From contig JAHHIE010000007.1 of NCBI GenBank assembly GCA_019358945.1, positions 62,001-126,000 on the forward strand: a DNA stretch of 64,000 nt, in the 5' to 3' direction. Within the stretch, counting starts at the first letter, position 1; each line of letters opens with the position of its first letter. A program made the translations under genes and the position numbers. The notes under the pieces are model-generated. The model searched no databases, was not told the origin of the DNA, and was given only the letters and a program-made list of their open reading frames with translations. This document shows positions 1 to 64,000 of the stretch, piece after piece. The DNA comes from Stenomitos rutilans HA7619-LM2 (GTDB taxonomy: Bacteria > Cyanobacteriota > Cyanobacteriia > Leptolyngbyales > Leptolyngbyaceae).

Positions 1-21
1 TCACGTCCCTCTTAAGGGGGC

Positions 22-366
22 TTAACCTTCTGAGCTAGAACTATCTGCTGTGGTGGCTGCAAGAGACGTTTCAAACGCCATCCGCTGCTCAGCGTTGTGC
101 AAGAAGTAGCCACTCATCATGGCAGAAGCCAATAAACGACCCAAATCTTCGCGACTGGTCGTAACCATAACGTTAAAGCTATCAGGAGGTAGTGCCCCTA
201 GTAAGCCAACAATATTCCGCTCCATCACTTGAAAGACATCCGACGAAGCGGGGCGAGAAAGTTGAGCGATGGCTTCTGGACTCAAGGATTGGACGTAATT
301 CAGAAACTGATTGCTGGACTCAGCACCGCCGAGAAACTCTGGCATCCGGTCTGACGTGTTGTTCAC
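22..366 (-). CDS. DUF760 family protein
   Basis: Predicted 114-residue soluble protein of unknown function. The body reads like the cyanobacterial/plastid DUF760 family: an N-terminal EFLGG stretch, then YVQSLSPEAIAQLS, VMERNIVGLLGALP and a C-terminal segment with GRLLASAMMSGYFL. This assignment is from recall of the family pattern. There is no signal peptide or membrane segment. The tail is serine-rich (TADSSSSEG) and poorly conserved. The ATG at 366 opens the first recognisable family residues. It is a single gene, separated by about 170 bp from the sigma factor gene upstream on the same strand. Confidence 0.85.
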   Translation of the reverse strand: MNNTSDRMPEFLGGAESSNQFLNYVQSLSPEAIAQLSRPASSDVFQVMERNIVGLLGALPPDSFNVMVTTSREDLGRLLASAMMSGYFLHNAEQRMAFETSLAATTADSSSSEG

Positions 367-484
367 TTAAGGAACCTCAAGCTAAACTGCTGTGGATTTA
401 TATCAACAAATGTATCAACGTCTTGCTGATAACCGAAGTGAGTAGAACCGAACTATGTGTGGGGGATGGGCGTACATGGAGCAC

Positions 485-537
485 TTAGTTGTTAGTTGTT
501 AGAACTTTTTGTCCAACAACTAACAACTAACAACTAA
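485..537. repeat. Heptamer (STRR) hairpin overlapping the sigma factor stop codon
   Basis: TTAGTTG-type heptamers at 485-502 face their exact reverse complement at 520-537, giving an 18-bp perfect stem with a 17-nt loop. The TAG stop of the sigma factor gene (536-534) lies inside the right arm. The structure could act as a transcription terminator or mRNA 3' stabiliser for that gene. The building block is a cyanobacterial short tandemly repeated heptamer rather than a classical GC-rich terminator. Confidence 0.75.
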
Positions 538-1490
538 CTCGCTAAATACTCGCCGATCGCAGCCTTGCGTTTCCGCAACTTTGTTAGGGCTTCGCGTTCG
601 ATCTGGCGCACCCGTTCGCGGCTAATATTGAGGCGATCACCAATTTTTGCCAGGGTCAAGGCTTGACCGTCTTCCAAGCCAAACCGCAGCGCCAGCACTT
701 CACGCTGCTGGGGCGTGAGATCTGACATCAAGCGTTCTAAGTCAGCACGTAGAGAAGACTGTAAGGCGAAATCTTCTGGCGAAGCGCCCGTATCTTCTAG
801 CAGTTCACCTAGTTCGGTATCCTGGTTGTCGCCGACGCGCAGATCTAGAGAAAGCGGCTGGCGCGATCGCTCTAGATATTCGCGAACCTGTCGCGGGGTT
901 AGCTCCAATTCGCTCGCCAGTTCAGAAGCAGTGGCAGCACGTCCGAGTTGCTGAGAGAGTTGCCGCTGGGCTTTCTTGATCTTGTTAAGCTTTTCAGTGA
1001 TATGGATGGGCAACCGAATGGTGCGGCCCTTTTCGGCGATCGCACGGGTAATGGCCTGACGAATCCACCAATAGGCATAAGTTGAGAACCGATAGCCCTT
1101 AGTGGGATCAAACTTTTCTACCCCGCGCTGCATCCCGATCGTACCTTCCTGAATCAAGTCCAGCAGATCGACATTGCGCTTGGTGTACTTCTTGGCAACC
1201 GAAACGACTAAACGCAGGTTTGCTTCCACCATTTTGCGCTTCGCATTTTCGCCCTCGGCGATCGCCTGCTGTAATTCCGGCACGGAGAGGTCAACCTTCT
1301 GTGCCAAGATCGCCAGCGCTGGATCGTGTCCCAACTGCTCAAAAAGCAGTTCTTTGGCATCGTACACTACGGCTAGCCTTTGCACTTGTTTGCCATAGAG
1401 AATTTCTTGCTCATGGGTCAGCAGAGGCACACGACCAATTTCTCTTAAGTAAGCGCGTACTAAATCAGTTGAGGTTTGAGCGGTCTTCAT
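534..1490 (-). CDS. Group 2 RNA polymerase sigma factor (SigB/SigD type)
   Basis: 318-residue sigma-70 family factor. It shows region 1.2 ([17 protein letters not shown]), region 2 with [32 protein letters not shown] and [17 protein letters not shown], region 3, and region 4 with LRFGLEDGQ and the [17 protein letters not shown]. Its short length and lack of the long N-terminal region 1.1 place it among the non-essential group 2 factors of cyanobacteria (SigB, SigC, SigD, SigE). The N-terminus most resembles SigB/SigD, but the exact member cannot be fixed here. The stop codon is formed inside a heptamer-repeat hairpin. A weak RpaB-like motif lies about 290 bp upstream. Start ATG at 1490. Confidence 0.93.
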
Positions 1491-2148
1491 AGCGCTGTTG
1501 AGGTAGTGACAGTGAATAGAAGGCTGGGATCAGCAGCCAGAGAGAGCTTTCGACGAAACTGAAACGATACCTTTGAGCTGAAATATCTAAGCAATGAACC
1601 CGCAACTTCCATCCGCAAGTCTTGGTCACCAAGCTAGAAGCAACGTCAGGCCACACAAGGCGTCATACAGCAGCGACAGTGGAATGTGAAAGAAGGGTAG
1701 TGACGTTCGAGGTGCTGTCAAAGAGCAGAAAACCCGCATTGCCAACTTGAATCACGATTGCTGATATAGCATATGAACAAATGTAACATTCCTGAGAGGG
1801 GACGTATATACCTAGCGAAGGATTTTCTAAGGCATAAAGATATAGGGACGACGAACGATATACGGTTTGAGTTTAGATAAGACTACTCAGGATTAAGCTC
1901 TACAAATGCATCCCATAAAACAAAATGCCCCAGTAAAAACCAAAGCAGTACAAATATTCAGCTTGTCTTAAGAACCTTTTTGTTAAGAAGCATCAGCTTT
2001 CTTAGAGCATGGTGAGATTGCTAATGACCAACAGCACGGGTATGCACCAGGTAGACTGCTTTATACCTAACCCGATTGCCATAATTGGCAACAACGTTTC
2101 AGGCGAGAAGGCATTTGCTCCTTGATGAGATAATGGCTGATAAGCAAT
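1491..2148. other. Intergenic region upstream of the sigma factor gene
   Basis: No convincing reading frame or structured RNA seen. It lies 5' of the minus-strand sigma gene and 3' of carB, so it should hold the sigma promoter. On the minus strand, GTTACATT (1787-1780) is followed nine bases on by GTTCATAT, loosely recalling the HLR1 direct repeat bound by RpaB. Spacing is one base short of consensus and the second half is poor. The carB-proximal end is occupied by a MITE-like element from 2149. Confidence 0.4.
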
Positions 2149-2260
2149 TAGGACTTACGCATTTGCCCCCAAACCCCCAATGCTGAGGGCTTTAATTGGC
2201 TCGGTTCCCCCAGCATTGGGGGCTAGAGGGCGAAAGATGATCGCTTTTGCGTAAGTCCTA
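2149..2260. mobile_element. MITE-like element, IS630/Tc1-type, copy 1
   Basis: A 112-bp block bounded by terminal inverted repeats TAGGACTTACGCA (2149-2161) and TGCGTAAGTCCTA (2248-2260), each ending in TA, as expected for TA target duplication by IS630/Tc1-mariner transposases. The interior carries an imperfect CCCCCAATGCT/AGCATTGGGGG hairpin. A near-identical 114-bp copy lies at 59375-59488. There is no coding capacity, so movement would need a transposase elsewhere. The right end abuts the carB stop codon (2263-2261). Confidence 0.85.
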
Positions 2261-5200
2261 CTAATGAATGTAGTCCTGCAATGCTTTTACTGAAAGCGTC
2301 TGAGACTGGAGCGATCGAATGGCAGCGGTGGTTGCTTGAGCACCCGCGATCGTCGTCACGATCGGGATCTTATATGATAGCGCAGTGCGACGAATCAGGC
2401 GACCATCAGCTTTGGCTTCCTCACCAGAGGGTGTATTAATAATGAGTTGAATCTTCTCATTTTTGATCGCGTCCATAATGTTGGGGCGGCCTTCGTGTAG
2501 CTTTAGCACCAGTTCAACCTCTACGCCCTGTTCACGCAGCGCTTTGCGGGTGCCTTCGGTCGAAACCACATGAAAACCCAGTTCCAGAAACTCTTTAACC
2601 ACTGGGACAACAGCCGCTTTTTCACGATCGCGCATTGAGACAAATACCGTGCCTTTCAGCGGTAGGCGTTGACCTGCGCCCAGTTCGGCTTTCGCAAACG
2701 CGGTGCCAAAATTGTCGTCAATGCCCATCACTTCGCCCGTTGAGCGCATTTCGGGGCCGAGAATGGTGTCGGTGCCAGGGAATTTCTCAAAGGGTAGGAC
2801 AGCTTCTTTGACGGCAATATGCTTGGGAATCACTTCTTGCGTGTAGCCGAGATCTGCAAGCGTTTTACCAGACATCACACGAGCCGCCATTTTTGCCAGC
2901 GGTACGCCGATCGCCTTCGAGACAAAGGGCACAGTACGCGAGGCACGGGGGTTGGCTTCCAAAATGTACACCTGTTCACCCTGCACTGCATACTGGATAT
3001 TCATCAGCCCCACAACTTTGAGGGCTTTTGCCAGTTCAACCGTCCACGCCCGAATCTGGTCAAGGACTGCTTCACTGAGGAAAACTGATGGTAGGGAGCA
3101 GGCAGAGTCACCAGAATGAATACCAGCCTCTTCGATATGTTCCATAATGCCGCCGATGACGACATGCCCCGTTTGATCCGCGATCGCATCTACATCTACT
3201 TCCACCGCGTTTTCCAGATACTTGTCAATCAGAATAGGGTGATCAGGTTCAACCAGCACCGCGTAGGTCATATATCGTTCCAGTTCGGCATCCGAGTAGA
3301 CGATCTCCATGCCGCGTCCGCCAAGCACGTAGCTGGGACGCACCACAACGGGATAGTTGATGCGGCGGGAGACTTCTAACGATTCACCGTAGCTACGGGC
3401 AAGACCGTTGGCAGGTTGCTTAATGTCGAGTTCGCGCAGAATTTTCTCAAAGCGCTCCCGGTCTTCAGCCGTGTCGATCGCGTCTGGAGAGGTGCCCCAG
3501 ATCTTGGTGTCAACGGTGCATTGGTCGCTGCTGAGATATTTCTGCAAGGGAACGGCGAGTTTTAGCGGGGTTTGTCCACCAAACTGAATGATCACCCCTT
3601 CTGGGTTTTCGGCTTCGATGATGTTAAGGACATCTTCTTTAGTCAAGGGTTCAAAGTAGAGGCGATCGCTGGTGTCGTAGTCGGTCGAAACGGTTTCGGG
3701 GTTGGAGTTGACCATGATCGTCTCGAAACCATCCGCTCGTAGGGCAAAGGAGGTATGACAGCAGCAGTAGTCAAACTCGATGCCTTGACCAATCCGGTTG
3801 GGACCTCCACCCAGAATCATCACCTTGCGTTTTTCAGACGGCAGGATTTCGGTTTCACCCTCTTCGTAGGTGGAGTAGTAGTAGGGAGTCAGCGCCTCAA
3901 ATTCTGCCGCGCAGGTATCGACGGTTTTGTAAACTGGGATCACGCCGAGCGTTTGGCGATAGGTACGCACGTCGTCTTCAGTCATCTTTGTGGCGAACGC
4001 AATTTGACGATCGCTGAACCCCTGTCGTTTAATCGCCAGCAATTGCTCTTTGGTCAGACTCTTGAGAGCCGTGCGCTTGAGAATCTTTTCGGTTTCTAGC
4101 AGGTCGTACAGCTTATCGAGGAACCAGGGATCGATCGCGGTGAGTTCGTACACTTCGTCCACCGTCATGCCCATTTGAAACGCATGGTGGATGGTAAAGA
4201 TCCGTTCTGGATTGGGAGTCCGCAAGCCAGCGCGAATTTGCTCCAAGCTAGGCACTTTCTCGTTGCGATCGCACCCCCAGCCTGCACGTCCAGTCTCCAT
4301 TGAGCGCAACGCTTTCTGGAACGACTCTTGAAAGGTGCGCCCGATCGCCATTGCTTCGCCCACCGATTTCATCTGGGTGGTGAGCGTCGGCGTAGAACCA
4401 GGGAATTTCTCAAAGGCAAAGCGGGGAATTTTGGTCACAACGTAGTCGATCGTCGGCTCGAAGCTGGCAGGCGTTTTCTTTGTAATGTCATTGGGAATCT
4501 CGTCTAGCGTGTAGCCCACTGCAAGTTTGGCTGCCATTTTGGCGATCGGGAAGCCCGTTGCTTTGGATGCCAGCGCCGAACTGCGCGACACACGGGGGTT
4601 CATCTCAATGACCACCACGTCGCCATTATCGGGATTGACGGAAAACTGAATGTTAGAGCCACCTGTTTCTACGCCAATTTCGCGGATGATCTTGATTGAG
4701 GCATCCCGCAAGCGCTGATATTCTTTATCTGTCAGGGTTTGGGCAGGTGCGACGGTAATGGAGTCTCCTGTGTGTACGCCCATTGGGTCAAGGTTTTCGA
4801 TCGAACAGATAATGACCACGTTGTCTGCCAGGTCGCGCATGACTTCGAGCTCATACTCCTTCCAGCCCAGCAGCGACTTTTCAATCAAGATCTGCGATAC
4901 CGGACTGGCATCCAGGCCCGACTGAGAAATGGCTTCAAATTCTTCCTGATTGTAGGCAATACCGCCACCAGAGCCGCCCATAGTGAAAGCAGGGCGAATA
5001 ATCAACGGATAGCTGCCGATTTCGTGCCCAATTTGTCGCGCTTCATCCAGCGTTGTAGCCAAGCCAGAGGGACAAACTCCGACGCCAATGCGCGCCATCG
5101 CTTCTTTAAAGAGCTTGCGATCTTCTGCCATTTCGATCGCGGGCAATTTTGCCCCAATCAACTCCACACCATATTTTTCCAACGTGCCGTTTTTTGCCAG

Positions 5201-5503
5201 TGACACTGCTAGATTTAACGCTGTCTGTCCACCCATTGTTGGCAATAAAGCATCAGGCCGTTCTTTTTCAATGATCTTGGCAACAATTTCAGGGGTGAGT
5301 GGCTCAACGTAGGTGCGATCAGCGGTCTCCGGGTCAGTCATGATCGTCGCTGGATTGGAGTTGACCAGAACGACTTCGTAGCCTTCGTCCCGCAGGGCTT
5401 TACACGCTTGTGTGCCCGAATAATCAAACTCGCAGGCTTGCCCGATCACAATCGGCCCAGAGCCAATCAGAAGGATTTTGTGGAGGTCGTTGCGACGTGG
5501 CAT
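2261..5503 (-). CDS. carB: Carbamoyl-phosphate synthase, large subunit
   Basis: 1080-residue large subunit that makes carbamoyl phosphate from bicarbonate, ATP and ammonia delivered by CarA, feeding arginine and pyrimidine synthesis. The two homologous ATP-grasp halves are visible: the first opens with [20 protein letters not shown] and has [11 protein letters not shown], the second opens with [20 protein letters not shown] and has [14 protein letters not shown]. The C-terminal MGS-like allosteric domain has [14 protein letters not shown] prefer the ATG at 5503 ([10 protein letters not shown]), the usual family N-terminus. An in-frame GTG at 5560 would add 19 unconserved residues. carA is not in the window. 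A MITE begins directly after the stop. Confidence 0.97.
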
Positions 5504-6032
5504 GGTGGTGATCCAGGGTCGAGGGCTAAAATCCCAATTATTGTAGAGGGTTTCTTTCACTTAGACGGTAGTCTTTTTTCTAATCCCAAGGTTTGTGATG
5601 TGCATGTGCTGGTTGATGTTACCTGGGCGATCGCGCTGCAAGCGACAGGGATCGCTAGCTTCGTTGCTTCTGTCTAATGGAGGAGTGCAAGGGGGCCAGC
5701 GTGATGTCTTTGCCTCAAAACTCACTCCTCATGGTTGTTTCCTTGGTGATCTTGCTGAGAGATCCGTCATACTTAAAGAGATGACTGTTAAAGAGATGAC
5801 TGTGGGTAGGCGCTCGCTGCTCTCTCAAGTGGAAGCCTCTGGAAGAACACCACGTGAAGTAAGGTGAACTGGAGGCAACTTGAAGCTTCAGTGGACAACA
5901 TCAGTTCGATTCGCTGGTTGTACCTGGGGCGATCGCTTCACCAGTAAGGGCTTGACTGGCTCCTGACAGACCGAAGCTATGTAAGATTGCGGCGGTCTTT
6001 TGTTTGCTCACTTTAAAGTTTGACCATTCGCT
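5504..6032. other. Divergent intergenic region between carB and the RpaB-like gene
   Basis: About 530 bp between divergently transcribed genes, so it should hold both promoters. A perfect 15-bp tandem duplication (TTAAAGAGATGACTG, twice) lies at 5773-5802. HIP1 octamers or core GCGATCGC occur near 5627 and 5930. Short open frames here lack conserved residues and plausible starts. I see no tRNA or riboswitch fold. Confidence 0.4.
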
Positions 6033-6776
6033 GTGACCCAAATGTTGAATCGCTTAGAGCGTCCTAAGCAAACCATTCTGGTTGTGGATGATGACGCGAA
6101 TATTCGTCGGATTTTGGCAACTCGCCTGTCTATGGTGGGCTATACCGTTTCAACAGCCGTTGACGGCGCAGAAGCGCTCACCAGCTTTCGTCAGCAGGCT
6201 CCCGATCTCATCGTCTTAGATGTCATGATGCCTGTAATGGATGGATATGGGGTTTGCCGCACGTTACGCAAAGAGTCTGCTGTGCCCATTATTCTCTTGA
6301 CGGCTCTGGCAAATGTCGCCGATCGCATCACGGGTCTGGAAGCGGGTGCCGATGACTATATGGTGAAGCCGTTTTCACCGAAGGAATTAGAATCCCGCAT
6401 TCGCTGTATTCTACGTCGAATCGATAAACCGAGCGAGGAGGGGACGATCGACGGAGTGCTGGAGGTTGGTTCGCTGCGCCTCGAACCGCACACGCGCAAA
6501 GTCTACAAAAACAATGTTTTGATTCGGCTGACCGATATGGAGTTTAACGTGCTGAAGCTGCTGGTGAGTCAGGCGGGTAACTGCATTTCTCGGCTGGAAA
6601 TCCTAGAAAAGGTGTGGGGCTATAACCAGCCAGGGTTAGGTGATGTCCGCATTGTGGATGTCCACATTTCGCGCTTACGAGAAAAGCTGCAAGTGTTGCC
6701 GGATGGCTCTGAATCAACGGAGTCGATCGTGACGATTCGGGGCAAGGGGTATGTGTTTTCTCGCGCGGAGGGATGA
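6033..6776 (+). CDS. OmpR-family response regulator, RpaB/Ycf27-like
   Basis: 247-residue two-component regulator. An N-terminal receiver (residues about 14-130) has the acidic pair VVDDD, phosphoacceptor in LDVMMPVMDG, and the switch/lysine region LLTAL and VKPFSPKELESRIR. The C-terminal winged helix is OmpR-type (LTDMEFNVLKLLV, EILEKVWGY, VDVHISRLREKL). The spacing and phrases such as GYGVCRTLRKES and GLEAGADDYMVKPFSPKELE are those of RpaB (plastid Ycf27), the regulator of light-stress genes. The DNA-binding half is more divergent than expected for the essential RpaB, so it may be a paralogue. It uses GTG at 6033; ATG at 6042 is an alternative. No kinase gene is adjacent. Confidence 0.85.
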   Translation: MTQMLNRLERPKQTILVVDDDANIRRILATRLSMVGYTVSTAVDGAEALTSFRQQAPDLIVLDVMMPVMDGYGVCRTLRKESAVPIILLTALANVADRITGLEAGADDYMVKPFSPKELESRIRCILRRIDKPSEEGTIDGVLEVGSLRLEPHTRKVYKNNVLIRLTDMEFNVLKLLVSQAGNCISRLEILEKVWGYNQPGLGDVRIVDVHISRLREKLQVLPDGSESTESIVTIRGKGYVFSRAEG

Positions 6777-6835
6777 GGGATGAGGGATGAAGGATAAAGT
6801 TGACCGCTGTAGCTTGCTTCCCTTAGGAGTGAGAA

Positions 6836-6955
6836 TTAAATAAAATCGGCTTTTGTAGGACGTGCTAGGCGCTAGCCGTAACGCATCACCAGCCTCGGAG
6901 ACGATGCGTTACGCGGTGCTAACACATCCTACGCAAATATTCGGTTTTATTAAAT
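6836..6955. repeat. Fold-back intergenic repeat
   Basis: A long imperfect inverted repeat whose outer arms read TTAAATAAAATCGG on the left and, as reverse complement of the right, TTTAATAAAACCGA. Inner arms contain TGTAGGACGTGCTAG versus CGTAGGATGTGTTAG, and the core pairs GTAACGCATC (about 6878) with GATGCGTTAC (6903-6912). No coding capacity. It resembles the GTAGGATGTGTTAGCG...CGTAACGCATC repeat seen between genes in many cyanobacteria (recalled). It follows the RpaB-like gene and could terminate its transcript. Confidence 0.65.
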
Positions 6956-7060
6956 CCACGATCCTTAGGGTTAGCTGACTTCTGACTTCTAACTTCTCAT
7001 TCGCAGTATCGCTTGTGCGTAGGAGTCGCTATAGTGTCCATTGATCACGTTATTTGCCCT

Positions 7061-7882
7061 ATGACTGCTGCTTTCAGCCAACTCCAAATTTTTCTTGATG
7101 TTGCGACAGAAGCTGTTCTGGCAGCCGGAACCGTTTTGCAAACCTACTGGGGCAACCTGGAAGCGATCGAGGAAAAAGGTCGCCCTGGCGATTTGGTGAC
7201 CGAGGCCGATAAAGCTGCCGAAGCTATCATTTTGCAGGTGTTGCATCGCCATGTGCCCGATCACAATATTTTGACGGAAGAGTCGGGGCAGTTGGGAAAC
7301 CAGGAGAGTTCCTGTCTGTGGGCGATCGATCCCTTAGACGGTACAACCAACTACGCTCACCAGTACCCTGCTTCAGCCGTTTCGGTAGGCTTATTGATCG
7401 ATGGGGTGCCGCAAGTAGGCGCAATTTTTGACCCGTCTCGCCAGGAACTCTTTCGGGCGGCTAAAGGGCTGGGAGCAACCTGCAATCGACGAGCAATCCA
7501 GGTCTCCAAAGCGGCGTCGCTGGAAAAAAGTTTGTTGGTGACGGGCTTTGCCTACGATCGTCGCCAAACAATCGACAATAACTATGCTGAATTTTGCCAC
7601 CTCACGCACTTGACTCAAGGGGTTCGCCGTAGCGGTTCTGCTGCCTTGGACTTGGCCTACGTGGCGTGTGGTCGCTTTGATGGCTATTGGGAACGCGGAC
7701 TCTCACCCTGGGATATTGCTGCTGGCATTGTGCTGGTTGAAGAAGCCGGGGGAATGGTGACGGCCTACGATCACAGCCCAATGGACATTCGATCGGGCCG
7801 CATCTTGGCAACCAATGGGCCACTGCATCCTCAGTTAAGCGAAGCGCTGCGAACCGTGCCGCCGCTATCGAGTTGGAAGTAG
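7061..7882 (+). CDS. Inositol monophosphatase family protein
   Basis: 273-residue Li+-sensitive type phosphatase, expected to hydrolyse inositol 1-phosphate or a related sugar phosphate with Mg2+. The metal-binding motifs are intact: GDLVTEADKAAE, EES after ILT, WAIDPLDGTTNYAHQYP, and the C-terminal SPWDIAAGIVLVEEAGG. It is soluble with no signal peptide. I take the ATG at 7061 (MTAAFSQLQ) because upstream in-frame residues are not family-like. A second, more divergent family member lies at 61113-61925. Substrate could be inositol, histidinol or NADP-type phosphates; the sequence alone favours IMPase/SuhB. Confidence 0.92.
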   Translation: MTAAFSQLQIFLDVATEAVLAAGTVLQTYWGNLEAIEEKGRPGDLVTEADKAAEAIILQVLHRHVPDHNILTEESGQLGNQESSCLWAIDPLDGTTNYAHQYPASAVSVGLLIDGVPQVGAIFDPSRQELFRAAKGLGATCNRRAIQVSKAASLEKSLLVTGFAYDRRQTIDNNYAEFCHLTHLTQGVRRSGSAALDLAYVACGRFDGYWERGLSPWDIAAGIVLVEEAGGMVTAYDHSPMDIRSGRILATNGPLHPQLSEALRTVPPLSSWK

Positions 7883-8047
7883 GGAGTGGGCTAAAGGTAA
7901 AAGCTGACTCCTGGCTTCTGACATCCCGAACGCAGAACTCTCTGATGAAGCGGAGATAAAGCGATCAGTTCTTAATTTTTGATAAGCTACACTCGCTTTC
8001 AGCTATTACACTAGAAGGAATTTCATCGACAGGCAATTAGTTGCACC

Positions 8048-9013
8048 ATGTCTTTCCAAATCGCTCGTGGGCTGTTTCTTTTAGACTTCATCGATCATCA
8101 CGCCATTCTGGGAGTGCCAGTGGATGCTGAAATCAAGGACATCCGCAAGCGGTATCTTAAAATCGCCCGTCGGCTTCATCCAGATAGTGCGTCGTCTGAG
8201 ACAGAGGCGTCTCGGCTACAGGCAAGCGATCTCTTGTCAAAGCTCGTCAATCCTGCCTGGGAGAAGCTGTCGCAGGAGCGCGATCGTAGTGAATATATGA
8301 TCGTGCTGAAGCTGAAGGGACAACAAGCGTTGCGACAGCAAGGCGAACTTGTACTCGGCCCCCTAGCGAAGCAGCTTTCTACCTCGACTAACCCTGACCA
8401 TTTCTATATCAATTCGCTCAAAGATTTGGCAGCGCAGCAATACGAACTGCTCGATCAAACGCTGGAACTAACGGCGCAAATCAGCGAATTGAACCTGGTT
8501 TACTTAATGCGGAAGGAAGCCAAGGGTGAACTCCAAACGGGCGAGAAAAAATCCTCGCCCCCCCAGAGTTCAGAAGCTATGCCGCCCACTGCGCGATCGC
8601 AAGCTCCGGTAGCCGCTCCGCCACCAGTCCGAGAATCTCAGGCTGACCAATATTACCGACGTGCCGAAGGATTTGTTGCCAAGAACAACTTTGCTCAGGC
8701 CATTTTGGAACTGCGAGAGGCTCTGCAAGCTGATCCAAACAACAGTCGTTGCCATAGCTTGATGGGAATGATCTACCTGAAGCAAAATCAAGGGACAATG
8801 GCAAAGATTCACTTCAACAAAGCTTTGCAGCTTAACCCACAAGACACAATGGCACACGAAGGGATACAACGCCTGGAACAAGCACAAAAGCCTGCTAGTA
8901 AGACCACAGGCTCCACCGCAAAACCAGGAGCACCAAAAGAGACTTCAGGTAAGAAACCAGACGACAAAGCGGGTGGTGGTCTTTTTGGTCTTTTTGGCGG
9001 GAAGAAGAAATAA
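8048..9013 (+). CDS. J-domain and TPR protein
   Basis: 321-residue protein with an N-terminal DnaJ-like domain (residues about 15-75; the HPD tripeptide is at 44-46) and C-terminal tetratricopeptide repeats (about 198-275, e.g. AEGFVAKNNFAQAILELREAL and YLKQNQGTMAKIHFNKALQLNP). A Pro/Ala-rich linker joins the two. The tail is Lys/Gly-rich (GLFGLFGGKKK). HPD predicts stimulation of a DnaK ATPase, with the TPRs as docking surface; client unknown. Its TAA stop shares one base with the hisZ ATG (TAATG), indicating translational coupling. Confidence 0.88.
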   Translation: MSFQIARGLFLLDFIDHHAILGVPVDAEIKDIRKRYLKIARRLHPDSASSETEASRLQASDLLSKLVNPAWEKLSQERDRSEYMIVLKLKGQQALRQQGELVLGPLAKQLSTSTNPDHFYINSLKDLAAQQYELLDQTLELTAQISELNLVYLMRKEAKGELQTGEKKSSPPQSSEAMPPTARSQAPVAAPPPVRESQADQYYRRAEGFVAKNNFAQAILELREALQADPNNSRCHSLMGMIYLKQNQGTMAKIHFNKALQLNPQDTMAHEGIQRLEQAQKPASKTTGSTAKPGAPKETSGKKPDDKAGGGLFGLFGGKKK

Positions 9014-10266
9014 TGGTGTACCAACCACCAGCGGGAGCGAGAGATCTGCTGCCCTTGGACGTGACTCAAAAACGCTGGATTGAAGATCGCCTCCAGCAAG
9101 TCTTTCATCGCTGGGGCTACCACCGTATCATCACGTCAACCTTGGAGCGACTGGATACGCTAATGGCCGGGGGGGCAATTCAGCGATCGACTGTCATCCA
9201 GCTTCAGGACTCAGACGATGAGCAGTTGGGTTTACGCCCCGAATTAACGGCTTCGATCGCCCGTACAGCAGCAACTCGTATGGCAGGCTCTACGCACCCG
9301 TTGCGCCTGTACTACAACGCCAACATCTTTCAGCGCGCGCAGGAAAGCAGCTACAGCCGTCAGCAGGAGTTTTATCAGGCAGGTGTAGAACTCTTAGGCA
9401 CGGGCGGGTTGCTTGCCGATGCCGAAGTGTTGCTACTTGTAGTGGACTGTCTCCATAGTCTGGGGTTGCAGCAGTGGTCGATTATTTTAGGAGAAGCCGG
9501 ACTCACGCGATCGCTCCTCTCCGTCTTCCCGTCGCCCTTGCGAGACAAAGTACGCAAAGCCATTGCCAAGCTCGATCGTATGGCGTTAGAAACCATGCCC
9601 ATGTCGGCAGCCTTGCGTGAACGAGCGCTCCTGCTGCTTGACTTGCGAGGCCGTCCCGCCGATGTACTACAACGGATCGCCACTCTGGATCTCGATCCGG
9701 CTCAGCAACGTGCCTTAACGAACCTGAAGTCGCTGGTTGACCTGTTGGAAGAAAGCGATCGCCTACCTTCACGTCCCACTCCCCACTCCCCACTCCCCAC
9801 TCCCCACTCCCTCATCCTCGACCTCAGCCTCATCCGCACCCTCGACTACTACACAGGGGTTGTCTTTGAAGTAGTCAATACCAGTGAAGCCGGACAGCAC
9901 GTGTTGGGGCAGGGCGGACGCTACGACCAACTTTTGGGGTTGTACCATCCTGAAGGGCAAACCTATCCCGGCATTGGCTTTGCTCTCCAGCTTGAGCATT
10001 TGCACCAGGTGTTGCTACCTACAGGTCAACTGCCCCAGCAGACGCCCAGTAGTGATTGGCTTGTGGTGCCAGAAAGCCATCAGGCGTATGCAGCGGCGCT
10101 TGTATATGCTCAAACCCTACGCAATGCCGATGCCGTCAGGGTTGAGCTTGACCTGGCAACCCGTTCTACAGAAGACGCTCACCGTTACGCGCAACATCGC
10201 CGCATTACCCAAATCGCTTGGGTAAAGCCTGATGGCAACGCCACAGTTGAAACTGTGAACCCGTGA
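9013..10266 (+). CDS. hisZ: ATP phosphoribosyltransferase regulatory subunit
   Basis: 417-residue HisZ, a catalytically inactive HisRS paralogue that pairs with short-form HisG in the first step of histidine synthesis. Features include PPAGARDLLP, the class II aaRS-like motif 2 region (LRPELTASIARTAA, RLYYNANIFQ) and LDYYTGVVFEVV plus GQGGRYDQLL. It starts one base inside the upstream J-domain gene. An unusual insert PTPHSPLPTPHS lies just before the conserved LILDLSLIRTLDYYTG and is encoded by a CCCCACT heptamer array at 9774-9808. hisG is not in the window. Confidence 0.95.
   Translation: MVYQPPAGARDLLPLDVTQKRWIEDRLQQVFHRWGYHRIITSTLERLDTLMAGGAIQRSTVIQLQDSDDEQLGLRPELTASIARTAATRMAGSTHPLRLYYNANIFQRAQESSYSRQQEFYQAGVELLGTGGLLADAEVLLLVVDCLHSLGLQQWSIILGEAGLTRSLLSVFPSPLRDKVRKAIAKLDRMALETMPMSAALRERALLLLDLRGRPADVLQRIATLDLDPAQQRALTNLKSLVDLLEESDRLPSRPTPHSPLPTPHSLILDLSLIRTLDYYTGVVFEVVNTSEAGQHVLGQGGRYDQLLGLYHPEGQTYPGIGFALQLEHLHQVLLPTGQLPQQTPSSDWLVVPESHQAYAAALVYAQTLRNADAVRVELDLATRSTEDAHRYAQHRRITQIAWVKPDGNATVETVNP
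9774..9808 (+). repeat. CCCCACT heptamer array inside hisZ
   Basis: One TCCCACT followed by four perfect CCCCACT units, 35 bp in all, lying within the hisZ reading frame. Period 7 translates to a seven-residue repeat (PTPHSPL). The same class of heptamer (STRR) otherwise sits between genes in this window. It occupies a loop between conserved HisZ segments, so function may be spared. Confidence 0.9.
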
Positions 10267-10400
10267 TCATAGAGTAGTTAATTGTTGGTTAGCTGTTAGC
10301 CTCACTCCTTTCTAACAACCAACCACTTTTCTGATATGCCCTTTCTTGTATGCCTGCAAGGCTTTAGGGCTTTACAACCAACAACCTTAGAGAAAACACT

Positions 10401-10628
10401 GTGTCGCATACAATCGTTACGAATACCTGTGAGGGCGTTGCTGACTGTGTGGATGCTTGCCCCGTTGCTTGCATCCATCCCGGTCCTGCCAAAAATGCAA
10501 AGGGTACGGACTGGTACTGGATTGATTTCGCTACCTGCATCGACTGCGGCATTTGCTTACAGGTTTGCCCCGTAGAAGGTGCGATCGTGCCTGAAGAACA
10601 ACCCGACTTACAAGAAACGCCAAAGTAG
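10401..10628 (+). CDS. Bacterial-type ferredoxin, [4Fe-4S]/[3Fe-4S] class
   Basis: 75-residue electron carrier with eight cysteines: C10, C16, C20 and C24 in the N-terminal half and C46, C49, C52 and C56 in the classic CxxCxxCxxxCP motif (CIDCGICLQVCP). The second motif should bind a [4Fe-4S] cluster. The irregular spacing of the first set (C-x5-C-x3-CP-x2-C) resembles seven-iron ferredoxins, where one cluster may be [3Fe-4S]. It is acidic and cytosolic. The start is GTG at 10401. It stands alone, with repeat-rich gaps on both sides. Confidence 0.9.
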   Translation: MSHTIVTNTCEGVADCVDACPVACIHPGPAKNAKGTDWYWIDFATCIDCGICLQVCPVEGAIVPEEQPDLQETPK

Positions 10629-10649
10629 GGATCGAAGATTGGCGCTAAT

Positions 10650-10798
10650 TGAGCGGTCAGCCGTCAGCGGTCAGCCGTCAGCGTAGAAGGTTTGAGTTTT
10701 GAATTTTGAATTGCCCCCCTGCCTCCTCAGCTTCCCTGGCTCCCTCTGCTTCCCCTGCCCCTTCTGCCCTCTGCCCTCTGCCTTTCCTCCCCCTTCCC
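10650..10798. repeat. Repeat-rich leader of the LivF-type gene
   Basis: Consecutive low-complexity blocks: GTCAGCS heptamers (GGTCAGCCGTCAGCGGTCAGC, 10657 onward), TTTTGAATTTTGAA, then a pyrimidine-only CTCCCTCTGCTTCCCC tract up to the ATG at 10799. These are degenerate STRR units. Translating this tract as an N-terminal extension of the next gene gives a Pro/Ser/Ala-only peptide, so I exclude it from the gene. Confidence 0.7.
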
Positions 10799-11533
10799 AT
10801 GCCTGACTCTTCTCCTCTCCTTGAAGTTCAAAACGTCTGCGCCGGGTACATCAAAGACCTGGATATCTTGCAGGGGGTTAATTTCAAAATTCATCCGGGT
10901 GAGTTGGTGGCAGTGATTGGGCCGAACGGTGCTGGTAAATCGACGTTGGCGAAAACCATCTTTGGTCTGCTAACTCCGCATACGGGCAGTATCGTCTTTA
11001 AGGACAAGAGTATTGCAGGGCTGAAGTCTGACCAGATTGTGCAGCTTGGCATGGGGTATATTCCTCAGATTGCCAATGTGTTTCGCTCTCTCACCGTAGA
11101 AGAAAACCTGGAAATGGGAGCTTTTGTGCGCCATGTGCCGCTGCAACCGCTCAAGGAGGAAATTTTTGCCACGTTTCCAGCGCTAGCAAATCGGCGTAAG
11201 CAACGAGCAGGAACCCTTTCGGGAGGGGAGCGCCAAATGCTGGCGATGGGTAAAGCGTTGATGCTCAAACCAAGCTTGCTTTTGCTCGATGAACCCTCCG
11301 CTGCACTATCACCGATTCTGGTCAACACGGTGCTTGAACAAGTAAAGCGCATTAACCAGAGCGGGATGGCGATCGTCCTAGTGGAGCAGAATGCCCGTAA
11401 AGCACTGGAAATGGCCGATCGAGGGTATGTGCTTGAAGCCGGACGCGATCGCTTTGAGGGACGCGGCATTGATTTATTGAACAATCCCAAAGTTGGCGAA
11501 CTATACCTGGGTGCAACGACGGCTCATGAATGA
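10799..11533 (+). CDS. LivF/NatE-type ABC transporter ATPase (orphan)
   Basis: 244-residue ATP-binding subunit of the branched-chain/neutral amino acid (HAAT) transporter class. Walker A is GPNGAGKST, the signature motif is LSGGERQMLAMGKAL and Walker B is LLLLDEPSAAL, followed by IVLVEQNARKAL typical of LivF. It would drive uptake together with LivH, LivM, LivG and a periplasmic binding protein. None of these is nearby, so it must work with partners encoded elsewhere, as cyanobacterial nat genes often do. The start is ATG at 10799, after a pyrimidine-rich repeat leader. It converges with the cyclase gene 43 bp downstream. Confidence 0.88.
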   Translation: MPDSSPLLEVQNVCAGYIKDLDILQGVNFKIHPGELVAVIGPNGAGKSTLAKTIFGLLTPHTGSIVFKDKSIAGLKSDQIVQLGMGYIPQIANVFRSLTVEENLEMGAFVRHVPLQPLKEEIFATFPALANRRKQRAGTLSGGERQMLAMGKALMLKPSLLLLDEPSAALSPILVNTVLEQVKRINQSGMAIVLVEQNARKALEMADRGYVLEAGRDRFEGRGIDLLNNPKVGELYLGATTAHE

Positions 11534-11576
11534 GAGTGAGCACCTTCTAAAGCGTTTCTATACCCCTTCTTCGCGG

Positions 11577-13088
11577 TCACTTTTCACTGAATGTCCATAT
11601 CCCATTCCAATGATCAGGAATGCCTCGATCGCGCAAAATCTCCACTCGTTCAAGGTAGTGTTGGGCGGTTTTATCCCTAGGGTGGGCGGTAATCACGTTC
11701 TTAAAGGACTTTCTTGCGCTAGCTAAATCGCCCGTGCGGTAGTGCTCTATTCCCTGTTCAAAATCTGATTGAGTCTGAAGTTTGAGCGATCGCACGGCTT
11801 CACATTCGCCATCCAAAATTTCGTAGACCGCGATCGGTTCACTGCGGCCTTTGACGATCGCCCGGTCTAGAAAGCGAATCTGGTATTTTTCAGGGTGACT
11901 GAGATGGTCTAAGACCTGTCCAGAGATCAGCAACGATACGCCATAGAATTTCGTTAAGCCTTCCAGCCGTGCTGTGAGATTAATGGCATCGGAAAAGGCG
12001 TCGCCCTGCATTCGGTTTGCTTCGCCGACCATGCCCAGCATCATTTGGCCTAAATGAATGCCAATGCCCACTCGAATGGGTTGAGCAGCAGATGATTGCC
12101 GTGCTTCGTTGAAGCGATCGACGGCTTTAAGGGTTGCGACTCCGGCTGCCAAACCATCATCAGCACCTTCTGGAAAAACAGCCATCATGCCATCACCCAG
12201 GAATTTCACAATTAAGCCATGATGGTTACGGATTTCAGGGCTAACCTGACTGAGATAGGAATTCACAAAAGCAAAATTCTCTTTTGCCGTCATGCTTTCA
12301 GACAGGGTGGTGAAGGAGCGAATATCAGAGAACATGACACCCATGACTTTGCTGACATGATCGCCTAACTGCACATCAGTAATGCTTTTTTTGCGGAGAA
12401 AGCGGAGGTAATCGTTAGGAACAAAGCGCTCGTAAGCGGTGAGAAGCTCCTCAAGCTGTTGATTTGCCTCCAGCATTTCTTGTTCACGCGCTTTGACGGT
12501 TCTCACCATGTTGGTAAACACCCGCGCCAGTTGTCCCAACTCATCGCTGCGATCGGCCACTTCAATCAACTTATCCGGTTGAAACGCATCACGCTCTACA
12601 TCTGAGGCCGCTGTTGTCACCTTCCCCACCTGCTCAATATAGGCAGCCTGCCGTAGAATTTCTGCCTTGAAGAGGGCTTCTGCTTCTTGCCGCTTCAGGA
12701 AGTTTACATACGCTTTGGAGTGATACCGAATGCGTGCGATGAGTTCTCTGGCATCCGGTAGCTTGACCAGATAATCATTTGCGCCTAAGGCAAAGGCTTT
12801 GGCCTTAATCACCGGATCTTCTTTGCTGGATAGCACAATCAAGGGTGTGTGGCATGTGGACACATCTTGGGAACGCAAAAATTCCACCAGCAGCAATCCA
12901 TCCATCTGCGGCATGACTAAATCTTGCAGAATGACGGTAGGCTGGCAGTTTGCAGCCGCTTTCAGCGCATGAGTTGGGTCACTACAATAGTGAAAGGCAA
13001 TGTCGATTTCAGAAGACAGCATGCGCCGAATGGCTTCTGCAATGATGGATTGATCATCAATCAGTAGAACTGTAATGTGTTCGTCCAT
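11577..13088 (-). CDS. WspR-type receiver fused to class III adenylate cyclase
   Basis: 503-residue output protein of the chemosensory cluster. The N-terminal receiver (about 6-130; acidic pair IDDQ, phosphoacceptor in VILQDLVMPQMDG, then LSSKEDP and GANDYLVKLPDARELIARI) closely matches the WspR receiver as I recall it. A soluble HAMP-like linker and coiled coil follow (about 160-215). The catalytic domain (about 240-430) keeps both metal Asp (FSDIRSFT, FLGDGMMAVF), the adenine-selecting Lys (IVKFLGD) and Asp (SDAIN), and the transition-state Asn/Arg (NLTARLEG), so it should make cAMP. A TPR-like tail ends the protein. It lies 55 bp downstream of cheB and is probably co-transcribed. Confidence 0.92.
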   Translation of the reverse strand: MDEHITVLLIDDQSIIAEAIRRMLSSEIDIAFHYCSDPTHALKAAANCQPTVILQDLVMPQMDGLLLVEFLRSQDVSTCHTPLIVLSSKEDPVIKAKAFALGANDYLVKLPDARELIARIRYHSKAYVNFLKRQEAEALFKAEILRQAAYIEQVGKVTTAASDVERDAFQPDKLIEVADRSDELGQLARVFTNMVRTVKAREQEMLEANQQLEELLTAYERFVPNDYLRFLRKKSITDVQLGDHVSKVMGVMFSDIRSFTTLSESMTAKENFAFVNSYLSQVSPEIRNHHGLIVKFLGDGMMAVFPEGADDGLAAGVATLKAVDRFNEARQSSAAQPIRVGIGIHLGQMMLGMVGEANRMQGDAFSDAINLTARLEGLTKFYGVSLLISGQVLDHLSHPEKYQIRFLDRAIVKGRSEPIAVYEILDGECEAVRSLKLQTQSDFEQGIEHYRTGDLASARKSFKNVITAHPRDKTAQHYLERVEILRDRGIPDHWNGIWTFSEK

Positions 13089-13143
13089 GAAGAGTGTGGG
13101 AGCGTGGGAGTGTGGGAGTGATGGGATAGAGATGGAATAACGA

Positions 13144-14193
13144 TTAACGGGCGGGTTTGAGCGTTTGTAACAAAGCTGTGGCGATCGCCTCTGGAGGCAA
13201 TACTGCTATGGCTGCATTCAATTCCACAGCCGCTTTTGGCATACCGTAGACCACACAACTTGCTTTATCCTGAGCAATGGTGTGCCAGCCGCACGATCGT
13301 AGCGCCAACAGTCCCTCTGCGCCATCACGCCCCATTCCTGTGAGCAGCACAGCCGTGCCTCGTTGCGTGGTGCGATCGGCCAAACTTTTGAAAAGGACAT
13401 CTACTGAGGGGCGATAGGGATAGTCGATCGGGTCTCTGATATAGCCCAATGTGAGATCGGGCTTGATATACAAATGATCGTTAGTACCTGCAACCAGCAC
13501 CGTACCTGCTTCCAGAGGTTCACCCGCTTTTGCCACCCGGACAGGCAGACTAATTTGCTGGTCTAGCCAGGAAACCAGCCCTGCGGCAAACTGAACATCC
13601 ACATGCTGCACGACGACGATCGCGGCCTTGCATCCCACAGGCAATTTCGACAATACCGTTGCCAGCATTTTGGGGCCACCTGTAGAAGACCCAATGGCAA
13701 TGATGGGAGGGGTAGAGAAGCGAGGACTCGATCGCTCAAAGGCAGTTGACTTTGATGGAACAAGCGTTGATGAAATCGGTCTACTGGTTGGCGTGACGGG
13801 CCTAATTAACTTGCGAAGAGTGGCAATTTTAGCAAGGAGTGCTTTCGCGGATTGAGTGCTATCAGCCGCGTTGAGAATAGGCGTATTCACCGCATCCAGA
13901 GCACCGTGACACATGGCTTCATACACACGACTGACGTGCTTTTCGGTGCTGGATGTCACCACTAAAATACTACAGGGCGACTTTTGCATGATTTGGCGGG
14001 TAGCTTCAACCCCATCCATCACGGGCATCAACAAATCCATCAAAATCAGATCGGGTGTCTCTTGGGCGCAGCGAGTGACGGCTTCTAACCCATCTTTGGC
14101 TGTCCAGATGATGTCATAATCGGGGACTGTTTGCACTACTCGCCGTAAGGCCGCAACAGCAATGGCTAAGTCGTTGACGATCGCGATTTTCAT
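13144..14193 (-). CDS. cheB: Chemotaxis-type protein-glutamate methylesterase (WspF-like)
   Basis: 349-residue CheB that demethylates or deamidates the receptor of the cluster. The receiver domain (about 1-120) has VNDL and the phosphoacceptor region [10 protein letters not shown]. The linker is Ser/Pro-rich. The esterase domain (about 165-345) has the Ser-His-Asp triad in GSSTGGP, VVQHV and [12 protein letters not shown] at 14193 follows the cheA stop with one intervening base (TGACATG), showing tight coupling. Position after a CheA-REC hybrid matches wspF order. Confidence 0.95.
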
Positions 14194-14194
14194 G

Positions 14195-17062
14195 TCACTG
14201 CCCAATTAAATCCACGACTGCCTCAACAAACGTGTCATCTTGAAAGCTGCTTTTGGTTAGATAGTAGTCGGCTCCCGCTTCAAGTCCTTGCAGTCGGTCT
14301 TCTTCACGATCGCGGTAAGACACAATCATAATGGGCACAGACTGTAAACGCGCGTGCCCTTTCATCTGACGGATCAGTTCAATACCATTCATCTTGGGCA
14401 TATCCACATCGCTAATGACCAGATCGTAATGATTGGTGCGAGCGGCACTCCAGCCATCGGCTCCATTAACCGCAATATCAACCTTATAGCCTCGATTCTC
14501 CAGGATTCTTCGTTCCATTTCACGAATGGTAATGGAATCATCCACAACCAGAATTTTCTTGCGCTGATCCTGGTTTGGCTTCATTGGAGTGACACCAACT
14601 TTTGCCAGAGTTTTATTGCTGAGCAACGCATCCATCGATCGCACCATATCTGACACATCCACAATCAACACGGGTGTTCCATCTGCCAGCAGAGATGTCG
14701 CACTGATGTCCGGCACTTTACCCAATCGAGGATCAAGCGGTCTGACCACTAAATCGCGCTCACCCAAAAAGCGATCGACCACTAACCCGTAAGCATTGGC
14801 TTGATCACTAATGACCACGATGGATAGGGCTTCAGCCTGTACTGTTGGTTCTGGTAGCTCCAGGACTTGATAGGCCGGAATCAACCCGATCGTCTGCTGG
14901 TTCATAGTGAAATATTGACGATTTTCCACATCTGAAATCTCTGAGCGAACGATCGTCAACACATGATCAATGCGGGCTAAAGGAACAGCATATGGGTTTC
15001 CCGAAAGCTCAACGAGCAAAGTACGCACGACTGATAGGGTCAATGGTAGTTGGAAATAGAAGCTCGTTCCCTTCCCAACCTGGGAAACTGCGCGCACCGT
15101 GCCTCCCACATCTTGCGCCATACTTTTGGCAATATCCAGCCCAACCCCGCGTCCTGAGATTTCTGTAACCTGCTTCGCGGTAGAAAACCCAGGCAGAAAA
15201 ATGAACTCTAGCAGTTCAGCCTCTTTCATCTGCGCCACCATTTCTGGCGTTGCTAGCTTCTTGCTAAGCACTTTTTGACGTAGCCATTCAGGATGAATGC
15301 CGCATCCATCATCTGTGATGGTAATCGCTAACATGCCACCCCGATGAAAGGCTTCTAAGCGAATGGTGCCTTCAGCAGGCTTAGCAGCAGCAAGACGCTC
15401 TTCGGTGCTCTCAATCCCATGATCAGTGGCGTTACGCAAAATGTGGGTCAGCGGGGCCTCCAGCTTTTTGAGAATGTCTCGATCGACGGGAGTGGCTTTG
15501 CCTGAGATCTCCAACCGCACCTGCTTATTCAACTTCCGTGCCAGATCGCGAATCATGCGTGGAAAGCCCTGTACCCCATCAGCAAACGGGCGCATGTGGG
15601 ATGTGATCACTTCCCGGTAGAGCCGATCGGATAGGTTTGCCGTGCGTTGGGCATAAAGTTCTAACTCGTTCAGGCGATCGCTCAAAAAGCCAAGACACTC
15701 TTGTTCTTTTTGACGTGCCTGGTCTAAAAAGTCCCTGCTATCCTGAGAAAATGTCTCACGATCGAGGGTATCCTGCAACTGCTCCAGCGTTCGTGAGAGG
15801 TTTACCAAGCGCCACTTTAACGACATCATGGAATCGGCATGGGGTTGCAGCCAGTTCGCTTCAATCAGTGATTCACCTGCTAAACCCATAATGCGATTCA
15901 GATTTTCGGCACTGACCCGCACCACGCGATCTTGAGCAGGTACTGGTTCTGCACCAGCCTCCGATCGTTCTGATGGCAGATGATCTGCTGGAGCGATTCC
16001 ATTCTGATTAATCGATACTGTCGAGATGGATTCAGGTGCTGGTGCGATCGAGGTGGACGCTAAAGGCTGCGGAGGCGATGATACAACGGAACGTGCCGCA
16101 CCAGGGTTCAGGATGTTGGCGAGGCGTGACCGCGTGTGGCTAAACGCAGTTTCTTGATGCGCTAACCAGTGCGGGATCTCTGCATGACTTAACTGACTGA
16201 TGCCTTGCAGCAAATCCGCCCCTTGCAGCAACACATCCACACGATCGGAATTCAACACAAGCGTCTTTTGTTGAGCCGCGACAAAACAGTCTTCCATCAC
16301 GTGCGCCAGCTTCACAACAGACTCCAACGCCAAAATGCGGGCAGATCCTTTAATCGAATGGGCAGCCCGCATCAACGTTTCTAACGCCTGCACCGAATGT
16401 TCCTTGCTTTCCAGTGCCAGCAAGCCATCGTTGAGAATTGCCACTTGAGCTTCAACTTCCAGCCGGAAGAGATCCATCATGGAGTCATCCATATTAGCAT
16501 CTGCCGCGAATGTAGATGTGGAAGCGGATGCAGCATTGAGATCGGAGTTCAACACGTGATCAACCAGCAGATCATGAGCCGCTTCCTGAGTTATGGCTTC
16601 CGTTCTTCTATCTTCTCCATTGCTTTTCTCTGCTGACTGCTGACTGCTGACTGCTGACCGCTGATTCCCCAAACCTGCGATCAAACCCATCGTTTTCTGC
16701 GTTGTTGCCAAATCCCAAGCATGTTCTGTCATCCAATGATCCATCTCGGTTTCTGGTGAACGACTGAGACTGAGAAGCAAGTCCCCTGAATGGAGCAACA
16801 CATCAATATGCTCATCGTCCAATGTGATGGTTTGTTGCTCAGCAGCAGCAAAGCACTCCTTCATGTGGTGAGCAAGATGTGCCGCTGCTTCTTGCTCGAC
16901 GAGGCGAGCCGTTCCCCATAGGGAGTGAGCCGATCGCACCGCGCGATCGATTTCTGCGAGCGCAGATGGCTGCGTTTTAAGCATCGCCAAACTTTGCTTC
17001 AGGATGGCAACCTGGGTATCCACCTCACGACGAAATAAATCTAGTTTGGAGTACGCGCTCAT
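14195..17062 (-). CDS. cheA: Hybrid CheA histidine kinase with two Hpt domains and a receiver (WspE-like)
   Basis: 955-residue kinase. An N-terminal Hpt-like domain (about 1-110) has [12 protein letters not shown], in which the usual AHSIKGSAR is altered. A linker containing [11 protein letters not shown] is encoded by TGCTGAC heptamers. A second Hpt (about 195-300) has canonical [12 protein letters not shown] dimerisation region follows, then HATPase ([30 protein letters not shown]), a CheW-like domain and a C-terminal receiver ([15 protein letters not shown]). It should autophosphorylate and pass phosphate to CheB and to the REC-cyclase. ATG at 17062 is preferred; GTG at 17068 is possible. 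A hybrid CheA-REC is the WspE hallmark. Confidence 0.95.
16631..16665 (-). repeat. TGCTGAC heptamer array inside cheA
   Basis: Four perfect TGCTGAC units plus CGCTGAT (35 bp) within the cheA frame. On the coding strand they encode [11 protein letters not shown] between the two Hpt domains. The same heptamer occurs in intergenic DNA, for example around 22750-22780. Located in an interdomain linker where extra residues should be tolerated. Confidence 0.9.
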
Positions 17063-17076
17063 AGTCACTTTATTGC

Positions 17077-17799
17077 CTACAACATTTTGTGATTGAGCGT
17101 GTAGAACAGCAATTCAGAATCTAGATAGTTGACCTTTTCTCCATCCCAGTGAATGATACCCTGGGTATATGACTCAGCCGCCTTGGTAATCACAACAGGT
17201 GCCTCGTGTAGCTCATTGTGATGAAAGCGATAGGTGCCATAGACTTCATCGACTGGAAAGACCCATTTCCCTTCTGGCACTCCGGCAACCATCATGCGCT
17301 TGCTGTCGGTCTGAAGCGCTGATTCCTTTAAGCAATCCACATTAAGTAAATGGCTGAGCGAGGCACACAGCAGCGTTTCTCCCCGAATGTTGACGAGTCC
17401 TAGAAAGAGATCATTACTGCGATGGGGCAGTGGTTGAATCGCACAGGGATGGGTCACTTCTTGCAAAATTCGCACAGGCAGGGCGAGTTTCTGATTTTCC
17501 AGGCGAAAGATCATGATTGAGATGGTTTCCTCTACCGGAAGGATCATCCCATTGCTATCAGCAGCGCCTGAATTCGTGGTTTCTGCCAGAATGTGAATCC
17601 ACTCATCTACATAACCTGGTGGAGGTTCTCGCTCCAGTAGGCTATCGCCCACTGCTGCATATACTGGGCAATCGTGACAGTGAATCACAGCTTTGAGTTC
17701 ATCGCACGAGCGATTACCCATCACTCCAATTTGATTCCAACAATCATTGAGGGAAGGGGGAGGGGGTGTGGAATCTACGATCGTGGATGGATAGGGCAT
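17077..17799 (-). CDS. cheW: CheW-like adaptor with N-terminal cysteine motif (WspD-like)
   Basis: 240-residue coupling protein. The C-terminal CheW domain (about 90-235) includes MIFRLENQKLALPVRILQEV, LFLGLVNIRGETLLC and a PVDEVYGTYRF segment. The N-terminal extension has a cysteine-rich motif (C21, C33, C42, C45 in CWNQIGV, SCDEL, HCHDCPVY) that I recall from WspD-type CheW proteins and that could bind a metal or be redox-active; this is inference. It should link the receptor to CheA. The gene lies 14 bp upstream of the cheA start, and the gap to the receptor gene upstream contains heptamer repeats. Confidence 0.9.
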   Translation of the reverse strand: MPYPSTIVDSTPPPPSLNDCWNQIGVMGNRSCDELKAVIHCHDCPVYAAVGDSLLEREPPPGYVDEWIHILAETTNSGAADSNGMILPVEETISIMIFRLENQKLALPVRILQEVTHPCAIQPLPHRSNDLFLGLVNIRGETLLCASLSHLLNVDCLKESALQTDSKRMMVAGVPEGKWVFPVDEVYGTYRFHHNELHEAPVVITKAAESYTQGIIHWDGEKVNYLDSELLFYTLNHKML

Positions 17800-17932
17800 G
17801 GGGGAGGAATAAAGGATGAGGGATAAAGGATAAAAGCTGACCGCTAAACCAACTCAAAACTCAAAACTTTGACTTCTGATTTCTGACTTCTGACTTCTGA
17901 ACTCAAAACTCAAAACTCCTACCGCTGTGACT
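17800..17932. repeat. STRR-rich spacer between the receptor and cheW genes
   Basis: Tandem degenerate heptamers: AACTCAAAACTCAAAAC, TTCTGACTTCTGACTTCTGA and AACTCAAAACTCAAAACTCC blocks fill this 133-bp gap inside the chemosensory cluster. No promoter or terminator is evident. It may lower read-through or mRNA stability between the two halves of the cluster. Confidence 0.7.
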
Positions 17933-19519
17933 CTACTTCCGCGTAATAGCAGCCTGTAAGCCTCGCGCGGCATCGTCTAATTGATCCAGGGCGTTGTTAG
18001 TTTCACGCAAGGCATCGGCGGTTTGTTCAGAGGCTTGGCTGAGTTGTCCCATCGCTTCGCTGATTTGTTGTGCGCCTTCGGATTGTTCTTCAATGCTTTG
18101 CCCCACTTGTTCAAAGCGAGGCGGTAAGCTTTGCACTTTACTGATGACATCACCAATCTGGTCACTGATCTTGCTAACACGATCGACACTATCGGTCACG
18201 GATTTATTGAATTTATCCATTTCCATCACGCCAACGGTGACAGCAGACTGCATATCTTTGACAATTTGCTCAATTTCTAACGTGGCGACCGCTGTTTGGT
18301 TTGCCAAGCGTCGAATTTCACGCGCAACAACGGCAAAACCCGCCCCATATTCTCCGGCTTTTTCAGCTTCGATCGCTGCATTTAGTGACAAAATGCTGGT
18401 TTGATCGGCAACCTTTGTGATGGTGATAACCACATTATTGATATTGTTTGCTTTGCTGTTCATCACACCCAGTTTGGAGGAAATGGAGGTGGTCGCTTCA
18501 AGCAATTGCCGCATAACCCCTTCCATATCACCCAGTTCATCCTGGCTATCGTTGGCGGCGTGGGCGGTTGCCTGTGCCATGTTGGCGACCTGATCCATTG
18601 TCTGCACCAGCGTTTTGGAGGTGGCGGCAATTTGGTGCGAGGTGGCAGTGACTTCATTCGTCGAAGCCAGTTGTTCTGCGACGGTGGCTTCTAGCTCTTT
18701 CCCAGAGGCGGCAATTTGGGTTGCGGAGGTGGTAATTTGCACCACCGATTTTTGAATGCGACGGGTTAACGCCTTACTGAGAAAGCGCCCCAACCCAATC
18801 GCGGTCAGTGGCCCAATCACCATCGCTGCCAGTGCCCAAAACCACGATCGTTTCACCGCTAGATTTGCCACAGCTTCAGCGTTATTAGCAACATCCTCAT
18901 TTATTTTCAAGTCCTCTACAATTGATGTAGCGACAGCTTCAAAGTTAGTCCGACTGGTTCTAATGCGATTGCGTAGTTGATCGAGCAGCTCAAAGGCTTT
19001 GCGTACCGTGACGTATTCGGGAGTATCTGTCTTACCCTGACGCTGAAGCTCAAGTAGGCGGTCAGAGGGATGCAAGATACCAAGAGCCTCAAATTGCTGA
19101 TCTAATTGAAGAAAGGCTTCATGGTCAGTCTTTGACCGATTCCACTGGTCTAAAAGCTGCTTGTAAACGCGGTTTTCTTCAGGCGATCGGGGTGCCGTAT
19201 CGTATTGTTTGAAGCCATTATCAATCTGATTCCAGGCTGCTTTCATACGGATAATTTCAGCTTGCCGTTCTTGAGCGGTTAACCCAGAAATCATCAAGGC
19301 CCGCTCAGAGGATTCAATCTGGGTTTTCCCTTCATTGACTTTCCATAACCCCATCAAGCTTGGCAGGCTATTGTTGGCTAATACATTGATACTGTTGCTT
19401 AAGTGGAAAGTGGAGATCAACCCAACGGCGGCGACGACAAGCACCAGTCCGCCCATAAACAGAAAAGCAGACGTAATCCGTTCCTGTAGTGTTTGATTCT
19501 TAAAGATCGTGCTGACCAT
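17933..19519 (-). CDS. Methyl-accepting chemotaxis protein (WspA-like)
   Basis: 528-residue receptor. TM1 (about 17-37) and TM2 (about 227-247) flank a roughly 190-residue periplasmic region that looks like a four-helix-bundle (4HB) sensor, with SLPSLMGLWKVNEGKTQIESSERA. The cytoplasmic part is a long coiled coil whose hairpin tip reads SILSLNAAIEAEKAGEYGAGFAVVA, then REIRRLANQTAVAT and EIEQIVKDMQSAV, very close to WspA as recalled. There is no C-terminal CheR-docking pentapeptide. It is the only receptor in the window and should be methylated by the adjacent CheR. Confidence 0.93.
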   Translation of the reverse strand: MVSTIFKNQTLQERITSAFLFMGGLVLVVAAVGLISTFHLSNSINVLANNSLPSLMGLWKVNEGKTQIESSERALMISGLTAQERQAEIIRMKAAWNQIDNGFKQYDTAPRSPEENRVYKQLLDQWNRSKTDHEAFLQLDQQFEALGILHPSDRLLELQRQGKTDTPEYVTVRKAFELLDQLRNRIRTSRTNFEAVATSIVEDLKINEDVANNAEAVANLAVKRSWFWALAAMVIGPLTAIGLGRFLSKALTRRIQKSVVQITTSATQIAASGKELEATVAEQLASTNEVTATSHQIAATSKTLVQTMDQVANMAQATAHAANDSQDELGDMEGVMRQLLEATTSISSKLGVMNSKANNINNVVITITKVADQTSILSLNAAIEAEKAGEYGAGFAVVAREIRRLANQTAVATLEIEQIVKDMQSAVTVGVMEMDKFNKSVTDSVDRVSKISDQIGDVISKVQSLPPRFEQVGQSIEEQSEGAQQISEAMGQLSQASEQTADALRETNNALDQLDDAARGLQAAITRK

Positions 19520-19576
19520 AATTAGGTGCCTGGTTAGAGTTGTCCGCCTGTTTGCGGTTGTAAGAGGTGAGGAAAG

Positions 19577-20842
19577 CTATTGCAGTTTTTGCATTCGCTG
19601 TCGTAATCGTGCAGCCCCGATCGCATCTCCACGAGATTCTTTTAACAACGCGAGATGCATCAACGCTTCATCGTGCTTGGGTTGGAGGTAAAGCGCTTTT
19701 TGAAACGAGCGTTCCCCCTGCTCATAGCGGGCAGTAGCCTCATATAGAGTGCCCAACAAGGCATAGGCATCTGCATTGGTAGAATGGTGTTCTAAATAAG
19801 CTTTGCAACAATCAATCGCTGCCTCTAAATGTCCCGCATCAGCAAAAGCTTTTGCCTTCTGAAACTCGGATGGAGAAGCAGCGTTGATGGTTGATGGAAT
19901 TGACGATCGTGGTGTTGCAGTGGAAGCAATCGTTAATTGTGGGGAACGGGCGGCTGAGAAGATACCTGATTGAGAGGCTAAAAACGCTGACTGCAAAGCT
20001 GTTTCGTGTTTTGGACGTTCTAATCTTGTGGTACAGCGGCGTAGTGACACAGAATCCATCTTGCGGTAGGCAAACGTAAAGGGCTGACGCAGGTATAAGA
20101 AGCGATCGCTCGGTATCTTGCCCATTTCAGAAGCACCGACAAACAATAGTCCTTCTGGTGCTAGCAAACGATGGAGTGTATTAAGTATTTGATGGCAGGC
20201 AAGCGGTTCAATGTAAATTAGTAAGTTGCGGCAAAAAATGATGTCATATTGCAGCGAACTGTTGGCAAAGATTTCCAATAAATTGCCTTGTTGAAAATTA
20301 ACAGCATCCCGAACTTTTGAGCAAACGATATATTTACTCTCAATGGGTTGGAAATAGCGGTGCTGCTCGATCCACTCTTTGCCGCGAAAGGAATGCTTGC
20401 CATAGATGGCGTTCTGGGCTTTAGCAATCGAAATATGGCTAAGATCGATCGCATCAATATCGAACCGATTGGCGGCTAAGCCTGCTTCTAATAACGCGAT
20501 CGCAATGGAATAAGGCTCTTCCCCAGTAGCACAGGGGACACTTAGCACCTGCAAGCGGGTAGTACCTGGTTTCAGCAGCCACTCAGAACGAACAAAATCC
20601 ACCAAAAAATCAAATGGTTTGCGATCGCGAAAAAACCAGGTTTCAGGAATCACGATCTGTTCCACCAGTGCATCAAATTCTGATGGAACCGTTTGTAGAA
20701 GTGTGAGATACGCCTCCAGATCACTTGCGCCACAAGCCATTCGACGACGTTCAACGGCTCTACCAAGAGCGCGATCGCCCAAAATCTTGGCATCAACCCC
20801 AATGCATTTACTCAAGAGCGCTGTGATGGGTTCCAGAGTCAT
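19577..20842 (-). CDS. cheR: CheR methyltransferase with C-terminal TPR (WspC-like)
   Basis: 421-residue SAM-dependent receptor methyltransferase. The N-terminal helical domain is followed by the catalytic domain with ETWFFRD, the SAM loop PCATGEEPYSIAI, DIDAIDLS and IIFCRNLLIYI. A low-complexity linker leads to TPR repeats (about 325-420; KAFADAGHLEAAIDCCKAYL, YEQGERSFQKALYLQPKHDE). A CheR-TPR fusion is the WspC architecture. It begins 7 bp after the cheW stop and ends 57 bp before the receptor start. The TPR may replace the missing pentapeptide tether for receptor docking (inference). Confidence 0.95.
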   Translation of the reverse strand: MTLEPITALLSKCIGVDAKILGDRALGRAVERRRMACGASDLEAYLTLLQTVPSEFDALVEQIVIPETWFFRDRKPFDFLVDFVRSEWLLKPGTTRLQVLSVPCATGEEPYSIAIALLEAGLAANRFDIDAIDLSHISIAKAQNAIYGKHSFRGKEWIEQHRYFQPIESKYIVCSKVRDAVNFQQGNLLEIFANSSLQYDIIFCRNLLIYIEPLACHQILNTLHRLLAPEGLLFVGASEMGKIPSDRFLYLRQPFTFAYRKMDSVSLRRCTTRLERPKHETALQSAFLASQSGIFSAARSPQLTIASTATPRSSIPSTINAASPSEFQKAKAFADAGHLEAAIDCCKAYLEHHSTNADAYALLGTLYEATARYEQGERSFQKALYLQPKHDEALMHLALLKESRGDAIGAARLRQRMQKLQ

Positions 20843-20849
20843 CGGTGAG

Positions 20850-21302
20850 TCAGGCTCCTGCTGGCGTATTCAAGAACTGCACAGCCGCAAAGAGTTGCTC
20901 TAGACAAACACGTTGAATGAGTCCTTTTTTATCCGTCATGATGCCACCTAAGTAGGAGTCTTCTTGCCCTTGAATGCCTGCGTCCATGAAATCAGCCTCC
21001 GCCTTGTCCAGTGTTTCAATCACGCGTTCTGCCATTAAGCCGATATAGCGCAAAGCACCATCTGATTGGGGATAGCTCACCATCATGACGCGTGTGCTCA
21101 GGTATTTCTGGCTGGGAATCCCTCGCATCAATCGACATAAATCAATGACTGGAACGATGGAACTGCGATAATTAAAGACGCCTGCAACATACTCAGGCAC
21201 TTGATGCAATTGGCGATAAGCGAGACGTGGAATCACTTCGACGACGTGCTCACTCTCGATCGCGTACAGACTGCTGCCCACATTAAAAATTAACAGTAAC
21301 AT
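20850..21302 (-). CDS. cheW: CheW-like adaptor (WspB-like), first gene of the chemosensory cluster
   Basis: 150-residue single-domain CheW protein: LLLIFNVGSSLYAI, VVEVIPR, VPEYVAGVFNYRSSIVPVIDL and RYIGLMAERVIETL are typical. It probably bridges the receptor and CheA. I choose ATG at 21302 because GTGGAG just upstream acts as a Shine-Dalgarno; the in-frame GTG at 21314 overlaps that site. It opens the run of seven minus-strand genes ending with the cyclase. A MITE lies between it and the HD-domain gene upstream. Confidence 0.92.
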   Translation of the reverse strand: MLLLIFNVGSSLYAIESEHVVEVIPRLAYRQLHQVPEYVAGVFNYRSSIVPVIDLCRLMRGIPSQKYLSTRVMMVSYPQSDGALRYIGLMAERVIETLDKAEADFMDAGIQGQEDSYLGGIMTDKKGLIQRVCLEQLFAAVQFLNTPAGA

Positions 21303-21416
21303 CGCTAGCTCCACTCGCAGATTGAATGGAATTTAAATCAAGCACATCGCTTGATTGCCCCTAGCATTCCCGCTTATGAAAATGGGATCACGCTCTTCAC
21401 AAAAGTCCTCGTGATT

Positions 21417-21586
21417 CTAGGCTGTGTTTTAAAACTCCTAATCGCTTCGTTGCTGAAGCTTCTGCCCCCTTTTCTTGTATGCCCAAGGGGCTTTAAGCCC
21501 CCAAAGATTGGGGGACTTTGAAGCCTGTTTGGAAGCCCCCAGAATTGGGGGTGGGGGGCTTTCGAGGGTTTTAAAACACGCCCTAG
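21417..21586. mobile_element. MITE-like element with IS5-type ends
   Basis: A 162-bp element (21421-21582) with inverted ends GCTGTGTTTTAAAAC and GTTTTAAAACACGCC, flanked on both sides by CTAG (21417-21420 and 21583-21586), a target duplication typical of the IS5 family. The interior has CCCCCAAAGATTGGGGG and CCCCCAGAATTGGGGG hairpins. No ORF. The right CTAG supplies the TAG stop of the HD-domain gene. Confidence 0.8.
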
Positions 21587-22596
21587 CCGTTAACGCTGCT
21601 GGATAGTCCATTCACTGATGGGATCGCTGACTCGAAGCGAAAAAAGGCGATGAGACTCTCAAGCGTTGTGTTATCTGCGGTCGGTGTTATTGACTCAATC
21701 GTTTCAATAGTGGCTGGCGTGAGGTATGGAAAGACATCATGCCGCAAGATTGGAATGGCTGTTGTGGGAAACCCTTCTAACTCTTGGGGACAGCGCTGTA
21801 GCCGCGATCGCGCCAGATGTACCTGAAAGCGTGCTCGTCTCAATAAACGCTGTCGGATGTTTTCGTAAAGCTCAGGATCTTCGGCAGTAAAGCGTTTCAG
21901 ATTGTGCTGCTCAAGTAGCGATCGCACATCTAGATTCTCTTCCAAAAACAGCAGCGATCCTTCGCGGTTATAGGCTTCGATACCTTCCATTGCCAAGGTG
22001 CCAATGTCTGCGAGAGCGAGAATACGTGCGATGGGTGAAAGGGTAGGCTCACTCCTGGTTAAAGCGGGTTGAAAGATGGCCTGTTCAATGGGATCGTATG
22101 CACAAATAGTGGCTTCGATCGCCGTTTGAATCAAGCGAAAATCCTGATCTGTGAACGGTAAAGCGCTCTTTGGATCAAGCTTCTGGCATTGTTGATTGAA
22201 GCGTTCCATCCAGGTAAACAGTTGTGCTACTGTTGCCGTCTCGCTCACTCCCGCTTCTCGACGGCGAGGGCTATGCGATGTCGGTTGTGTCACGAAAATT
22301 TGCACCATATCGTGAGCAACGGCGCACAAGCCCAATAACGCTGCCATGCGATCGCGCTCAGCGGTGTCCCACAAATAGGGATGCACAACTTGAAAAATTT
22401 GGCTGGCTCGACGCTGCACCCCTTCAATATGTTCGCGGGTGTGATAACACAATTTCTGTTCAATCAGTTCACGATCGAAAGCTTGCAAGGCGAAGACTTT
22501 GAGCGCAACGATCGCATCCTCAAAGGTCTGCGGCATCGGTACTAGCGTTGCCTGCATCAACTGAGAAGATTGGTTTGGAGCAGGAGGTGAACTCAT
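21583..22596 (-). CDS. HD-domain phosphohydrolase-like protein
   Basis: 337-residue predicted metal-dependent hydrolase. The motif YHTREHIEGV, then HD in LCAVAHDMVQ and E in GVSETATVAQL, matches the metal-dependent HD superfamily pattern (YHxxxH...HD...E). It lacks the GYP signature, so it is not an HD-GYP c-di-GMP enzyme. There is no signal peptide or membrane segment. Substrate unknown. It lies upstream of the chemosensory cluster on the same strand, separated by a MITE, so any role in turning over that pathway's second messenger is speculation. Its stop codon lies in the MITE target duplication. Confidence 0.75.
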   Translation of the reverse strand: MSSPPAPNQSSQLMQATLVPMPQTFEDAIVALKVFALQAFDRELIEQKLCYHTREHIEGVQRRASQIFQVVHPYLWDTAERDRMAALLGLCAVAHDMVQIFVTQPTSHSPRRREAGVSETATVAQLFTWMERFNQQCQKLDPKSALPFTDQDFRLIQTAIEATICAYDPIEQAIFQPALTRSEPTLSPIARILALADIGTLAMEGIEAYNREGSLLFLEENLDVRSLLEQHNLKRFTAEDPELYENIRQRLLRRARFQVHLARSRLQRCPQELEGFPTTAIPILRHDVFPYLTPATIETIESITPTADNTTLESLIAFFRFESAIPSVNGLSSSVNG

Positions 22597-22744
22597 AGCA
22601 CGAGCAACGAAGATGGATCTCGATGTACAGGGCTAGCTCATCGTGCCCAACGTGGCTGCTCAATAACAGCATCCTACGCAAATTTACAGAACTTATTTTG
22701 TGTGAAGGCAGAAGAAGTTTTGGTTGTTATTTTTTAGTTGTTAG

Positions 22745-22812
22745 AAGGAAGCTGACTGCTGACTGCTGACCGCTGACTGCTCTTCAACTCAAAACTCAAA
22801 ACTCAAAACTCC
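22745..22812. repeat. STRR block downstream of the RCK-pore gene
   Basis: GCTGACTGCTGACTGCTGACC heptamers followed by AACTCAAAACTCAAAACTCAAAAC repeats, reaching into the last codons of the minus-strand gene at 22796. The neighbouring part of this gap (22597-22744) holds a half copy of the CATCCTACGCAAAT repeat also found near 6926, and nothing else recognisable. Confidence 0.7.
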
Positions 22813-24895
22813 CCCTCCTCCCTGACACCAAATGAGCCAGTACTTGAGCTTTCCGCAGTTGACGGGTAAGGCGTTGGGCTTGATGTTTATACAGCAGCAC
22901 GGGCAGAACGCTGGGGAGTTGGTTCATGCAATCGCGGGCTGTGGCTAGACTGCAACCAGAAATGCGAGCGATCGTCGTTGCACCATCAAAGAGCGCATCT
23001 TTCGACAGGGCTTGATCAAGACAGATCTGCCATTGGCGGGGCAGCATGTGGCCGTGCTCGATCTGCTGCAAGCTGTTGATGGTTGCCAGCACAACTAAAC
23101 GATCACCCACGTCTAGCCGGATGTCGTCAGATGGCATTAAGCGAGCAGATTCGTGCGATCGTTGATGCAAGATAGGAACTGCTCCGTAGCCGTAGGCAAT
23201 CTCAGCCAGGAGGTGTCCTTGCAAATGGTCGTTTGAGGCGATCGTGTATTCCGTGACCAGCACCGTTTGTTCGTTCAAACGAATCAAGTTAAGGACTCTT
23301 TCACCAAATGCAGCAGCCACAAACGCTTCTGCTGCCAAATCGTAGGCGCAAAGCACTTTTGCGAAGGGCAGCAAGCGATCGATACTGGCGCTAAACCGTG
23401 TATCAAACGTCCGAATGACCAGGGCACAATTAGGATTAGCCGCACGCGCCATTAAGCCAAGCTCCAGGTTTGCCATTTCGTCATCGGTCGCCAGTACCAC
23501 GCTTTTCGCCGTTGCTAGATTCACTTTTGATAGCGTACTGGTGAGTTCATTCACCACTAGTGGCATTTGAGGTAAAAAACTGGATTCGATCGCCTGATTG
23601 CTTACACCGACTAACGGGTGCTTAATCTGTTGCAGAAAGGTGGCAACCCGCCGTCCCACTCGACCCAAACCAATAAGCACCACATGATCTTGCGGTGGCA
23701 GCGACGGACGCTTTTTGGGTAACTGAAACTTTGCAGCTAAGAGCGTTTCAGTGAGCAACGCATACAGTACGGCGATCGAGGCCGTCCCTGCCATCATGTA
23801 GCTCAAGTTCATGAGCCGCATCCATAAAGGAATCGAGTCTTGCGGACTGAGGATACCAAACACTGTATCGTAGCTGCCTAGCAGCATGACCCCAGCGGTA
23901 TAAAACGCTTGCAGCCAGTTAATGCCTGGTTGCGTCAGTTTGAAAATCACCGTGCCACACACGAGTAGCGAGAGCATGACGCTACCCACAATGATGGCAA
24001 CCCGTTTCGTCTGTTGCTGTGCCGTGGACTGCCAGAATTCTCGCAGCTTTCGCCGTAAGTAAGCACCAGATAGAAGCTGCCGCCGTCCTTGCCACAGGCG
24101 ATCGAGCCATCCCCTAGAGGAAGAAGACGGCACGCTTGTTGTAGCCGCAAGCTCGGTTAGATTGCCTGTGACCTCAATGTAGGCAACTAGATCGCCTGCC
24201 CGCACCCTGGCATCTGGTTCCCACTGGTGAAATTCGGTGGGCAACGGCTGACCGCTGGGAATGTGGCTGAGCAACCGCCGCGTCGCGCTGTTCAGCTCAT
24301 GCAGCAGACGCAAATCGCGCCAGCGATGCTCGTCATCAATAGACACTTTGACCACCCGCAACAGGTGATCACCAAGATGAATAAAACCCCGAATTTCACT
24401 GGCAAGTGCCGCGATCGCAAAGGCTGATGCTGGCAACTGGGAGGCTTCAAAGGCGACAAAATTGCCCAAGCTCTGACCCAACAGCGCATTCAAATTTTGC
24501 TTGGACGATCGCACTACCAGTCGCACATCAGGGTTGAGTAACCGAATGGCAAATGCCGCCTCAATATTCACCCGCTCGTCGCTCGTCACCAGCAGCACTG
24601 CCCTGCATGCATGTACGTTGGCATTCTCTAGACAATCAGGTTGGCGACAATCACCAATCACCAGGTCATCCAGCAAATCTGGCAGCGTGGGCATTTCCCA
24701 GCTTTCAGGCTGTGGAATCGTGATAGCGCTCACTAAGACGCCAAACCCTTTAAGCACCATCGCACAATATTGCCCCAAACTGCCCAGCCCACAAACCAGG
24801 AAGCGTGATGGCATGGGGGAAGAATCTTCAGACTGGCGATCATTCTGTGCGATTGTCTGAGGAGTGTATGGTGGCTCTGGCTCTGGTGGCAGCAT
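22796..24895 (-). CDS. RCK/TrkA-N – two-TM pore – RCK/TrkA-N membrane protein
   Basis: 699-residue protein with a rare symmetric layout: N-terminal NAD-binding TrkA-N domain (about 28-230; FLVCGLGSLGQYCAMVL), two membrane helices (about 320-345 and 385-410) and a second TrkA-N domain (about 420-680; VVLIGLGRVGRRVATFL). This is the plan of a gated K+ channel or K+ uptake regulator. The loop where a channel filter (TVGYG) is expected reads AGVMLLGSYDTVFG, so K+ selectivity is doubtful. ATG at 24814 (MPSRFLVCGLG) is an alternative start. The start given includes a Pro-rich, unconserved leader. No operon partner. Confidence 0.82.
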   Translation of the reverse strand: MLPPEPEPPYTPQTIAQNDRQSEDSSPMPSRFLVCGLGSLGQYCAMVLKGFGVLVSAITIPQPESWEMPTLPDLLDDLVIGDCRQPDCLENANVHACRAVLLVTSDERVNIEAAFAIRLLNPDVRLVVRSSKQNLNALLGQSLGNFVAFEASQLPASAFAIAALASEIRGFIHLGDHLLRVVKVSIDDEHRWRDLRLLHELNSATRRLLSHIPSGQPLPTEFHQWEPDARVRAGDLVAYIEVTGNLTELAATTSVPSSSSRGWLDRLWQGRRQLLSGAYLRRKLREFWQSTAQQQTKRVAIIVGSVMLSLLVCGTVIFKLTQPGINWLQAFYTAGVMLLGSYDTVFGILSPQDSIPLWMRLMNLSYMMAGTASIAVLYALLTETLLAAKFQLPKKRPSLPPQDHVVLIGLGRVGRRVATFLQQIKHPLVGVSNQAIESSFLPQMPLVVNELTSTLSKVNLATAKSVVLATDDEMANLELGLMARAANPNCALVIRTFDTRFSASIDRLLPFAKVLCAYDLAAEAFVAAAFGERVLNLIRLNEQTVLVTEYTIASNDHLQGHLLAEIAYGYGAVPILHQRSHESARLMPSDDIRLDVGDRLVVLATINSLQQIEHGHMLPRQWQICLDQALSKDALFDGATTIARISGCSLATARDCMNQLPSVLPVLLYKHQAQRLTRQLRKAQVLAHLVSGRRGSFEF

Positions 24896-25095
24896 TACAG
24901 GCGTTGAACAGTAGTGATGAGTATCTCACCACTACTATGGCTAAGAACGATCTAAATGCCCACAAACAGTACTGCAACTTTCTTCATAACAACCCTCTTT
25001 TCAGGGTAGGCCATTCAATTTTGAAGCCGGATCGGGGCATGGAATCCTTTCGTCACAAGCCTCTAAAGTCTGGCTAACCCCTTTCTCTTCACGTC

Positions 25096-25752
25096 TCAGC
25101 CCGAATTTTCTAGAAGTGGGAGGAACGAGTTGGCATATAGCGCTGCCTGGGTACGATCGCGTAGGTGCAACCGACTCAAGATATTGGTGACGTAGTTCTT
25201 AACGGTACTTTCGGCAATATGGAGGGATTCGGCAATTTCACGATTGCTGGCTCCGGCGGCAATCAGGCACAGCACTTCACGTTCTCTCGGCGTGAGTTCA
25301 GCCAATTCTTGAGGTAGCGCGATCGGGGGTGTTGGGGCGATCGGCATTGAAAAGGCTTTTTCAAGTAACCCTGGCCCCAGTTGCGTGTAGCCACGATGCA
25401 CCAGACGAATGGCAAGCGCTAACTCTTCTGAAGGAGTGTCTTTGAGCAAATAGCCGTTTGCTCCCACCCGCATCGCTTGAGAGACGTATTCATCATCATC
25501 AAACGTGGTTAGCACTAAAACTCTGGTATTCGCAAAGTTTTGCGTGATGGACTGGGTGGCAGCGACTCCATCCATACCGGGCATACGGATATCCATCAGC
25601 ACCACATCGGGCTGAAGCGTTTCGACTTGCTGTAATGCCTTTTGACCATTCTCTGCCTCACCCACAATTTGCAAGTCTGGTTTGGCTTCCAGCAGACTCC
25701 GCAAGCCCTGGCGAATGATGGTCTGGTCATCAACAAGCAAGACTCGAATCAT
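25096..25752 (-). CDS. NarL/LuxR-family response regulator
   Basis: 218-residue regulator with receiver (about 1-118; [42 protein letters not shown]) and C-terminal LuxR HTH (about 150-215; [44 protein letters not shown]). The ATG at 25752 overlaps the kinase stop as ATGA, so the two are translationally coupled and form a cognate pair. Targets unknown. Confidence 0.95.
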
Positions 25753-26987
25753 AGTGCATGCCTCGACAAGGGAATCACTGCTGCGATCTGACAACCCGTT
25801 TGGGGCTGGCTGATGATGGAGAACTGCCCACCCATCACGATCGACCGCTCCCGCATGCCCTTTAAGCCAAAGCCCGTCGTGTTCTGACCTGGGTTGAAAC
25901 CATGTCCATTATCCTCTACCCGTAAATGAATGCCGTCTGGTTTCTCCCAAAGCTGAAGCGAGACGCGATTAGCCTCGGCATGTTTGGCAATGTTGGTCAG
26001 TGCTTCTTGAAGGATACGATAGATGGCTGTACCCACATCATTTGCCAGGGGCGATCGAAGCTCTGTGATGACCTCTGGCACAATACCCGTGGTTTGTTGA
26101 AAGCTCTTGACCAGATGCGCGATCGCCAGATCCAACGGTTTGCCTTGCAGCGCATCCGATCGCAACGTCGCAACCGATTGCCGCACTTCCTGCAACGCGT
26201 TAGAACCAAGCTGTCTTGATTCCGTGAGAAACGATCGCGTTTTCTCAGCATCTGGTGGCAAAAAGAGGAGGGCATTTTCAAGCTGAATGCTCTGCGCAGT
26301 CAACAAATGCCCTAATGAGTCATGAATCTCGCGGGCAATACGGTTCCGTTCTTGCAGCGTCGCCTGGTTCTCAATCCGCAGGGCATACTGGCGAAGCTGT
26401 TCATTTGCAGCGGTGAGTTGCTCCCGACTCTGACGTTCCGAAAGCAGCGCATTGACCAACAGCAGCACAAACACCAGCGTTAAGCCAAACGTAACTGTGG
26501 CATTGAGCTTCAGCGTCCAAATCATGTTGCCATCAAACTCTGGAGGCGGGAGTTTACCAGCGTGTTTCTCTGGTGTGATGATGCGAAAAAAAATCGTCAG
26601 CACAAAAGAGATGAACGCTAAACTCGCAACCACCAGACGACCAGGCGGCTGAAACATGGTGCAACTGCGAATCGCTACAACGAGGTAAAGGATCGGGAAA
26701 AGGCCGACCGCACCACCAGCGAGAGGCAAGAGCAACGCAATCAGCCCAAACTCCAAGCCTGTATAAAGTAGCTTTGCCAGTAAGTCTTTTTTGGGAACGT
26801 GTAGCCCCATTAGACCCAACATCAAAATGATTGGCAGGGCGATCAGTGGCGATGGCTCAAACCGATTCATGGGGTTGGGCACGGTTTCAGTCAACATCGC
26901 CATACCGAGCAAGATCCACTCTAGGTAGAGCAGCAGCCGAAAGAAGTTGCGTTGAGCTGGCACCAACTGTTTCACGGACGGTAGCAA
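25749..26987 (-). CDS. DesK/NarX-type sensor histidine kinase
   Basis: 412-residue membrane kinase. The N-terminal half has about five to six hydrophobic helices (residues about 15-185) with no extracytoplasmic domain, suggesting a membrane-state or ligand sensor like DesK. The HisKA_3 dimerisation domain has [17 protein letters not shown] with the phosphoacceptor His, and the HATPase has [25 protein letters not shown] and [10 protein letters not shown]. The reading frame opens with a TTG codon, so the true start is uncertain. It partners the NarL-type regulator overlapping its stop. Confidence 0.92.
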
Positions 26988-27208
26988 TGGCAGGTTGACT
27001 TCTCTTTACTTTATGTCAGGAACGATCGTCACGACTAGACGCTTGCGTCATGTTTAAAGCGCGATCGACATGACTATAGTCCTAACGCAAGGTAGTACTT
27101 CAGAGTGAGGCTGCTCAGGACTTTCGCTTCATGTGTACACGTGGGCACCGCTCTAAGATGAACTCACGGATTCAAGCAGCCCAAGTTTGAATTCGTAGAG
27201 GTGCTCAC

Positions 27209-27613
27209 ATGAAGCTGATCGTTTGCTCGATCGGTGTGCTAGTGGTTACGGGGGCTATCTCTTCGGCGATCGCCCCCGTTTCGTCGTTTGCCCAGCCCGC
27301 ATACCCTTCTAGTCTCCTTGATCTATCAAGTTTCTCGCCCACGACTGAGTCGGCCGATCACCTGATCCCGATCGATGACCAGGCGCGATCAGGACTTCAA
27401 GCCATTCTCACGCCCACGCAACGGAGACAGCTTGAAACTGCTTTAGAAGGCGACGCAGGCATCAGCCGAAGCACGCTCACCGCTCTCAATCTTTCGCCTG
27501 TGCAGCAAGCAGAGCTGATGCAAATTTTGATGTCAAACCAGTTGCCCTCACCGGACGTACTAACCCCAAGCCAGATTGAACACGTCCGTCGAACACTGCC
27601 CTTTCAGCTTTAA
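27209..27613 (+). CDS. Small exported protein of unknown function
   Basis: 134-residue protein with an N-terminal signal peptide (hydrophobic 3-22, likely cleavage after SSFAQ). The mature part is mostly helical and Gln/Leu-rich (LTPTQRRQLETAL, LTALNLSPVQQAELMQILM, LTPSQIEHVRRTL). The repeated L-T/S-P-x-Q pattern suggests two or three short helical repeats recalling periplasmic stress-sensor Spy/CpxP-like helices, but no family is recognised. GAGGTG precedes the ATG at 27209. It stands alone. Confidence 0.75.
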   Translation: MKLIVCSIGVLVVTGAISSAIAPVSSFAQPAYPSSLLDLSSFSPTTESADHLIPIDDQARSGLQAILTPTQRRQLETALEGDAGISRSTLTALNLSPVQQAELMQILMSNQLPSPDVLTPSQIEHVRRTLPFQL

Positions 27614-27790
27614 TGTAAGCGGCGACAGGCCATATTTTAATTGTCCTACTGGCTCATAGCCCGCCAGAACGCTGGTTCCTGACCTCCTTGGGCATAAGCT
27701 TTCCCATTCCTGACACTCCCCACCCCCTACAGACGTCCCAAAAGTGTTGTAATGGTTGAGAGACGGCCCTCCCCTCACCAACCACCAGAG

Positions 27791-28144
27791 ATGTCAGAAT
27801 GTCCTCTTTGCCACCAGTCTATCGAGCCACAAGCGATCGCCTGCCCCCATTGTCGTACACCACTAAAAGCGCATGGGCATCCGGGCATGCCGCTCTATCG
27901 ATCGGTTGGAGGAGAGCCACTCTGCCTGACCTGTACCTACTATGCAGACAATACCTGCACGTTTCCTAAGCGCCCTGATGCAATGGATTGTACGCTGTAC
28001 GATGATGTGCGCAAGCCACCTACAGATATCCACTCAAGCTACAAAAGCACGTTTCGCGTCAAAGCCTGGGTGGAACGACATATCGGCTTGCTGGCGCTGC
28101 TTGGGCTGATCTTGATCAGCCTGCTGTTGGTGCTTATGCGGTGA
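27791..28144 (+). CDS. Zinc-ribbon, tail-anchored membrane protein
   Basis: 117-residue protein. An N-terminal zinc ribbon has CPLCHQS and CPHCRTP (two CxxC pairs). A second Cys cluster (CLTCTYYADNTCTFPKRPDAMDC) could bind another metal. One C-terminal membrane helix (about 95-115; IGLLALLGLILISLLLVLM) ends three residues before the C-terminus, typical of a tail anchor. The start ATG at 27791 (MSECPLCH) is chosen because upstream in-frame sequence is Pro-rich and repetitive. Function unknown; similar proteins occur in other cyanobacteria (recalled). Confidence 0.75.
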   Translation: MSECPLCHQSIEPQAIACPHCRTPLKAHGHPGMPLYRSVGGEPLCLTCTYYADNTCTFPKRPDAMDCTLYDDVRKPPTDIHSSYKSTFRVKAWVERHIGLLALLGLILISLLLVLMR

Positions 28145-28344
28145 AGCGGATATCGGGTGTAGGGTGTGGGGTGTGGGGCGGGAGTTTTGAGTTCTAAGTT
28201 TTGAATTAGAAGAGCGGTCAGCGGTCAGCCAACCCTACGGGAAGCAAGCTACAGCGGTCAGCCGTCAGCGTTCTTCTAAAAACCAACAACTTTTCTTGAA
28301 TGCCCAACGGGCATACAACCAACCACTTCTCCTGCCTTCCTGCA
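28145..28344. repeat. STRR and REP-like spacer
   Basis: GGTGTGGGGTGTGGGG, GTTTTGAGTTCTAAGTTTTGAA and GCGGTCAGCGGTCAGC heptamer-like blocks fill the gap. Positions 28290-28317 hold CTTTTCTTGAATGCC followed by a CCCAACGGG hairpin, a unit also seen at 10341-10365 and 21469-21494. It lies between convergent genes and may also act as a terminator. Confidence 0.65.
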
Positions 28345-29190
28345 TTAGTAATGAAACGGAATGGTTAGCAAGGGTAAGGCCACTAGTACCAGCCACAGCC
28401 AGCTCCAAAAACTGGTCGTAAACTGAGATTCTTCTGGGATGGACAGTAAAGCGTCAATGCGCTCTTCCAGGCGATTTCGAGGGGTGGCACTGCTAAAAGC
28501 AGCACAGATCGCTTCGGAGTAGAGTTCTGGTGCTTTCACCATCTGGAGCAATGATTCAGCGAGCAAGAGTGGATCAGCCGTTTGAGCAGCCCAGCGATCG
28601 GCGCGGCGTTCTCGTAGCAGCAGCAACTCTTGCCACAGTGATTCGGTTTGCGGCAACCAGGCCGTGAGGCGACGCAACCAGCCCAGACAGAAAAACCAGA
28701 AGGTGTCGCGGTAGTGAGCATGGGCTTGCTCATGGGTCAAAACGGCCTCTAAATGCTCAGCCTCGAAGGTTTCTAACAACCCCTGACTCACCACCAGCTC
28801 AGATTGCCAGAAGCCGACCTGAGCGATAAAGGGAATGGGGGTATCTAGCAGTCGAGCCTGCTGCCCTTGCACCATCAATTGAGGGTAGGTGCGAACCTGT
28901 TGCAGCGATCGCCAACCTTCCCACGTTAGCTTCAGCGCCAAGGTAACTGCGAACGCTAGCAGGCCGATCGCCAGAGTATAGCTAGACCACCCCTCCCACC
29001 AGCGCACCATTTGACCCTGCGGCCCCATGCAGACAAGCGCAATCGCCGTCGTGAGCAGCAACAACGGCGGCAAGAGAAAGAGACCCAGCGATCGCTGCCA
29101 GCGTTGCTGACAGGTGCCACTGAGGCGGATGGGAAGGCACCGAATGCCCCAGGCGCTCAGTAAGCCCAAAAACAGCAGGGTTAAGTGCAT
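28345..29190 (-). CDS. M56-family membrane metalloprotease (BlaR1/PetP-like)
   Basis: 281-residue integral membrane protease with about four hydrophobic helices and the zinc motif HEQAH (in LEAVLTHEQAHAHYRD) followed by RERRADRWAAQ. It lacks the penicillin-binding sensor domain of BlaR1. Its ATG overlaps the stop of the BlaI-type repressor (TAATG), the layout of signal-induced repressor cleavage. In cyanobacteria such a pair is PetP/PetR, which controls the plastocyanin/cytochrome c6 switch by copper (recalled); assignment here is inference because petE and petJ are not in the window. Confidence 0.88.
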   Translation of the reverse strand: MHLTLLFLGLLSAWGIRCLPIRLSGTCQQRWQRSLGLFLLPPLLLLTTAIALVCMGPQGQMVRWWEGWSSYTLAIGLLAFAVTLALKLTWEGWRSLQQVRTYPQLMVQGQQARLLDTPIPFIAQVGFWQSELVVSQGLLETFEAEHLEAVLTHEQAHAHYRDTFWFFCLGWLRRLTAWLPQTESLWQELLLLRERRADRWAAQTADPLLLAESLLQMVKAPELYSEAICAAFSSATPRNRLEERIDALLSIPEESQFTTSFWSWLWLVLVALPLLTIPFHY

Positions 29191-29609
29191 TACTGTTCCT
29201 CCCTGGCTTGACGGACGGCGCGTAATCTTTGAGCGATCGCCTCAAGTTGATCCACGCTGGACTGATCCAAACTGTCGGCAAAGGCCGCGACCACATCAGG
29301 ATTGCCCACGGCTAAAAACTGATTGAGCTGCTCGTAGGCTTTGAGTGCTTGAGCGTGTTCCTTCGTGACCAAAGCCGTCCAGGTATACACGCGGTTTTTC
29401 CGATCGCACGTCAGCCAACCTTTCTGGGTCAGCCGCTGGAGAATCGTGGTGACTGAAGTGTAGGCCAACTCGCGCTCTGGATCGGAGAGAATGCGATCGT
29501 GGACATCCTTTACCGCCACCGTGCCCAGTTCCCAAACGATGTGCAAAATTTCGCTCTCCAAAGGGCCGAGCGAAAGCTGCTTGGGGCGGTAGTTCGGTAA
29601 AGGAGTCAT
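29190..29609 (-). CDS. BlaI/MecI/CopY-family repressor (PetR-like)
   Basis: 139-residue winged-helix repressor: LGPLESEILHIVWELG, VKDVHDRIL, LAYTSVTTILQRLTQKGWL and DRKNRVYTWTAL are the BlaI pattern. The C-terminal half is a dimerisation helix. It is co-translated with the M56 protease downstream, which probably cleaves it when the signal (copper, if PetR) is sensed. Start ATG at 29609. No obvious TACAnnTGTA operator is visible just upstream, so auto-regulation cannot be shown. Confidence 0.9.
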   Translation of the reverse strand: MTPLPNYRPKQLSLGPLESEILHIVWELGTVAVKDVHDRILSDPERELAYTSVTTILQRLTQKGWLTCDRKNRVYTWTALVTKEHAQALKAYEQLNQFLAVGNPDVVAAFADSLDQSSVDQLEAIAQRLRAVRQAREEQ

Positions 29610-29862
29610 TGAATGCTGGCAAAAGCAAGAGAAATCTTCACTAGTTTACCGCGACTTGTTTAAGTTGCCACGAACCCTGGGAAGAACCTGAAGCACGTGT
29701 GGAAGCCATAGGATGAGCGTGCAATGAATTGCTAGCAGTCTGTAAAGCAGTGATCGGATTGCAGCACACCAGTAGTGGTAAATTAAGCGTCTGCTCCATC
29801 CTGATTCCAGCAGGAATCTCAACCAGTACCTCAAGATCCCAAAAAACAGATCCCAAAAGACT

Positions 29863-31101
29863 ATGAGCCTATCGACGCTAATCCTGGTTGCGCTGGGAGC
29901 AGGCATTCTCTTTGGCGCTGTGCTAAACGGCTTCTTTGTCGCGGCGGTTGAGCCAGTCAATGGCTATCTTCTGGCTCCGATCGGAGAAGTGTTCTTGCGG
30001 CTCATTCAGTTTGTGGTCGTGCCGATCGTCTTTTCCTCCATGATTTTAGGGTTGACGCGGATTCAGAACGCGGCTCAGGTCGGACGGTACGCCATTAAGT
30101 TAATCCTTAGCTACGTCATTACAAGCGCGATCGCGGTTAGCCTGGGGATGCTGTTAGCCATGCTGTTGCAGCCCGGAGTTGGGGTAACTGGCTTCTCCGT
30201 AGCCAATGGGTTGCAGCAACCTCAAAGCCAATCGCTGGTGGTCTGGCTCGTGAGTCTAATTCCGGTGAATCCGCTAGAAGCCTTAAGCAGTGGTAATTTG
30301 CTACAAACGATCGTCTCAGCCGCGCTCATTGGCGTTGGCATTCAACTGGTTGGTGCCAAAGCGACTCCATTCGTTACGTTCATTGAAAGCTGCTATGCCA
30401 TTTTTGAGAAGATTCTGGCGCTCATTCTATACACGGCTCCTCTGGGCGTTTTTGCGCTTATTAGCTCCGTCATTGCCATCGAAGGACTGGCGATTGTGGT
30501 GAGACTGTTTGTGTATGTTTTGGGCTTAATCCTTGGTTCGCTCCTCATGATTGGCCTGTATGCGGTGATTCTGTATGCGCTGAAGGCAAAACCAGTGCAT
30601 TTTTTCCGCAGTTTATTACCTGCTCTATCTTTAGCCTTTGGCACCGCCAGTTCTAATGCCGCGTTGCCGATCGCATTGCAGAACGTGCAGGAAAGCTACG
30701 GCTTATCCGAAGAGATTGCGAGCTTTGCCATTCCCCTGGGTACGGCCTTAAAGCGGGATGGCTCTGCGATTCTCCAGGGGTTCAATGCGCTGTTTATTGC
30801 CCAGGTCTATCAGGTGCCCATCACGGTGCCGCTGGTGCTGGCGATCGCGCTCAGTTCTTTACTCGTTTCGTTCAGCACGCCTGGTGTGCCCGGTTCTGGC
30901 ATCATTACGATGACAACCGTATTGAGTGCCGCAGGTTTGCCGCTAGAAGGCGTGGCGATCGTAGCGGGGGTTGATCGGTTGGTAGATGGCATCAAAACCG
31001 TCCTAAATGTGGTGGGCAATACAACGAATGCCATTGTATTAAGCCACTGGGAACACCATGAAGTCTCTCAGACAACGCCTCAATCCGTGCCCCTGGAATG
31101 A
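29863..31101 (+). CDS. SLC1/DAACS-type dicarboxylate or amino acid symporter with altered cation sites
   Basis: 412-residue transporter with about eight membrane helices and the two re-entrant hairpins of the GltPh fold. HP1 reads TASSNAALPIAL (usual SSSAATLP). TM7 reads PLGTALKRDGSAI where the family has PLGATINMDGTA. HP2 has GVPGSG. TM8 reads VDGIKTVLNVVGNT where GltPh has R397 and D405 (here Lys and Asn). Loss of the NMDGT Asn and of D405 argues against the usual Na+ coupling, so it may use protons or fewer cations (inference). Single gene, ATG at 29863. Confidence 0.9.
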   Translation: MSLSTLILVALGAGILFGAVLNGFFVAAVEPVNGYLLAPIGEVFLRLIQFVVVPIVFSSMILGLTRIQNAAQVGRYAIKLILSYVITSAIAVSLGMLLAMLLQPGVGVTGFSVANGLQQPQSQSLVVWLVSLIPVNPLEALSSGNLLQTIVSAALIGVGIQLVGAKATPFVTFIESCYAIFEKILALILYTAPLGVFALISSVIAIEGLAIVVRLFVYVLGLILGSLLMIGLYAVILYALKAKPVHFFRSLLPALSLAFGTASSNAALPIALQNVQESYGLSEEIASFAIPLGTALKRDGSAILQGFNALFIAQVYQVPITVPLVLAIALSSLLVSFSTPGVPGSGIITMTTVLSAAGLPLEGVAIVAGVDRLVDGIKTVLNVVGNTTNAIVLSHWEHHEVSQTTPQSVPLE

Positions 31102-31160
31102 AGGGGCAGTAGAGGGTTAGCTTTCAGCAGTCAGCTTTCAGCGGTCAGCTTGCGTAATCT

Positions 31161-31487
31161 CTAAGGTTTCAAAGGTTCGGTGGACTGGAGCACGGTTTGA
31201 AGCAACCCAGGAAAGCGATCGTCCAAATCCGCACGGCGCAGGGAGTTCATATGATGAGTGCCCTCTTTGCGGCAGTACAGCACCCCTGACTCGCGCAGCA
31301 CCTTAAAGTGGTGAGAGAGCGTTGATTTGGCAACATCTGCCTCCAGCGCAGCAAAGCAAGGTAACTCACCTTTTTCTGCCAGTCGCCGCACAATTTCTAG
31401 GCGCATAGGGTCGCCCAGGGCATACAAAACGCCCGCTAGCGAAATATCTTTCTTGTCTGGATGATATAGCAGCCTCATAGTTGTCAT
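31161..31487 (-). CDS. ArsR-family redox regulator, RexT-like
   Basis: 108-residue winged-helix repressor of the ArsR/SmtB family: YALGDPMRLEIVRRLAE, CFAALEADVAKSTLSHHFKVLRESGVLYCRKEG. It lacks the metal-binding ELCVCDL motif and has two cysteines (C44, C72). It is divergent from a thioredoxin gene, as is RexT, the thiol-redox repressor of trxA2 in Anabaena (recalled). A perfect palindrome lies between the two genes. ATG at 31487 or 31478 (MRLLYHPDKKD) are both possible; the second matches the family better. Expected to derepress thioredoxin under oxidative stress. Confidence 0.88.
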   Translation of the reverse strand: MTTMRLLYHPDKKDISLAGVLYALGDPMRLEIVRRLAEKGELPCFAALEADVAKSTLSHHFKVLRESGVLYCRKEGTHHMNSLRRADLDDRFPGLLQTVLQSTEPLKP

Positions 31488-31517
31488 TATGACACGGAAC
31501 GCGCTATCGTTTACTTA

Positions 31518-31532
31518 TTCGAGTTTCTCGAA
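31518..31532. promoter_or_regulatory. Palindromic operator between RexT-like and thioredoxin genes
   Basis: Perfect inverted repeat TTCGAG-TTT-CTCGAA, 25 bp before the thioredoxin start and 31 bp before the regulator start. An outer pair CTTATT (31514-31519) and AATAAG (31540-31545) brackets it. Position between divergent genes and dyad symmetry fit an ArsR-type dimer site. AGAGGAGGA (31545-31553) next to it is the thioredoxin ribosome binding site. Confidence 0.7.
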
Positions 31533-31557
31533 CTATTGAAATAAGAGGAGGAAGACG

Positions 31558-31884
31558 ATGTCTTCTGTCACGTCCGTTACTGATATTACTTTCGAGCAAG
31601 AAGTGATTACCAGTGAGATGCCTGTGCTGGTTGATTTTTGGGCACCGTGGTGTGGTCCCTGTCGCATGGTTGGGCCGATCGTCGATGAACTTGCCGCTCA
31701 ATTCGCTGGACAGGTGAAAGTCGTCAAGCTTAACACGGACGATAACCCTGGTATTGCCAGCCACTACGGGATTCGCAGCATTCCTACGTTGATTTTGTTC
31801 AAAGCTGGTCAGACGATCGATACCGTCGTGGGTGCAGTGCCAAAAGCGACCTTAGCTGCCACGTTAAACAAGCACCTTGAATAG
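31558..31884 (+). CDS. trxA: Thioredoxin
   Basis: 108-residue thioredoxin with the redox-active WCGPC (residues 31-35; [21 protein letters not shown]) and the cis-proline loop [11 protein letters not shown]. It reduces protein disulfides using electrons from thioredoxin reductase. Length and core resemble m-type/TrxA2 cyanobacterial thioredoxins. A strong Shine-Dalgarno (AGGAGG) lies 6-7 bp before the ATG. Transcribed away from a RexT-like repressor with a shared operator, so probably redox-induced. Confidence 0.96.
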
Positions 31885-32329
31885 CGCGATCGAGCTGAAA
31901 GCACAGTTGCCCTTACATGTGGCAATTTTCCACGTGTCCTACAAGCAGAGATGCGGCTAAGCACGTGGAAAATTCTGCTGTTTACGGGTCTGTTTACGGG
32001 CCTGTTCAAGGTTTTAGGAAGGAAATCCCTCTGTGTCGTCTTCCTTGATTTCTCTAACGCGTTCTTCGAGATGGCGGCTGTGTGCCAAAAAGCATGATGT
32101 GCCAATCTGCGGCTTGGACGCTTGCTATCACCACGATCACGATCGCCAGCTTACGGTAAGAGGCAACGTCGAATCTGACTCAGGTCACTTTGACTGGGAA
32201 TTTTTTGCCCTGTTGCGATGTTAACGACCAGCGTGTTGGCTTTGGCAACTGTTTGAGAGTGGCGCTCTGTGCTAAGAGAACGACGACAGTGCATCTCCAA
32301 GCTTGATTAACTCAATTGGAGAACCAACA
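31885..32329. other. Intergenic region with long-loop inverted repeat
   Basis: A perfect 13-bp inverted repeat, AATTTTCCACGTG (31924-31936) and CACGTGGAAAATT (31962-31974), could end the thioredoxin transcript. Two ACGGG(T/C)CTGTT units follow near 31984-32005. An open frame 32033-32224 (63 residues, GTG) has no recognisable family and is not annotated as a gene. GGAG precedes the next ATG. Confidence 0.5.
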
Positions 32330-32902
32330 ATGACCCTGAAACTCAAGCCCCTGAAACTTAAGACAATGGTGACTGTTGCAGCCCTCAGCACTACGGCTGT
32401 TCTTGCCACCCATGTAACCCCAGCCTCGGCTGCGGCCCTCACCTGGAACTTCAATGCGAATTTTGTGGATGGCGGTACCGCAACTGGCTCCTTTAATTAC
32501 GATGCGACCAGTGGCGTGCTGTCTCAGTTCGACATCAAAACGCTTGTTGGAGGCTCACCGTCCAACATCTTTTTCCCAGGCACAACCTACGCCTCTGGGT
32601 CATCTACAGGTAGTTTGCAAAACGCGACCCGCTTGGAGCTCATTAAGGGTGATCGCTCGTTGCAAGCGCTGTTTGCAAATCCTCTAACAAATGCGGGTGG
32701 CACGATCGCGCTGGTACCATCCTTCTCATTTGAGAAACTTGGGTTTGGTGGTGGTCTGGCGGTAATTCGTGAGGTGGCGGATGGCACCGTGACGGCATCT
32801 GCTGCCATTCCAACGCCTGCACTTTTACCCGGTCTCATTGGCTTGGGGCTGGGCGCTCTGCGTCAGAAGCGCAAGTCTACGGAAGCCAAAACGCTTGGCT
32901 AA
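32330..32902 (+). CDS. PTPA-CTERM (PEP-CTERM-like) sorted exported protein
   Basis: 190-residue exported protein. It has an N-terminal Sec signal (MTVAALSTTAVLATHVTPASAAA), a beta-rich Gly/Thr/Ser body of about 130 residues, and the C-terminal sorting signal PTPALLPGLIGLGLGALRQK: PTPA motif, one membrane helix, then basic residues. Such tails are recognised by cyanobacterial exosortases, which process and attach the protein at the cell surface or to exopolysaccharide (recalled). ATG at 32330 follows TTGGAG; an upstream in-frame ATG at 32303 is less likely. Single gene. No exosortase in the window. Confidence 0.88.
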   Translation: MTLKLKPLKLKTMVTVAALSTTAVLATHVTPASAAALTWNFNANFVDGGTATGSFNYDATSGVLSQFDIKTLVGGSPSNIFFPGTTYASGSSTGSLQNATRLELIKGDRSLQALFANPLTNAGGTIALVPSFSFEKLGFGGGLAVIREVADGTVTASAAIPTPALLPGLIGLGLGALRQKRKSTEAKTLG

Positions 32903-32908
32903 CAATTT

Positions 32909-33010
32909 ATACCGATTTAAAGAATGACGGCTACAGATCAATCGGTGGGTAGGGGCAAGGCCATGCCTTGCCCCTACAGGATGTGTCGCATTTTCAATTC
33001 AAATTGGTAT
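32909..33010. mobile_element. MITE-like element with ATACCRATTT ends, copy 1
   Basis: 102 bp from ATACCGATTT to AAATTGGTAT (imperfect terminal inverted repeats), with a central palindrome GTAGGGGCAAGGC...GCCTTGCCCCTAC. A nearly identical copy (about one substitution and one indel) lies in opposite orientation at 49028-49128. Non-coding. It follows the PTPA-CTERM gene by seven bases and precedes the dnaE 3' end. Confidence 0.85.
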
Positions 33011-33080
33011 TAGGTCTGTCACCGCTTCATGAGGTTGTCCGATCGCCATGCGCGATCGGCTTTCTTTTTAAAGCAAACAA

Positions 33081-36000
33081 CTACGCACTTGCTAACGAGG
33101 TTATTCGTGCTTGAAAGCCTGCTTTTGTGAGCGCGTTCATGGCCGCCTGATCATCTTGCACTCGGAACTGGGGGCCAAACCGGACAAAGTGCCGCTTATC
33201 TTGAGCGCTGACGATCGCCACAACAGAGACTTTGCCTTTTTCGTCTTCACCCCGCTGTTGCAGCAGCACATTGCGCAAGCGGTGCTGTTGCTCGATGTCG
33301 CTGGCAAGTTTGGGGTCAAGTTCGACCATCACCATACGGACGGATTCGATCGGTTCCACATCATCAATGATGAACTGCACCTGATCATCCCGGCGATCGA
33401 CCTTCCCCCACACCATGAGTCGGGCATCTGCCTGGATATATTGACTAATGCGCTCATAGGCTTTGGGAAAGACCACTGCTTCGGTGTGTCCAGTGAGATC
33501 TTCGATCTGGATGATTGCCATGCGATCGCCCTTTTTCGTCACGACGGGTTTGACGCTGGTGAGCATGACGATCGCGCTAATGCTGGTGCCTTCTTTGTAA
33601 TCAGCTAAATCGCTCAAGCTAATGGGAGCCAGCACCCGCGCCGATTCTCGCAATGCTTTCAGTGGATGGTCAGAAATATAGAAGCCCAGGATTTCTTTCT
33701 CCAAACGCAGTTTCTCTTGTTGAGGAAAATCTGGTGTGGGCGGTGCTTTGGGCGCTGACGTAAAGCTAGTGGGTGCTTCTTTGACGGCTGTTCCTCCACC
33801 AAATAAATCGAATAGGTTGCCCTGCCCACTCGCGCGATCTTTTGCTCGCGACTGTGCCCAATCAATGACCAGATCCAGGTCTTTGATGAGTTGCTGACGG
33901 TTGGGTTCAATGGCATCGAAGGCACCACAGTAAATCAGCGCTTCCAACGCACGACGGTTAACGGTACGCGAATCGACGCGATCGCACAGGTCTGCCAGCG
34001 ATTTGAACGGTCCCTCTTGATCGCGGGCTGATAGAAGGGATTCGATCGGCCCCATCCCTACATTTCGCACACCGCCTAACCCGAACAGAATGCGGTCTTC
34101 CAGTGGCGTAAAGTCTACGCCCGATCGGTTCACATCTGGTGACTCCACGCGAATCCCCATTGCCATGCAGGAGGCAATGTACCGCTGCACCTTATCCTGA
34201 TCGCCACTGTTGGTTGTTAACAGCGCTGCCATGTACTCGATCGGGTAGTTGGCTTTGAGGTACGCGGTTTGATAGGTCACGTACCCATACGCTGTGGAAT
34301 GCGACTTGTTAAAGCAATACTCGGCAAACAGTACCATCTGGTCGAAGAGTTCGGAGGCAACTTTTGGCTTCACGCCATTCTTCTCGGCACCGGCAACAAA
34401 CAGCTCCTGGTGTTTTTCCATCTCGGCTTTTTTCTTCTTGCCCATCGCACGCCGCAACAGGTCTGCCTGACCAAGAGAGTAGCCGCCCATATCTTGCGCG
34501 ATTTTCATGATCTGCTCCTGGTAGACCATGATGCCGTAAGTCTCGTTCAGAATGGAGGTGAGAATTGCGTGGGGGTAGTCGATCGCCTCGCGTCCGTGTT
34601 TGCGGTTGATGAACTTTGGGATCAGTCCCGCATCCAAAGGGCCAGGGCGATAGAGAGCAAGCACAGAGGAAATATCTTCCAGGCTGTCGGGCTTGAGGTC
34701 ACGCACAATCTGGCGCATCCCAGAGGATTCTAGCTGGAACACGCCTTCCAGTTCGCCTCGTGCCAGCAGTTTGTAGACTTCGGGGTTGTCTAGCGGCAAC
34801 CCGTCTATGTCGATCGACTCTTGCTTGGTCTGCTCAATGAGATCGACCGTTTTCTGAATCATGGTCAGGTTCTTGAGTCCCAGGAAGTCCATTTTCAAGA
34901 GTCCCAGAGATTCGATGTCTTCCATGAAGTACTGGGTGAAGACGGCACCGTCAGCGTTGCGCTGGAGCGGCACCAGTTCGTCTAGGGGGCAGGCAGAGAT
35001 GACGACTCCCGCTGCGTGAATGCCGACGCTTTTGTTGGTGCCTTCGATGCGAATCGCAGTGTCAATCCATTGACGCACATTCGCCTCTTCTTCATACCGC
35101 TTTTTGAACTCAGGGGCAGGCGTATCTGCCGAAATCATTACTTTCAGCTTGGTGGGCTTGCCGCGCACAACGGGGATCATTTTCGCCATTTTGTCCGCGT
35201 CGCCGTAGGGAATGTTGAGCACTCGCGCCGTGTCCTTCAGCACTGCTTTGGAGGTCATGCGGTTGTAGGTGATGATCTGAGCAACTCGCTCGGTGCCGTA
35301 CTTTTCGGTCACGTACTGGATGACTTCTTCCCGGCGATCGATGCAGAAGTCGGTATCGATATCGGGCATCGACTTCCGTTCGGGGTTGAGAAAGCGCTCA
35401 AACAGCAAGCCATGATGCACCGGGTCAATATTCGTAATGCTCATCGCGTAAGCAACGAGTGACCCTGCCGCCGACCCGCGCCCTGGGCCTACTGGAATAC
35501 GGTTGTCTCTGGCGTATTTGACGTAGTCCCACACGACGAGGAAGTAGGTGGCGAACCCCATCTGCTGCATCATCTTGAGTTCGTAGTCCATCCGATCGCG
35601 GTAGACCAGCTCAATTTCCTCCCGCGACTGGACTTTGAACCGTTTGAGCAAGCCCGTCCAGGCGACGTGTTCAAAATATGCGTCTGCCGTATCGAACCCT
35701 TCGGGGATGGGATAGTCCGCAATGCGAGGTTCGCCCAGAATATGGTATTCCTCAATTTTGTCAGCGACTTCGAGGGTGGTGGCGATCGCGTCATCAATCA
35801 CGTCCTCAGTCAGGTGATCCTGAAACAGCCAGCGCATCTCTTCTGCCGATTTGAGATACTCTGTGCCGCTGTACCGCAACCGTTTGTCTTCTGAAATCAG
35901 CTTGCCCGTTTGAATACAGAGCAAAGCATCATGCGCTTCCACATCAAAGCAAGAGATATAGTGCGAATCGTTGGTCGCAATAATTTTGATGTCGAGTTCC

Positions 36001-36584
36001 CGCGCAATGTTGACCAACTCAACGTTCACAATCCGGTCTTCCTGCGACCCGTGATCCTGAATCTCCAGGTAGTAATCGTCGCCAAACAGATCTTTGTACC
36101 ACTGGGCCACGCGCCGTGCAATTTCTGGTCTACCCTGAAGAATGGCTTGAGGGATTTCGCCGCCCAGGCAAGCACTGGTGACAATCAGACCTTCGTGATA
36201 CTCCTCCAGCATTTCTTTGTTAATGCAGGGACGAGCAAACATGCCCTTGCCCTGAAAGCCTTTTAGATGCGATAGCGTCGTGAGCTTGACCAGATTCTTG
36301 TAGCCAATGTCATTCTTCGCCAGCACAATCTGGTGATACTTGGGGCGACGCTCTTGTTTGGTGACATCACTGTTCATGATGTACATTTCGTTGCCAATGA
36401 TGGGCTTCACGCCTTTGCCCTTGCACACCTTTAGCAGCTCGATCGCGCCATACATTACCCCGTGATCGGTCAGGGCGATCGCCTTCATCTCTAGCTCAAC
36501 GGCGCGGTCAACCAGTTCTGGCAACTGACTGGCACCATCTAGAAGGCTATAGTCACTGTGAATATGCAGACCAACAAAGGACAT
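33081..36584 (-). CDS. dnaE: DNA polymerase III alpha subunit, unsplit
   Basis: 1167-residue replicative polymerase. Domains: PHP (about 1-270; [18 protein letters not shown]), polymerase core with catalytic Asp in [13 protein letters not shown], finger region ([24 protein letters not shown]), HhH and C-terminal OB fold ([20 protein letters not shown]). Many cyanobacteria encode DnaE in two pieces joined by a split intein between Tyr and Cys-Phe-Asn. Here [15 protein letters not shown] is continuous (Y756/C757), with no intein. Start ATG at 36584. Single gene. Confidence 0.97.
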
Positions 36585-37025
36585 AATGATTCAAGCATGA
36601 CGCGAACCCAATCAGGTTACTCGATCGTTAGCGTCATGACCAGGTTTTTTCTTAAGAATCGACGCTAAATGTGGAGAACGGGCGATCGGTTGCTAGACTG
36701 ACTTAGCGTTGAAGAAAACATAGTATCAATGTATCATTTTGCTCTGAGGTGCGGACATCTCAGGCAATAGAACATCTCAGGCAATCATTAATGAGGGCAA
36801 TGAAGGCATGATAGGCTTCTTGGGTGAGACTGGCTCATGATCGATCCTTGCGCTGCCTCTTACAGCCGTTTTCATTTAGATTCACTACACCCTGTTCCCT
36901 AAACCCTGCGCCCATTCTCAGTCAGACTGTGGCTTACTCGATCAAGAACTGCTGTAAAACTGGGAACGCAACCTTCACCCTATCCCCTAAAATAAACCTC
37001 AAACGACTCTTAATCGGCAGCACGC
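36585..37025. other. Divergent intergenic region between dnaE and ictB
   Basis: About 440 bp between divergent genes, expected to contain both promoters. It holds a spaced direct repeat ACATCTCAGGCAAT (36755-36768 and 36772-36785). Short open frames lack conserved content. Nothing else recognised. Confidence 0.4.
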
Positions 37026-38507
37026 ATGAATTCTCTCTGGCAACAACTCACGCTCGCTACCCTGTCACTGCACCAGTGGCGGAGCGCTAGCTACCTGAAT
37101 CGTCTGTTGAGGCCGTTACGTCGCTGGCGGCAGAGTAGCTTCATGCTGCGGTGGAGCGATTTGTTGAGCGCGATTTTTGTGGGTCTGGTCTTTGCGATCG
37201 CCCCCTTTGTTTCGGACGATAAGAATTCGCTGGCGGTGTTGCTGATTGCCTGTGCTGGATTTTGGGTGCTGTTAACCGTTTCGGATGGAGCGATCGATGG
37301 AGAACCGTCGTTATCAACTGATCAGCCACCGACACGATCGCCGTATTGGTGGGCTGGGCTGACAGGGCGCAATCGCCTATCGGTTCTGGCAACCCCCATT
37401 CATCTTATAGTGATGCTGTACTGGGGGATTTCTGCCGCCGCCACAGCGCTGTCTCCTGTCAAGCGAGCCGCCTTCACCGGGTTGAGCAAACTGACCCTGT
37501 ACTTGATTCTCTTTGCGCTGATGGCACGGGTGTTGCGATCGCCCCGAGTCCGTGCCTGGATCATTGGCATCTATCTGCATGCCGCACTGCTAGTCAGTAT
37601 TTACGGCATTCAACAGAAAATCACTGGGGTGGCAGCGCTGGCAACCTGGGTTGACCCAACCTCGCCATCTGCAAAAGAACCCCGCGTGTACAGCTACCTG
37701 GGCAACCCCAATTTGCTAGCCGCGTACTTGTTGCCTGCGATCGCGCTAAGCCTGGTAGCCGTCTTTGCCTGGCAGCGTTGGGGACCCAAGTTACTGGCAG
37801 TCACAATGGTAGTCGTCAACTCGACTTGCCTTTACTACACCGGAAGCCGGGGCGGGTGGATTGGCTTTGCGGCTATGTCTCTGGTGCTGGCACTCCTACT
37901 ATTTCATTGGTGGAACGTATACCTCCCGCGCTTTTGGCGCACACTAGCATTGCCGATCGGCTTAGGAAGCCTTGCCGCTGTCCTTGTGTTGGCCTTTTTG
38001 GTGGTGGAGCCACTCCGCGATCGGGCCAGCAGCATCTTTAGCGGACGCAATGACAGCAGCAACAACTACCGCATCAACGTCTGGACAGCGGTACTTGAGA
38101 TGGTCAAAGATCGCCCCATTCTGGGCATTGGGCCTGGTAACGTGGCATTCAATAGCATTTATCCGTACTATCAGCGTCCTCGTTTTAGTGCGCTGAGCGC
38201 CTACTCCATTCCGCTTGAGATTGCGGCCGAAACCGGCATCATTGGGTTGACCTGCTTTCTCTGGCTGCTACTGGTGGCGTTTAACTTAGGTTGGCAACAA
38301 ATTCAACGCTTACGCGCCGCCAGGAACGTTGATGCGTTCTGGCTCATGGGCGCGATCGCAACTCTCGTAGGCTTGCTCAGTCACGGCTTTGTGGATACCG
38401 TCTGGTATCGTCCTCAAGTCAATACATTATGGTGGCTCATGATGGCGCTCATTGCCAGCTACTACACCCTGCCGTCTGACACTAGCGAAGTGCAAGAACT
38501 TCAGTAG
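37026..38507 (+). CDS. ictB: IctB-like inner-membrane protein (O-antigen ligase/Wzy superfamily)
   Basis: 493-residue polytopic membrane protein with about ten to twelve helices and a large loop near the C-terminus. The N-terminus (MNSLWQQLTLATLSLHQWR) and TGSRGGWIGF, SYLGNPNLLAAYLLPA and GIGPGNVAFNSIYP match cyanobacterial IctB, first described as involved in inorganic carbon accumulation and structurally of the O-antigen ligase/polymerase class (recalled). The loop motif suggests glycan ligase-type chemistry; its true role is debated. ATG at 37026. It converges with smpB, 11 bp apart. Confidence 0.92.
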   Translation: MNSLWQQLTLATLSLHQWRSASYLNRLLRPLRRWRQSSFMLRWSDLLSAIFVGLVFAIAPFVSDDKNSLAVLLIACAGFWVLLTVSDGAIDGEPSLSTDQPPTRSPYWWAGLTGRNRLSVLATPIHLIVMLYWGISAAATALSPVKRAAFTGLSKLTLYLILFALMARVLRSPRVRAWIIGIYLHAALLVSIYGIQQKITGVAALATWVDPTSPSAKEPRVYSYLGNPNLLAAYLLPAIALSLVAVFAWQRWGPKLLAVTMVVVNSTCLYYTGSRGGWIGFAAMSLVLALLLFHWWNVYLPRFWRTLALPIGLGSLAAVLVLAFLVVEPLRDRASSIFSGRNDSSNNYRINVWTAVLEMVKDRPILGIGPGNVAFNSIYPYYQRPRFSALSAYSIPLEIAAETGIIGLTCFLWLLLVAFNLGWQQIQRLRAARNVDAFWLMGAIATLVGLLSHGFVDTVWYRPQVNTLWWLMMALIASYYTLPSDTSEVQELQ

Positions 38508-38518
38508 AGTGCAAACGC

Positions 38519-38986
38519 TTAGAGATTCTTCAAGGCGCGTTGCATAGTGCGCTCGTCTTCCCGTTTCTTGATGGATTCGCGCTTGTCGTGCAGCTTTTTA
38601 CCGCGTACTAGCGCCAGATCAACCTTTACCCAACCGCGCTTCATATACATTTTGAGTGGCACCAGCGTCAGCCCTTGCTGCTCGACTTTACCAATGAGCT
38701 TGCGAATTTCTTCCCGATGCAGCAGCAGTTTGCGGGTACGCGTCGGTTCGTGGTTAAAGGTTTGGCTCGTCGTTTGATGGGGGGAAATTTGCACATTTAG
38801 TAGCAGCACTTCGCCATTGCGAATCAGCGCAAAGCCGTCTCTGAGGTTGACTTTGCCTGCTCGAATCGACTTGACCTCCGTGCCCATCAGTTCGATGCCT
38901 GCTTCGTAAGTTTCGAGAATCTCGTACAGAAAGCGAGCCTGACGGTTATCGCTGACGATTTTGTAGCTTGTGTTGTTGTCGGCCAT
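38519..38986 (-). CDS. smpB: tmRNA-binding protein SmpB
   Basis: 155-residue SmpB, which binds tmRNA and rescues stalled ribosomes. Family motifs: NRQARFLYEILETYEAGIEL, GTEVKSIRAGKVNLRDGF, SPHQ, RTRKLLLHREEIRKL, LVPLKMYMKRGWVKVDLALVRGKKLHDKR with a basic C-terminal tail. ATG at 38986 (MADNNTSYK) is chosen; AAAGG lies just upstream. ssrA is not in the window. Tightly convergent with ictB. Confidence 0.97.
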   Translation of the reverse strand: MADNNTSYKIVSDNRQARFLYEILETYEAGIELMGTEVKSIRAGKVNLRDGFALIRNGEVLLLNVQISPHQTTSQTFNHEPTRTRKLLLHREEIRKLIGKVEQQGLTLVPLKMYMKRGWVKVDLALVRGKKLHDKRESIKKREDERTMQRALKNL

Positions 38987-39232
38987 ACCTTTCACTCTAG
39001 CGCTTTGGGCTGCGGTCTGCTATTCGCTTGTGGAACAAAACTCAGCTTTGAGGGTCATTAGGTTCACGATCGCCCGTCTCAGGGCATTCTGGTATAGCCT
39101 ACGTTAGGAGTGGGTTTGTTTTGCTGACTGTCGTCGCGGTTTCAGCCAAGATCAGTCATTGCTCAACCGTTTTACGATCGATGTCGTTTCATTTTCCCTC
39201 ATTGTCATCATTTAGCCAGTCATCATCTAGCC

Positions 39233-40081
39233 ATGTTGAAGCTCTCTGAATCCTTCTTTCGTCGTTCCCCCTGGGTTTATCCGCTCCTTTCGCTGGTTGT
39301 CGCGTTGAGCGTGTGGCTTGGTCAACCGCTTCTGGTGCGGGCGATCTCTCTGGGCGATATCATCCGCGTCATTCCCAGTGGTATACAGGTGATCCAGCTT
39401 GCCAACCTGTCTGATAAACAAGAAGTCGCGATCGGCAAGCAGATGAATGACCAAACCATCACGCGCCAATTTCGGCTCTACCGCGGTGCAGAGCTAAATC
39501 AATACGTCAACCAGATTGGTCAACGGCTGGCCGCACAGAGCGGACGGACGCAGATTCCTTATACATACCAAATTGTGGAAGACAAGAGCGTGAATGCGTT
39601 TGCCACGATGGGTGGCTTCGTGTATGTCACGACTGGGCTGATGAAGACAGCCGATAACGAAGCTCAGCTTGCCAGTGTGATTGGGCATGAGACGGGGCAT
39701 ATTGTCAGGCGGCATCTGGTCAACCAATTGAAAGAAGAAGCAACCTTACAGGGTGTTGCGACCCTTGCCAAGGTCAACAGCAACACGATCGTCAACATTG
39801 GCACCACATTAGCGCTCAGCCGTCCCCATAGCCGCAATGCTGAGTATGAAGCTGATCAGGCAGGCATTACGATGATGGGAAAAGCAGGGTATGCCCAGTC
39901 AGCGGCCCCTGCCTTCATGAGCAAGCTGTTGAATCAGGCTTCAACCCCAACCTTCTTGAGTACCCATCCAGCAACGGCTGACCGCGTTGCACGATTGAAG
40001 CAGTCTGTAAATCCATCAATGGCAAATGGTGCTGGAATGGATAATGCTTCCTACAAGGCGAGAATTCGATCGCTGTCGTAA
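39233..40081 (+). CDS. M48-family metalloprotease (exported or membrane-anchored)
   Basis: 282-residue zinc protease. An N-terminal hydrophobic segment (about 15-38) acts as signal peptide or anchor. The catalytic motif HETGH lies in SVIGHETGHIVRRH, with the downstream Glu in EYEADQAG. FATMGGFVYVTTGLM and LSTHPATADRVARL are typical of the BepA/LoiP-like M48 group involved in envelope quality control (recalled). TPRs of BepA are missing. ATG at 39233. A rho-independent terminator lies 90 bp downstream. Confidence 0.93.
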   Translation: MLKLSESFFRRSPWVYPLLSLVVALSVWLGQPLLVRAISLGDIIRVIPSGIQVIQLANLSDKQEVAIGKQMNDQTITRQFRLYRGAELNQYVNQIGQRLAAQSGRTQIPYTYQIVEDKSVNAFATMGGFVYVTTGLMKTADNEAQLASVIGHETGHIVRRHLVNQLKEEATLQGVATLAKVNSNTIVNIGTTLALSRPHSRNAEYEADQAGITMMGKAGYAQSAAPAFMSKLLNQASTPTFLSTHPATADRVARLKQSVNPSMANGAGMDNASYKARIRSLS

Positions 40082-40169
40082 TAGGGGTTAGAAGATAGGA
40101 GTCAGAAGCCAGAATTCAGAAGTTACGTTACCGACTCCACAAGCAACGCAAGAGTCAATCACGTCAGAA

Positions 40170-40210
40170 GGAGTCGGGAGAATGGTCTTTCCCGGCTCCT
40201 AAATTTTTTG
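40170..40210 (+). terminator. Rho-independent terminator after the M48 protease gene
   Basis: Stem GGAGTCGGGA (40170-40179) pairs with TCCCGGCTCC (40190-40199) over 10 bp with one G-U pair, a 10-nt loop, then TAAATTTTTT. Correct position and orientation for the upstream gene. Confidence 0.8.
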
Positions 40211-40312
40211 TGCTTTTACCGTAGCTCATCATAAGGCGCTGGAAAAACTGTCTCAAAAGGCTGTGGGGTCTGCCAACAGTCCGGCATGAGGTGATAGTCT
40301 TAATTCCTAGAC

Positions 40313-41059
40313 ATGTGTTTTGGGAGCAACGAGGGATTGAGCGAGCAGCGATTGCCCGTCATTGGTATCACGACCTATAGCCGTAACGAAGCTGGCGAAT
40401 TCTACCTTCCAGGCGCTTATATTGATGCGGTGCAGCTTGCAGGCGGCATCCCCATTTTGCTACCGCCCAATCAGCCTGCGCCCAAGCAGCTTTTGGCGAT
40501 CGTCGATGGTCTCATTTTTTCTGGCGGTGGCGACATTGACCCACAGCATTACAACGGAGAGCATCATTCCAGCATTTACCTGGTGGATGCAGAACGAGAT
40601 GAGTTTGAACTGGCGCTGGCAAAAGCCTCGATCGCCTCTCGCATTCCCGTGCTTGGCATTTGTCGCGGCATGCAGATCCTCAGCGTTGCTAGTGGCGCAC
40701 GGTTGATCACCCACGTTCCCGATGTATATGGCGAAACGATCAACCATCGGCTCGATCATCCTCGCCGCCCGATTCCCCATGACGTGCAGGTACAGCCTAA
40801 CAGTCGGCTAGCAAGCATTCTAGGCAAAACCGACATCACGGTTGTGTCCTGGCATCATCAGGCAGTCAAAGGTGTACCAGATGGGTGGACGGCGATCGCT
40901 CAAGCAGAAGATGGCTTAGTGGAAGCACTGGAGCATCAGCAGCATCCCTGGCTACTAGCCGTCCAATGGCATCCAGAGTTATCACCCGATGATCCTGTTC
41001 ATCAACGGTTGTTTCAAGCGTTGGTGGAAGCAGCGGGAGGAGGGATGGAAAAGTTTTGA
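40313..41059 (+). CDS. Gamma-glutamyl-GABA hydrolase-like class I amidotransferase (PuuD family)
   Basis: 248-residue peptidase C26/GATase1 enzyme. The nucleophile Cys lies in VLGICRGMQIL; the His and Glu of the triad lie in VQWHPELSPDD. The SGGGDIDPQHYN segment is typical of PuuD-like hydrolases, which cleave gamma-glutamyl amides such as gamma-glutamyl-GABA. No polyamine genes are adjacent, so the physiological substrate is open. ATG at 40313. It stands alone between repeat-bearing gaps. Confidence 0.9.
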   Translation: MCFGSNEGLSEQRLPVIGITTYSRNEAGEFYLPGAYIDAVQLAGGIPILLPPNQPAPKQLLAIVDGLIFSGGGDIDPQHYNGEHHSSIYLVDAERDEFELALAKASIASRIPVLGICRGMQILSVASGARLITHVPDVYGETINHRLDHPRRPIPHDVQVQPNSRLASILGKTDITVVSWHHQAVKGVPDGWTAIAQAEDGLVEALEHQQHPWLLAVQWHPELSPDDPVHQRLFQALVEAAGGGMEKF

Positions 41060-41228
41060 GTTTCGAGTGTTGAGTTGGAAGAGCGGTCAGTCATCAGCCG
41101 TCAGCCGTCAGCCGTCAACTTTTCAGCTTCCTTCTAAAAACCAACAACTAACAACTTCTTCTGCCTTCTGCCCTCTGCCTTCTGCCTTTCTCCCCGTTAA
41201 AAATCTACATCACGTTAAGGACTTATTT
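41060..41228. repeat. STRR spacer between PuuD-like and SDR genes
   Basis: GTCAGCCGTCAGCCGTCAGC heptamers, AACCAACAACTAACAAC and pyrimidine-rich CTGCCTTCTGCCCTCTGCC units fill the gap. The in-frame translation that could extend the SDR gene upstream is built from these repeats and is excluded. Confidence 0.7.
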
Positions 41229-42002
41229 ATGCGCTTAGAGAATAAAGTCACTTTGATTACTGGAGCAGGCAGCGGCATTGGTCGAGAAGCGGCTGTGCTA
41301 TTTGCTCAAGAGGGTGCACAGGTTGTTGTTTGCGACCTCAACGGAACTGGAGGCAATGAAACAGTGGCGCTGATTGAGGCGATCGGGGGCAAGGCGACCT
41401 TTGTGCGTGCCGATGTGTCGAAGGCTGTAGACGCAAAAGCGATGGTTGAAGCGGCTGAAACTGCCTACGGTAAACTGAACGTGCTGTTTAACAATGCGGG
41501 CATTTTTCACCCTGCGGATGGTTCCGTTTTAGAGACAGAAGAAGACATCTGGGATTTGACGATGAACGTAAATCTCAAGGGCGTTTTTCTAGGCTGCAAG
41601 TATGGCATTCCAGCGTTGCAACGCGCGGGGGGTGGTTCAATTATCAACACAGCTTCGTTTGTGGCGATGGTTGGGGCTGCAACGTCTCAGTCTGCTTACA
41701 CCGCAAGTAAGGGAGGCGTGCTGTCGCTCACGCGGGAAATTGCCGTTGAATTTGCGCGTCAGAACATTCGCGTGAATGCACTCTGTCCGGGGCCTGTGGA
41801 AACGCCACTGTTAGCAGAATTGATGGCTGATCCAGCGCGCCGTCAACGTCGGTTGGTTCACATCCCACCGGGAAGACTGGCGCAGGCAAAGGAAATTGCA
41901 AATGCAGCCCTGTTTCTAGCCAGTGATGAGTCGTCGTTTGTGAATGGTTCGACTTTTTTGGTCGATGGCGGTATCACGGCAGCGTATGTCACAGCAGAGT
42001 AA
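41229..42002 (+). CDS. Short-chain dehydrogenase/reductase
   Basis: 257-residue classical SDR. Cofactor-binding TGAGSGIG near the N-terminus, Asp in VVCDLNG after beta-2 suggesting NAD(H) preference, NNAG, and the catalytic Ser-Tyr-Lys in NTASF and SAYTASKGG. The C-terminal ASDESSFVNGSTFLVDGG is typical of glucose 1-dehydrogenase/3-oxoacyl-ACP reductase-like enzymes. Substrate not predictable. Start ATG at 41229; upstream residues are repeat-derived. Confidence 0.93.
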   Translation: MRLENKVTLITGAGSGIGREAAVLFAQEGAQVVVCDLNGTGGNETVALIEAIGGKATFVRADVSKAVDAKAMVEAAETAYGKLNVLFNNAGIFHPADGSVLETEEDIWDLTMNVNLKGVFLGCKYGIPALQRAGGGSIINTASFVAMVGAATSQSAYTASKGGVLSLTREIAVEFARQNIRVNALCPGPVETPLLAELMADPARRQRRLVHIPPGRLAQAKEIANAALFLASDESSFVNGSTFLVDGGITAAYVTAE

Positions 42003-42130
42003 CCTGTCGATCGCCTTCTAAAGCGTTGAAAGTGGCTGTAATCATTGCAGTGTTAACGGACGGCAAAAACTTAGAGATTGGGAGCAAAAGTTGTGGGAGC
42101 AAGCTTCCAGGTGCACTTTTTTATCTCGTC

Positions 42131-42421
42131 CTAGCGTTGAAAGCGCTTTCTTAATGTTGCTTCGGGGCGAAAGATAAGCCAGATTGCAATACCGAGCGTT
42201 GAAGTTGTTGAAAGTATAGGGATAAGAAGGTAGACCAAGTTACCGCCGTTTTGCACTTTCAGGTAGGCGTAAAACCAAATAATGCACCAGCTATAGATCG
42301 CATGAAGAGCGACAAAAAGCATTCCACACACAGGCGGGAAAGAATCAGCGAGAAGAAAAAAGCAAGCTGCCAGGTAAACAACTAAGAGGCTGATGACAAG
42401 CAAAAGCTTAGCAATAAGCAT
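42131..42421 (-). CDS. Small membrane protein of unknown function
   Basis: 96-residue, very hydrophobic protein with three predicted helices (about 4-26, 30-52 and 61-84) and a basic C-terminus (RPEATLRKRFQR). No family recognised. The first residues and even codon use look coding. It lies 25 bp downstream of the lipoprotein gene on the same strand and may be co-transcribed with it. Confidence 0.6.
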   Translation of the reverse strand: MLIAKLLLVISLLVVYLAACFFLLADSFPPVCGMLFVALHAIYSWCIIWFYAYLKVQNGGNLVYLLIPILSTTSTLGIAIWLIFRPEATLRKRFQR

Positions 42422-42446
42422 AGTTTCAGATCACCTTAGCAAATTC

Positions 42447-43181
42447 TTACGCTTTAGAAACACACTTCATAGTCGAACTAGATGTAACGCACGTTTTTCC
42501 TGAGACTTTATTGTTGTAAAACTCAATACTAACCATTGTCTTCTTATCAGCACTGTCCCAAACCCAGGAAAAGGTGGGTGGCGTTCCCTCTTCACGGGTT
42601 GGCAGACCCAGGAGCGATCGCACTTCATCGGGGCTCATGCCAAGTTCAATGCGGCTAAAGTTTGCCCCAGTTAAGCTACCCCCACCTGAGAGCGCGGGCG
42701 CACCTGCTGTCGCAACGGCTAGAGACGGTTTACCCTCCTGTGGTGCGCTAGCTTTTGGGGTACTGGCTGTGGCGATCGTTCGGTGGCGCTGTTGGGCCAT
42801 TTTCAACTGCTGCTGATACGTTGCCAGATTTTTTTGGGCGATCGCGTACTTTGGGCTACTAGCAGGTACGGTCTTCATCAACGCGATCGCCTGCTGTAGT
42901 TTGCTGCTGACTAAATCCCAGTCTTCAACTGTTGAGGCATTGCGAGCGAGATTGGCGGCACTAATGGCTTTGTCTTCCGCTTTGGGAAATGGATCACGGC
43001 TGGCAGTTGTTGCAGGCACCATGATCGTGCTTGGCTTCGCTTCGGGTTGAGCAGACGCTGCGGGCACTGGAGGAAGGGTCGCTGAGGGGGAAGGCTGGCG
43101 AGTCGAGCAAGCTGATAACAGGAAGAACAAACTGACGATCGCGCTACCGCGGATGAGCGTCCTTTGACTTTTGGAGCGCAT
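42447..43181 (-). CDS. Predicted lipoprotein with BamE/SmpA-like C-terminal domain
   Basis: 244-residue lipoprotein: basic N-terminus, hydrophobic stretch and lipobox LLSAC (Cys modified). A Pro/Ala/Ser-rich region and a helical segment (AANLARNASTVEDWDLVSSK) with possible TPR character follow. The C-terminal 75 residues contain IELGMSPDEVRSLLGLPTRE and a WVWD strand, the SmpA/OmlA-like pattern found in outer-membrane-associated lipoproteins. Two C-terminal Cys may form a disulfide. ATG at 43181 is preferred to the upstream start at 43202. Confidence 0.8.
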   Translation of the reverse strand: MRSKSQRTLIRGSAIVSLFFLLSACSTRQPSPSATLPPVPAASAQPEAKPSTIMVPATTASRDPFPKAEDKAISAANLARNASTVEDWDLVSSKLQQAIALMKTVPASSPKYAIAQKNLATYQQQLKMAQQRHRTIATASTPKASAPQEGKPSLAVATAGAPALSGGGSLTGANFSRIELGMSPDEVRSLLGLPTREEGTPPTFSWVWDSADKKTMVSIEFYNNKVSGKTCVTSSSTMKCVSKA

Positions 43182-43524
43182 AGGGCAAGAGGTGAAGTAC
43201 ATACAGTAAGGTGCCCTTTTCTGAAGCCTTTGAGCACAGTTGCTAGCAATGGGATTGCGTTTAACTAGCCGTGTGACCTGCTCCTAGCGGTGCCGTTAGA
43301 AGCAGGGCTAGGAGTGAGCGTCAGGCGTGAAGAGTTCAAGTCATCGGTTTCACGAGCAAAGCAGGAGTCAACGATTGTGTAAAAGGCAGGAAGCAATACG
43401 GAAGTTCTTCTAAAGGCTAGATACTGGCTGCTATCGGCTTCAATTAAAGAAACTGTATGTGAGTGAAGACCGCGACATCGCAATGCTTCAATACATGAGG
43501 TTTGCTCAGATGTAAGAGCACGCG
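43182..43524. other. Intergenic region between the LysR and lipoprotein genes
   Basis: About 340 bp without a convincing gene. A weak inverted repeat CTCCTAGC (43282-43289) and GCTAGGAG (43308-43315) with an 18-nt loop could terminate the LysR transcript or lie in the leader of the lipoprotein gene. Nothing else recognised. Confidence 0.35.
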
Positions 43525-44457
43525 CTATGGAGTAGGGGATAAGACATGCTCAAAAGCGATCGCAAGCTGGGTTTGAAACCGTTGTCGATGTTTGAGCTTC
43601 CACACAGGTTGCACAATGTCGAGAGCCGTGCCCGATCCTTTGCGGCTATTGACAATCGAAACGGCCCGTAGCGTCATCAGTTGTAGTTCTTTTTGCACCA
43701 TAAGTTCGGGAATCGCTGCTGCGCCAACACCGCTTTCCACAACGGCTTTAACCATCTCGCTGCTGCTCAACACTAAAACTACATCCAGATCAGTCGGTTC
43801 AACACCCCATCGCTGGATTGCTTGCTCAAACATCTGCTGTGAGCCAGATCCCGGTTCACGCATCACCCAGGGCGTTTCGACTAGTTCCTTCACGGTGACT
43901 CTCGCACGCTCAAACCAGGGGTGGGATGTACCAACGACAATTTGCAGGCGATCGTGCCCCACAACCTCCTGTTCCAAAACTGCCTGGAGATCGGGATCAA
44001 CATCGCCCGTCACCAACCCCAGATCAAACAGTCCGCTGGCCGTACCTTCGTAGATCTCCTTGGCGTTCGCCAGCGTACAGTTCACTGTGATGCCTGGATG
44101 ACTACGTTTGAAGTAACTGATTTTTTCAGGGAGCCAATAGTTGCCGATCGTCAAACTTGATCCTAGCTTCAATTCACCGCGCTGTAAGTTGTTGAGTTCT
44201 CGCAAGCCTCGCTCGGTCAGCAACACCTGATCCAGTACCTTTTGGGCTTCAATCTGAAGTAGCTTGCCCGCTTCGGTAATTTCAATGCGACGACCAATTC
44301 GATGGAAGAGTTTGACGCAATACTCTACTTCTAGATTTTGAATGGCGGCACTGACCGCAGGCTGAGTAATGTAGAGCGCCTCTGCCGCACGGGTGAAGTG
44401 CAGATGAGTCGCTACAGCCAAAAAAATACGCAACTGTTCGAGGGTCATTCCTGCCAT
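43525..44457 (-). CDS. LysR-family transcriptional regulator
   Basis: 310-residue LTTR. N-terminal winged HTH: MTLEQLRIFLAVATHLHFTRAAEAL, ITQPAVSAAIQNLE. The effector domain has the YeiE/CysL-like texture (LGSSLTIGNYWLPE, FDLGLVTGDVD, EPGSGSQQMFEQAI). ATG at 44457 is preferred because GTGGAGGAG six bases before it is an excellent ribosome binding site; the in-frame GTG at 44472 is part of that site. Its divergent neighbour is a decayed DUF1634 gene, followed by cysE, suggesting a former or present link to sulfur metabolism (inference). Confidence 0.93.
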   Translation of the reverse strand: MAGMTLEQLRIFLAVATHLHFTRAAEALYITQPAVSAAIQNLEVEYCVKLFHRIGRRIEITEAGKLLQIEAQKVLDQVLLTERGLRELNNLQRGELKLGSSLTIGNYWLPEKISYFKRSHPGITVNCTLANAKEIYEGTASGLFDLGLVTGDVDPDLQAVLEQEVVGHDRLQIVVGTSHPWFERARVTVKELVETPWVMREPGSGSQQMFEQAIQRWGVEPTDLDVVLVLSSSEMVKAVVESGVGAAAIPELMVQKELQLMTLRAVSIVNSRKGSGTALDIVQPVWKLKHRQRFQTQLAIAFEHVLSPTP

Positions 44458-44547
44458 CGATGGCTCCTCCACTCGTGCAGCTTAATTTAATCAACTGTAG
44501 TTATCGTTTTTAGAACCAAGCATGATTGATTCTATCAGTAAGTCAGC

Positions 44548-44784
44548 TTGGATTGGGGCAAGCTGTTGGCTTTGTTTCGCACGCCTGACGAAGTGATCGC
44601 AGCCATATTGTCAGGACGCGATCGTGGCTTGATCTAGCTTGGGGTAATGCTGCTGCTTGCCACCCTAATCGCACGCGTTGTGATGGCGCTACTCGCCTTT
44701 GTGCAGCGCGATCGCGCCTAGATCGTGGCGACGTTAATGCTTCTGGCTGGCCTACGTTCTGGTCTGCTTGCGGAACAGTCCTAA
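44548..44784 (+). pseudogene. DUF1634 remnant with two in-frame amber codons
   Basis: A single 79-codon frame reads like the C-terminal two thirds of a DUF1634 membrane protein (SGRDRGLI, LGVMLLLATLIARVVMALLA, FVQRDRA, IVATLMLLAGLRSGLL) but is interrupted by TAG at 44635-44637 and TAG at 44719-44721. The first replaces an expected Gln (CAG to TAG), the second an expected aromatic residue. The N-terminal helix is missing upstream. DUF1634 genes usually accompany a TSUP (TauE/SafE) exporter, absent here. The last bases overlap the cysE 3' end. Best read as a decaying gene. Confidence 0.65.
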
Positions 44785-45593
44785 ATGCCAGCGCCGTCTA
44801 GAAATTCTTCAATCACTTTGTCTCGGATGCGGCAACTACGAGAAACGGCATCGGCAACGGCTTGAGTCTCAGAGCAATCAGCCGTGTGCGACTCATTACC
44901 ATTCAGGCTGGATGTTCTGGCGGTGGCTGAAACCAGCAACAAAGAGTCATTCAGCGACTGCTTGGTTTGTACGAGTTGAAGCTGCTGTTCCAAGGATTCG
45001 ATGCGATCAACCAGGGCACGGATGACTTGCGCTTCCGAGTCGGGTAGCCGTCCATGCTCTAGAGGATCAACCCGACCGCCAGACCGATGCACAATGCGAC
45101 CGGGCACACCCACCACAGTGCAATCTGGTGGCACCGCACGTAGCACAACCGAACCTGCGCCAATGCGGACGCGATCGCCAATCTCGATGTTGCCTAACAC
45201 TTTGGCACCAGCGCCAACGACCACATCTTCACCGAGGGTTGGGTGACGTTTACCAGTCTCTTTTCCCGTTCCACCCAATGTCACACCTTGATAGATCAGC
45301 GCGTAGTTGCCGACGATCGCGGTTTCGCCAATGACAACCCCCATACCGTGATCGATAAAAACGCCCTGCCCAATTTGAGCACCAGGGTGAATTTCAATGC
45401 CCGTCAAAAAGCGCGCCAGTTGTGATATAAGGCGAGGAATGAACGGCAAACCCAGGCGATATAACTGGTGGGAGACGCGATGAAACACCAGCGCCTGCAA
45501 CCCTGGATAACAGAATAAAACCTCTAACCAGTTGCGGGCAGCCGGATCACGCTCAAAAATAATCCGAAAATCGGCCATGAGGGTAGTTAGCAC
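44781..45593 (-). CDS. cysE: Serine O-acetyltransferase
   Basis: 270-residue enzyme that acetylates L-serine with acetyl-CoA for cysteine synthesis. The N-terminal helical domain (FRIIFERDPAARNWLEVLFCYPG, HRVSHQLYRLG) precedes the left-handed beta-helix of hexapeptide repeats (IEIHPGAQIGQGVFIDHGMG, VGNYALIYQGVTLGG, HPTLGEDVVVGAGAKVLG), with the catalytic His/Asp in IDHG. An extra C-terminal helix of about 90 residues extends beyond the catalytic core. GTG at 45593 gives the family-like start VLTTLMADF; ATG at 45578 is the alternative. Confidence 0.95.
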   Translation of the reverse strand: MLTTLMADFRIIFERDPAARNWLEVLFCYPGLQALVFHRVSHQLYRLGLPFIPRLISQLARFLTGIEIHPGAQIGQGVFIDHGMGVVIGETAIVGNYALIYQGVTLGGTGKETGKRHPTLGEDVVVGAGAKVLGNIEIGDRVRIGAGSVVLRAVPPDCTVVGVPGRIVHRSGGRVDPLEHGRLPDSEAQVIRALVDRIESLEQQLQLVQTKQSLNDSLLLVSATARTSSLNGNESHTADCSETQAVADAVSRSCRIRDKVIEEFLDGAGI

Positions 45594-45856
45594 AAGAGAC
45601 AAACCCTTCCCAATACAAATCCTATTTATTTTAACGTTTGAGTGCATTGCATGAATGGGCATTACAAATTGACCGCGCCACAGTCTGAGCTGGAAGGGGT
45701 TGTAAGCAGACACGACATTTAAACAAATCGATCTTTAAAGTGGTATCAACTGACTCACCATCTCTTTTGGAAAAGCCACATTCTTGGGCAAGCTAACGCT
45801 AAGCTGATAAAGAAGTTTCAGCCTTACTACCATCCCTCTTGGCCTGATCAATCTGA

Positions 45857-47686
45857 ATGAGTAGTCACAGTGAGTCTGCTACCAAAGGAACCATCCTAGT
45901 TGTTGATGATGTGCCAGACAATTTGCGTGTCTTGTCGGCTCTACTCACTCACGAGGGATACACCGTGCGCAAGGTGCTCAACGGCAAACTGGCGCTCAAG
46001 GCAGTACAGGCAGCACCACCCGATTTGGTCTTGCTCGACATTCGCATGGCAGACATGGATGGGTATGAAGTGTGCCAGCAGCTAAAAGTCATGCCGCACA
46101 TGCGGGAGATTCCCATCATTTTTTTAAGCGCGCTGAATGGCGTTTTCGATAAGGTCAAAGCGTTTCAGGTGGGTGGCGCAGACTACATTGCCAAACCGTT
46201 TCACGTTGAAGAAGTGCTGGCCCGCGTTGAGCATCAATTGACCATTCAAACTCTGCAACGGCAGCTTTACCAATACAGTCTTGACCTGGAAGCCCAGGTG
46301 GCAACGCGAACGGCTCAACTACAACTGGCATTCGATTTTGAAGCAACGCTCAAACGGATTACGGATCGCGTCCGCGATAGCCTGGATGAAACCCAAATTT
46401 TGCAAGTGGCGGTACAGGAGCTTGCGATCGCGGTTGATGTCAGAAGCTGTAATGCCGCGCTCTACGATCTGGAGCAGCATTCTGCCACCGTGCAGTATGA
46501 ATACGCGGCTTCGCTTACCCCCATACAGGGGCGAGTGCTCAACATGAACAACTTTACCGAGGGCTATCATCAACTCCTGCACGGGCAGTACTTTCAATTC
46601 TGTTCCTTGTTACCAAACTCACATCGGGGACGGGTCGTGATGCTGGCTTGCCCCATTGTGGATGATCAGCGTGTACTGGGCGACCTGTGGCTGGTAAACC
46701 CCAGTGAATATGCGTTCACCGAACAAGACATTCGCCTGGTGCAACAGGTGGCTAACCAGTGCGCGATCGCGCTCCGGCAGGCTCGTCTTTATCAAACTCT
46801 GCAAACTCAAGTCACTGAGCTAGAGCAACTAAACCATCTTAAGGATGATTTTCTCAGCACGGTTTCTCACGAGTTACGCACCCCGATGGCAAACATCAAA
46901 ATGGCGCTGCACATGCTCGAAATTAGCCTCAAAGCGGCTGATCCATCGCCCGCAACGGCTACTTCGATAGTGCCAGAAGTGCCGCAACCAGAAGACGTGG
47001 AGAAAAAGCCAAAGCCACGATCGAGCAACGTTGATCGCTACCTCAAAATTTTGCAAGATGAGTGCCAACGAGAAATTGACCTGATTACCGATTTGCTCGA
47101 CTTGAACCGTCTAGATGGTGACATCGAGCCGTTGATTTTGACTGCAGTTGCATTAGAACCCTGGGTGCAAAGCCTGACCAAGCCGTTTGTCGATCGCGCC
47201 CACAGCCAGCAGCAACGGTTGCAGTTCGACATCGCTCCTGACTTACCTCCACTGTTCACAGAACAGTCTTATCTGGAGCGAATTCTGGCTGAGCTGCTCA
47301 ATAATGCTTGTAAATATACGCCTACCGGAGAATCGATCGTTGTTGCAGCCAGCGTTGTCGCGGCAGAAGAGGCCGAGACGCCAAAAGCGATAGACACCCT
47401 TCACATCAGCGTCACCAATACTGGAGTTGAGATTCCACTTAGCGAACAGTCGCGCATCTTTGACAAGTTTTATCGCATTCCCAAGCATGATCCGTGGCAA
47501 CAGGGGGGCACTGGCTTAGGGTTGGCGCTGGTGAAAAAGCTCACAGAACGTCTTGGGGCAAGCCTTACAGTGGAAAGCATCAAGGGAAAAACGACCTTTA
47601 CAGTACAGATACCGCTCAGCAGTAGTACCGTGCCAGAACTACAGGATATCGATCGTCAGTCGTCCACATCAACCACGATAAATTGA
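45857..47686 (+). CDS. Receiver–GAF–histidine kinase hybrid
   Basis: 609-residue soluble kinase: N-terminal receiver (about 10-130; VVDDV, LVLLDIRMADMDG, KPFHVEEVLARV), short coiled coil, GAF-like domain (about 165-310; ILQVAVQELAIAVDVRSCNAALYD), HisKA (about 325-420; DDFLSTVSHELRTPMANIKMALHML) and HATPase (about 470-590; ELLNNACKYTP, GGTGLGLALVKKL). The HATPase N-box is intact. It carries a 35-residue Pro/Lys-rich insert inside the HisKA region. The receiver lets another kinase control it. No cognate regulator adjacent. Confidence 0.93.
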   Translation: MSSHSESATKGTILVVDDVPDNLRVLSALLTHEGYTVRKVLNGKLALKAVQAAPPDLVLLDIRMADMDGYEVCQQLKVMPHMREIPIIFLSALNGVFDKVKAFQVGGADYIAKPFHVEEVLARVEHQLTIQTLQRQLYQYSLDLEAQVATRTAQLQLAFDFEATLKRITDRVRDSLDETQILQVAVQELAIAVDVRSCNAALYDLEQHSATVQYEYAASLTPIQGRVLNMNNFTEGYHQLLHGQYFQFCSLLPNSHRGRVVMLACPIVDDQRVLGDLWLVNPSEYAFTEQDIRLVQQVANQCAIALRQARLYQTLQTQVTELEQLNHLKDDFLSTVSHELRTPMANIKMALHMLEISLKAADPSPATATSIVPEVPQPEDVEKKPKPRSSNVDRYLKILQDECQREIDLITDLLDLNRLDGDIEPLILTAVALEPWVQSLTKPFVDRAHSQQQRLQFDIAPDLPPLFTEQSYLERILAELLNNACKYTPTGESIVVAASVVAAEEAETPKAIDTLHISVTNTGVEIPLSEQSRIFDKFYRIPKHDPWQQGGTGLGLALVKKLTERLGASLTVESIKGKTTFTVQIPLSSSTVPELQDIDRQSSTSTTIN

Positions 47687-47758
47687 CCCGCTGTACGAAT
47701 GCGGTAGCAAAGCGCTTTAGGGGAAAACCCGCTGCATGGTAAAGACGATCGGCACCCA

Positions 47759-48613
47759 CTATTGGTTAGCGCTGAACGTATCACATTGCTTCATGCTGCC
47801 TGACTTCAAACCACGAGAAAACCACGAGACACGCTGTTCAGACGACCCGTGCGTAAAGGCTTCTGGCACTACATAGCCACTAGATTGCTTTTGCAAATAG
47901 TCATCACCAATCTGTGCGGCTGTATCCATCGCCCCTTTCACATCTTGCCCACTGATTAAGTTACGCTCAGCCGTGTAATGGCCCCAAATGCCTGCAAAAC
48001 AGTCGGCCTGAAGCTCAAGACGGACAGACAAACTATTTGCTGCTGCTTTGTTTGAGCGGGTTTGCAGTTGTCTGACTTTGGTAGAAATGCCGAGTTGGTT
48101 CTGGATGTGATGCCCCACTTCATGAGCGATCGCGTAAGCACGAGCAAAATCAGCATCCGCACCAGCCGTAGCCTGAATCTGCCGGAAGAAGCTCATATCT
48201 AAATACACTTTGTCATCGCCAGGGCAGTAAAACGGCCCAGTTGCCGCTTTGGCAAAACCGCAAGCCGAATTCACACTGTTGCTAAATAGAACCAACTTCG
48301 GTGGTTCATACGTTGAGCCTAACTGCTGCTTAAAGACGCGGCTCCACGTATCCTCCGTATCACCCAAAACCGCTTTCACAAAGTCTGAATCTCGATCTTG
48401 AATGGGTTTTCCCTGCTGCTGCGGTGCCGGGCCGACGTCTCCTCCTTGCATCAAACTTAGGATTTCTAAGGGATTCACCCCAAAGATCAAGCCTGCAATA
48501 ACCGCAATCACAACACCGCCAATGCTTGCACCACCAACCCCACCAGGAACTCGACCAGACCCACCGCGCGTATCTTCCACGTTGCCACTGCGGCGCATGT
48601 CGCTCCATTTCAT
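47759..48613 (-). CDS. Neutral zinc metallopeptidase (YpfJ/KPN_02809 family)
   Basis: 284-residue membrane-anchored peptidase. The Gly-rich N-terminus precedes one membrane helix (about 30-50; IGGVVIAVIAGLIFGV). The catalytic domain has HEVGHH (in AYAIAHEVGHHIQNQLG) and downstream ELQADCFAG supplying the third ligand. SACGFAKAATGPFYCPGDDKVYLD is diagnostic for this family (recalled). Substrate unknown. ATG at 48613. A long repeat region lies upstream. Confidence 0.93.
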   Translation of the reverse strand: MKWSDMRRSGNVEDTRGGSGRVPGGVGGASIGGVVIAVIAGLIFGVNPLEILSLMQGGDVGPAPQQQGKPIQDRDSDFVKAVLGDTEDTWSRVFKQQLGSTYEPPKLVLFSNSVNSACGFAKAATGPFYCPGDDKVYLDMSFFRQIQATAGADADFARAYAIAHEVGHHIQNQLGISTKVRQLQTRSNKAAANSLSVRLELQADCFAGIWGHYTAERNLISGQDVKGAMDTAAQIGDDYLQKQSSGYVVPEAFTHGSSEQRVSWFSRGLKSGSMKQCDTFSANQ

Positions 48614-48689
48614 AGCGTCTTCCCCGTGTTGTGTGTTTAAGCTGGCAAGCGGGCTGTGGCCTCTGGTTCAAATGCTACCAGAACCTTGA

Positions 48690-49027
48690 GAAACAAGACA
48701 ACTTTAGGGTGGGACGGATGGGGAGTAGGGAGCGGAGGGAGCAGGGCGCAAGGGATGCCGAAGGCAGAAGGCAGGCAGCAGACGGTAACGCTCCAGGCTT
48801 TTAGGTTCCAAACCTTTAACTGAACCTTCCGACCTTTAAGCTCCACCTTCCACCTTCCACCTTCCAACTTCTGACCTTTAAGCTCCACCCTTCGAGTTCC
48901 AATCTCCACCTTCCGACCTTTAAGCTCCACCCTTCGAGTTCAAACCTCCGCCTTCCGAGTTCAAAGCTCCACCCTTCGAGTTCAAAGCTCCACCCTTCGA
49001 GTTCAAAGCTCGACGTTTCAACCTTTA
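48690..49027. repeat. Long composite repeat tract (TTCGAGT/TCAAAGC/TCCACCC)
   Basis: After CCAACCTTCCACC-type units the tract settles into a 21-bp period (three heptamers: TCCACCC, TTCGAGT, TCAAAGC) with several near-perfect copies between about 48883 and 49013. On the minus strand one frame gives a repeating FELEGWS heptapeptide without a good start or ribosome binding site. It resembles a long tandemly repeated repetitive sequence of cyanobacteria. Probably non-coding. Confidence 0.75.
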
Positions 49028-49128
49028 ATACCAATTTGAATGAAAATGCGACACATCCTGTAGGGGCAAGGCATTGCCTTGCCCCTACCCACCGATTGAT
49101 CTGTAGCCGTCATTCTTTAAATCGGTAT
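49028..49128. mobile_element. MITE-like element with ATACCRATTT ends, copy 2
   Basis: 101 bp, the inverted near-identical copy of 32909-33010, running from ATACCAATTTGAAT to ATTTAAATCGGTAT-type ends (TTTAAATCGGTAT at 49116-49128). Central GTAGGGGCAAGGC palindrome conserved. Sits directly after the heptamer tract. Confidence 0.85.
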
Positions 49129-49139
49129 AAGCTCAATTT

Positions 49140-49258
49140 TCTAAACTCAAAACTTCTCCTCCCCTTGCTCCCTCTGCTCTCCCTGCCTCTCCTGCTCCCC
49201 TACCTCCCCTGCTCCCTCTGCTCCCTTGTCTCCCCCTACTTCCCTCTCCCGGTATTGC
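49140..49258. repeat. Pyrimidine-rich degenerate STRR tract
   Basis: CTCCCTCTGCTCTCCCTGCC-type units, nearly pure pyrimidine over about 110 bp, similar to the tract before the LivF-type gene at 10709-10798. No coding capacity; it lies upstream of the exported-protein gene at 49419. Confidence 0.65.
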
Positions 49259-49418
49259 CGAGATGAAAGCAAATCTTTCACAATAGAGCTATGAGCGATC
49301 CCTGAGCTTCAGGTCGCTCTGAACAACGGATTGTTCTATGAGCCTGGATATGGCTCCATCTACCGAATCAATTTCAGCTTTAACAGCAATCACAGCAAGA
49401 GGATACGGAGGTCTGCGT

Positions 49419-49991
49419 GTGAAGTGGCAATTAATAGGCTTGGGACTAAGCTTCACCATTTGCACTGCAATGCCTGCTCTGGCGGTGCAACCAGCGACAG
49501 TCGATGCAAGTGACAACGTGGCGTGGTCGAAGGTGGTCGAAAATCCCTTTGATGGCAAAATTGTGTACGATCGCAACTACAATCGGGGGTTTGTCTTTGT
49601 TAGCAGTTGGTCAAAGAACGGCATTGGCGTGACCTACAATCGCGTCGGGTCAAGACTCATTGGTTATGATGCTGGCTTTGGCTACTCTGGGTTTGGGTTT
49701 GGTCACCGTAGCAGAGGATTTGGGCTTGGTTTGGGGCTGTTTTCAAGCGGTGACCCGGTTTACCGCTATTACTTGACTGAAAGCGTGCCTGACTCGATCA
49801 GTTTGGCGATTGGGGGCAAGGTTTACACCTACACCAGTGGCCCTGTCTTACCCGAATTAGCCACTGCGCTTGCAACGGCCCCATCAGGAAACATTGCGAT
49901 CCGGCTCATTTGGAACGACGGCAAGACGAAGGATACAGAAATCGGCAAAGATACCGTTAAAGCCTGGAAGACGATTTTCCAACCTTCGTAA
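49419..49991 (+). CDS. Exported glycine-rich protein of unknown function
   Basis: 190-residue protein. The start is GTG at 49419, five bases after a strong GGAGG; ATG codons further upstream have no such site. Signal peptide KWQLIGLGLSFTICTAMPALA, then a mature domain with beta-strand texture (GKIVYDRNYNRGFVFVSSW), a Gly/Phe-rich segment (GFGYSGFGFGHRSRGFGLGL) and a C-terminal region with IAIRLIWNDGKTKDTEIGKDTVKAWKTI. No family recognised. Likely periplasmic or surface protein. Confidence 0.75.
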   Translation: MKWQLIGLGLSFTICTAMPALAVQPATVDASDNVAWSKVVENPFDGKIVYDRNYNRGFVFVSSWSKNGIGVTYNRVGSRLIGYDAGFGYSGFGFGHRSRGFGLGLGLFSSGDPVYRYYLTESVPDSISLAIGGKVYTYTSGPVLPELATALATAPSGNIAIRLIWNDGKTKDTEIGKDTVKAWKTIFQPS

Positions 49992-50155
49992 GTCGGTTAT
50001 CGTTCACCGATCGTGGATGTAGTGCGCTATTGTGCTCTCGTCCCAACCCGTTCGATGCGCATCACACACTAAACGCCGACCCACTGTGGGTCAAGCTTGG
50101 CAAGCGTAGTCATTACACTCACGGTGCGTTGGGTCTGGCAGTCACGCGTTTGTTC

Positions 50156-50305
50156 TCAGTTCACCAATGACCAAATTGAATAGATAAATTGCTCCTTGGC
50201 CTGCTGATAATCATCCCGCTGTTGTTCAAACCAAACTCGATCGTGATTGGCTTGCAGGTTCACCAAGCAATCTAATACTGATTGCCATTGCACGCGGTCA
50301 CTCAT
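50156..50305 (-). pseudogene. Truncated DUF2461 (TIGR02453-like) remnant
   Basis: A 49-codon ATG frame encodes VLDCLVNLQANHDRVWFEQQ followed by RDDYQQAKEQF, the N-terminal signature of DUF2461 proteins (L-x-x-N-N-x-R-x-W-F...Y). Normal members exceed 200 residues; here a stop follows at once and no continuation is found in other frames. Treat as a fragment, though a short expressed peptide cannot be excluded. Confidence 0.55.
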
Positions 50306-50456
50306 GGTTATTGCTTGTCATAGTGATTGCTCACAGAAGTCAAAGCTATTACTACCGTTTCCAACGAAGCAACGACAGCCATCATTCAGCTAGATTTACT
50401 ACGCTCGGCACTTAACCCACACCCATTCTCAAGGGACTGTGGCTTAGCCAAGCAAT

Positions 50457-50611
50457 AACCCTGCAATGAATGGCGCTGACTTAAGGACATGCTTCACCCT
50501 GGTCGCCCCCTAAATCCCTCAAATTTGGGGGACTCTGAGGTTTGGCTCCCCCAAACTTGGGGCGGGGGGCAGTTCGGATTGTTATTTCAGTGCCATTCAA
50601 CCCTGCAATGA
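50457..50611. mobile_element. MITE-like element flanked by 13-bp direct repeats
   Basis: AACCCTGCAATGA occurs at 50457-50469 and 50599-50611. Between them, 129 bp have inverted ends GAATGGCGCTGAC (left) and, reversed, GAATGGCACTGAA (right), with an interior CAAATTTGGGGG/CCCCCAAACTTGGGG hairpin. Direct repeats outside inverted ends are the mark of insertion. No ORF. Family not identified. Confidence 0.65.
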
Positions 50612-50789
50612 TTCACTCATTCTAAAGATCGTGCCTTAGATTCAGTTGCATATTTGTAATCTACTACCGAGACGCAGAAACCCTAGAAACCAACCTTTGC
50701 GGCTTATACGCCTCTGCGATCGTTTTTAATTCAACAAATCAGACGCTTGACAAACTATACTAAGTGGTTTAGTTTAGCTACAGAGTTTA

Positions 50790-50804
50790 ACTAAACGGTT
50801 TAGT
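50790..50804. promoter_or_regulatory. Operator-like palindrome upstream of the DevBCA-like operon
   Basis: ACTAAAC-G-GTTTAGT is a perfect 15-bp dyad 27 bp before the devB start. A further half-site GTTTAGT lies at 50767-50773, pairing with AACTAAAC at 50789-50796. TTGACA at 50747-50752 may be the -35 box, so a bound repressor would cover the start of transcription. The TAAAC/GTTTA dyad is typical of TetR-family operators (inference). No TetR gene is nearby. Confidence 0.6.
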
Positions 50805-50831
50805 CAACTTAAGTTAATTAGGAAAACTGTC

Positions 50832-52019
50832 ATGATAGAGAGTGGCATGATCGATGCAGGCCGTAAGCGCTTGCCGCCCTTGAAGCTACTGCTAATCGCT
50901 GCTATCAGCGTCTCAGGCGGAGTGGGTGCTTATACAGTTTGGCGATCGCACGTTTCGGCTCAAGCCGCCAAGACAGAGCAGGTCGTTCCCAGTGTGCATG
51001 CCGTCACGGCATTAGGCTATTTAGAGCCGCGTGGCAAAGTGATCAAACTTTCAGCGCCGAGTGCGTCGGGTGGCATGAGCCGTGTTGATCGCCTTCTGGT
51101 TAAACAGGGCGATGTCGTCAAAGCGGGGCAAGTGATTGCCAGTTTGGATAATCACGATCGCCTTCAGGCCGCCCTCATAGAAGCGCAAGAGCAAGTGAAC
51201 GTTGCCCAGGCAAATCTAGCCGTGGTAAAAGCAGGAGCAAAGCGCGGTGAGGTGAACGCGCAACAAGCCGAGATTGTCCGCCTTGAAGCCCAGCGTCAGG
51301 GCGATGCGCAAGCGCAAGCTGCCACTGTAGATCGACTGCGGGCAGAACTGCAAAACGCTCAGGCTGAGGTACAACGGTATGAGTCACTCTATCAAGCTGG
51401 TGCCACCTCAGCTTCTCAGCGAGATAGTAAGGTCTTAACACAGGCAACCGCCCAACGGAGCCTACAAGAAGCGCAGGCAGTGCTACAGCGCATTCAAACC
51501 ACTCGATCGCCCGAACTCATCTCTGCCAAAGCCACTCTCGATCGCATTGCGGAAGTGCGTCCGGTGGATATTGCTGCATCACAGGCACAGGTAAATCAGG
51601 CGATCGCGGCAGTGCAAAAAGCCAAAGCTGAACTGGATTTATCAGTGGTGCGATCGCCTCAAGATGGGACGGTGCTGGAGATTTATACGCGTCCTGGTGA
51701 ACTGGTTTCTAACGATGGCATTGTAGAATTAGGGCGCACAAGCCAGATGACGGCGCTATTAGAGGTTTACGAGACCGATATTGGCAACGTGAAAACCGGG
51801 CAAGCCGTTAAACTCTATGCCGATAGTCGCCCGGAGGCACTCTCCGGCAAGGTCATAGAAGTGGGTGTGAAAGTGAAGCGCCAGAACGTGGTGAATTCAG
51901 ATACCTCCAGCAATATTGATGCCCGCATTGTTGAAGTGCGGGTGCAACTGGATGCCGCCTCTGAGCCAAAAGTAGCTGGGCTAACCAACCTGCAAGTGAC
52001 GGGAGAAATTCAGCTATGA
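50832..52019 (+). CDS. devB: DevB-like membrane fusion protein
   Basis: 395-residue HlyD/MFP-family periplasmic adaptor. An N-terminal membrane helix (about 17-37) is followed by the split lipoyl domain (GDVVKAGQVIASLDNHDRLQ ... VRSPQDGTVLEIYTRPGELV), a long coiled-coil hairpin rich in Ala/Gln (about 105-255) and the beta-barrel. It should link the DevC/DevA pump to TolC. Family members in Anabaena export heterocyst glycolipids; non-heterocystous strains carry paralogues of unknown cargo. Its TGA overlaps the devC ATG (ATGA). AGGA precedes the start. Confidence 0.92.
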   Translation: MIESGMIDAGRKRLPPLKLLLIAAISVSGGVGAYTVWRSHVSAQAAKTEQVVPSVHAVTALGYLEPRGKVIKLSAPSASGGMSRVDRLLVKQGDVVKAGQVIASLDNHDRLQAALIEAQEQVNVAQANLAVVKAGAKRGEVNAQQAEIVRLEAQRQGDAQAQAATVDRLRAELQNAQAEVQRYESLYQAGATSASQRDSKVLTQATAQRSLQEAQAVLQRIQTTRSPELISAKATLDRIAEVRPVDIAASQAQVNQAIAAVQKAKAELDLSVVRSPQDGTVLEIYTRPGELVSNDGIVELGRTSQMTALLEVYETDIGNVKTGQAVKLYADSRPEALSGKVIEVGVKVKRQNVVNSDTSSNIDARIVEVRVQLDAASEPKVAGLTNLQVTGEIQL

Positions 52020-53248
52020 CGCTCACCGCACCAAGGCAGGACGTAAAGCCAGCACCCCAAAAGTCTTCACCCAACCGTCATCTGTGGCAACGCTGGCAAG
52101 ACCGCACACCGCTGGGCTGGCTGCAATTGAAAAAGAACAAAGCGCGATTGGCGGTTGCCGTTGCTGGTATTGGGTTTGCCGATCTGTTGATGTTTGCTCA
52201 ATTGGGCATTCAGGCGGCGCTGTTTGATAGTAATACCCTGCTCAATCGCGGTGTGGCTGCCGATATTGTGATTCGCAGCGCTCAGTATCGAGATTTGGGC
52301 GTTGCGAATACGTTTCCGCGTCGTCGTTTGTACCAGATTCAAGCCGTAGAGGGAGTGGCATCGGTTGAGCCACTGTATATTGCCACCAAAGTGTGGAAGA
52401 ACCCACAGACCCGTCGCAAGACGCAGCTTACCCTGGTGGGTCAGAGCCTCGATCGCCCCGCGTTTGATGTGCCTGAAATCAATCAAAACCTTGGCAAGCT
52501 CAAGCAGCCAGATACCTTCTTATTCGATCGCTTAGCCAGAGGCGACTATCAAGAAATCATTGCTCAAGCCGAAACCGGGCAACCGATTAAAGCTGAAATT
52601 GAGCGACGTAGCATTCGAGTCGTGGGGCTATTTTCGCTTGGTGCCTCCTTTGCCAGCGATGGCACGCTGATTACGAGTCAGGAAAATTTCTTGCGGTTCT
52701 TCCCTGAACGCGGTGCTGGGCAAGTCACACTAGGGCTAGTGAAACTCAAACCAGATGCTGATCCACAGCAAGTATTAACCCAGATCAAAGCGATGTTGCC
52801 ACCCGATGCGATCGCCTCTACCAAACAAGAATTTGTTGCCATCGAGCAAGCCTATTGGCAAAAAACAACGCCGATCGGCATTGTGTTCTCCTTTGGTACC
52901 GTGATGGCTTTTGTTGTCGGCACGGTTATTGTCTTTCAGATTCTTTCCACCGATGTGAATGAACATCTCGGCGAGTACGCCACCTTCAAAGCGATGGGCT
53001 ACCGCGATCGCTATCTGCTCCTGATTGTGTTTGAAGAAGCGGTTATTCTCGCCATGTTGGGCTTCTTCCCAGGCTTGGGACTGGCACTCGCACAGTATGC
53101 CCTACTCCGGAGTGCAGCGTCTCTCCCAATCGCTATGACCCTTGGTCGCTTGGCTTTTGTCTTTTTGCTCACCCTGCTGATGTGTACGGCCTCTGGCATG
53201 ATTGCCACGCGCAAAGTGCAGTCGGCTGATCCTGCCGATATTTTTTAA
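52016..53248 (+). CDS. devC: DevC-like ABC exporter permease
   Basis: 410-residue MacB/FtsX-type permease of the DevC family: four membrane helices (about 47-67, 295-320, 335-375 and 375-398) with a large periplasmic domain between the first two. Characteristic pieces are WLQLKKNKARLAVAVAGIGFADLLMF and GEYATFKAMGYRDRYLLLIV. Coupled to devB by a 4-bp overlap and followed by devA after 31 bp, giving a complete exporter. Confidence 0.93.
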   Translation: MTLTAPRQDVKPAPQKSSPNRHLWQRWQDRTPLGWLQLKKNKARLAVAVAGIGFADLLMFAQLGIQAALFDSNTLLNRGVAADIVIRSAQYRDLGVANTFPRRRLYQIQAVEGVASVEPLYIATKVWKNPQTRRKTQLTLVGQSLDRPAFDVPEINQNLGKLKQPDTFLFDRLARGDYQEIIAQAETGQPIKAEIERRSIRVVGLFSLGASFASDGTLITSQENFLRFFPERGAGQVTLGLVKLKPDADPQQVLTQIKAMLPPDAIASTKQEFVAIEQAYWQKTTPIGIVFSFGTVMAFVVGTVIVFQILSTDVNEHLGEYATFKAMGYRDRYLLLIVFEEAVILAMLGFFPGLGLALAQYALLRSAASLPIAMTLGRLAFVFLLTLLMCTASGMIATRKVQSADPADIF

Positions 53249-53279
53249 GAGCCAATCTTTTCTCAGGAGGAGAATGCAT

Positions 53280-53999
53280 ATGGTTTTAACCACTGACAGC
53301 AAGCCCTCGACAGCAGTTAACCCCGCGATCGCTGTTGAAAAGCTGGATCACGTCTTCGGCAAAGGTGAACTCCGCAAGCAAGTGCTGTTTGACATTAATC
53401 TGACCCTTGCTGCGGGTGAAATTGTGATTCTCACAGGCCCTTCCGGTTCAGGAAAGACGACCTTACTGTCACTCATGGGTGGCTTGCGATCGCCTCAATC
53501 CGGCAGTCTCCGCATCCTGAATACAGAATTGGTAGGAGCCGCAAAGACCGTTGCCGTGGAAGCGCGTCGCTCGTGTGGTTACATCTTCCAGGCGCACAAT
53601 TTGCATAGCAGCCTGACTGCTGAAGAAAACGTGATGATGGGCTTAGAAGTACACGGTCTTTACTCACGCACCGAACGACGCGATCGTGCCTTGGAAATGT
53701 TGGCTCTGGTGGGTTTAGAGGAGCGGACGCAGTACTATCCTGAAAACCTGTCGGGCGGACAAAAGCAACGGGTAGCGATCGCGCGTGCCCTCGTCAGCCA
53801 TCCCAGCATTGTGCTGGCCGATGAACCCACCGCTGCCCTAGATAAACAATCGGGGCGTGATGTGGTGGATCTGATGCACAACCTCGCTAAGGATCAGGGC
53901 TGCACGATTCTGATGGTGACACACGATAATCGGATTCTCGATGTGGCCGATCGCATTATCTATATGGAAGATGGAAAACTGGTGAACGCTCCCGCATAG
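53280..53999 (+). CDS. devA: DevA-like ABC exporter ATPase
   Basis: 239-residue MacB-type ATPase: Walker A GPSGSGKTT, signature LSGGQKQRVAIARAL, Walker B IVLADEPTAALD and H-loop MVTHD. FGKGELRKQVLFDINL is typical of the DevA family. AGGAGG at 53265-53270 fits ATG at 53280 with nine-base spacing better than ATG at 53274 (three bases). Last gene of the operon; a HicB-like relic follows on the opposite strand. Confidence 0.94.
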   Translation: MVLTTDSKPSTAVNPAIAVEKLDHVFGKGELRKQVLFDINLTLAAGEIVILTGPSGSGKTTLLSLMGGLRSPQSGSLRILNTELVGAAKTVAVEARRSCGYIFQAHNLHSSLTAEENVMMGLEVHGLYSRTERRDRALEMLALVGLEERTQYYPENLSGGQKQRVAIARALVSHPSIVLADEPTAALDKQSGRDVVDLMHNLAKDQGCTILMVTHDNRILDVADRIIYMEDGKLVNAPA

Positions 54000-54026
54000 T
54001 CCCGCCCGTAAGTGAAGATTCGGGTA

Positions 54027-54215
54027 ATGGGTGGAGACGACGAATTAGCTTAGGGCGGTTTTGTGCGTTGGGATAATGACAATGAACAGCATCGCGTACT
54101 TGTTCTCGTAGCTCTGCACTGCTGTCAGCCTGCGTAAAAATGATTCGCCCATTGCTCTTACTACGTAGCCATCTTCAGGATCGTCTTCTATCAGGAGAAT
54201 GATTATCTCCCACAC
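54027..54215 (-). pseudogene. Frameshifted HicB-like antitoxin-type gene
   Basis: From a GTG at 54215 the frame reads EIIILLIEDDPEDGYVVRAMGES; near 54141-54144 one base is missing, and the continuation in another frame reads IIFTQADSSAELREQVRDAV then HCHYPNAQNRPKLIRRLH. Together these match the small cyanobacterial HicB-like family often mis-annotated as 2-oxoisovalerate dehydrogenase E1 beta (recalled). No HicA partner seen. The 3' end runs toward devA without the usual terminus. A disabled antitoxin-like relic. Confidence 0.6.
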
Positions 54216-54423
54216 CCTTCTTCCAATTCCCTCACCTCTCCCTGCGTATCGGATCATCTGGCAGTTCATTCGTGCGCTGCGATCGCCGCTCTTACAATGC
54301 GATAACTCTAGAATAAGTTGGAATCGGACTTCCAGAAACAATGGCGTACAGCATATCAGGATCGAGGTCAGCGCCATTTTGCCAAATCAGCATGCCTAGA
54401 GTGCCGATACAGAATCAGGATGG
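54216..54423. other. Region between the HicB-like relic and the transposase derivative
   Basis: About 200 bp containing HIP1-type GCGATCGC (54279-54287 region) and no recognisable gene. The left end of the IS1182-like derivative should lie here or just inside the next feature, but I cannot identify its inverted repeat. Confidence 0.3.
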
Positions 54424-54939
54424 ATGAATACAGAAGGGGCAGCCAAGTTTGGAGAGGATCAGGGTATCCCTCGCGACAAGGCGAATTCGTGGCTGCAGCC
54501 TCCCCCGTGGACACCCATGATTGAACTGCGTGCAGCAGAGCAAAGGAGCGTCAAACGGATCAAACGGGCCCAACGCTTCGTGTTTCTGCACACGATCCGG
54601 CACGAGTTCTTTGACGCCGATTTGCAACCTGAACTGAACGCGCTCTATGGCGCTAGCGTGGTGGGACAGCCGCCCGTCCCGACTGCTCAAGTAGCATTAG
54701 CGATGATTGTGCAAGCCTGGACAGGCGCATCGGACGATGAAGCAATCGACGTGGCCGTGGAACAGACACTGGCTCACATTGCCCGGTGGCAGGGAGACCG
54801 TTCGCGCTCCCTGACGCTCCGCAAAAACTTATTTGATTTGCGTCGCATGGCGGTCGTGCCTACTCTCCACCTCTTAGGAGATTTCGAGGAACGGCTCATG
54901 CCGCTGTTTCCTGAATTCTGTACCGATCCTCTAGACTGA
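54424..54939 (+). pseudogene. Internally deleted IS1182-family transposase
   Basis: 171 codons. Residues about 28-110 match the N-terminal region of IS1182 transposases (FLHTIRHEFFDADLQPELNA, PVPTAQVALAMIVQAWTGAS, DDEAID). Residues about 111-150 jump to the C-terminal signature VEQTLAHIARWQGDRS then LRKNLFDLRRMAVV. The DDE catalytic core between them (about 300 residues in full elements) is missing, yet the frame stays open across the junction. Start uncertain. Cannot be an active transposase; could be a decayed copy or a retained DNA-binding derivative. Confidence 0.7.
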
Positions 54940-54967
54940 GACGTTAGGCTTTAGACTTGCGCTCATC

Positions 54968-55516
54968 ATGAACTTACCAACCTGGATTACGGTTTCTCGT
55001 CTGCTGGCAGTGCCTTTGCTGCTGTATGGGTTGCATGAGCCAACGATGACCTGGCGCTGGATCGCGCTAGTGGTGTTTTTACTGGCAGCAGGTACAGACT
55101 GGTTGGATGGCTACCTGGCTCGCCGACTAAATCAGGTTACAGAATTGGGTAAATTCCTCGATCCTCTGGTTGACAAGCTATTAGTCTTAGCGCCACTGCT
55201 GTCGCTGGTGGAGCTAGGCCAGGTGCCTGCCTGGGGAGTGTTTCTCATCCTGGCGCGGGAACTAACGATCGCGGGTTGGCGCGTGAACCCCAGTCTGCAA
55301 GGTAGCACGACGATTCAGGGTGCAAACCTCTGGGGCAAGCTGAAAACGGTGAGTCAAATTGTAGCGATCGGGCTACTCATAGTGCCACTAGATAAAACCT
55401 GGGTGCTTCCTTCACTCATCGCTTTTTGGGTGTCTGTAGCGCTGACCCTGATCTCTGGTGTCATTTACCTGCTGCCTCAAAACCGCAAAACTGCGGAGGG
55501 TTTGAACCGAGCCTGA
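54968..55516 (+). CDS. pgsA: CDP-diacylglycerol–glycerol-3-phosphate 3-phosphatidyltransferase
   Basis: 182-residue membrane enzyme making phosphatidylglycerol phosphate, the precursor of phosphatidylglycerol needed for photosystems. The CDP-alcohol phosphotransferase motif D-G-x2-A-R-x8-G-x3-D-x3-D is intact (DWLDGYLARRLNQVTELGKF then LDPLVDKL). About five membrane helices. ATG at 54968, preceded by a poor ribosome binding site. It converges with the photolyase gene across a double-hairpin spacer. Confidence 0.95.
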   Translation: MNLPTWITVSRLLAVPLLLYGLHEPTMTWRWIALVVFLLAAGTDWLDGYLARRLNQVTELGKFLDPLVDKLLVLAPLLSLVELGQVPAWGVFLILARELTIAGWRVNPSLQGSTTIQGANLWGKLKTVSQIVAIGLLIVPLDKTWVLPSLIAFWVSVALTLISGVIYLLPQNRKTAEGLNRA

Positions 55517-55534
55517 ATAAATTGGGATTTACGC

Positions 55535-55602
55535 AAACCTCAGAGGTTTTAACCAAGAATCAGGCGCTGAACCAAATGTAGCCGCTTAAACCTCCGAGGT
55601 TT
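55535..55602. terminator. Two palindromic hairpins between convergent pgsA and photolyase genes
   Basis: AAACCTC-A-GAGGTTT (55535-55549, followed by T) and AAACCTC-C-GAGGTTT (55588-55602, followed by T) are perfect short dyads 38 bp apart. Their A-rich 5' and T-rich 3' sides suit bidirectional termination between convergent genes. The near-duplication suggests a small repeat family. Confidence 0.55.
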
Positions 55603-55641
55603 TGGTCGAGTGCATAAGTCTTGCAGATATGGCTCAAGTGA

Positions 55642-57282
55642 CTACAGTAAGCTGAGTTGAATTGTGTCAGTCTCTAGCTTTGCTTTGCGTCGAGAGGCTT
55701 GACGAGGTTTGATATCGACATGGGCGACAAACCAGGTGCGTAGCGCTTTTGCCTGTTCAGGGTCAAGCGTTTCTAGATCAAGGGCTAGTGGGAAAAGGTC
55801 ACGTTCCGCTGTCGTCGTCCAATTTATGTGGCTTTCAAAACGTTCTGCTCCGAAGGGCAGGAGGCTTTCTGGCAGGCGCGACAGATGTGGTACCACGTTT
55901 TCTAAGCCGATAAACTGCTGGCGCTGCTGTTCTAGCTGCTTGACGCGCTGTTTGCGAGCTTGCTTGTAGTTAAGAATGGGTGCAGGATAGCCCTTGAGCA
56001 GCATTGGCGAACCCAAGCATTCGGGCGGCAAGTTCTTGAGTTCTGGTAGCCAGCGCTTAATGAAGGTACCCTCTGGATCGCAGCGATCGACCGCCACTTG
56101 TTCTGGGTTGTAGATGCGCGTCCAGGTTTTATCGACGCAATGGGTAACACCCGACTGCATCGCCCACTGATAATGGTCAATCGGGCAATCCCCATCAATC
56201 AGGTGTCGCATGAAGTGTAGCGCTCCATAGCGCCAGTCCATTCCCAGGAGATTGCTTAAAAAGCTGGAGTACAAGGCGCGAATGCGAAAGTTAAGTTCTT
56301 TCCAGCCGCCTGTGGCTTGGAGGCATCGTGCAGCCGCATCGACGATCGGAAAGCCTGTTTCACCGTCCTGCCATGCGCGATACAGGTCTTCATCAAACGA
56401 CCAGCCATCGTCGTCAAAGATGCTGTAGAGCGATCGCAACTCTAACTGCGGCAGGTAGCGAAACCGTTGAGCAAACCCAGTACCCCAGCGTAAGCGAGCA
56501 ATCAATTGTGTGCGGCTCCGTTGCACCCGTCCATCAGGAGACGAGTTGATCTGCTGGGTCATCTGGTAGCATTCCCGCACGGAAATCGCACCAAATTTAA
56601 TGTGGGGACTTAAGCCTGTAGTTGCCTCAGCGCTGGGGTAGGAGAGTTGCCAGTAGTAGCGATCGGTCTTCTCTGCCAAAAACTCTTGCAGCAGTTGCCG
56701 CGCTGCTTGCGTTCCAGCGGGCGGGATTTTTTTACTATCTGGCAAATGTCCGACTTCGCTCAGTGTGGGTAAGGGATTGCTGGCAATGTCAGGGGGTACA
56801 TGAACATGGGCAGGAATGGGCACCATATCAGCGTTCATGTCAGCGAACCATAAATCCCGATAGTCTGGATACGGGATGAGATCTGGTGTGGTCGCTAGGG
56901 GTTCAAACCAACGGATTTTGAGGTTGTCTTGGACGAGTGCTGCGTTCAACCGAGCATCGCGTACCCGACCATAGATGCGCTCAAAGTCAATATGGGCATA
57001 AATGCCATCTGCCTGAGTTTCACGAATCAGTTGTGGCAACACCTCTACCGGATCGCCTGATCGCAAAATGAGCCGCCCTCCCCGATCGCGCAAATCTTGA
57101 TCCAGCGATCGCAAGCACTCCAGCATAAACGCCACCCGTGCGGCACCTGTTTCGGGGTGGTGCAGCAGGGCGCGATCGAACACAAAAACGGGAATCACCT
57201 CACCCCGCAAAGCAGCACGATACAGCGGCGCATGATCCGCGATGCGTAAATCCCGACGAAACCAGACGATCGTGCGGTTCAT
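55642..57282 (-). CDS. Divergent photolyase/cryptochrome-family flavoprotein
   Basis: 546 residues. The N-terminal antenna-type alpha/beta domain (TIVWFRRDLRIADHAPLYRA) and C-terminal FAD domain (WQDGETGFPIVDAAARCLQ, LLGMDWRYGALHFMRHLIDG) are clear. Several flavin-pocket positions differ from class I CPD photolyase: the NRVRM region reads NFRIRAL, and the NNGGWQWA loop, which holds the Asn contacting flavin N5, is shortened to IDHYQWAMQSG. RIYNPEQVAVDRCDPEG replaces the usual FNP...KFDPEG. A basic C-terminal tail follows. It may be a DNA-repair enzyme of a distinct clade or a photoreceptor. ATG at 57282. Confidence 0.88.
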   Translation of the reverse strand: MNRTIVWFRRDLRIADHAPLYRAALRGEVIPVFVFDRALLHHPETGAARVAFMLECLRSLDQDLRDRGGRLILRSGDPVEVLPQLIRETQADGIYAHIDFERIYGRVRDARLNAALVQDNLKIRWFEPLATTPDLIPYPDYRDLWFADMNADMVPIPAHVHVPPDIASNPLPTLSEVGHLPDSKKIPPAGTQAARQLLQEFLAEKTDRYYWQLSYPSAEATTGLSPHIKFGAISVRECYQMTQQINSSPDGRVQRSRTQLIARLRWGTGFAQRFRYLPQLELRSLYSIFDDDGWSFDEDLYRAWQDGETGFPIVDAAARCLQATGGWKELNFRIRALYSSFLSNLLGMDWRYGALHFMRHLIDGDCPIDHYQWAMQSGVTHCVDKTWTRIYNPEQVAVDRCDPEGTFIKRWLPELKNLPPECLGSPMLLKGYPAPILNYKQARKQRVKQLEQQRQQFIGLENVVPHLSRLPESLLPFGAERFESHINWTTTAERDLFPLALDLETLDPEQAKALRTWFVAHVDIKPRQASRRKAKLETDTIQLSLL

Positions 57283-57403
57283 AGATAAAGCCAGCACTGA
57301 GGGCATTGTCTCAGCTTAACAAAACGCAAGGCTTTGAGATTGTTGGTAGTTAGAAGGGTAGGGGATGCAGGTTGCAAGCTAAAGCCGGTTGATGATGATG
57401 AAA

Positions 57404-57775
57404 TCAACTCGTCTGTTGCAGTAATTTCTTAACCGCATTGAGTAAATCCGGTGGATGGTAGGGTTTGGTGATGTAGGCATCTGCGCCTTGTTTCATGCCC
57501 CAGTAGACATCAAACTCTTCGCTCTTACTGGTACACATAACCACAGGAATGTGCTTGGTTTTGGGATCATTCTTAATCCACCGACATAGTTCGTAGCCAT
57601 TTTTGCGAGGCATGACAATATCCGTCACCACAACATCAGGCGACTTTGCCGTGATGCGCTCGATCGCCTCTTCCCCGTCCACCGCCTCAACGACGCTGAA
57701 GCCGCTTTTTCTAAATTGCTCTGAGACCATTTCCCGCACGGTGGGGCTATCGTCCACGATCAGAACTATAGTCAT
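57404..57775 (-). CDS. Single-domain CheY/PilH-like response regulator
   Basis: 123-residue stand-alone receiver: IVDDSPTVREMV, phosphoacceptor in VVTDIVMPRKNGYELCRWIK, CTSKSEEFDVYWGMKQGADAYITKPYHPPDLL. The wording resembles cyanobacterial PilH/PilG-like and PatA-group CheY proteins used in phototaxis. No kinase adjacent; it could exchange phosphate with one of the CheA or hybrid kinases elsewhere. ATG at 57775. Confidence 0.93.
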   Translation of the reverse strand: MTIVLIVDDSPTVREMVSEQFRKSGFSVVEAVDGEEAIERITAKSPDVVVTDIVMPRKNGYELCRWIKNDPKTKHIPVVMCTSKSEEFDVYWGMKQGADAYITKPYHPPDLLNAVKKLLQQTS

Positions 57776-58107
57776 AACTCCATAACGGCTCAGTGATTAA
57801 GGCATGATTGCGATAGTTTAGCGTGTTTGTTGAGCCAGTGGGAGTCAGCGCTTTAGCCCTGGTTCGCCCGTCAAACGAGGGAATTTGGGTTGCGATCGCT
57901 GTCACTCAGGCACAAAGGATGAAACGCTTGTCATAGCCTTCTTCACACCAGATGAGCATGGTTCCGGCAGAAGTGCGGCAATCTCACGACACCTTCTTTG
58001 GCTCAAATTACAGGACGATTTTTAGTCAAGCCACAGAATCAACCGACTCATACCGATTTAAATAGATTTCACGACAGATCTCTGTAGGGACGTTACATGT
58101 AACATCC
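57776..58107. other. Intergenic region with palindromic repeat
   Basis: 57776-58046 shows no gene beyond a likely promoter for the CheY gene. From 58049 an ATACCGATTTAAAT sequence, matching one end of the ATACCRATTT MITE family, leads into the 36-bp palindrome at 58080-58115. Confidence 0.4.
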
Positions 58108-58115
58108 CTACAGAG
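58080..58115. repeat. Near-perfect 36-bp palindrome
   Basis: CTCTGTAGGGACGTTACA (58080-58097) faces TGTAACATCCCTACAGAG (58098-58115), with one mismatched pair and no loop. Such TAGGGACGTTAC...GTAACGTCCCTA units are frequent between cyanobacterial genes. It abuts, and seems to truncate, a DUF1295-like fragment. Confidence 0.8.
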
Positions 58116-58215
58116 GGATCGGCTGCTGATAGTCGGCATCGTCAGGGTGTTTTTCCAGCAGCCAGCGCTCTTCACGGCTCGCTTTGGCGTTGAAAACAAA
58201 TACGAGAATGGTGCC
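58108..58215 (-). pseudogene. C-terminal fragment of a DUF1295/isoprenylcysteine methyltransferase-like protein
   Basis: In the minus-strand frame after a stop at 58218-58216, about 35 codons read GTILVFVFNAKASREERWLL then EKHPDDADYQQ, the conserved cytoplasmic tail of DUF1295/ICMT-type membrane proteins (NAKA-x-REERWL...Y). The frame ends at a TAG inside the adjacent palindrome, and no upstream membrane part is found. A remnant, probably disrupted by repeat insertion. Confidence 0.5.
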
Positions 58216-58378
58216 TCAGTTGACTCAGGCTTACTTGATAGAGTGCCCAACTAAAGGCAGTTGCAATCAATCTGCTGTAATCAATCTGCTGTAATCAATC
58301 CGCTGTAAAGAGGATGTTTGAAAAGGCCATCTCTGTGATTTATGCCCAGTTGGTCAAACGTTTCACGGTGCGATCGTT

Positions 58379-59356
58379 CTACTTCCAGGCTTGTGTCAGT
58401 TGGTCGAGTCGCTCTACGTCCGACGTACTTAGGCTCCAGCCCAAAGCTCCGGCATTCTGACGTGCCTGCTCCGCGTTTTTTGCGCCAGGAATGGGAATGA
58501 CATTTCCTTGAGCCAACAACCAGTTGAGAGCAACTTGAGCAGGAGTGCGGTCATATGCTGCACCAATCTCTTGAAGCGCACGGATGACAGGCGCAATCTT
58601 CTCCAAACCGTTTGGGTTAAAGCGGGGATCGAGACGGCGAGCGCCCTGGAGGGACTGCCCCTGACCCGATCGAGCAGACTCAACCGTATACTTTCCAGTC
58701 AGCAATCCCTGCGCTAAAGGACTGTACGCGAGAATTGTAATGCCCAATTCGCGGGCAGTGTCTAAAATGCCGTTGCTTTCAATGTGACGGGTCAGCAACG
58801 AGTAGCGCACTTGATTGACAGCCAACGGCACGCCTCTTGCTGCTAGATATCTGTGCGCTTGCCTCATTTGTTCAGCAGAATAGTTACTCACGCCAACGGT
58901 GGCAATTCTGCCCTGCTGCACTTCATCAGCCAAGGCATTCATTAATATGCGTTTTCCTAAGAGAAAATCAAACGGTTGATGTACCTGGTAAAGTGCAACC
59001 TGGGACACCTGTAAGCGCTCCAAACTGGCGGTTAATGCATCAGAAACCGATTGGGCATTAAAGCGCCAGGGTAGGGGAAAGAATTTGGTGGCAATCTGAA
59101 CAGGTTTGTCGGTTTGCTGCATGAATTGTCCAAGCAACCGCTCAGATTCGCCCAAACCATAGACTTCTGCCGTATCAAAAAAGCTGAGGCCAGACTCGAT
59201 CGTGGCGTTGAATGCCTCACGCACCTGGTCGGCACCGTAGTCGTTCCCGTAGCTCCAAAAGAATTTGTCGCCCCATGCCCAGGTGCCAATGCCCAGTGGA
59301 GAAACCGTGGGGCCGTTGGGGCCTAATGCGATCGCGTCTACAGCCATTTCACCCAT
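58379..59356 (-). CDS. Aldo/keto reductase
   Basis: 325-residue NADPH-dependent (alpha/beta)8 oxidoreductase. The catalytic tetrad is visible: Asp and Tyr in FFDTAEVYGLGESE, Lys in ATKFFP, His in LYQVHQP. The C-terminal cofactor site is IPIPGAKNAEQARQNAGALGW. Similar to plant/cyanobacterial AKRs acting on pyridoxal or reactive carbonyls; substrate open. ATG at 59356 is chosen; ATG at 59347 is possible. A MITE starts 18 bp upstream of the start codon, so the promoter may lie in the element. Confidence 0.93.
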   Translation of the reverse strand: MGEMAVDAIALGPNGPTVSPLGIGTWAWGDKFFWSYGNDYGADQVREAFNATIESGLSFFDTAEVYGLGESERLLGQFMQQTDKPVQIATKFFPLPWRFNAQSVSDALTASLERLQVSQVALYQVHQPFDFLLGKRILMNALADEVQQGRIATVGVSNYSAEQMRQAHRYLAARGVPLAVNQVRYSLLTRHIESNGILDTARELGITILAYSPLAQGLLTGKYTVESARSGQGQSLQGARRLDPRFNPNGLEKIAPVIRALQEIGAAYDRTPAQVALNWLLAQGNVIPIPGAKNAEQARQNAGALGWSLSTSDVERLDQLTQAWK

Positions 59357-59374
59357 CAACAAACGTTACAGTAT

Positions 59375-59488
59375 TAGGACTTACGCATTTGCCCCTAGCC
59401 CCCAATGCTGGTGGGGGCTTTGATTGGCTCGGTTCCCCCAGCATTGGGGGCTAGGGGGCGAAAGATGATCGCTTTTGCGTAAGTCCTA
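59375..59488. mobile_element. MITE-like element, IS630/Tc1-type, copy 2
   Basis: 114 bp with TAGGACTTACGCA (59375-59387) and TGCGTAAGTCCTA (59476-59488) ends, nearly identical to 2149-2260. It lies in the divergent promoter region between the aldo/keto reductase and the PucC-like gene. Confidence 0.87.
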
Positions 59489-59614
59489 AGTATTTGACAT
59501 CTAGAGTTTAGCGCGATGCTGGGAGACGTAGGGCTTTATGCTATTAGATCGGCAGTCCTTTCTAACTAAAGGCTGACGAACAAAACGTGTATCGCAAAAC
59601 CTCTTCGTGCTGTC

Positions 59615-61033
59615 ATGGAAACCAGTCATTTCTCTGATTCATCCGCTGTGTCGCGTCCTCGTATTCCCCTTCTGACCATGCTGCGCCTGGGGCTATTTCA
59701 GCTAGGGCTAGGGATGATGTCGGTACTGCTGTTTGGGCTACTAAACCGCGTTTTGATTAAGGAACTGGGGGTACCAGCCACGATCGCCAGCGTGGTGCTA
59801 GCCATTACCCTGCTAGTGTCACCCGCTCGCGTCTGGTTTGGGCAGCTATCCGATACAAAATCTTTGTGGGGGCTACATCGCACAGGCTACGTCTGGATAG
59901 GTGCGATCAGCCTGGCGGTCATTGCGTTTCTCGCGGTGCAGATTATGTGGCAGGTTGGAGCCAGCCTGCAAGCAACGGGCTGGAGTGCCGTGACCTATGC
60001 CTGGACAGCGCTTCTAGCCGCCATGTTTGGATTATACGGCATTGCCGTTAGCGTCTGTTCGACCCCTTTTACAACCTTGCTCGTAGATGTGACAGATGAG
60101 GAAGACCGCTCCAAAATTGTGGGCGTGGACTGGGCACTGCTGATTTGTGGCACGATCGTAGGTGGCATCACGATCGGCATCATGCTTAAAAAGCTAGGCG
60201 CTGATCCATCGCTAGACGTTTTGCGGAGCAGCATTAACCAGTTGTTTCTGATCCTGCCTGCGATCGTTGTCTTACTGGCGCTAACAGCAACCTGGGGCGT
60301 TGAAAAAAAATATTCTCGCTATGCTCAGCGATCGAGCTTCACCGATTTAAGTGAGCGTATTACCTTAAAGCGAGCATGGACGATTCTCACTGCCAACCGT
60401 CAAACCCGCTTTTTCTTCACCTTTTTGCTGGCAATGACTTTGGGGTTATTTCTGCAAGATGCGATCCTTGAGCCGTATGGTGGCGAGGTCTTCAAAATGC
60501 CAGCAGGGGCCACCGCAACCCTGAATGCGTTCTGGGGCACAGGAACGCTCATTGGCATTATCGGAGCAGGCTTCGCGCTAGCACCTCGAATCGGTAAACA
60601 TCAAACGGCTAAGCTTGGCTGTCAAGCTGTTGTGCTGTCATTGGTGCTGGTCATTGCCGCTGGCTTCACCCGCAATCCTCACTTCTTGCAACTGGCACTG
60701 CTGTTGTTTGGGTTGGCGGCAGGCATCACCACCACCGGAGCCATTACGCTGATGATGGATCTTACGGCGGCTGAAACGGCAGGCACCTTCATTGGGGCAT
60801 GGGGTCTGGCACAGGCATTGTCTCGCGGTATGGCGACCATTATTGGGGGGACAGCACTCGACCTGGGCAGAAAGCTCACCACTGAACTGGCGATCGCTTA
60901 CGGTCTGGTCTTTGTCCTTCAGGCACTCTGCATGCTCGGCGCGATCGCGCTTCTGATGCGCGTCAACGTCCAGGAATTTCAGACCAGCGCGAAGGATACG
61001 ATCGCCACGGTGATGAGCAACGAATTGGATTAG
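59615..61033 (+). CDS. PucC/BCH-family MFS protein (LhaA-like)
   Basis: 472-residue major-facilitator-type membrane protein with twelve predicted helices. RLGLFQLGLGMMSVLLFGLL, SPARVWFGQLSDT and LLVDVTDEEDRSKIVGVDWA are hallmarks of the PucC family, which assists chlorophyll or bacteriochlorophyll delivery and light-harvesting complex assembly (recalled). PYGGEVFKM is also typical. ATG at 59615. Divergent from the aldo/keto reductase with a MITE between; followed after 79 bp by an IMPase-like gene on the same strand. Confidence 0.92.
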   Translation: METSHFSDSSAVSRPRIPLLTMLRLGLFQLGLGMMSVLLFGLLNRVLIKELGVPATIASVVLAITLLVSPARVWFGQLSDTKSLWGLHRTGYVWIGAISLAVIAFLAVQIMWQVGASLQATGWSAVTYAWTALLAAMFGLYGIAVSVCSTPFTTLLVDVTDEEDRSKIVGVDWALLICGTIVGGITIGIMLKKLGADPSLDVLRSSINQLFLILPAIVVLLALTATWGVEKKYSRYAQRSSFTDLSERITLKRAWTILTANRQTRFFFTFLLAMTLGLFLQDAILEPYGGEVFKMPAGATATLNAFWGTGTLIGIIGAGFALAPRIGKHQTAKLGCQAVVLSLVLVIAAGFTRNPHFLQLALLLFGLAAGITTTGAITLMMDLTAAETAGTFIGAWGLAQALSRGMATIIGGTALDLGRKLTTELAIAYGLVFVLQALCMLGAIALLMRVNVQEFQTSAKDTIATVMSNELD

Positions 61034-61112
61034 GAGAGTTTTGAGTGTTGAGTTTTGAGTTATGAGTTAGAAGGCGCAACTCAAGATTCAAAACTTAGAA
61101 CTCATAACTCTC

Positions 61113-61925
61113 ATGGTTGACTTCTGGACTCAGGTACTCAGCTTTGCTCAAACCACGACTGCTCGTGTCGGCACCCAGCTATTGCAAGACTTTGGGCAGG
61201 TGCAGGCGGCAGAAAAGGCAGATGGTAGTTTGGTCACACAGTCTGATCGATGGGCAGATGAGGCATTGAGAGGCGCGATCGCCCAGGCTTTTCCCGATCA
61301 TGGCGTTCTCAGCGAAGAAGTCGAACACATTTTCCCTGCCAATGATTGGTGCTGGATTGTTGACCCCTTAGACGGCACCACCAACTTTGCGCGAGGCATA
61401 CCCATCTGGGGCATTTCATTAGGCTTGCTTTACAAAGGCACACCCACTTTTGGCTACGTCCACTTACCGCCTTTAGATCAATCCTTTCACGGTTACTGGC
61501 GCGGTACATCTGGTTTAGAGATGCCAACGGGTGCTTTTTTGAACGATCGCCCCATTCACGCCAGTACCGATGCTCTCACCTCTAACCATTTCTTCAACCT
61601 CTGCACCCGCAGCACTGGCTTACTCAAAAACCCCTTCCCCTGCAAAATTCGGATGTTAGGAGTCGCAACGTACAACCTGCTGACCGTAGCGGCTGGAGCA
61701 ACCCTTGGCGGAGTCGAAGCCACCCCCAAAATTTGGGACATTGCTGCTGTCTGGGCGATCGTACAAGCCGCAGGAGCCGTCTGGACTCCCTTAGAACCGC
61801 AACCAATCTTTCCTCTTCAGGTAGGAAAAGACTATGGCGATCGGGCTTACCCCACCCTGGTTGTTAGCCAAACCGCCTTAGTCCCTACCTTCTTGCCACT
61901 TGTTCAAACGTTAGGAAGAGAATAG
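61113..61925 (+). CDS. Inositol monophosphatase family protein (divergent)
   Basis: 270-residue member of the lithium-sensitive phosphatase superfamily. Metal-binding motifs: TQSDRWADEALR, EEVE, WIVDPLDGTTNFARGIPIWG and a C-terminal WDIAAVWAIVQAAGAVW. The first motif differs from the usual VTEAD (TQSDR) and the central region is shortened, so the substrate may not be inositol phosphate; histidinol phosphate is an alternative. Its sequence is well diverged from the paralogue at 7061-7882. The 79-bp gap upstream is filled by GAGTTTTGAGT-type repeats. ATG at 61113. Confidence 0.9.
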   Translation: MVDFWTQVLSFAQTTTARVGTQLLQDFGQVQAAEKADGSLVTQSDRWADEALRGAIAQAFPDHGVLSEEVEHIFPANDWCWIVDPLDGTTNFARGIPIWGISLGLLYKGTPTFGYVHLPPLDQSFHGYWRGTSGLEMPTGAFLNDRPIHASTDALTSNHFFNLCTRSTGLLKNPFPCKIRMLGVATYNLLTVAAGATLGGVEATPKIWDIAAVWAIVQAAGAVWTPLEPQPIFPLQVGKDYGDRAYPTLVVSQTALVPTFLPLVQTLGRE

Positions 61926-62139
61926 TTGCAAGTGATCAACGCGCTAAGAAAACCTGCGGCAAAAGAGCCAGTAGCAACAACACAAACCTCGTACAGGCAA
62001 CGCTTGAGTGATCGTCCTGAGAGTAATCTTCATCATGTAGGCATCAGTCGCTGCTGCACGCTGTTTAGTAGTCAGATCCCTACCGTGTTGGGTGGCGATT
62101 TCTCCTTAACCTGCTGGCTGTGAGCTGCTCGTGCATGTC

Positions 62140-62604
62140 TCAAGTCCGTCTTGTTTCTTTGGGTGGAAGGACAACAACGGTAAACCAGTAGTCGGCGAAA
62201 TCATGCACGACACGCATGAACTGATCAAAGTCAATGGGCTTAACGATGTACGAACTACAGCGCAGCTTATACATGGTCAGAATGTCTTTTTCTTCTGCCG
62301 AGGTGGTCAAAATGACCACAGGTAAATGGTTTAGCTTGTCATCGGCAACCATTTGCTGGAGCACCTCGCGTCCATCCAGAATGGGCATATTCAAATCGAG
62401 CAAAATCAGATCGGGCGTGGGCGCGTCGGCGTACGGATCGCGCTTGCGCAGAAAATCTAGGCACGCCTGACCGTTTTCCACGTGATAAAGATCAATGGCG
62501 AGCTTGGCTCGCTTGAAAGCCGCGCGGGTCAAGATCACATCGTTCTCATTATCCTCTACCAGTAAGATTTTCCCAAGCTGATGACTGTTTGGTTGGTTGG
62601 TCAT
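62140..62604 (-). CDS. Rcp1-type response regulator
   Basis: 154-residue single receiver with the extended loops of the phytochrome regulator Rcp1: ILLVEDNENDVILTRAAFKR, DLILLDLNMPILDGREVLQQM, VVILTTSAEEKDI, SYIVKPIDFDQFMRVV. The ATG at 62604 is supported by AGGAGGTGA, which also forms the last two Arg codons and stop of the upstream kinase gene. Cognate partner of that kinase. Confidence 0.94.
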   Translation of the reverse strand: MTNQPNSHQLGKILLVEDNENDVILTRAAFKRAKLAIDLYHVENGQACLDFLRKRDPYADAPTPDLILLDLNMPILDGREVLQQMVADDKLNHLPVVILTTSAEEKDILTMYKLRCSSYIVKPIDFDQFMRVVHDFADYWFTVVVLPPKETRRT

Positions 62605-62611
62605 GGCTGAA

Positions 62612-63985
62612 TCACCTCCTGAATGGAATTGTGAAGTAAAAGGTACTGCCCCGACCTGGAACAGACGTGACCCCAATCTTTCCTCCGTGACGTTCGACCA
62701 CCTGTCGGCAGATCGCTAAACCAATCCCGGTGCCAGGATATTCCTTTTGCGTATGCAGTCGGCGGAAGATTTCAAAAATCCGCTCTTGATACTGTGGCTC
62801 AATGCCGATGCCATTATCCTGTACAGCAATGACCCACGCCCCCTCTTTCTTTACGCTCGTGATATGCACGCGAGGCGCTTGGTCGCCCTGATATTTAAGC
62901 CCGTTGCCGATCAGGTTTTGTAGCAACTGTACGAGCTGCGATCGATCGCCCATAACCGTCGGCAGTTCGTCACGGGTCACTGTTGCATTTGCATCACGAA
63001 TCGAAGTTGCCAGCATTGCCTGAGCCTGGCTAAAGACATCGGACAGAGGGACTGGCTCAAAGGGGCGAGCACGCGAATCAACCCGGGAGTATGCCAGGAT
63101 GTCATTAATCATCGCCTGCATCTGATTGGTGCTGGCGACTGTCCGATCGATCCAATCGTTCGCTTCATCGCTTAACTGTCCGTCATATGTCTGCTGGAGC
63201 AATTGGGTAAACCCGCTAATACTGCGCAGCGGTGCCTGTAGGTCGTGTGAGGCGATGTAAGCGAACTGTTGCAGGTCTATGTTGCTGCGCTCAAGCGCTT
63301 CAGACTGAAATTTGAGTCTAGTGTCATACTGATGAAGGATCGTGCCCTGCCAAATAACGAGCGCGGCGAAAAGCAAACTGGTCACACCCCAACTGAGGGC
63401 AAAGCTGGTGGCAGTGTCGAAAAAGCCTGAGCCACGCCCATATGTGACCACCCAGCCAAAAAGAATGGGAACAACCAGAACAATTGGCAGGAGCCGCCTG
63501 ACCATTTGCCCACCTGATGACGGGGCGGTTAGCAAGCCAATCAAGCCTTCATGAGGTCGCAAGCCCAACACGCCGATCTCCAGTGTTAGAAAACCAATCG
63601 CAGTTAAGGGCGAGATACCGGTTTGCGGGTTGGTAGGTAGTGCATAAAACAAATTGGTCGTGCTGGCATATCCGAACAAAGCAAGCCACGGCAGGAGCAT
63701 ACCCATCAATGCAAGGAGCATGACCAACCGTTGCGATCGCCGAGCCGTTGCTGGAGACAGACCGATACAGCACCCGACCAGAATAACGCTTACAGTCGTC
63801 TGAGGCGATGGTCGACCAGGAAACACACCGCCGTTTTGCGTGACGAGTCGTGGATACAAAGCGATTTCAATACTTGATCCAAGGTTGAACAAGTATTGCA
63901 CACCTACCCAAAGCGCTGCCAGCATAGCTGCACCAGATAACCCCTGGCAGACCCATATCCATCTACGGGCGACCTTATCGGTCAA
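62612..63985 (-). CDS. Membrane sensor histidine kinase (5' end may lie beyond the window)
   Basis: At least 457 residues. The N-terminal region has about seven hydrophobic helices (about 12-215) resembling a MASE-type sensor. A coiled coil leads to HisKA (about 235-300; FAYIASHDLQAPLRSISGFTQLL) and HATPase (about 340-455; LLQNLIGNGLKYQG, VQDNGIGIEPQYQERIFEIF, GTGIGLAICRQVVERHGG). The SHDLQAPLR motif is the phytochrome/bacteriophytochrome-type kinase pairing with Rcp1-like regulators, as found downstream. The first codon here is TTG and the frame is open to the window edge, so the N-terminus may extend further. Confidence 0.92.
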   Translation of the reverse strand: MTDKVARRWIWVCQGLSGAAMLAALWVGVQYLFNLGSSIEIALYPRLVTQNGGVFPGRPSPQTTVSVILVGCCIGLSPATARRSQRLVMLLALMGMLLPWLALFGYASTTNLFYALPTNPQTGISPLTAIGFLTLEIGVLGLRPHEGLIGLLTAPSSGGQMVRRLLPIVLVVPILFGWVVTYGRGSGFFDTATSFALSWGVTSLLFAALVIWQGTILHQYDTRLKFQSEALERSNIDLQQFAYIASHDLQAPLRSISGFTQLLQQTYDGQLSDEANDWIDRTVASTNQMQAMINDILAYSRVDSRARPFEPVPLSDVFSQAQAMLATSIRDANATVTRDELPTVMGDRSQLVQLLQNLIGNGLKYQGDQAPRVHITSVKKEGAWVIAVQDNGIGIEPQYQERIFEIFRRLHTQKEYPGTGIGLAICRQVVERHGGKIGVTSVPGRGSTFYFTIPFRR

Positions 63986-64000
63986 GAGCCTTTGGGAGAT

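What the first reader, a model, noticed from the sequence alone, without database searches (positions are those of the whole stretch)
11577..21302. Wsp-like chemosensory pathway with an adenylate cyclase output instead of a diguanylate cyclase
Seven consecutive minus-strand genes reproduce the Wsp inventory: CheW (WspB), CheR-TPR (WspC), MCP with a WspA-like tip, Cys-motif CheW (WspD), CheA-REC hybrid (WspE), CheB (WspF). The seventh should be WspR (REC-GGDEF), but here a WspR-like receiver is joined to a class III cyclase with adenylate-specific Lys and Asp. The prediction is phosphorylation-controlled cAMP synthesis downstream of a surface or envelope sensor. Order differs from Pseudomonas only by the receptor position.
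Basis: partly seen in the sequence, partly recalled or inferred. Interest (0 to 1): 0.88.

Follow-up and report, generated by a model that had tools for sequence, protein, structure and literature searches.

The report
Chemosensory pathway wired to adenylate cyclase
In this cyanobacterium a bacterial sensing pathway of the kind that elsewhere switches on the biofilm messenger c-di-GMP instead ends in an enzyme predicted to make cAMP, and in several related cyanobacteria the same genes sit beside cyclic-nucleotide-binding channels and transporters, so a chain from sensor to membrane channel can now be tested.

Summary
Seven minus-strand genes (11577-21314) encode CheW, CheR-TPR, a receptor, Cys-motif CheW, CheA-REC, CheB, and a receiver joined to a class III cyclase. 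The kinase groups with WspE, apart from six other CheAs (100/100). The receiver matches WspR at 155 bits (next PDB family 66) and is the genome's only WspR-type receiver. Six catalytic residues, including ATP-selecting Lys295 and Asp363, are invariant in 23 of 23 aligned orthologues. At least 24 of 388 same-class genomes have this regulator; 20 keep it in the kinase cluster. Other clusters carry GGDEF, histidine kinase, SpoIIE phosphatase or other cyclases on the same receiver type. A 2016 genome paper already reported an adenylate cyclase in the WspR position in Phormidesmis. Added here: the WspR-type receiver, the output swaps, and a cyclic-nucleotide module. Orthologous clusters adjoin cyclic-nucleotide-binding MscS channels (7 of 23), SulP permeases (7 of 23) or an HD-like gene (5 of 23, window included) that tracks the cyclase across genomes. 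Best reading: receptor array to cAMP to cAMP-binding membrane proteins. Stimulus, activity and gating are untested; the window's own cluster has only the HD-like neighbour.

The parts
11577..13088 (-). Response regulator: WspR-type receiver (res. 1-136), helical HAMP-like/coiled-coil linker (res. ~140-240), class III nucleotidyl cyclase (res. ~249-418), C-terminal tail
   Evidence: Pfam REC 6.9e-19, Guanylate_cyc 3.3e-17, weak HAMP 6.2e-4 below its cut-off; receiver vs PDB: WspR 155.6 and 153.9 bits, next PleD 66.1; cyclase model pLDDT 91.5, best match OaPAC Z 24.0
12921..12923 (-). Codon of phospho-acceptor Asp56 of the receiver (ILQDLVMP)
   Evidence: Invariant with D11, D12, S87 and K109 in 23 of 23 aligned orthologues
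12204..12206 (-). Codon of Lys295, ATP-selecting lysine of the cyclase
   Evidence: Invariant in 23 of 23; Glu in Cya2 (alignment)
12000..12002 (-). Codon of Asp363, second ATP-selecting residue (Asp/Thr position)
   Evidence: Invariant in 23 of 23; Gly in Cya2 (alignment)
13144..14205 (-). CheB methylesterase with receiver (WspF-like)
   Evidence: Pfam CheB_methylest 9.1e-58; NCBIfam CheB 2e-135
14195..17068 (-). CheA kinase with two Hpt domains and C-terminal receiver (WspE-like)
   Evidence: Pfam; plasmid hits H1-H20 at 42-47% identity, of which the seven opened are Wsp operons by gene content (L069-L073, L170, L171); tree
17077..17799 (-). CheW with N-terminal Cys motif CWNQIGVMGNRSC..HCHDCPVY (WspD-like)
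   Evidence: Pfam CheW 4e-19; motif found in 7 of 8 alpha-/betaproteobacterial homologues by a strict pattern, which also misses a number of cyanobacterial copies that differ at single positions
17933..19519 (-). Chemoreceptor with 4HB sensor, two membrane spans (~res. 13-44, 225-247) and WspA-like tip
   Evidence: Pfam; hydropathy; tip 55-61 of 80 identical to eight WspA-like receptors, 32-40 of 77-80 to seven other receptors
19577..20842 (-). CheR methyltransferase with TPR (WspC-like)
   Evidence: Pfam CheR 7.8e-40 and TPR
20850..21314 (-). CheW (WspB-like)
   Evidence: Pfam CheW 5.2e-20
21583..22596 (-). HD-like protein, no Pfam family, directly upstream on the same strand; candidate cyclic-nucleotide phosphodiesterase or other partner of the cyclase
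   Evidence: In 17 of 24 genomes with the RR-cyclase, 3 of 364 without; next to the cluster in L075, near it in L074, L087, L096; Y-H-x3-H...HD...ALAD pattern

Best explanation
This is a Wsp-like chemosensory pathway (alternative-cellular-function type) whose WspR-type receiver carries an adenylate cyclase. A membrane receptor forms an array with CheA through two CheWs. CheR-TPR and CheB adapt it by methylation. CheA phosphorylates Asp56 of the response regulator. Phosphorylation promotes or realigns the dimer through the helical linker, the dimeric cyclase turns ATP into cAMP, and cAMP acts on cyclic-nucleotide-binding proteins. In relatives these include an MscS-type channel and a SulP permease, each with a cyclic-nucleotide-binding domain, encoded beside the cluster. 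The HD-like protein upstream may degrade cAMP or otherwise set its level. Shown by computation: gene content, family placement, intact catalytic and phospho-acceptor residues, conserved linkage, co-occurrence of partner genes. Inferred: phosphotransfer, direction of control, ATP specificity in practice, stimulus, channel gating, role of the HD-like protein.
For: Receiver is WspR-type: 155.6 bits to P. aeruginosa WspR, next family 66; 89 WspR-type receivers split from 26 others, 98* (the others were picked for low BLAST similarity); only one such receiver in the genome, 297 bits vs 60 for the next. Kinase is WspE-type: 60 Wsp-like rows split from 6 other CheAs, 100/100. Receptor tip and Cys-motif CheW match Wsp. 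Cyclase: D255, K295, D299, D363, N370, R374 invariant in 23 of 23 aligned, fold of OaPAC, CyaB, CyaC. Linkage: 23 cyclase loci in 20 genomes lie with the kinase. Output-specific neighbours: MscS-cNMP upstream in 7 of 23 clusters, SulP-cNMP in 7, HD-like in 5, any in 13 of 23, against 2 of 33 other Wsp-like clusters, both of those in genomes that have the cyclase elsewhere. Across 388 genomes: HD-like 17 of 24 vs 3 of 364; SulP-cNMP of 57% or more identity 15 of 24 vs 0 of 364. A cluster with a Cya2-like (guanylyl-type) cyclase has the same kind of channel inside the operon (L232).
Against: No assay of any member was seen. The window itself has no gene matching a cyclic-nucleotide-domain profile in 64 kb; its genome has an unlinked MscS-cNMP homologue (39% over the match) and 21 cNMP-domain matches, 18 over the cut-off. 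MscS-cNMP homologues at large are common (251 of 388 genomes at E 1e-50), and more distant SulP homologues occur in 41 further genomes, so only the close subfamilies and their linkage carry weight. Co-occurrence counts are not phylogenetically independent, and identity cut-offs favour relatives of the query genome. Four of the 24 genomes lack the linkage: G099 and G118 (cyclase elsewhere), G064 (with CheB only), G322 (contig begins inside the gene). In named records L180 (Calothrix) no chemosensory gene was found within 10 kb, and in L181 (Roseofilum) only CheB. One further orthologue, L188, has Thr at the position of Asn370. 15 of 56 kinase places have no WspR-type regulator in the stretch fetched, some at contig ends. 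The cyclase scores modestly in Pfam (63 bits).
Confidence: 0.8

Rival explanations
1. The chemosensory cluster really controls c-di-GMP through a separate diguanylate cyclase, as the 2016 Phormidesmis paper looked for, and the linked cyclase is a side branch.
For: PMC4971617 lists two GGDEF proteins modelled on WspR elsewhere in that genome; three clusters in cyanobacterial genomes do carry a REC-GGDEF (L112, L113, L125).
Against: Only one WspR-type receiver exists in this genome and it is on the cyclase; the cyclase occupies the WspR slot in 23 clusters; neighbours of several clusters bind cyclic mononucleotides by domain.
Confidence: 0.08
2. The cyclase makes cGMP or is promiscuous.
For: The best-scoring solved structures include the guanylyl cyclase Cya2; some Wsp-like clusters have a Glu/Gly cyclase (L232, L238, L250, L259), L232 close to Cya2.
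Against: Lys295 and Asp363 are invariant in 23 of 23; Cya2 has Glu and Gly there; a solved KDA-to-EGY variant of the adenylyl cyclase Ma1120 bears this kind of exchange (title; that these are the same positions is recalled).
Confidence: 0.1
3. The receiver works without phosphorylation or represses the cyclase, so that the pathway lowers cAMP when the kinase is active.
For: The sign of control cannot be read from sequence; a paper titled 'Phosphorylation-Independent Regulation of the Diguanylate Cyclase WspR' exists (PMC2270323, search listing only).
Against: All phospho-acceptor residues are invariant and the CheA has its Hpt, ATPase and CheW domains.
Confidence: 0.2
4. HD-like, MscS-cNMP and SulP-cNMP neighbours reflect shared ancestry of a gene neighbourhood, not one pathway.
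For: Counts are over related genomes; some cyclase clusters (L077-L081 except L076) have none of them in the stretch fetched.
Against: They track the cyclase and not the Wsp core: HD-like in 0 of 28 genomes with a Wsp-like CheA but without the cyclase. Receiver-less relatives of the cyclase also lie by SulP-cNMP (L130, L131) or HD-like (L132) genes.
Confidence: 0.25

Closest known systems
Wsp cassette of Phormidesmis priestleyi BC1401 (Chrismas et al. 2016, PMC4971617; passages read)
   Same: Same order wspB, C, A, D, E, F and a class 3 adenylate cyclase in the WspR position; a cyclic-nucleotide-binding gene just upstream; the Wsp system is also said to be in L. boryana PCC 6306 and Geitlerinema PCC 7407.
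   Different: In the passages read the paper does not say that the cyclase carries a WspR-type receiver, seeks the regulator among GGDEF proteins, and gives no tree of the parts, no co-occurrence data and no family for the cyclic-nucleotide-binding gene.
Proteobacterial Wsp system (WspA-F with WspR; WspH in Burkholderia)
   Same: Six core proteins, kinase class, receiver class, receptor tip, Cys-motif CheW, CheR-TPR.
   Different: Output is adenylate cyclase, not GGDEF or histidine kinase; the receptor gene is third, not first; the lineage is cyanobacterial. PMC8552884 (abstract, section 6 and passages read) states that Wsp is exclusive to beta- and gammaproteobacteria and ends only in WspR or WspH.
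cheR-TPR / ACF clusters with multidomain regulators (PMC3447774; section 9 and passages read)
   Same: The survey lists REC fused to a mononucleotidyl cyclase among outputs of cheR-TPR clusters.
   Different: No receiver class or pathway for it in the text read; supplements were not available.
Pil-Chp and CyaB of Pseudomonas aeruginosa (recalled; search listing only)
   Same: A chemosensory system that ends in cAMP.
   Different: CyaB is a membrane cyclase without a receiver, under another chemosensory class (recalled).
Bacterial cyclic-nucleotide-gated channels, MscS fused to a cNMP domain (bCNG; recalled, the paper tried is not held)
   Same: Domain make-up of the neighbour genes in relatives.
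   Different: A link to a chemosensory array was not met in any paper read here; it was not itself searched for.

Membership tests
Wsp system (sensu PMC8552884) | wspA-wspF homologues clustered, at least 30% identity | tested here: met
   vs Azoarcus L070: receptor signalling part 50, CheW 38, CheR 44, Cys-CheW 37, CheA 48, CheB 52, receiver 60%
Wsp system (sensu PMC8552884) | gene order A-B-C-D-E-F | tested here: not met
   Order here is B-C-A-D-E-F; Azoarcus and Mesorhizobium have A first
Wsp system (sensu PMC8552884) | terminal output WspR (GGDEF) or WspH (histidine kinase) | tested here: not met
   Guanylate_cyc domain instead
Wsp system (sensu PMC8552884) | WspR/H-type receiver | tested here: met
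Wsp system (sensu PMC8552884) | WspE-class kinase | tested here: met
   100/100 split from six other CheAs; the cyanobacterial set (99/94) is separate from the set with the alpha-/betaproteobacterial kinases (98/95); that the two are sisters is weakly supported (82/23)
Wsp system (sensu PMC8552884) | response to surface contact | not testable with these tools
   no experiment
ACF chemosensory class | CheR-TPR and multidomain response regulator in a che cluster | tested here: met
   features from PMC3447774
ACF chemosensory class | CheA with several Hpt and a C-terminal receiver (common in ACF and Tfp classes) | tested here: met
   two Hpt stretches and REC; statement in PMC10782961 (passages); does not separate ACF from Tfp
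ACF chemosensory class | CheA assigned ACF by the published class models | not testable with these tools
   class models not held
Class III adenylate cyclase | two metal Asp, Lys and Asp/Thr for adenine, Asn and Arg for transition state (roles recalled) | tested here: met
   D255, D299, K295, D363, N370, R374 in 23 of 23
Class III adenylate cyclase | cyclase fold | tested here: met
   model pLDDT 91.5; OaPAC Z 24.0, rmsd 2.6 over 219
Class III adenylate cyclase | ATP converted to cAMP | not testable with these tools
   no assay
HD phosphohydrolase (for 21583-22596) | H...HD...D metal site in an HD fold | tested here: inconclusive
   pattern seen in 6 of 6 complete members, but Pfam HD reached only E 0.076 in 1 of 7, and the only PDB match up to E 10 is unrelated (E 1.2)

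The most novel reading that the evidence does not exclude
A complete bacterial parallel of olfactory signalling. A chemoreceptor array drives an adenylate cyclase response regulator. The cAMP opens a cyclic-nucleotide-gated MscS-type channel and acts on a SulP permease, both encoded next to the array in relatives, and an HD-family enzyme resets it. The Wsp core is then a general front end that evolution has fitted with at least five kinds of output on one receiver type: GGDEF, histidine kinase, SpoIIE-type phosphatase, adenylate-type and guanylyl-type cyclase.
Probability: 0.4. Interest if true: 0.86.

Novelty: new variant of a known kind. Interest (0 to 1): 0.72.

Why it matters
The Wsp pathway is a model for how bacteria sense surfaces, and the one broad survey of it that I read (PMC8552884, abstract, section 6 and passages) treats c-di-GMP, or a histidine kinase in Burkholderia, as its only outputs and beta- and gammaproteobacteria as its only hosts. 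A conserved cyanobacterial branch with a cyclase on the same receiver type shows that the sensing core and the messenger can be separated, and lets the two be compared directly. If the adjoining cyclic-nucleotide-binding channel and permease are the targets, it would supply a signal and a source of cAMP for MscS channels with cyclic-nucleotide domains, and link a chemosensory array to ion or anion flux without transcription. Each step can be tested with purified proteins and gene deletions in laboratory cyanobacteria.

Tried and rejected
First structure job (whole response regulator, 23-row alignment) gave pLDDT under 50 over residues 219-307 and 347-366; I use it only for the remark that the linker is predicted helical (pLDDT about 50-77 there). 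A deeper 74-row alignment of the cyclase alone worked.

I took entry 2w01 at first for an adenylate cyclase; its title says guanylyl cyclase Cya2, so the similarity ranking alone does not decide the substrate and I rely on the two specificity residues.

The idea that the genome hides a separate WspR was tested and not supported. A recent origin of the cyanobacterial clusters from the proteobacterial ones is not supported by the tree, except perhaps for L125, whose genome is listed with 8% contamination.

Its enzyme role is a guess from a pattern.

For the final CheA tree 25 of 91 rows were dropped by hand (long branches and near copies; one of this genome's five other CheAs among them). The full 91-row tree (quick method) gives the same main split at 99*, with one planctomycete kinase (L233) on the non-Wsp side. 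In neither tree does the cyclase label form one clade: 3 changes, of which starred branches force 2, so one gain with losses or replacements, or two gains, remain open.

In one search only the 30 loci returned were checked for the receiver (24 have it, 6 do not), plus second copies in three genomes; lower-ranked matches were not, so 24 genomes is a minimum. The plasmid search stopped at 5000 records. Sums over the 56 kinase places were made by hand from the maps and the Pfam.

Of the 23 cyclase clusters, ten have none of the three partner genes in the stretch fetched, some of them at contig ends; L091 has instead a protein with two cyclic-nucleotide domains 0.9 kb beyond the regulator.

Besides those cited I read passages of PMC12288463 (no mention of Wsp or adenylate). 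A link between Wsp-like arrays and MscS-cNMP or SulP-cNMP proteins was not itself a search term, so I cannot say that it is not in print.
Full report
WHAT IS THERE. Seven consecutive minus-strand genes lie at 11577-21314. Pfam places each one: CheW, CheR with TPR, a receptor with a four-helix sensor, a second CheW, CheA with two Hpt domains and a C-terminal receiver, CheB, and a response regulator made of a receiver and a class III cyclase domain. The second CheW starts with a cysteine motif that a strict pattern also finds in 7 of 8 alpha-/betaproteobacterial homologues. The genome is a 7.28-Mb assembly in 119 contigs.

IS IT A WSP SYSTEM. The kinase was searched against 72,556 plasmids (capped at 5000 records). 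The best 20 hits have 42-47% identity. I opened seven of them: two are annotated and are Wsp operons in the order receptor, CheW, CheR, CheW, CheA, CheB, then a diguanylate cyclase (Azoarcus) or a PleD-family regulator that carries GGDEF (Mesorhizobium); the five without annotation have the same genes by BLAST, with a REC-histidine kinase in place of GGDEF in Burkholderia multivorans. In a tree of 66 kinases the 60 Wsp-like ones, proteobacterial WspE included, separate from four other CheAs of this genome, E. coli CheA and a Deferribacter CheA with support 100/100. The 43 cyanobacterial rows form their own set (99/94). A 10-row set (98/95) holds the six alpha-/betaproteobacterial kinases with GGDEF outputs, the Burkholderia one with histidine-kinase output, and L125, L248 and L254. 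That these two sets are nearest neighbours is weakly supported (82/23). The receiver matches WspR of P. aeruginosa and P. syringae at 155.6 and 153.9 bits, and the next family, PleD, at 66.1 (species recalled from the entries). It groups with 88 further WspR-type receivers apart from 26 others, 98*. It is the only WspR-type receiver in the genome, 297 bits against 60 for the next. The receptor tip has 55-61 of 80 residues identical to eight Wsp receptors of alpha- and betaproteobacteria and 32-40 of 77-80 to seven other receptors, among them four of this genome. By the strict published definition it is not a Wsp R- or H-system: the receptor gene is third and the output is neither GGDEF nor histidine kinase. 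It is a Wsp-like system.

THE CYCLASE. Six catalytic residues are invariant in 23 of 23 aligned orthologues: metal-binding D255 and D299, adenine-selecting K295 and D363, and N370 and R374. One orthologue outside that set, L188, has Thr at the place of N370. The AlphaFold model of residues 205-437 has mean pLDDT 91.5. Its best structural matches include OaPAC (Z 24.0, rmsd 2.6 over 219 residues), Cya2 (23.1), CyaB (23.0) and CyaC (22.6). Cya2 is a guanylyl cyclase and has Glu and Gly where this protein has Lys and Asp (alignment). The receiver residues needed for phosphorylation (D11, D12, D56, S87, K109) are invariant too. The roles of these residues are recalled knowledge of the families.

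DISTRIBUTION. Among 388 genomes of the same class, 51 have a kinase of this type at E up to 1e-120, in 56 places. I fetched the surroundings of the other 55; the window is the 56th. The regulator with the WspR-type receiver is a cyclase of the window's type in 23 places, a second cyclase type in 1 (L097), GGDEF in 3, histidine kinase in 11 (L106 lies divergently, L123 is a multi-domain hybrid), SpoIIE phosphatase in 2, and of no recognised output in 1 (L122); in 15 none was found in the stretch, some of which end at contig borders. The response regulator with this cyclase was confirmed in 24 of 388 genomes, 27 places; 20 genomes, 23 places, have it in the kinase cluster. One search of named genomes (best 80 kept) adds Moorena and a Nostocales record with the cluster, a Roseofilum record with CheB only and a Calothrix record with the regulator alone in the stretch held. 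Wsp-like clusters with WspR-type receivers also occur there in Planctomycetota, Elusimicrobiota, Desulfobacterota-type, Verrucomicrobiota and Lentisphaerota records. The six non-cyclase regulators of these that I scanned all have SpoIIE outputs. Cyclase outputs differ in type: L097 and L251 have a cyclase with 218-220 bits in Pfam and, read by eye, Lys and Asp; L232, L238, L250 and L259 have Glu and Gly, L258 Glu and Asp. L232 matches Cya2 at 295 bits.

A CYCLIC-NUCLEOTIDE MODULE AROUND THE CYCLASE. The 2016 paper mentions a cyclic-nucleotide-binding gene upstream of the Phormidesmis cassette, so I looked for such genes in the fetched loci. Directly upstream of the first CheW, on the same strand, 7 of the 23 cyclase clusters (L076, L082, L088, L089, L090, L095, L099) encode a 480-539 aa protein with an MscS channel and a cyclic-nucleotide-binding domain (Pfam for six of the seven; L090 by 65-97% identity to them). 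In Iningainema, whose regulator is the Cya2-like cyclase, a protein of the same make-up lies between CheA and CheB (L232). Beside 7 of the 23 lies a SulP permease with STAS and cyclic-nucleotide-binding domains (domains shown for L087; two of the seven run off the stretch held). In 5 of the 23, the window included, an HD-like gene lies upstream. At least one of the three is present in 13 of 23 cyclase clusters and in 2 of 33 other Wsp-like clusters, both of the latter in genomes that have the cyclase elsewhere. Across the 388 genomes the HD-like gene is in 17 of 24 with the cyclase, 3 of 364 without, and 0 of 28 that have the kinase but not the cyclase. Of the three exceptions, G349 has it next to a receiver-less relative of the cyclase (L132), G278 has it, broken, next to an MscS-cNMP fragment (L271), and G198 has no such neighbour (L270). 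SulP-cNMP genes of at least 57% identity are in 15 of 24 and 0 of 364, one of the 15 with stops inside and one cut by a contig end; at E 1e-100 more distant SulP homologues are in 41 further genomes. MscS-cNMP homologues at large are in 251 of 388 genomes. These genomes are related and the queries come from the same group, so the Fisher values (2e-21 and 3e-21) overstate the case; within the window's own family the HD-like figures are 12 of 14 against 0 of 28. The window's own cluster has only the HD-like neighbour; its genome has one unlinked MscS-cNMP homologue at that threshold and proteins of the CRP type (one checked).

HOW IT PROBABLY WORKS. Receptor array, CheA autophosphorylation and methylation-based adaptation follow from the families. 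CheA passes phosphate to Asp56. The linker, predicted helical, suggests that phosphorylation changes the dimer and thereby the cyclase, whose active sites lie between two subunits in this family (recalled). cAMP would then act on the cyclic-nucleotide-binding channel and permease in relatives, and on CRP-type or other receptors in this genome. The stimulus is unknown.

WHAT WAS KNOWN. Chrismas et al. 2016 (PMC4971617, passages read) reported the cassette with an adenylate cyclase in the WspR position. Garcia-Fontana et al. 2012 (PMC3447774, section 9 and passages read; authors recalled) listed REC-mononucleotidyl cyclase among outputs of cheR-TPR clusters. Kessler et al. 2021 (PMC8552884, abstract, section 6 and passages read) concluded that Wsp is exclusive to beta- and gammaproteobacteria and ends only in WspR or WspH. 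The present results disagree with that conclusion if the Wsp-like clusters here, and the alphaproteobacterial ones (L072, L073, L171), are counted as Wsp. In the passages read I did not find the receiver assignment, the output swaps on one receiver type or the cyclic-nucleotide module, but the searches listed in Tried and rejected do not prove their absence from print.

Noticed in passing
L085:11523-13692, L086:5364-7537, L094:12-2097: Three Wsp-like clusters without a WspR-type regulator in the stretch held adjoin a pair of ~350-aa membrane proteins. Their profile matches pentameric ligand-gated ion channels (GLIC, GABA-A receptors; best E 4.9e-7); Pfam Neur_chan_LBD matches 3 of the 6 at E 0.01, best 2.4e-5, under its cut-off. 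A possible channel partner in place of a regulator.
   Followed up: partly
L232:4586-11473: Iningainema tapete cluster in which a WspR-type receiver carries a cyclase close to the guanylyl cyclase Cya2, with an MscS-cNMP channel gene inside the operon.
   Followed up: partly
L225, L227, L228, L230, L241, L247, L083, L101: WspR-type receivers joined to SpoIIE-type phosphatase domains in Wsp-like clusters of cyanobacteria and several other phyla.
   Followed up: no
L072, L073, L171: Wsp operons with REC-GGDEF on alphaproteobacterial plasmids (Mesorhizobium, Novosphingobium, a Hyphomicrobiales strain), outside the host range given in PMC8552884.
   Followed up: no
L130, L131, L132: Receiver-less relatives of the cyclase adjoin SulP-cNMP (L130, L131) or HD-like (L132) genes.
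   Followed up: partly
L125 (G114 contig C98): Wsp cluster in proteobacterial order with REC-GGDEF in a genome listed with 8% contamination; transfer or foreign contig.
   Followed up: no
window 22796-24895: 699-aa protein with two TrkA-N domains and a TrkA-C domain, perhaps a K+ channel, upstream of the HD-like gene on the same strand; no similar gene was found in the fetched sister loci.
   Followed up: partly
L271:2-1691: HD-like gene broken into two frames next to an MscS-cNMP fragment in a genome without the cyclase regulator.
   Followed up: no
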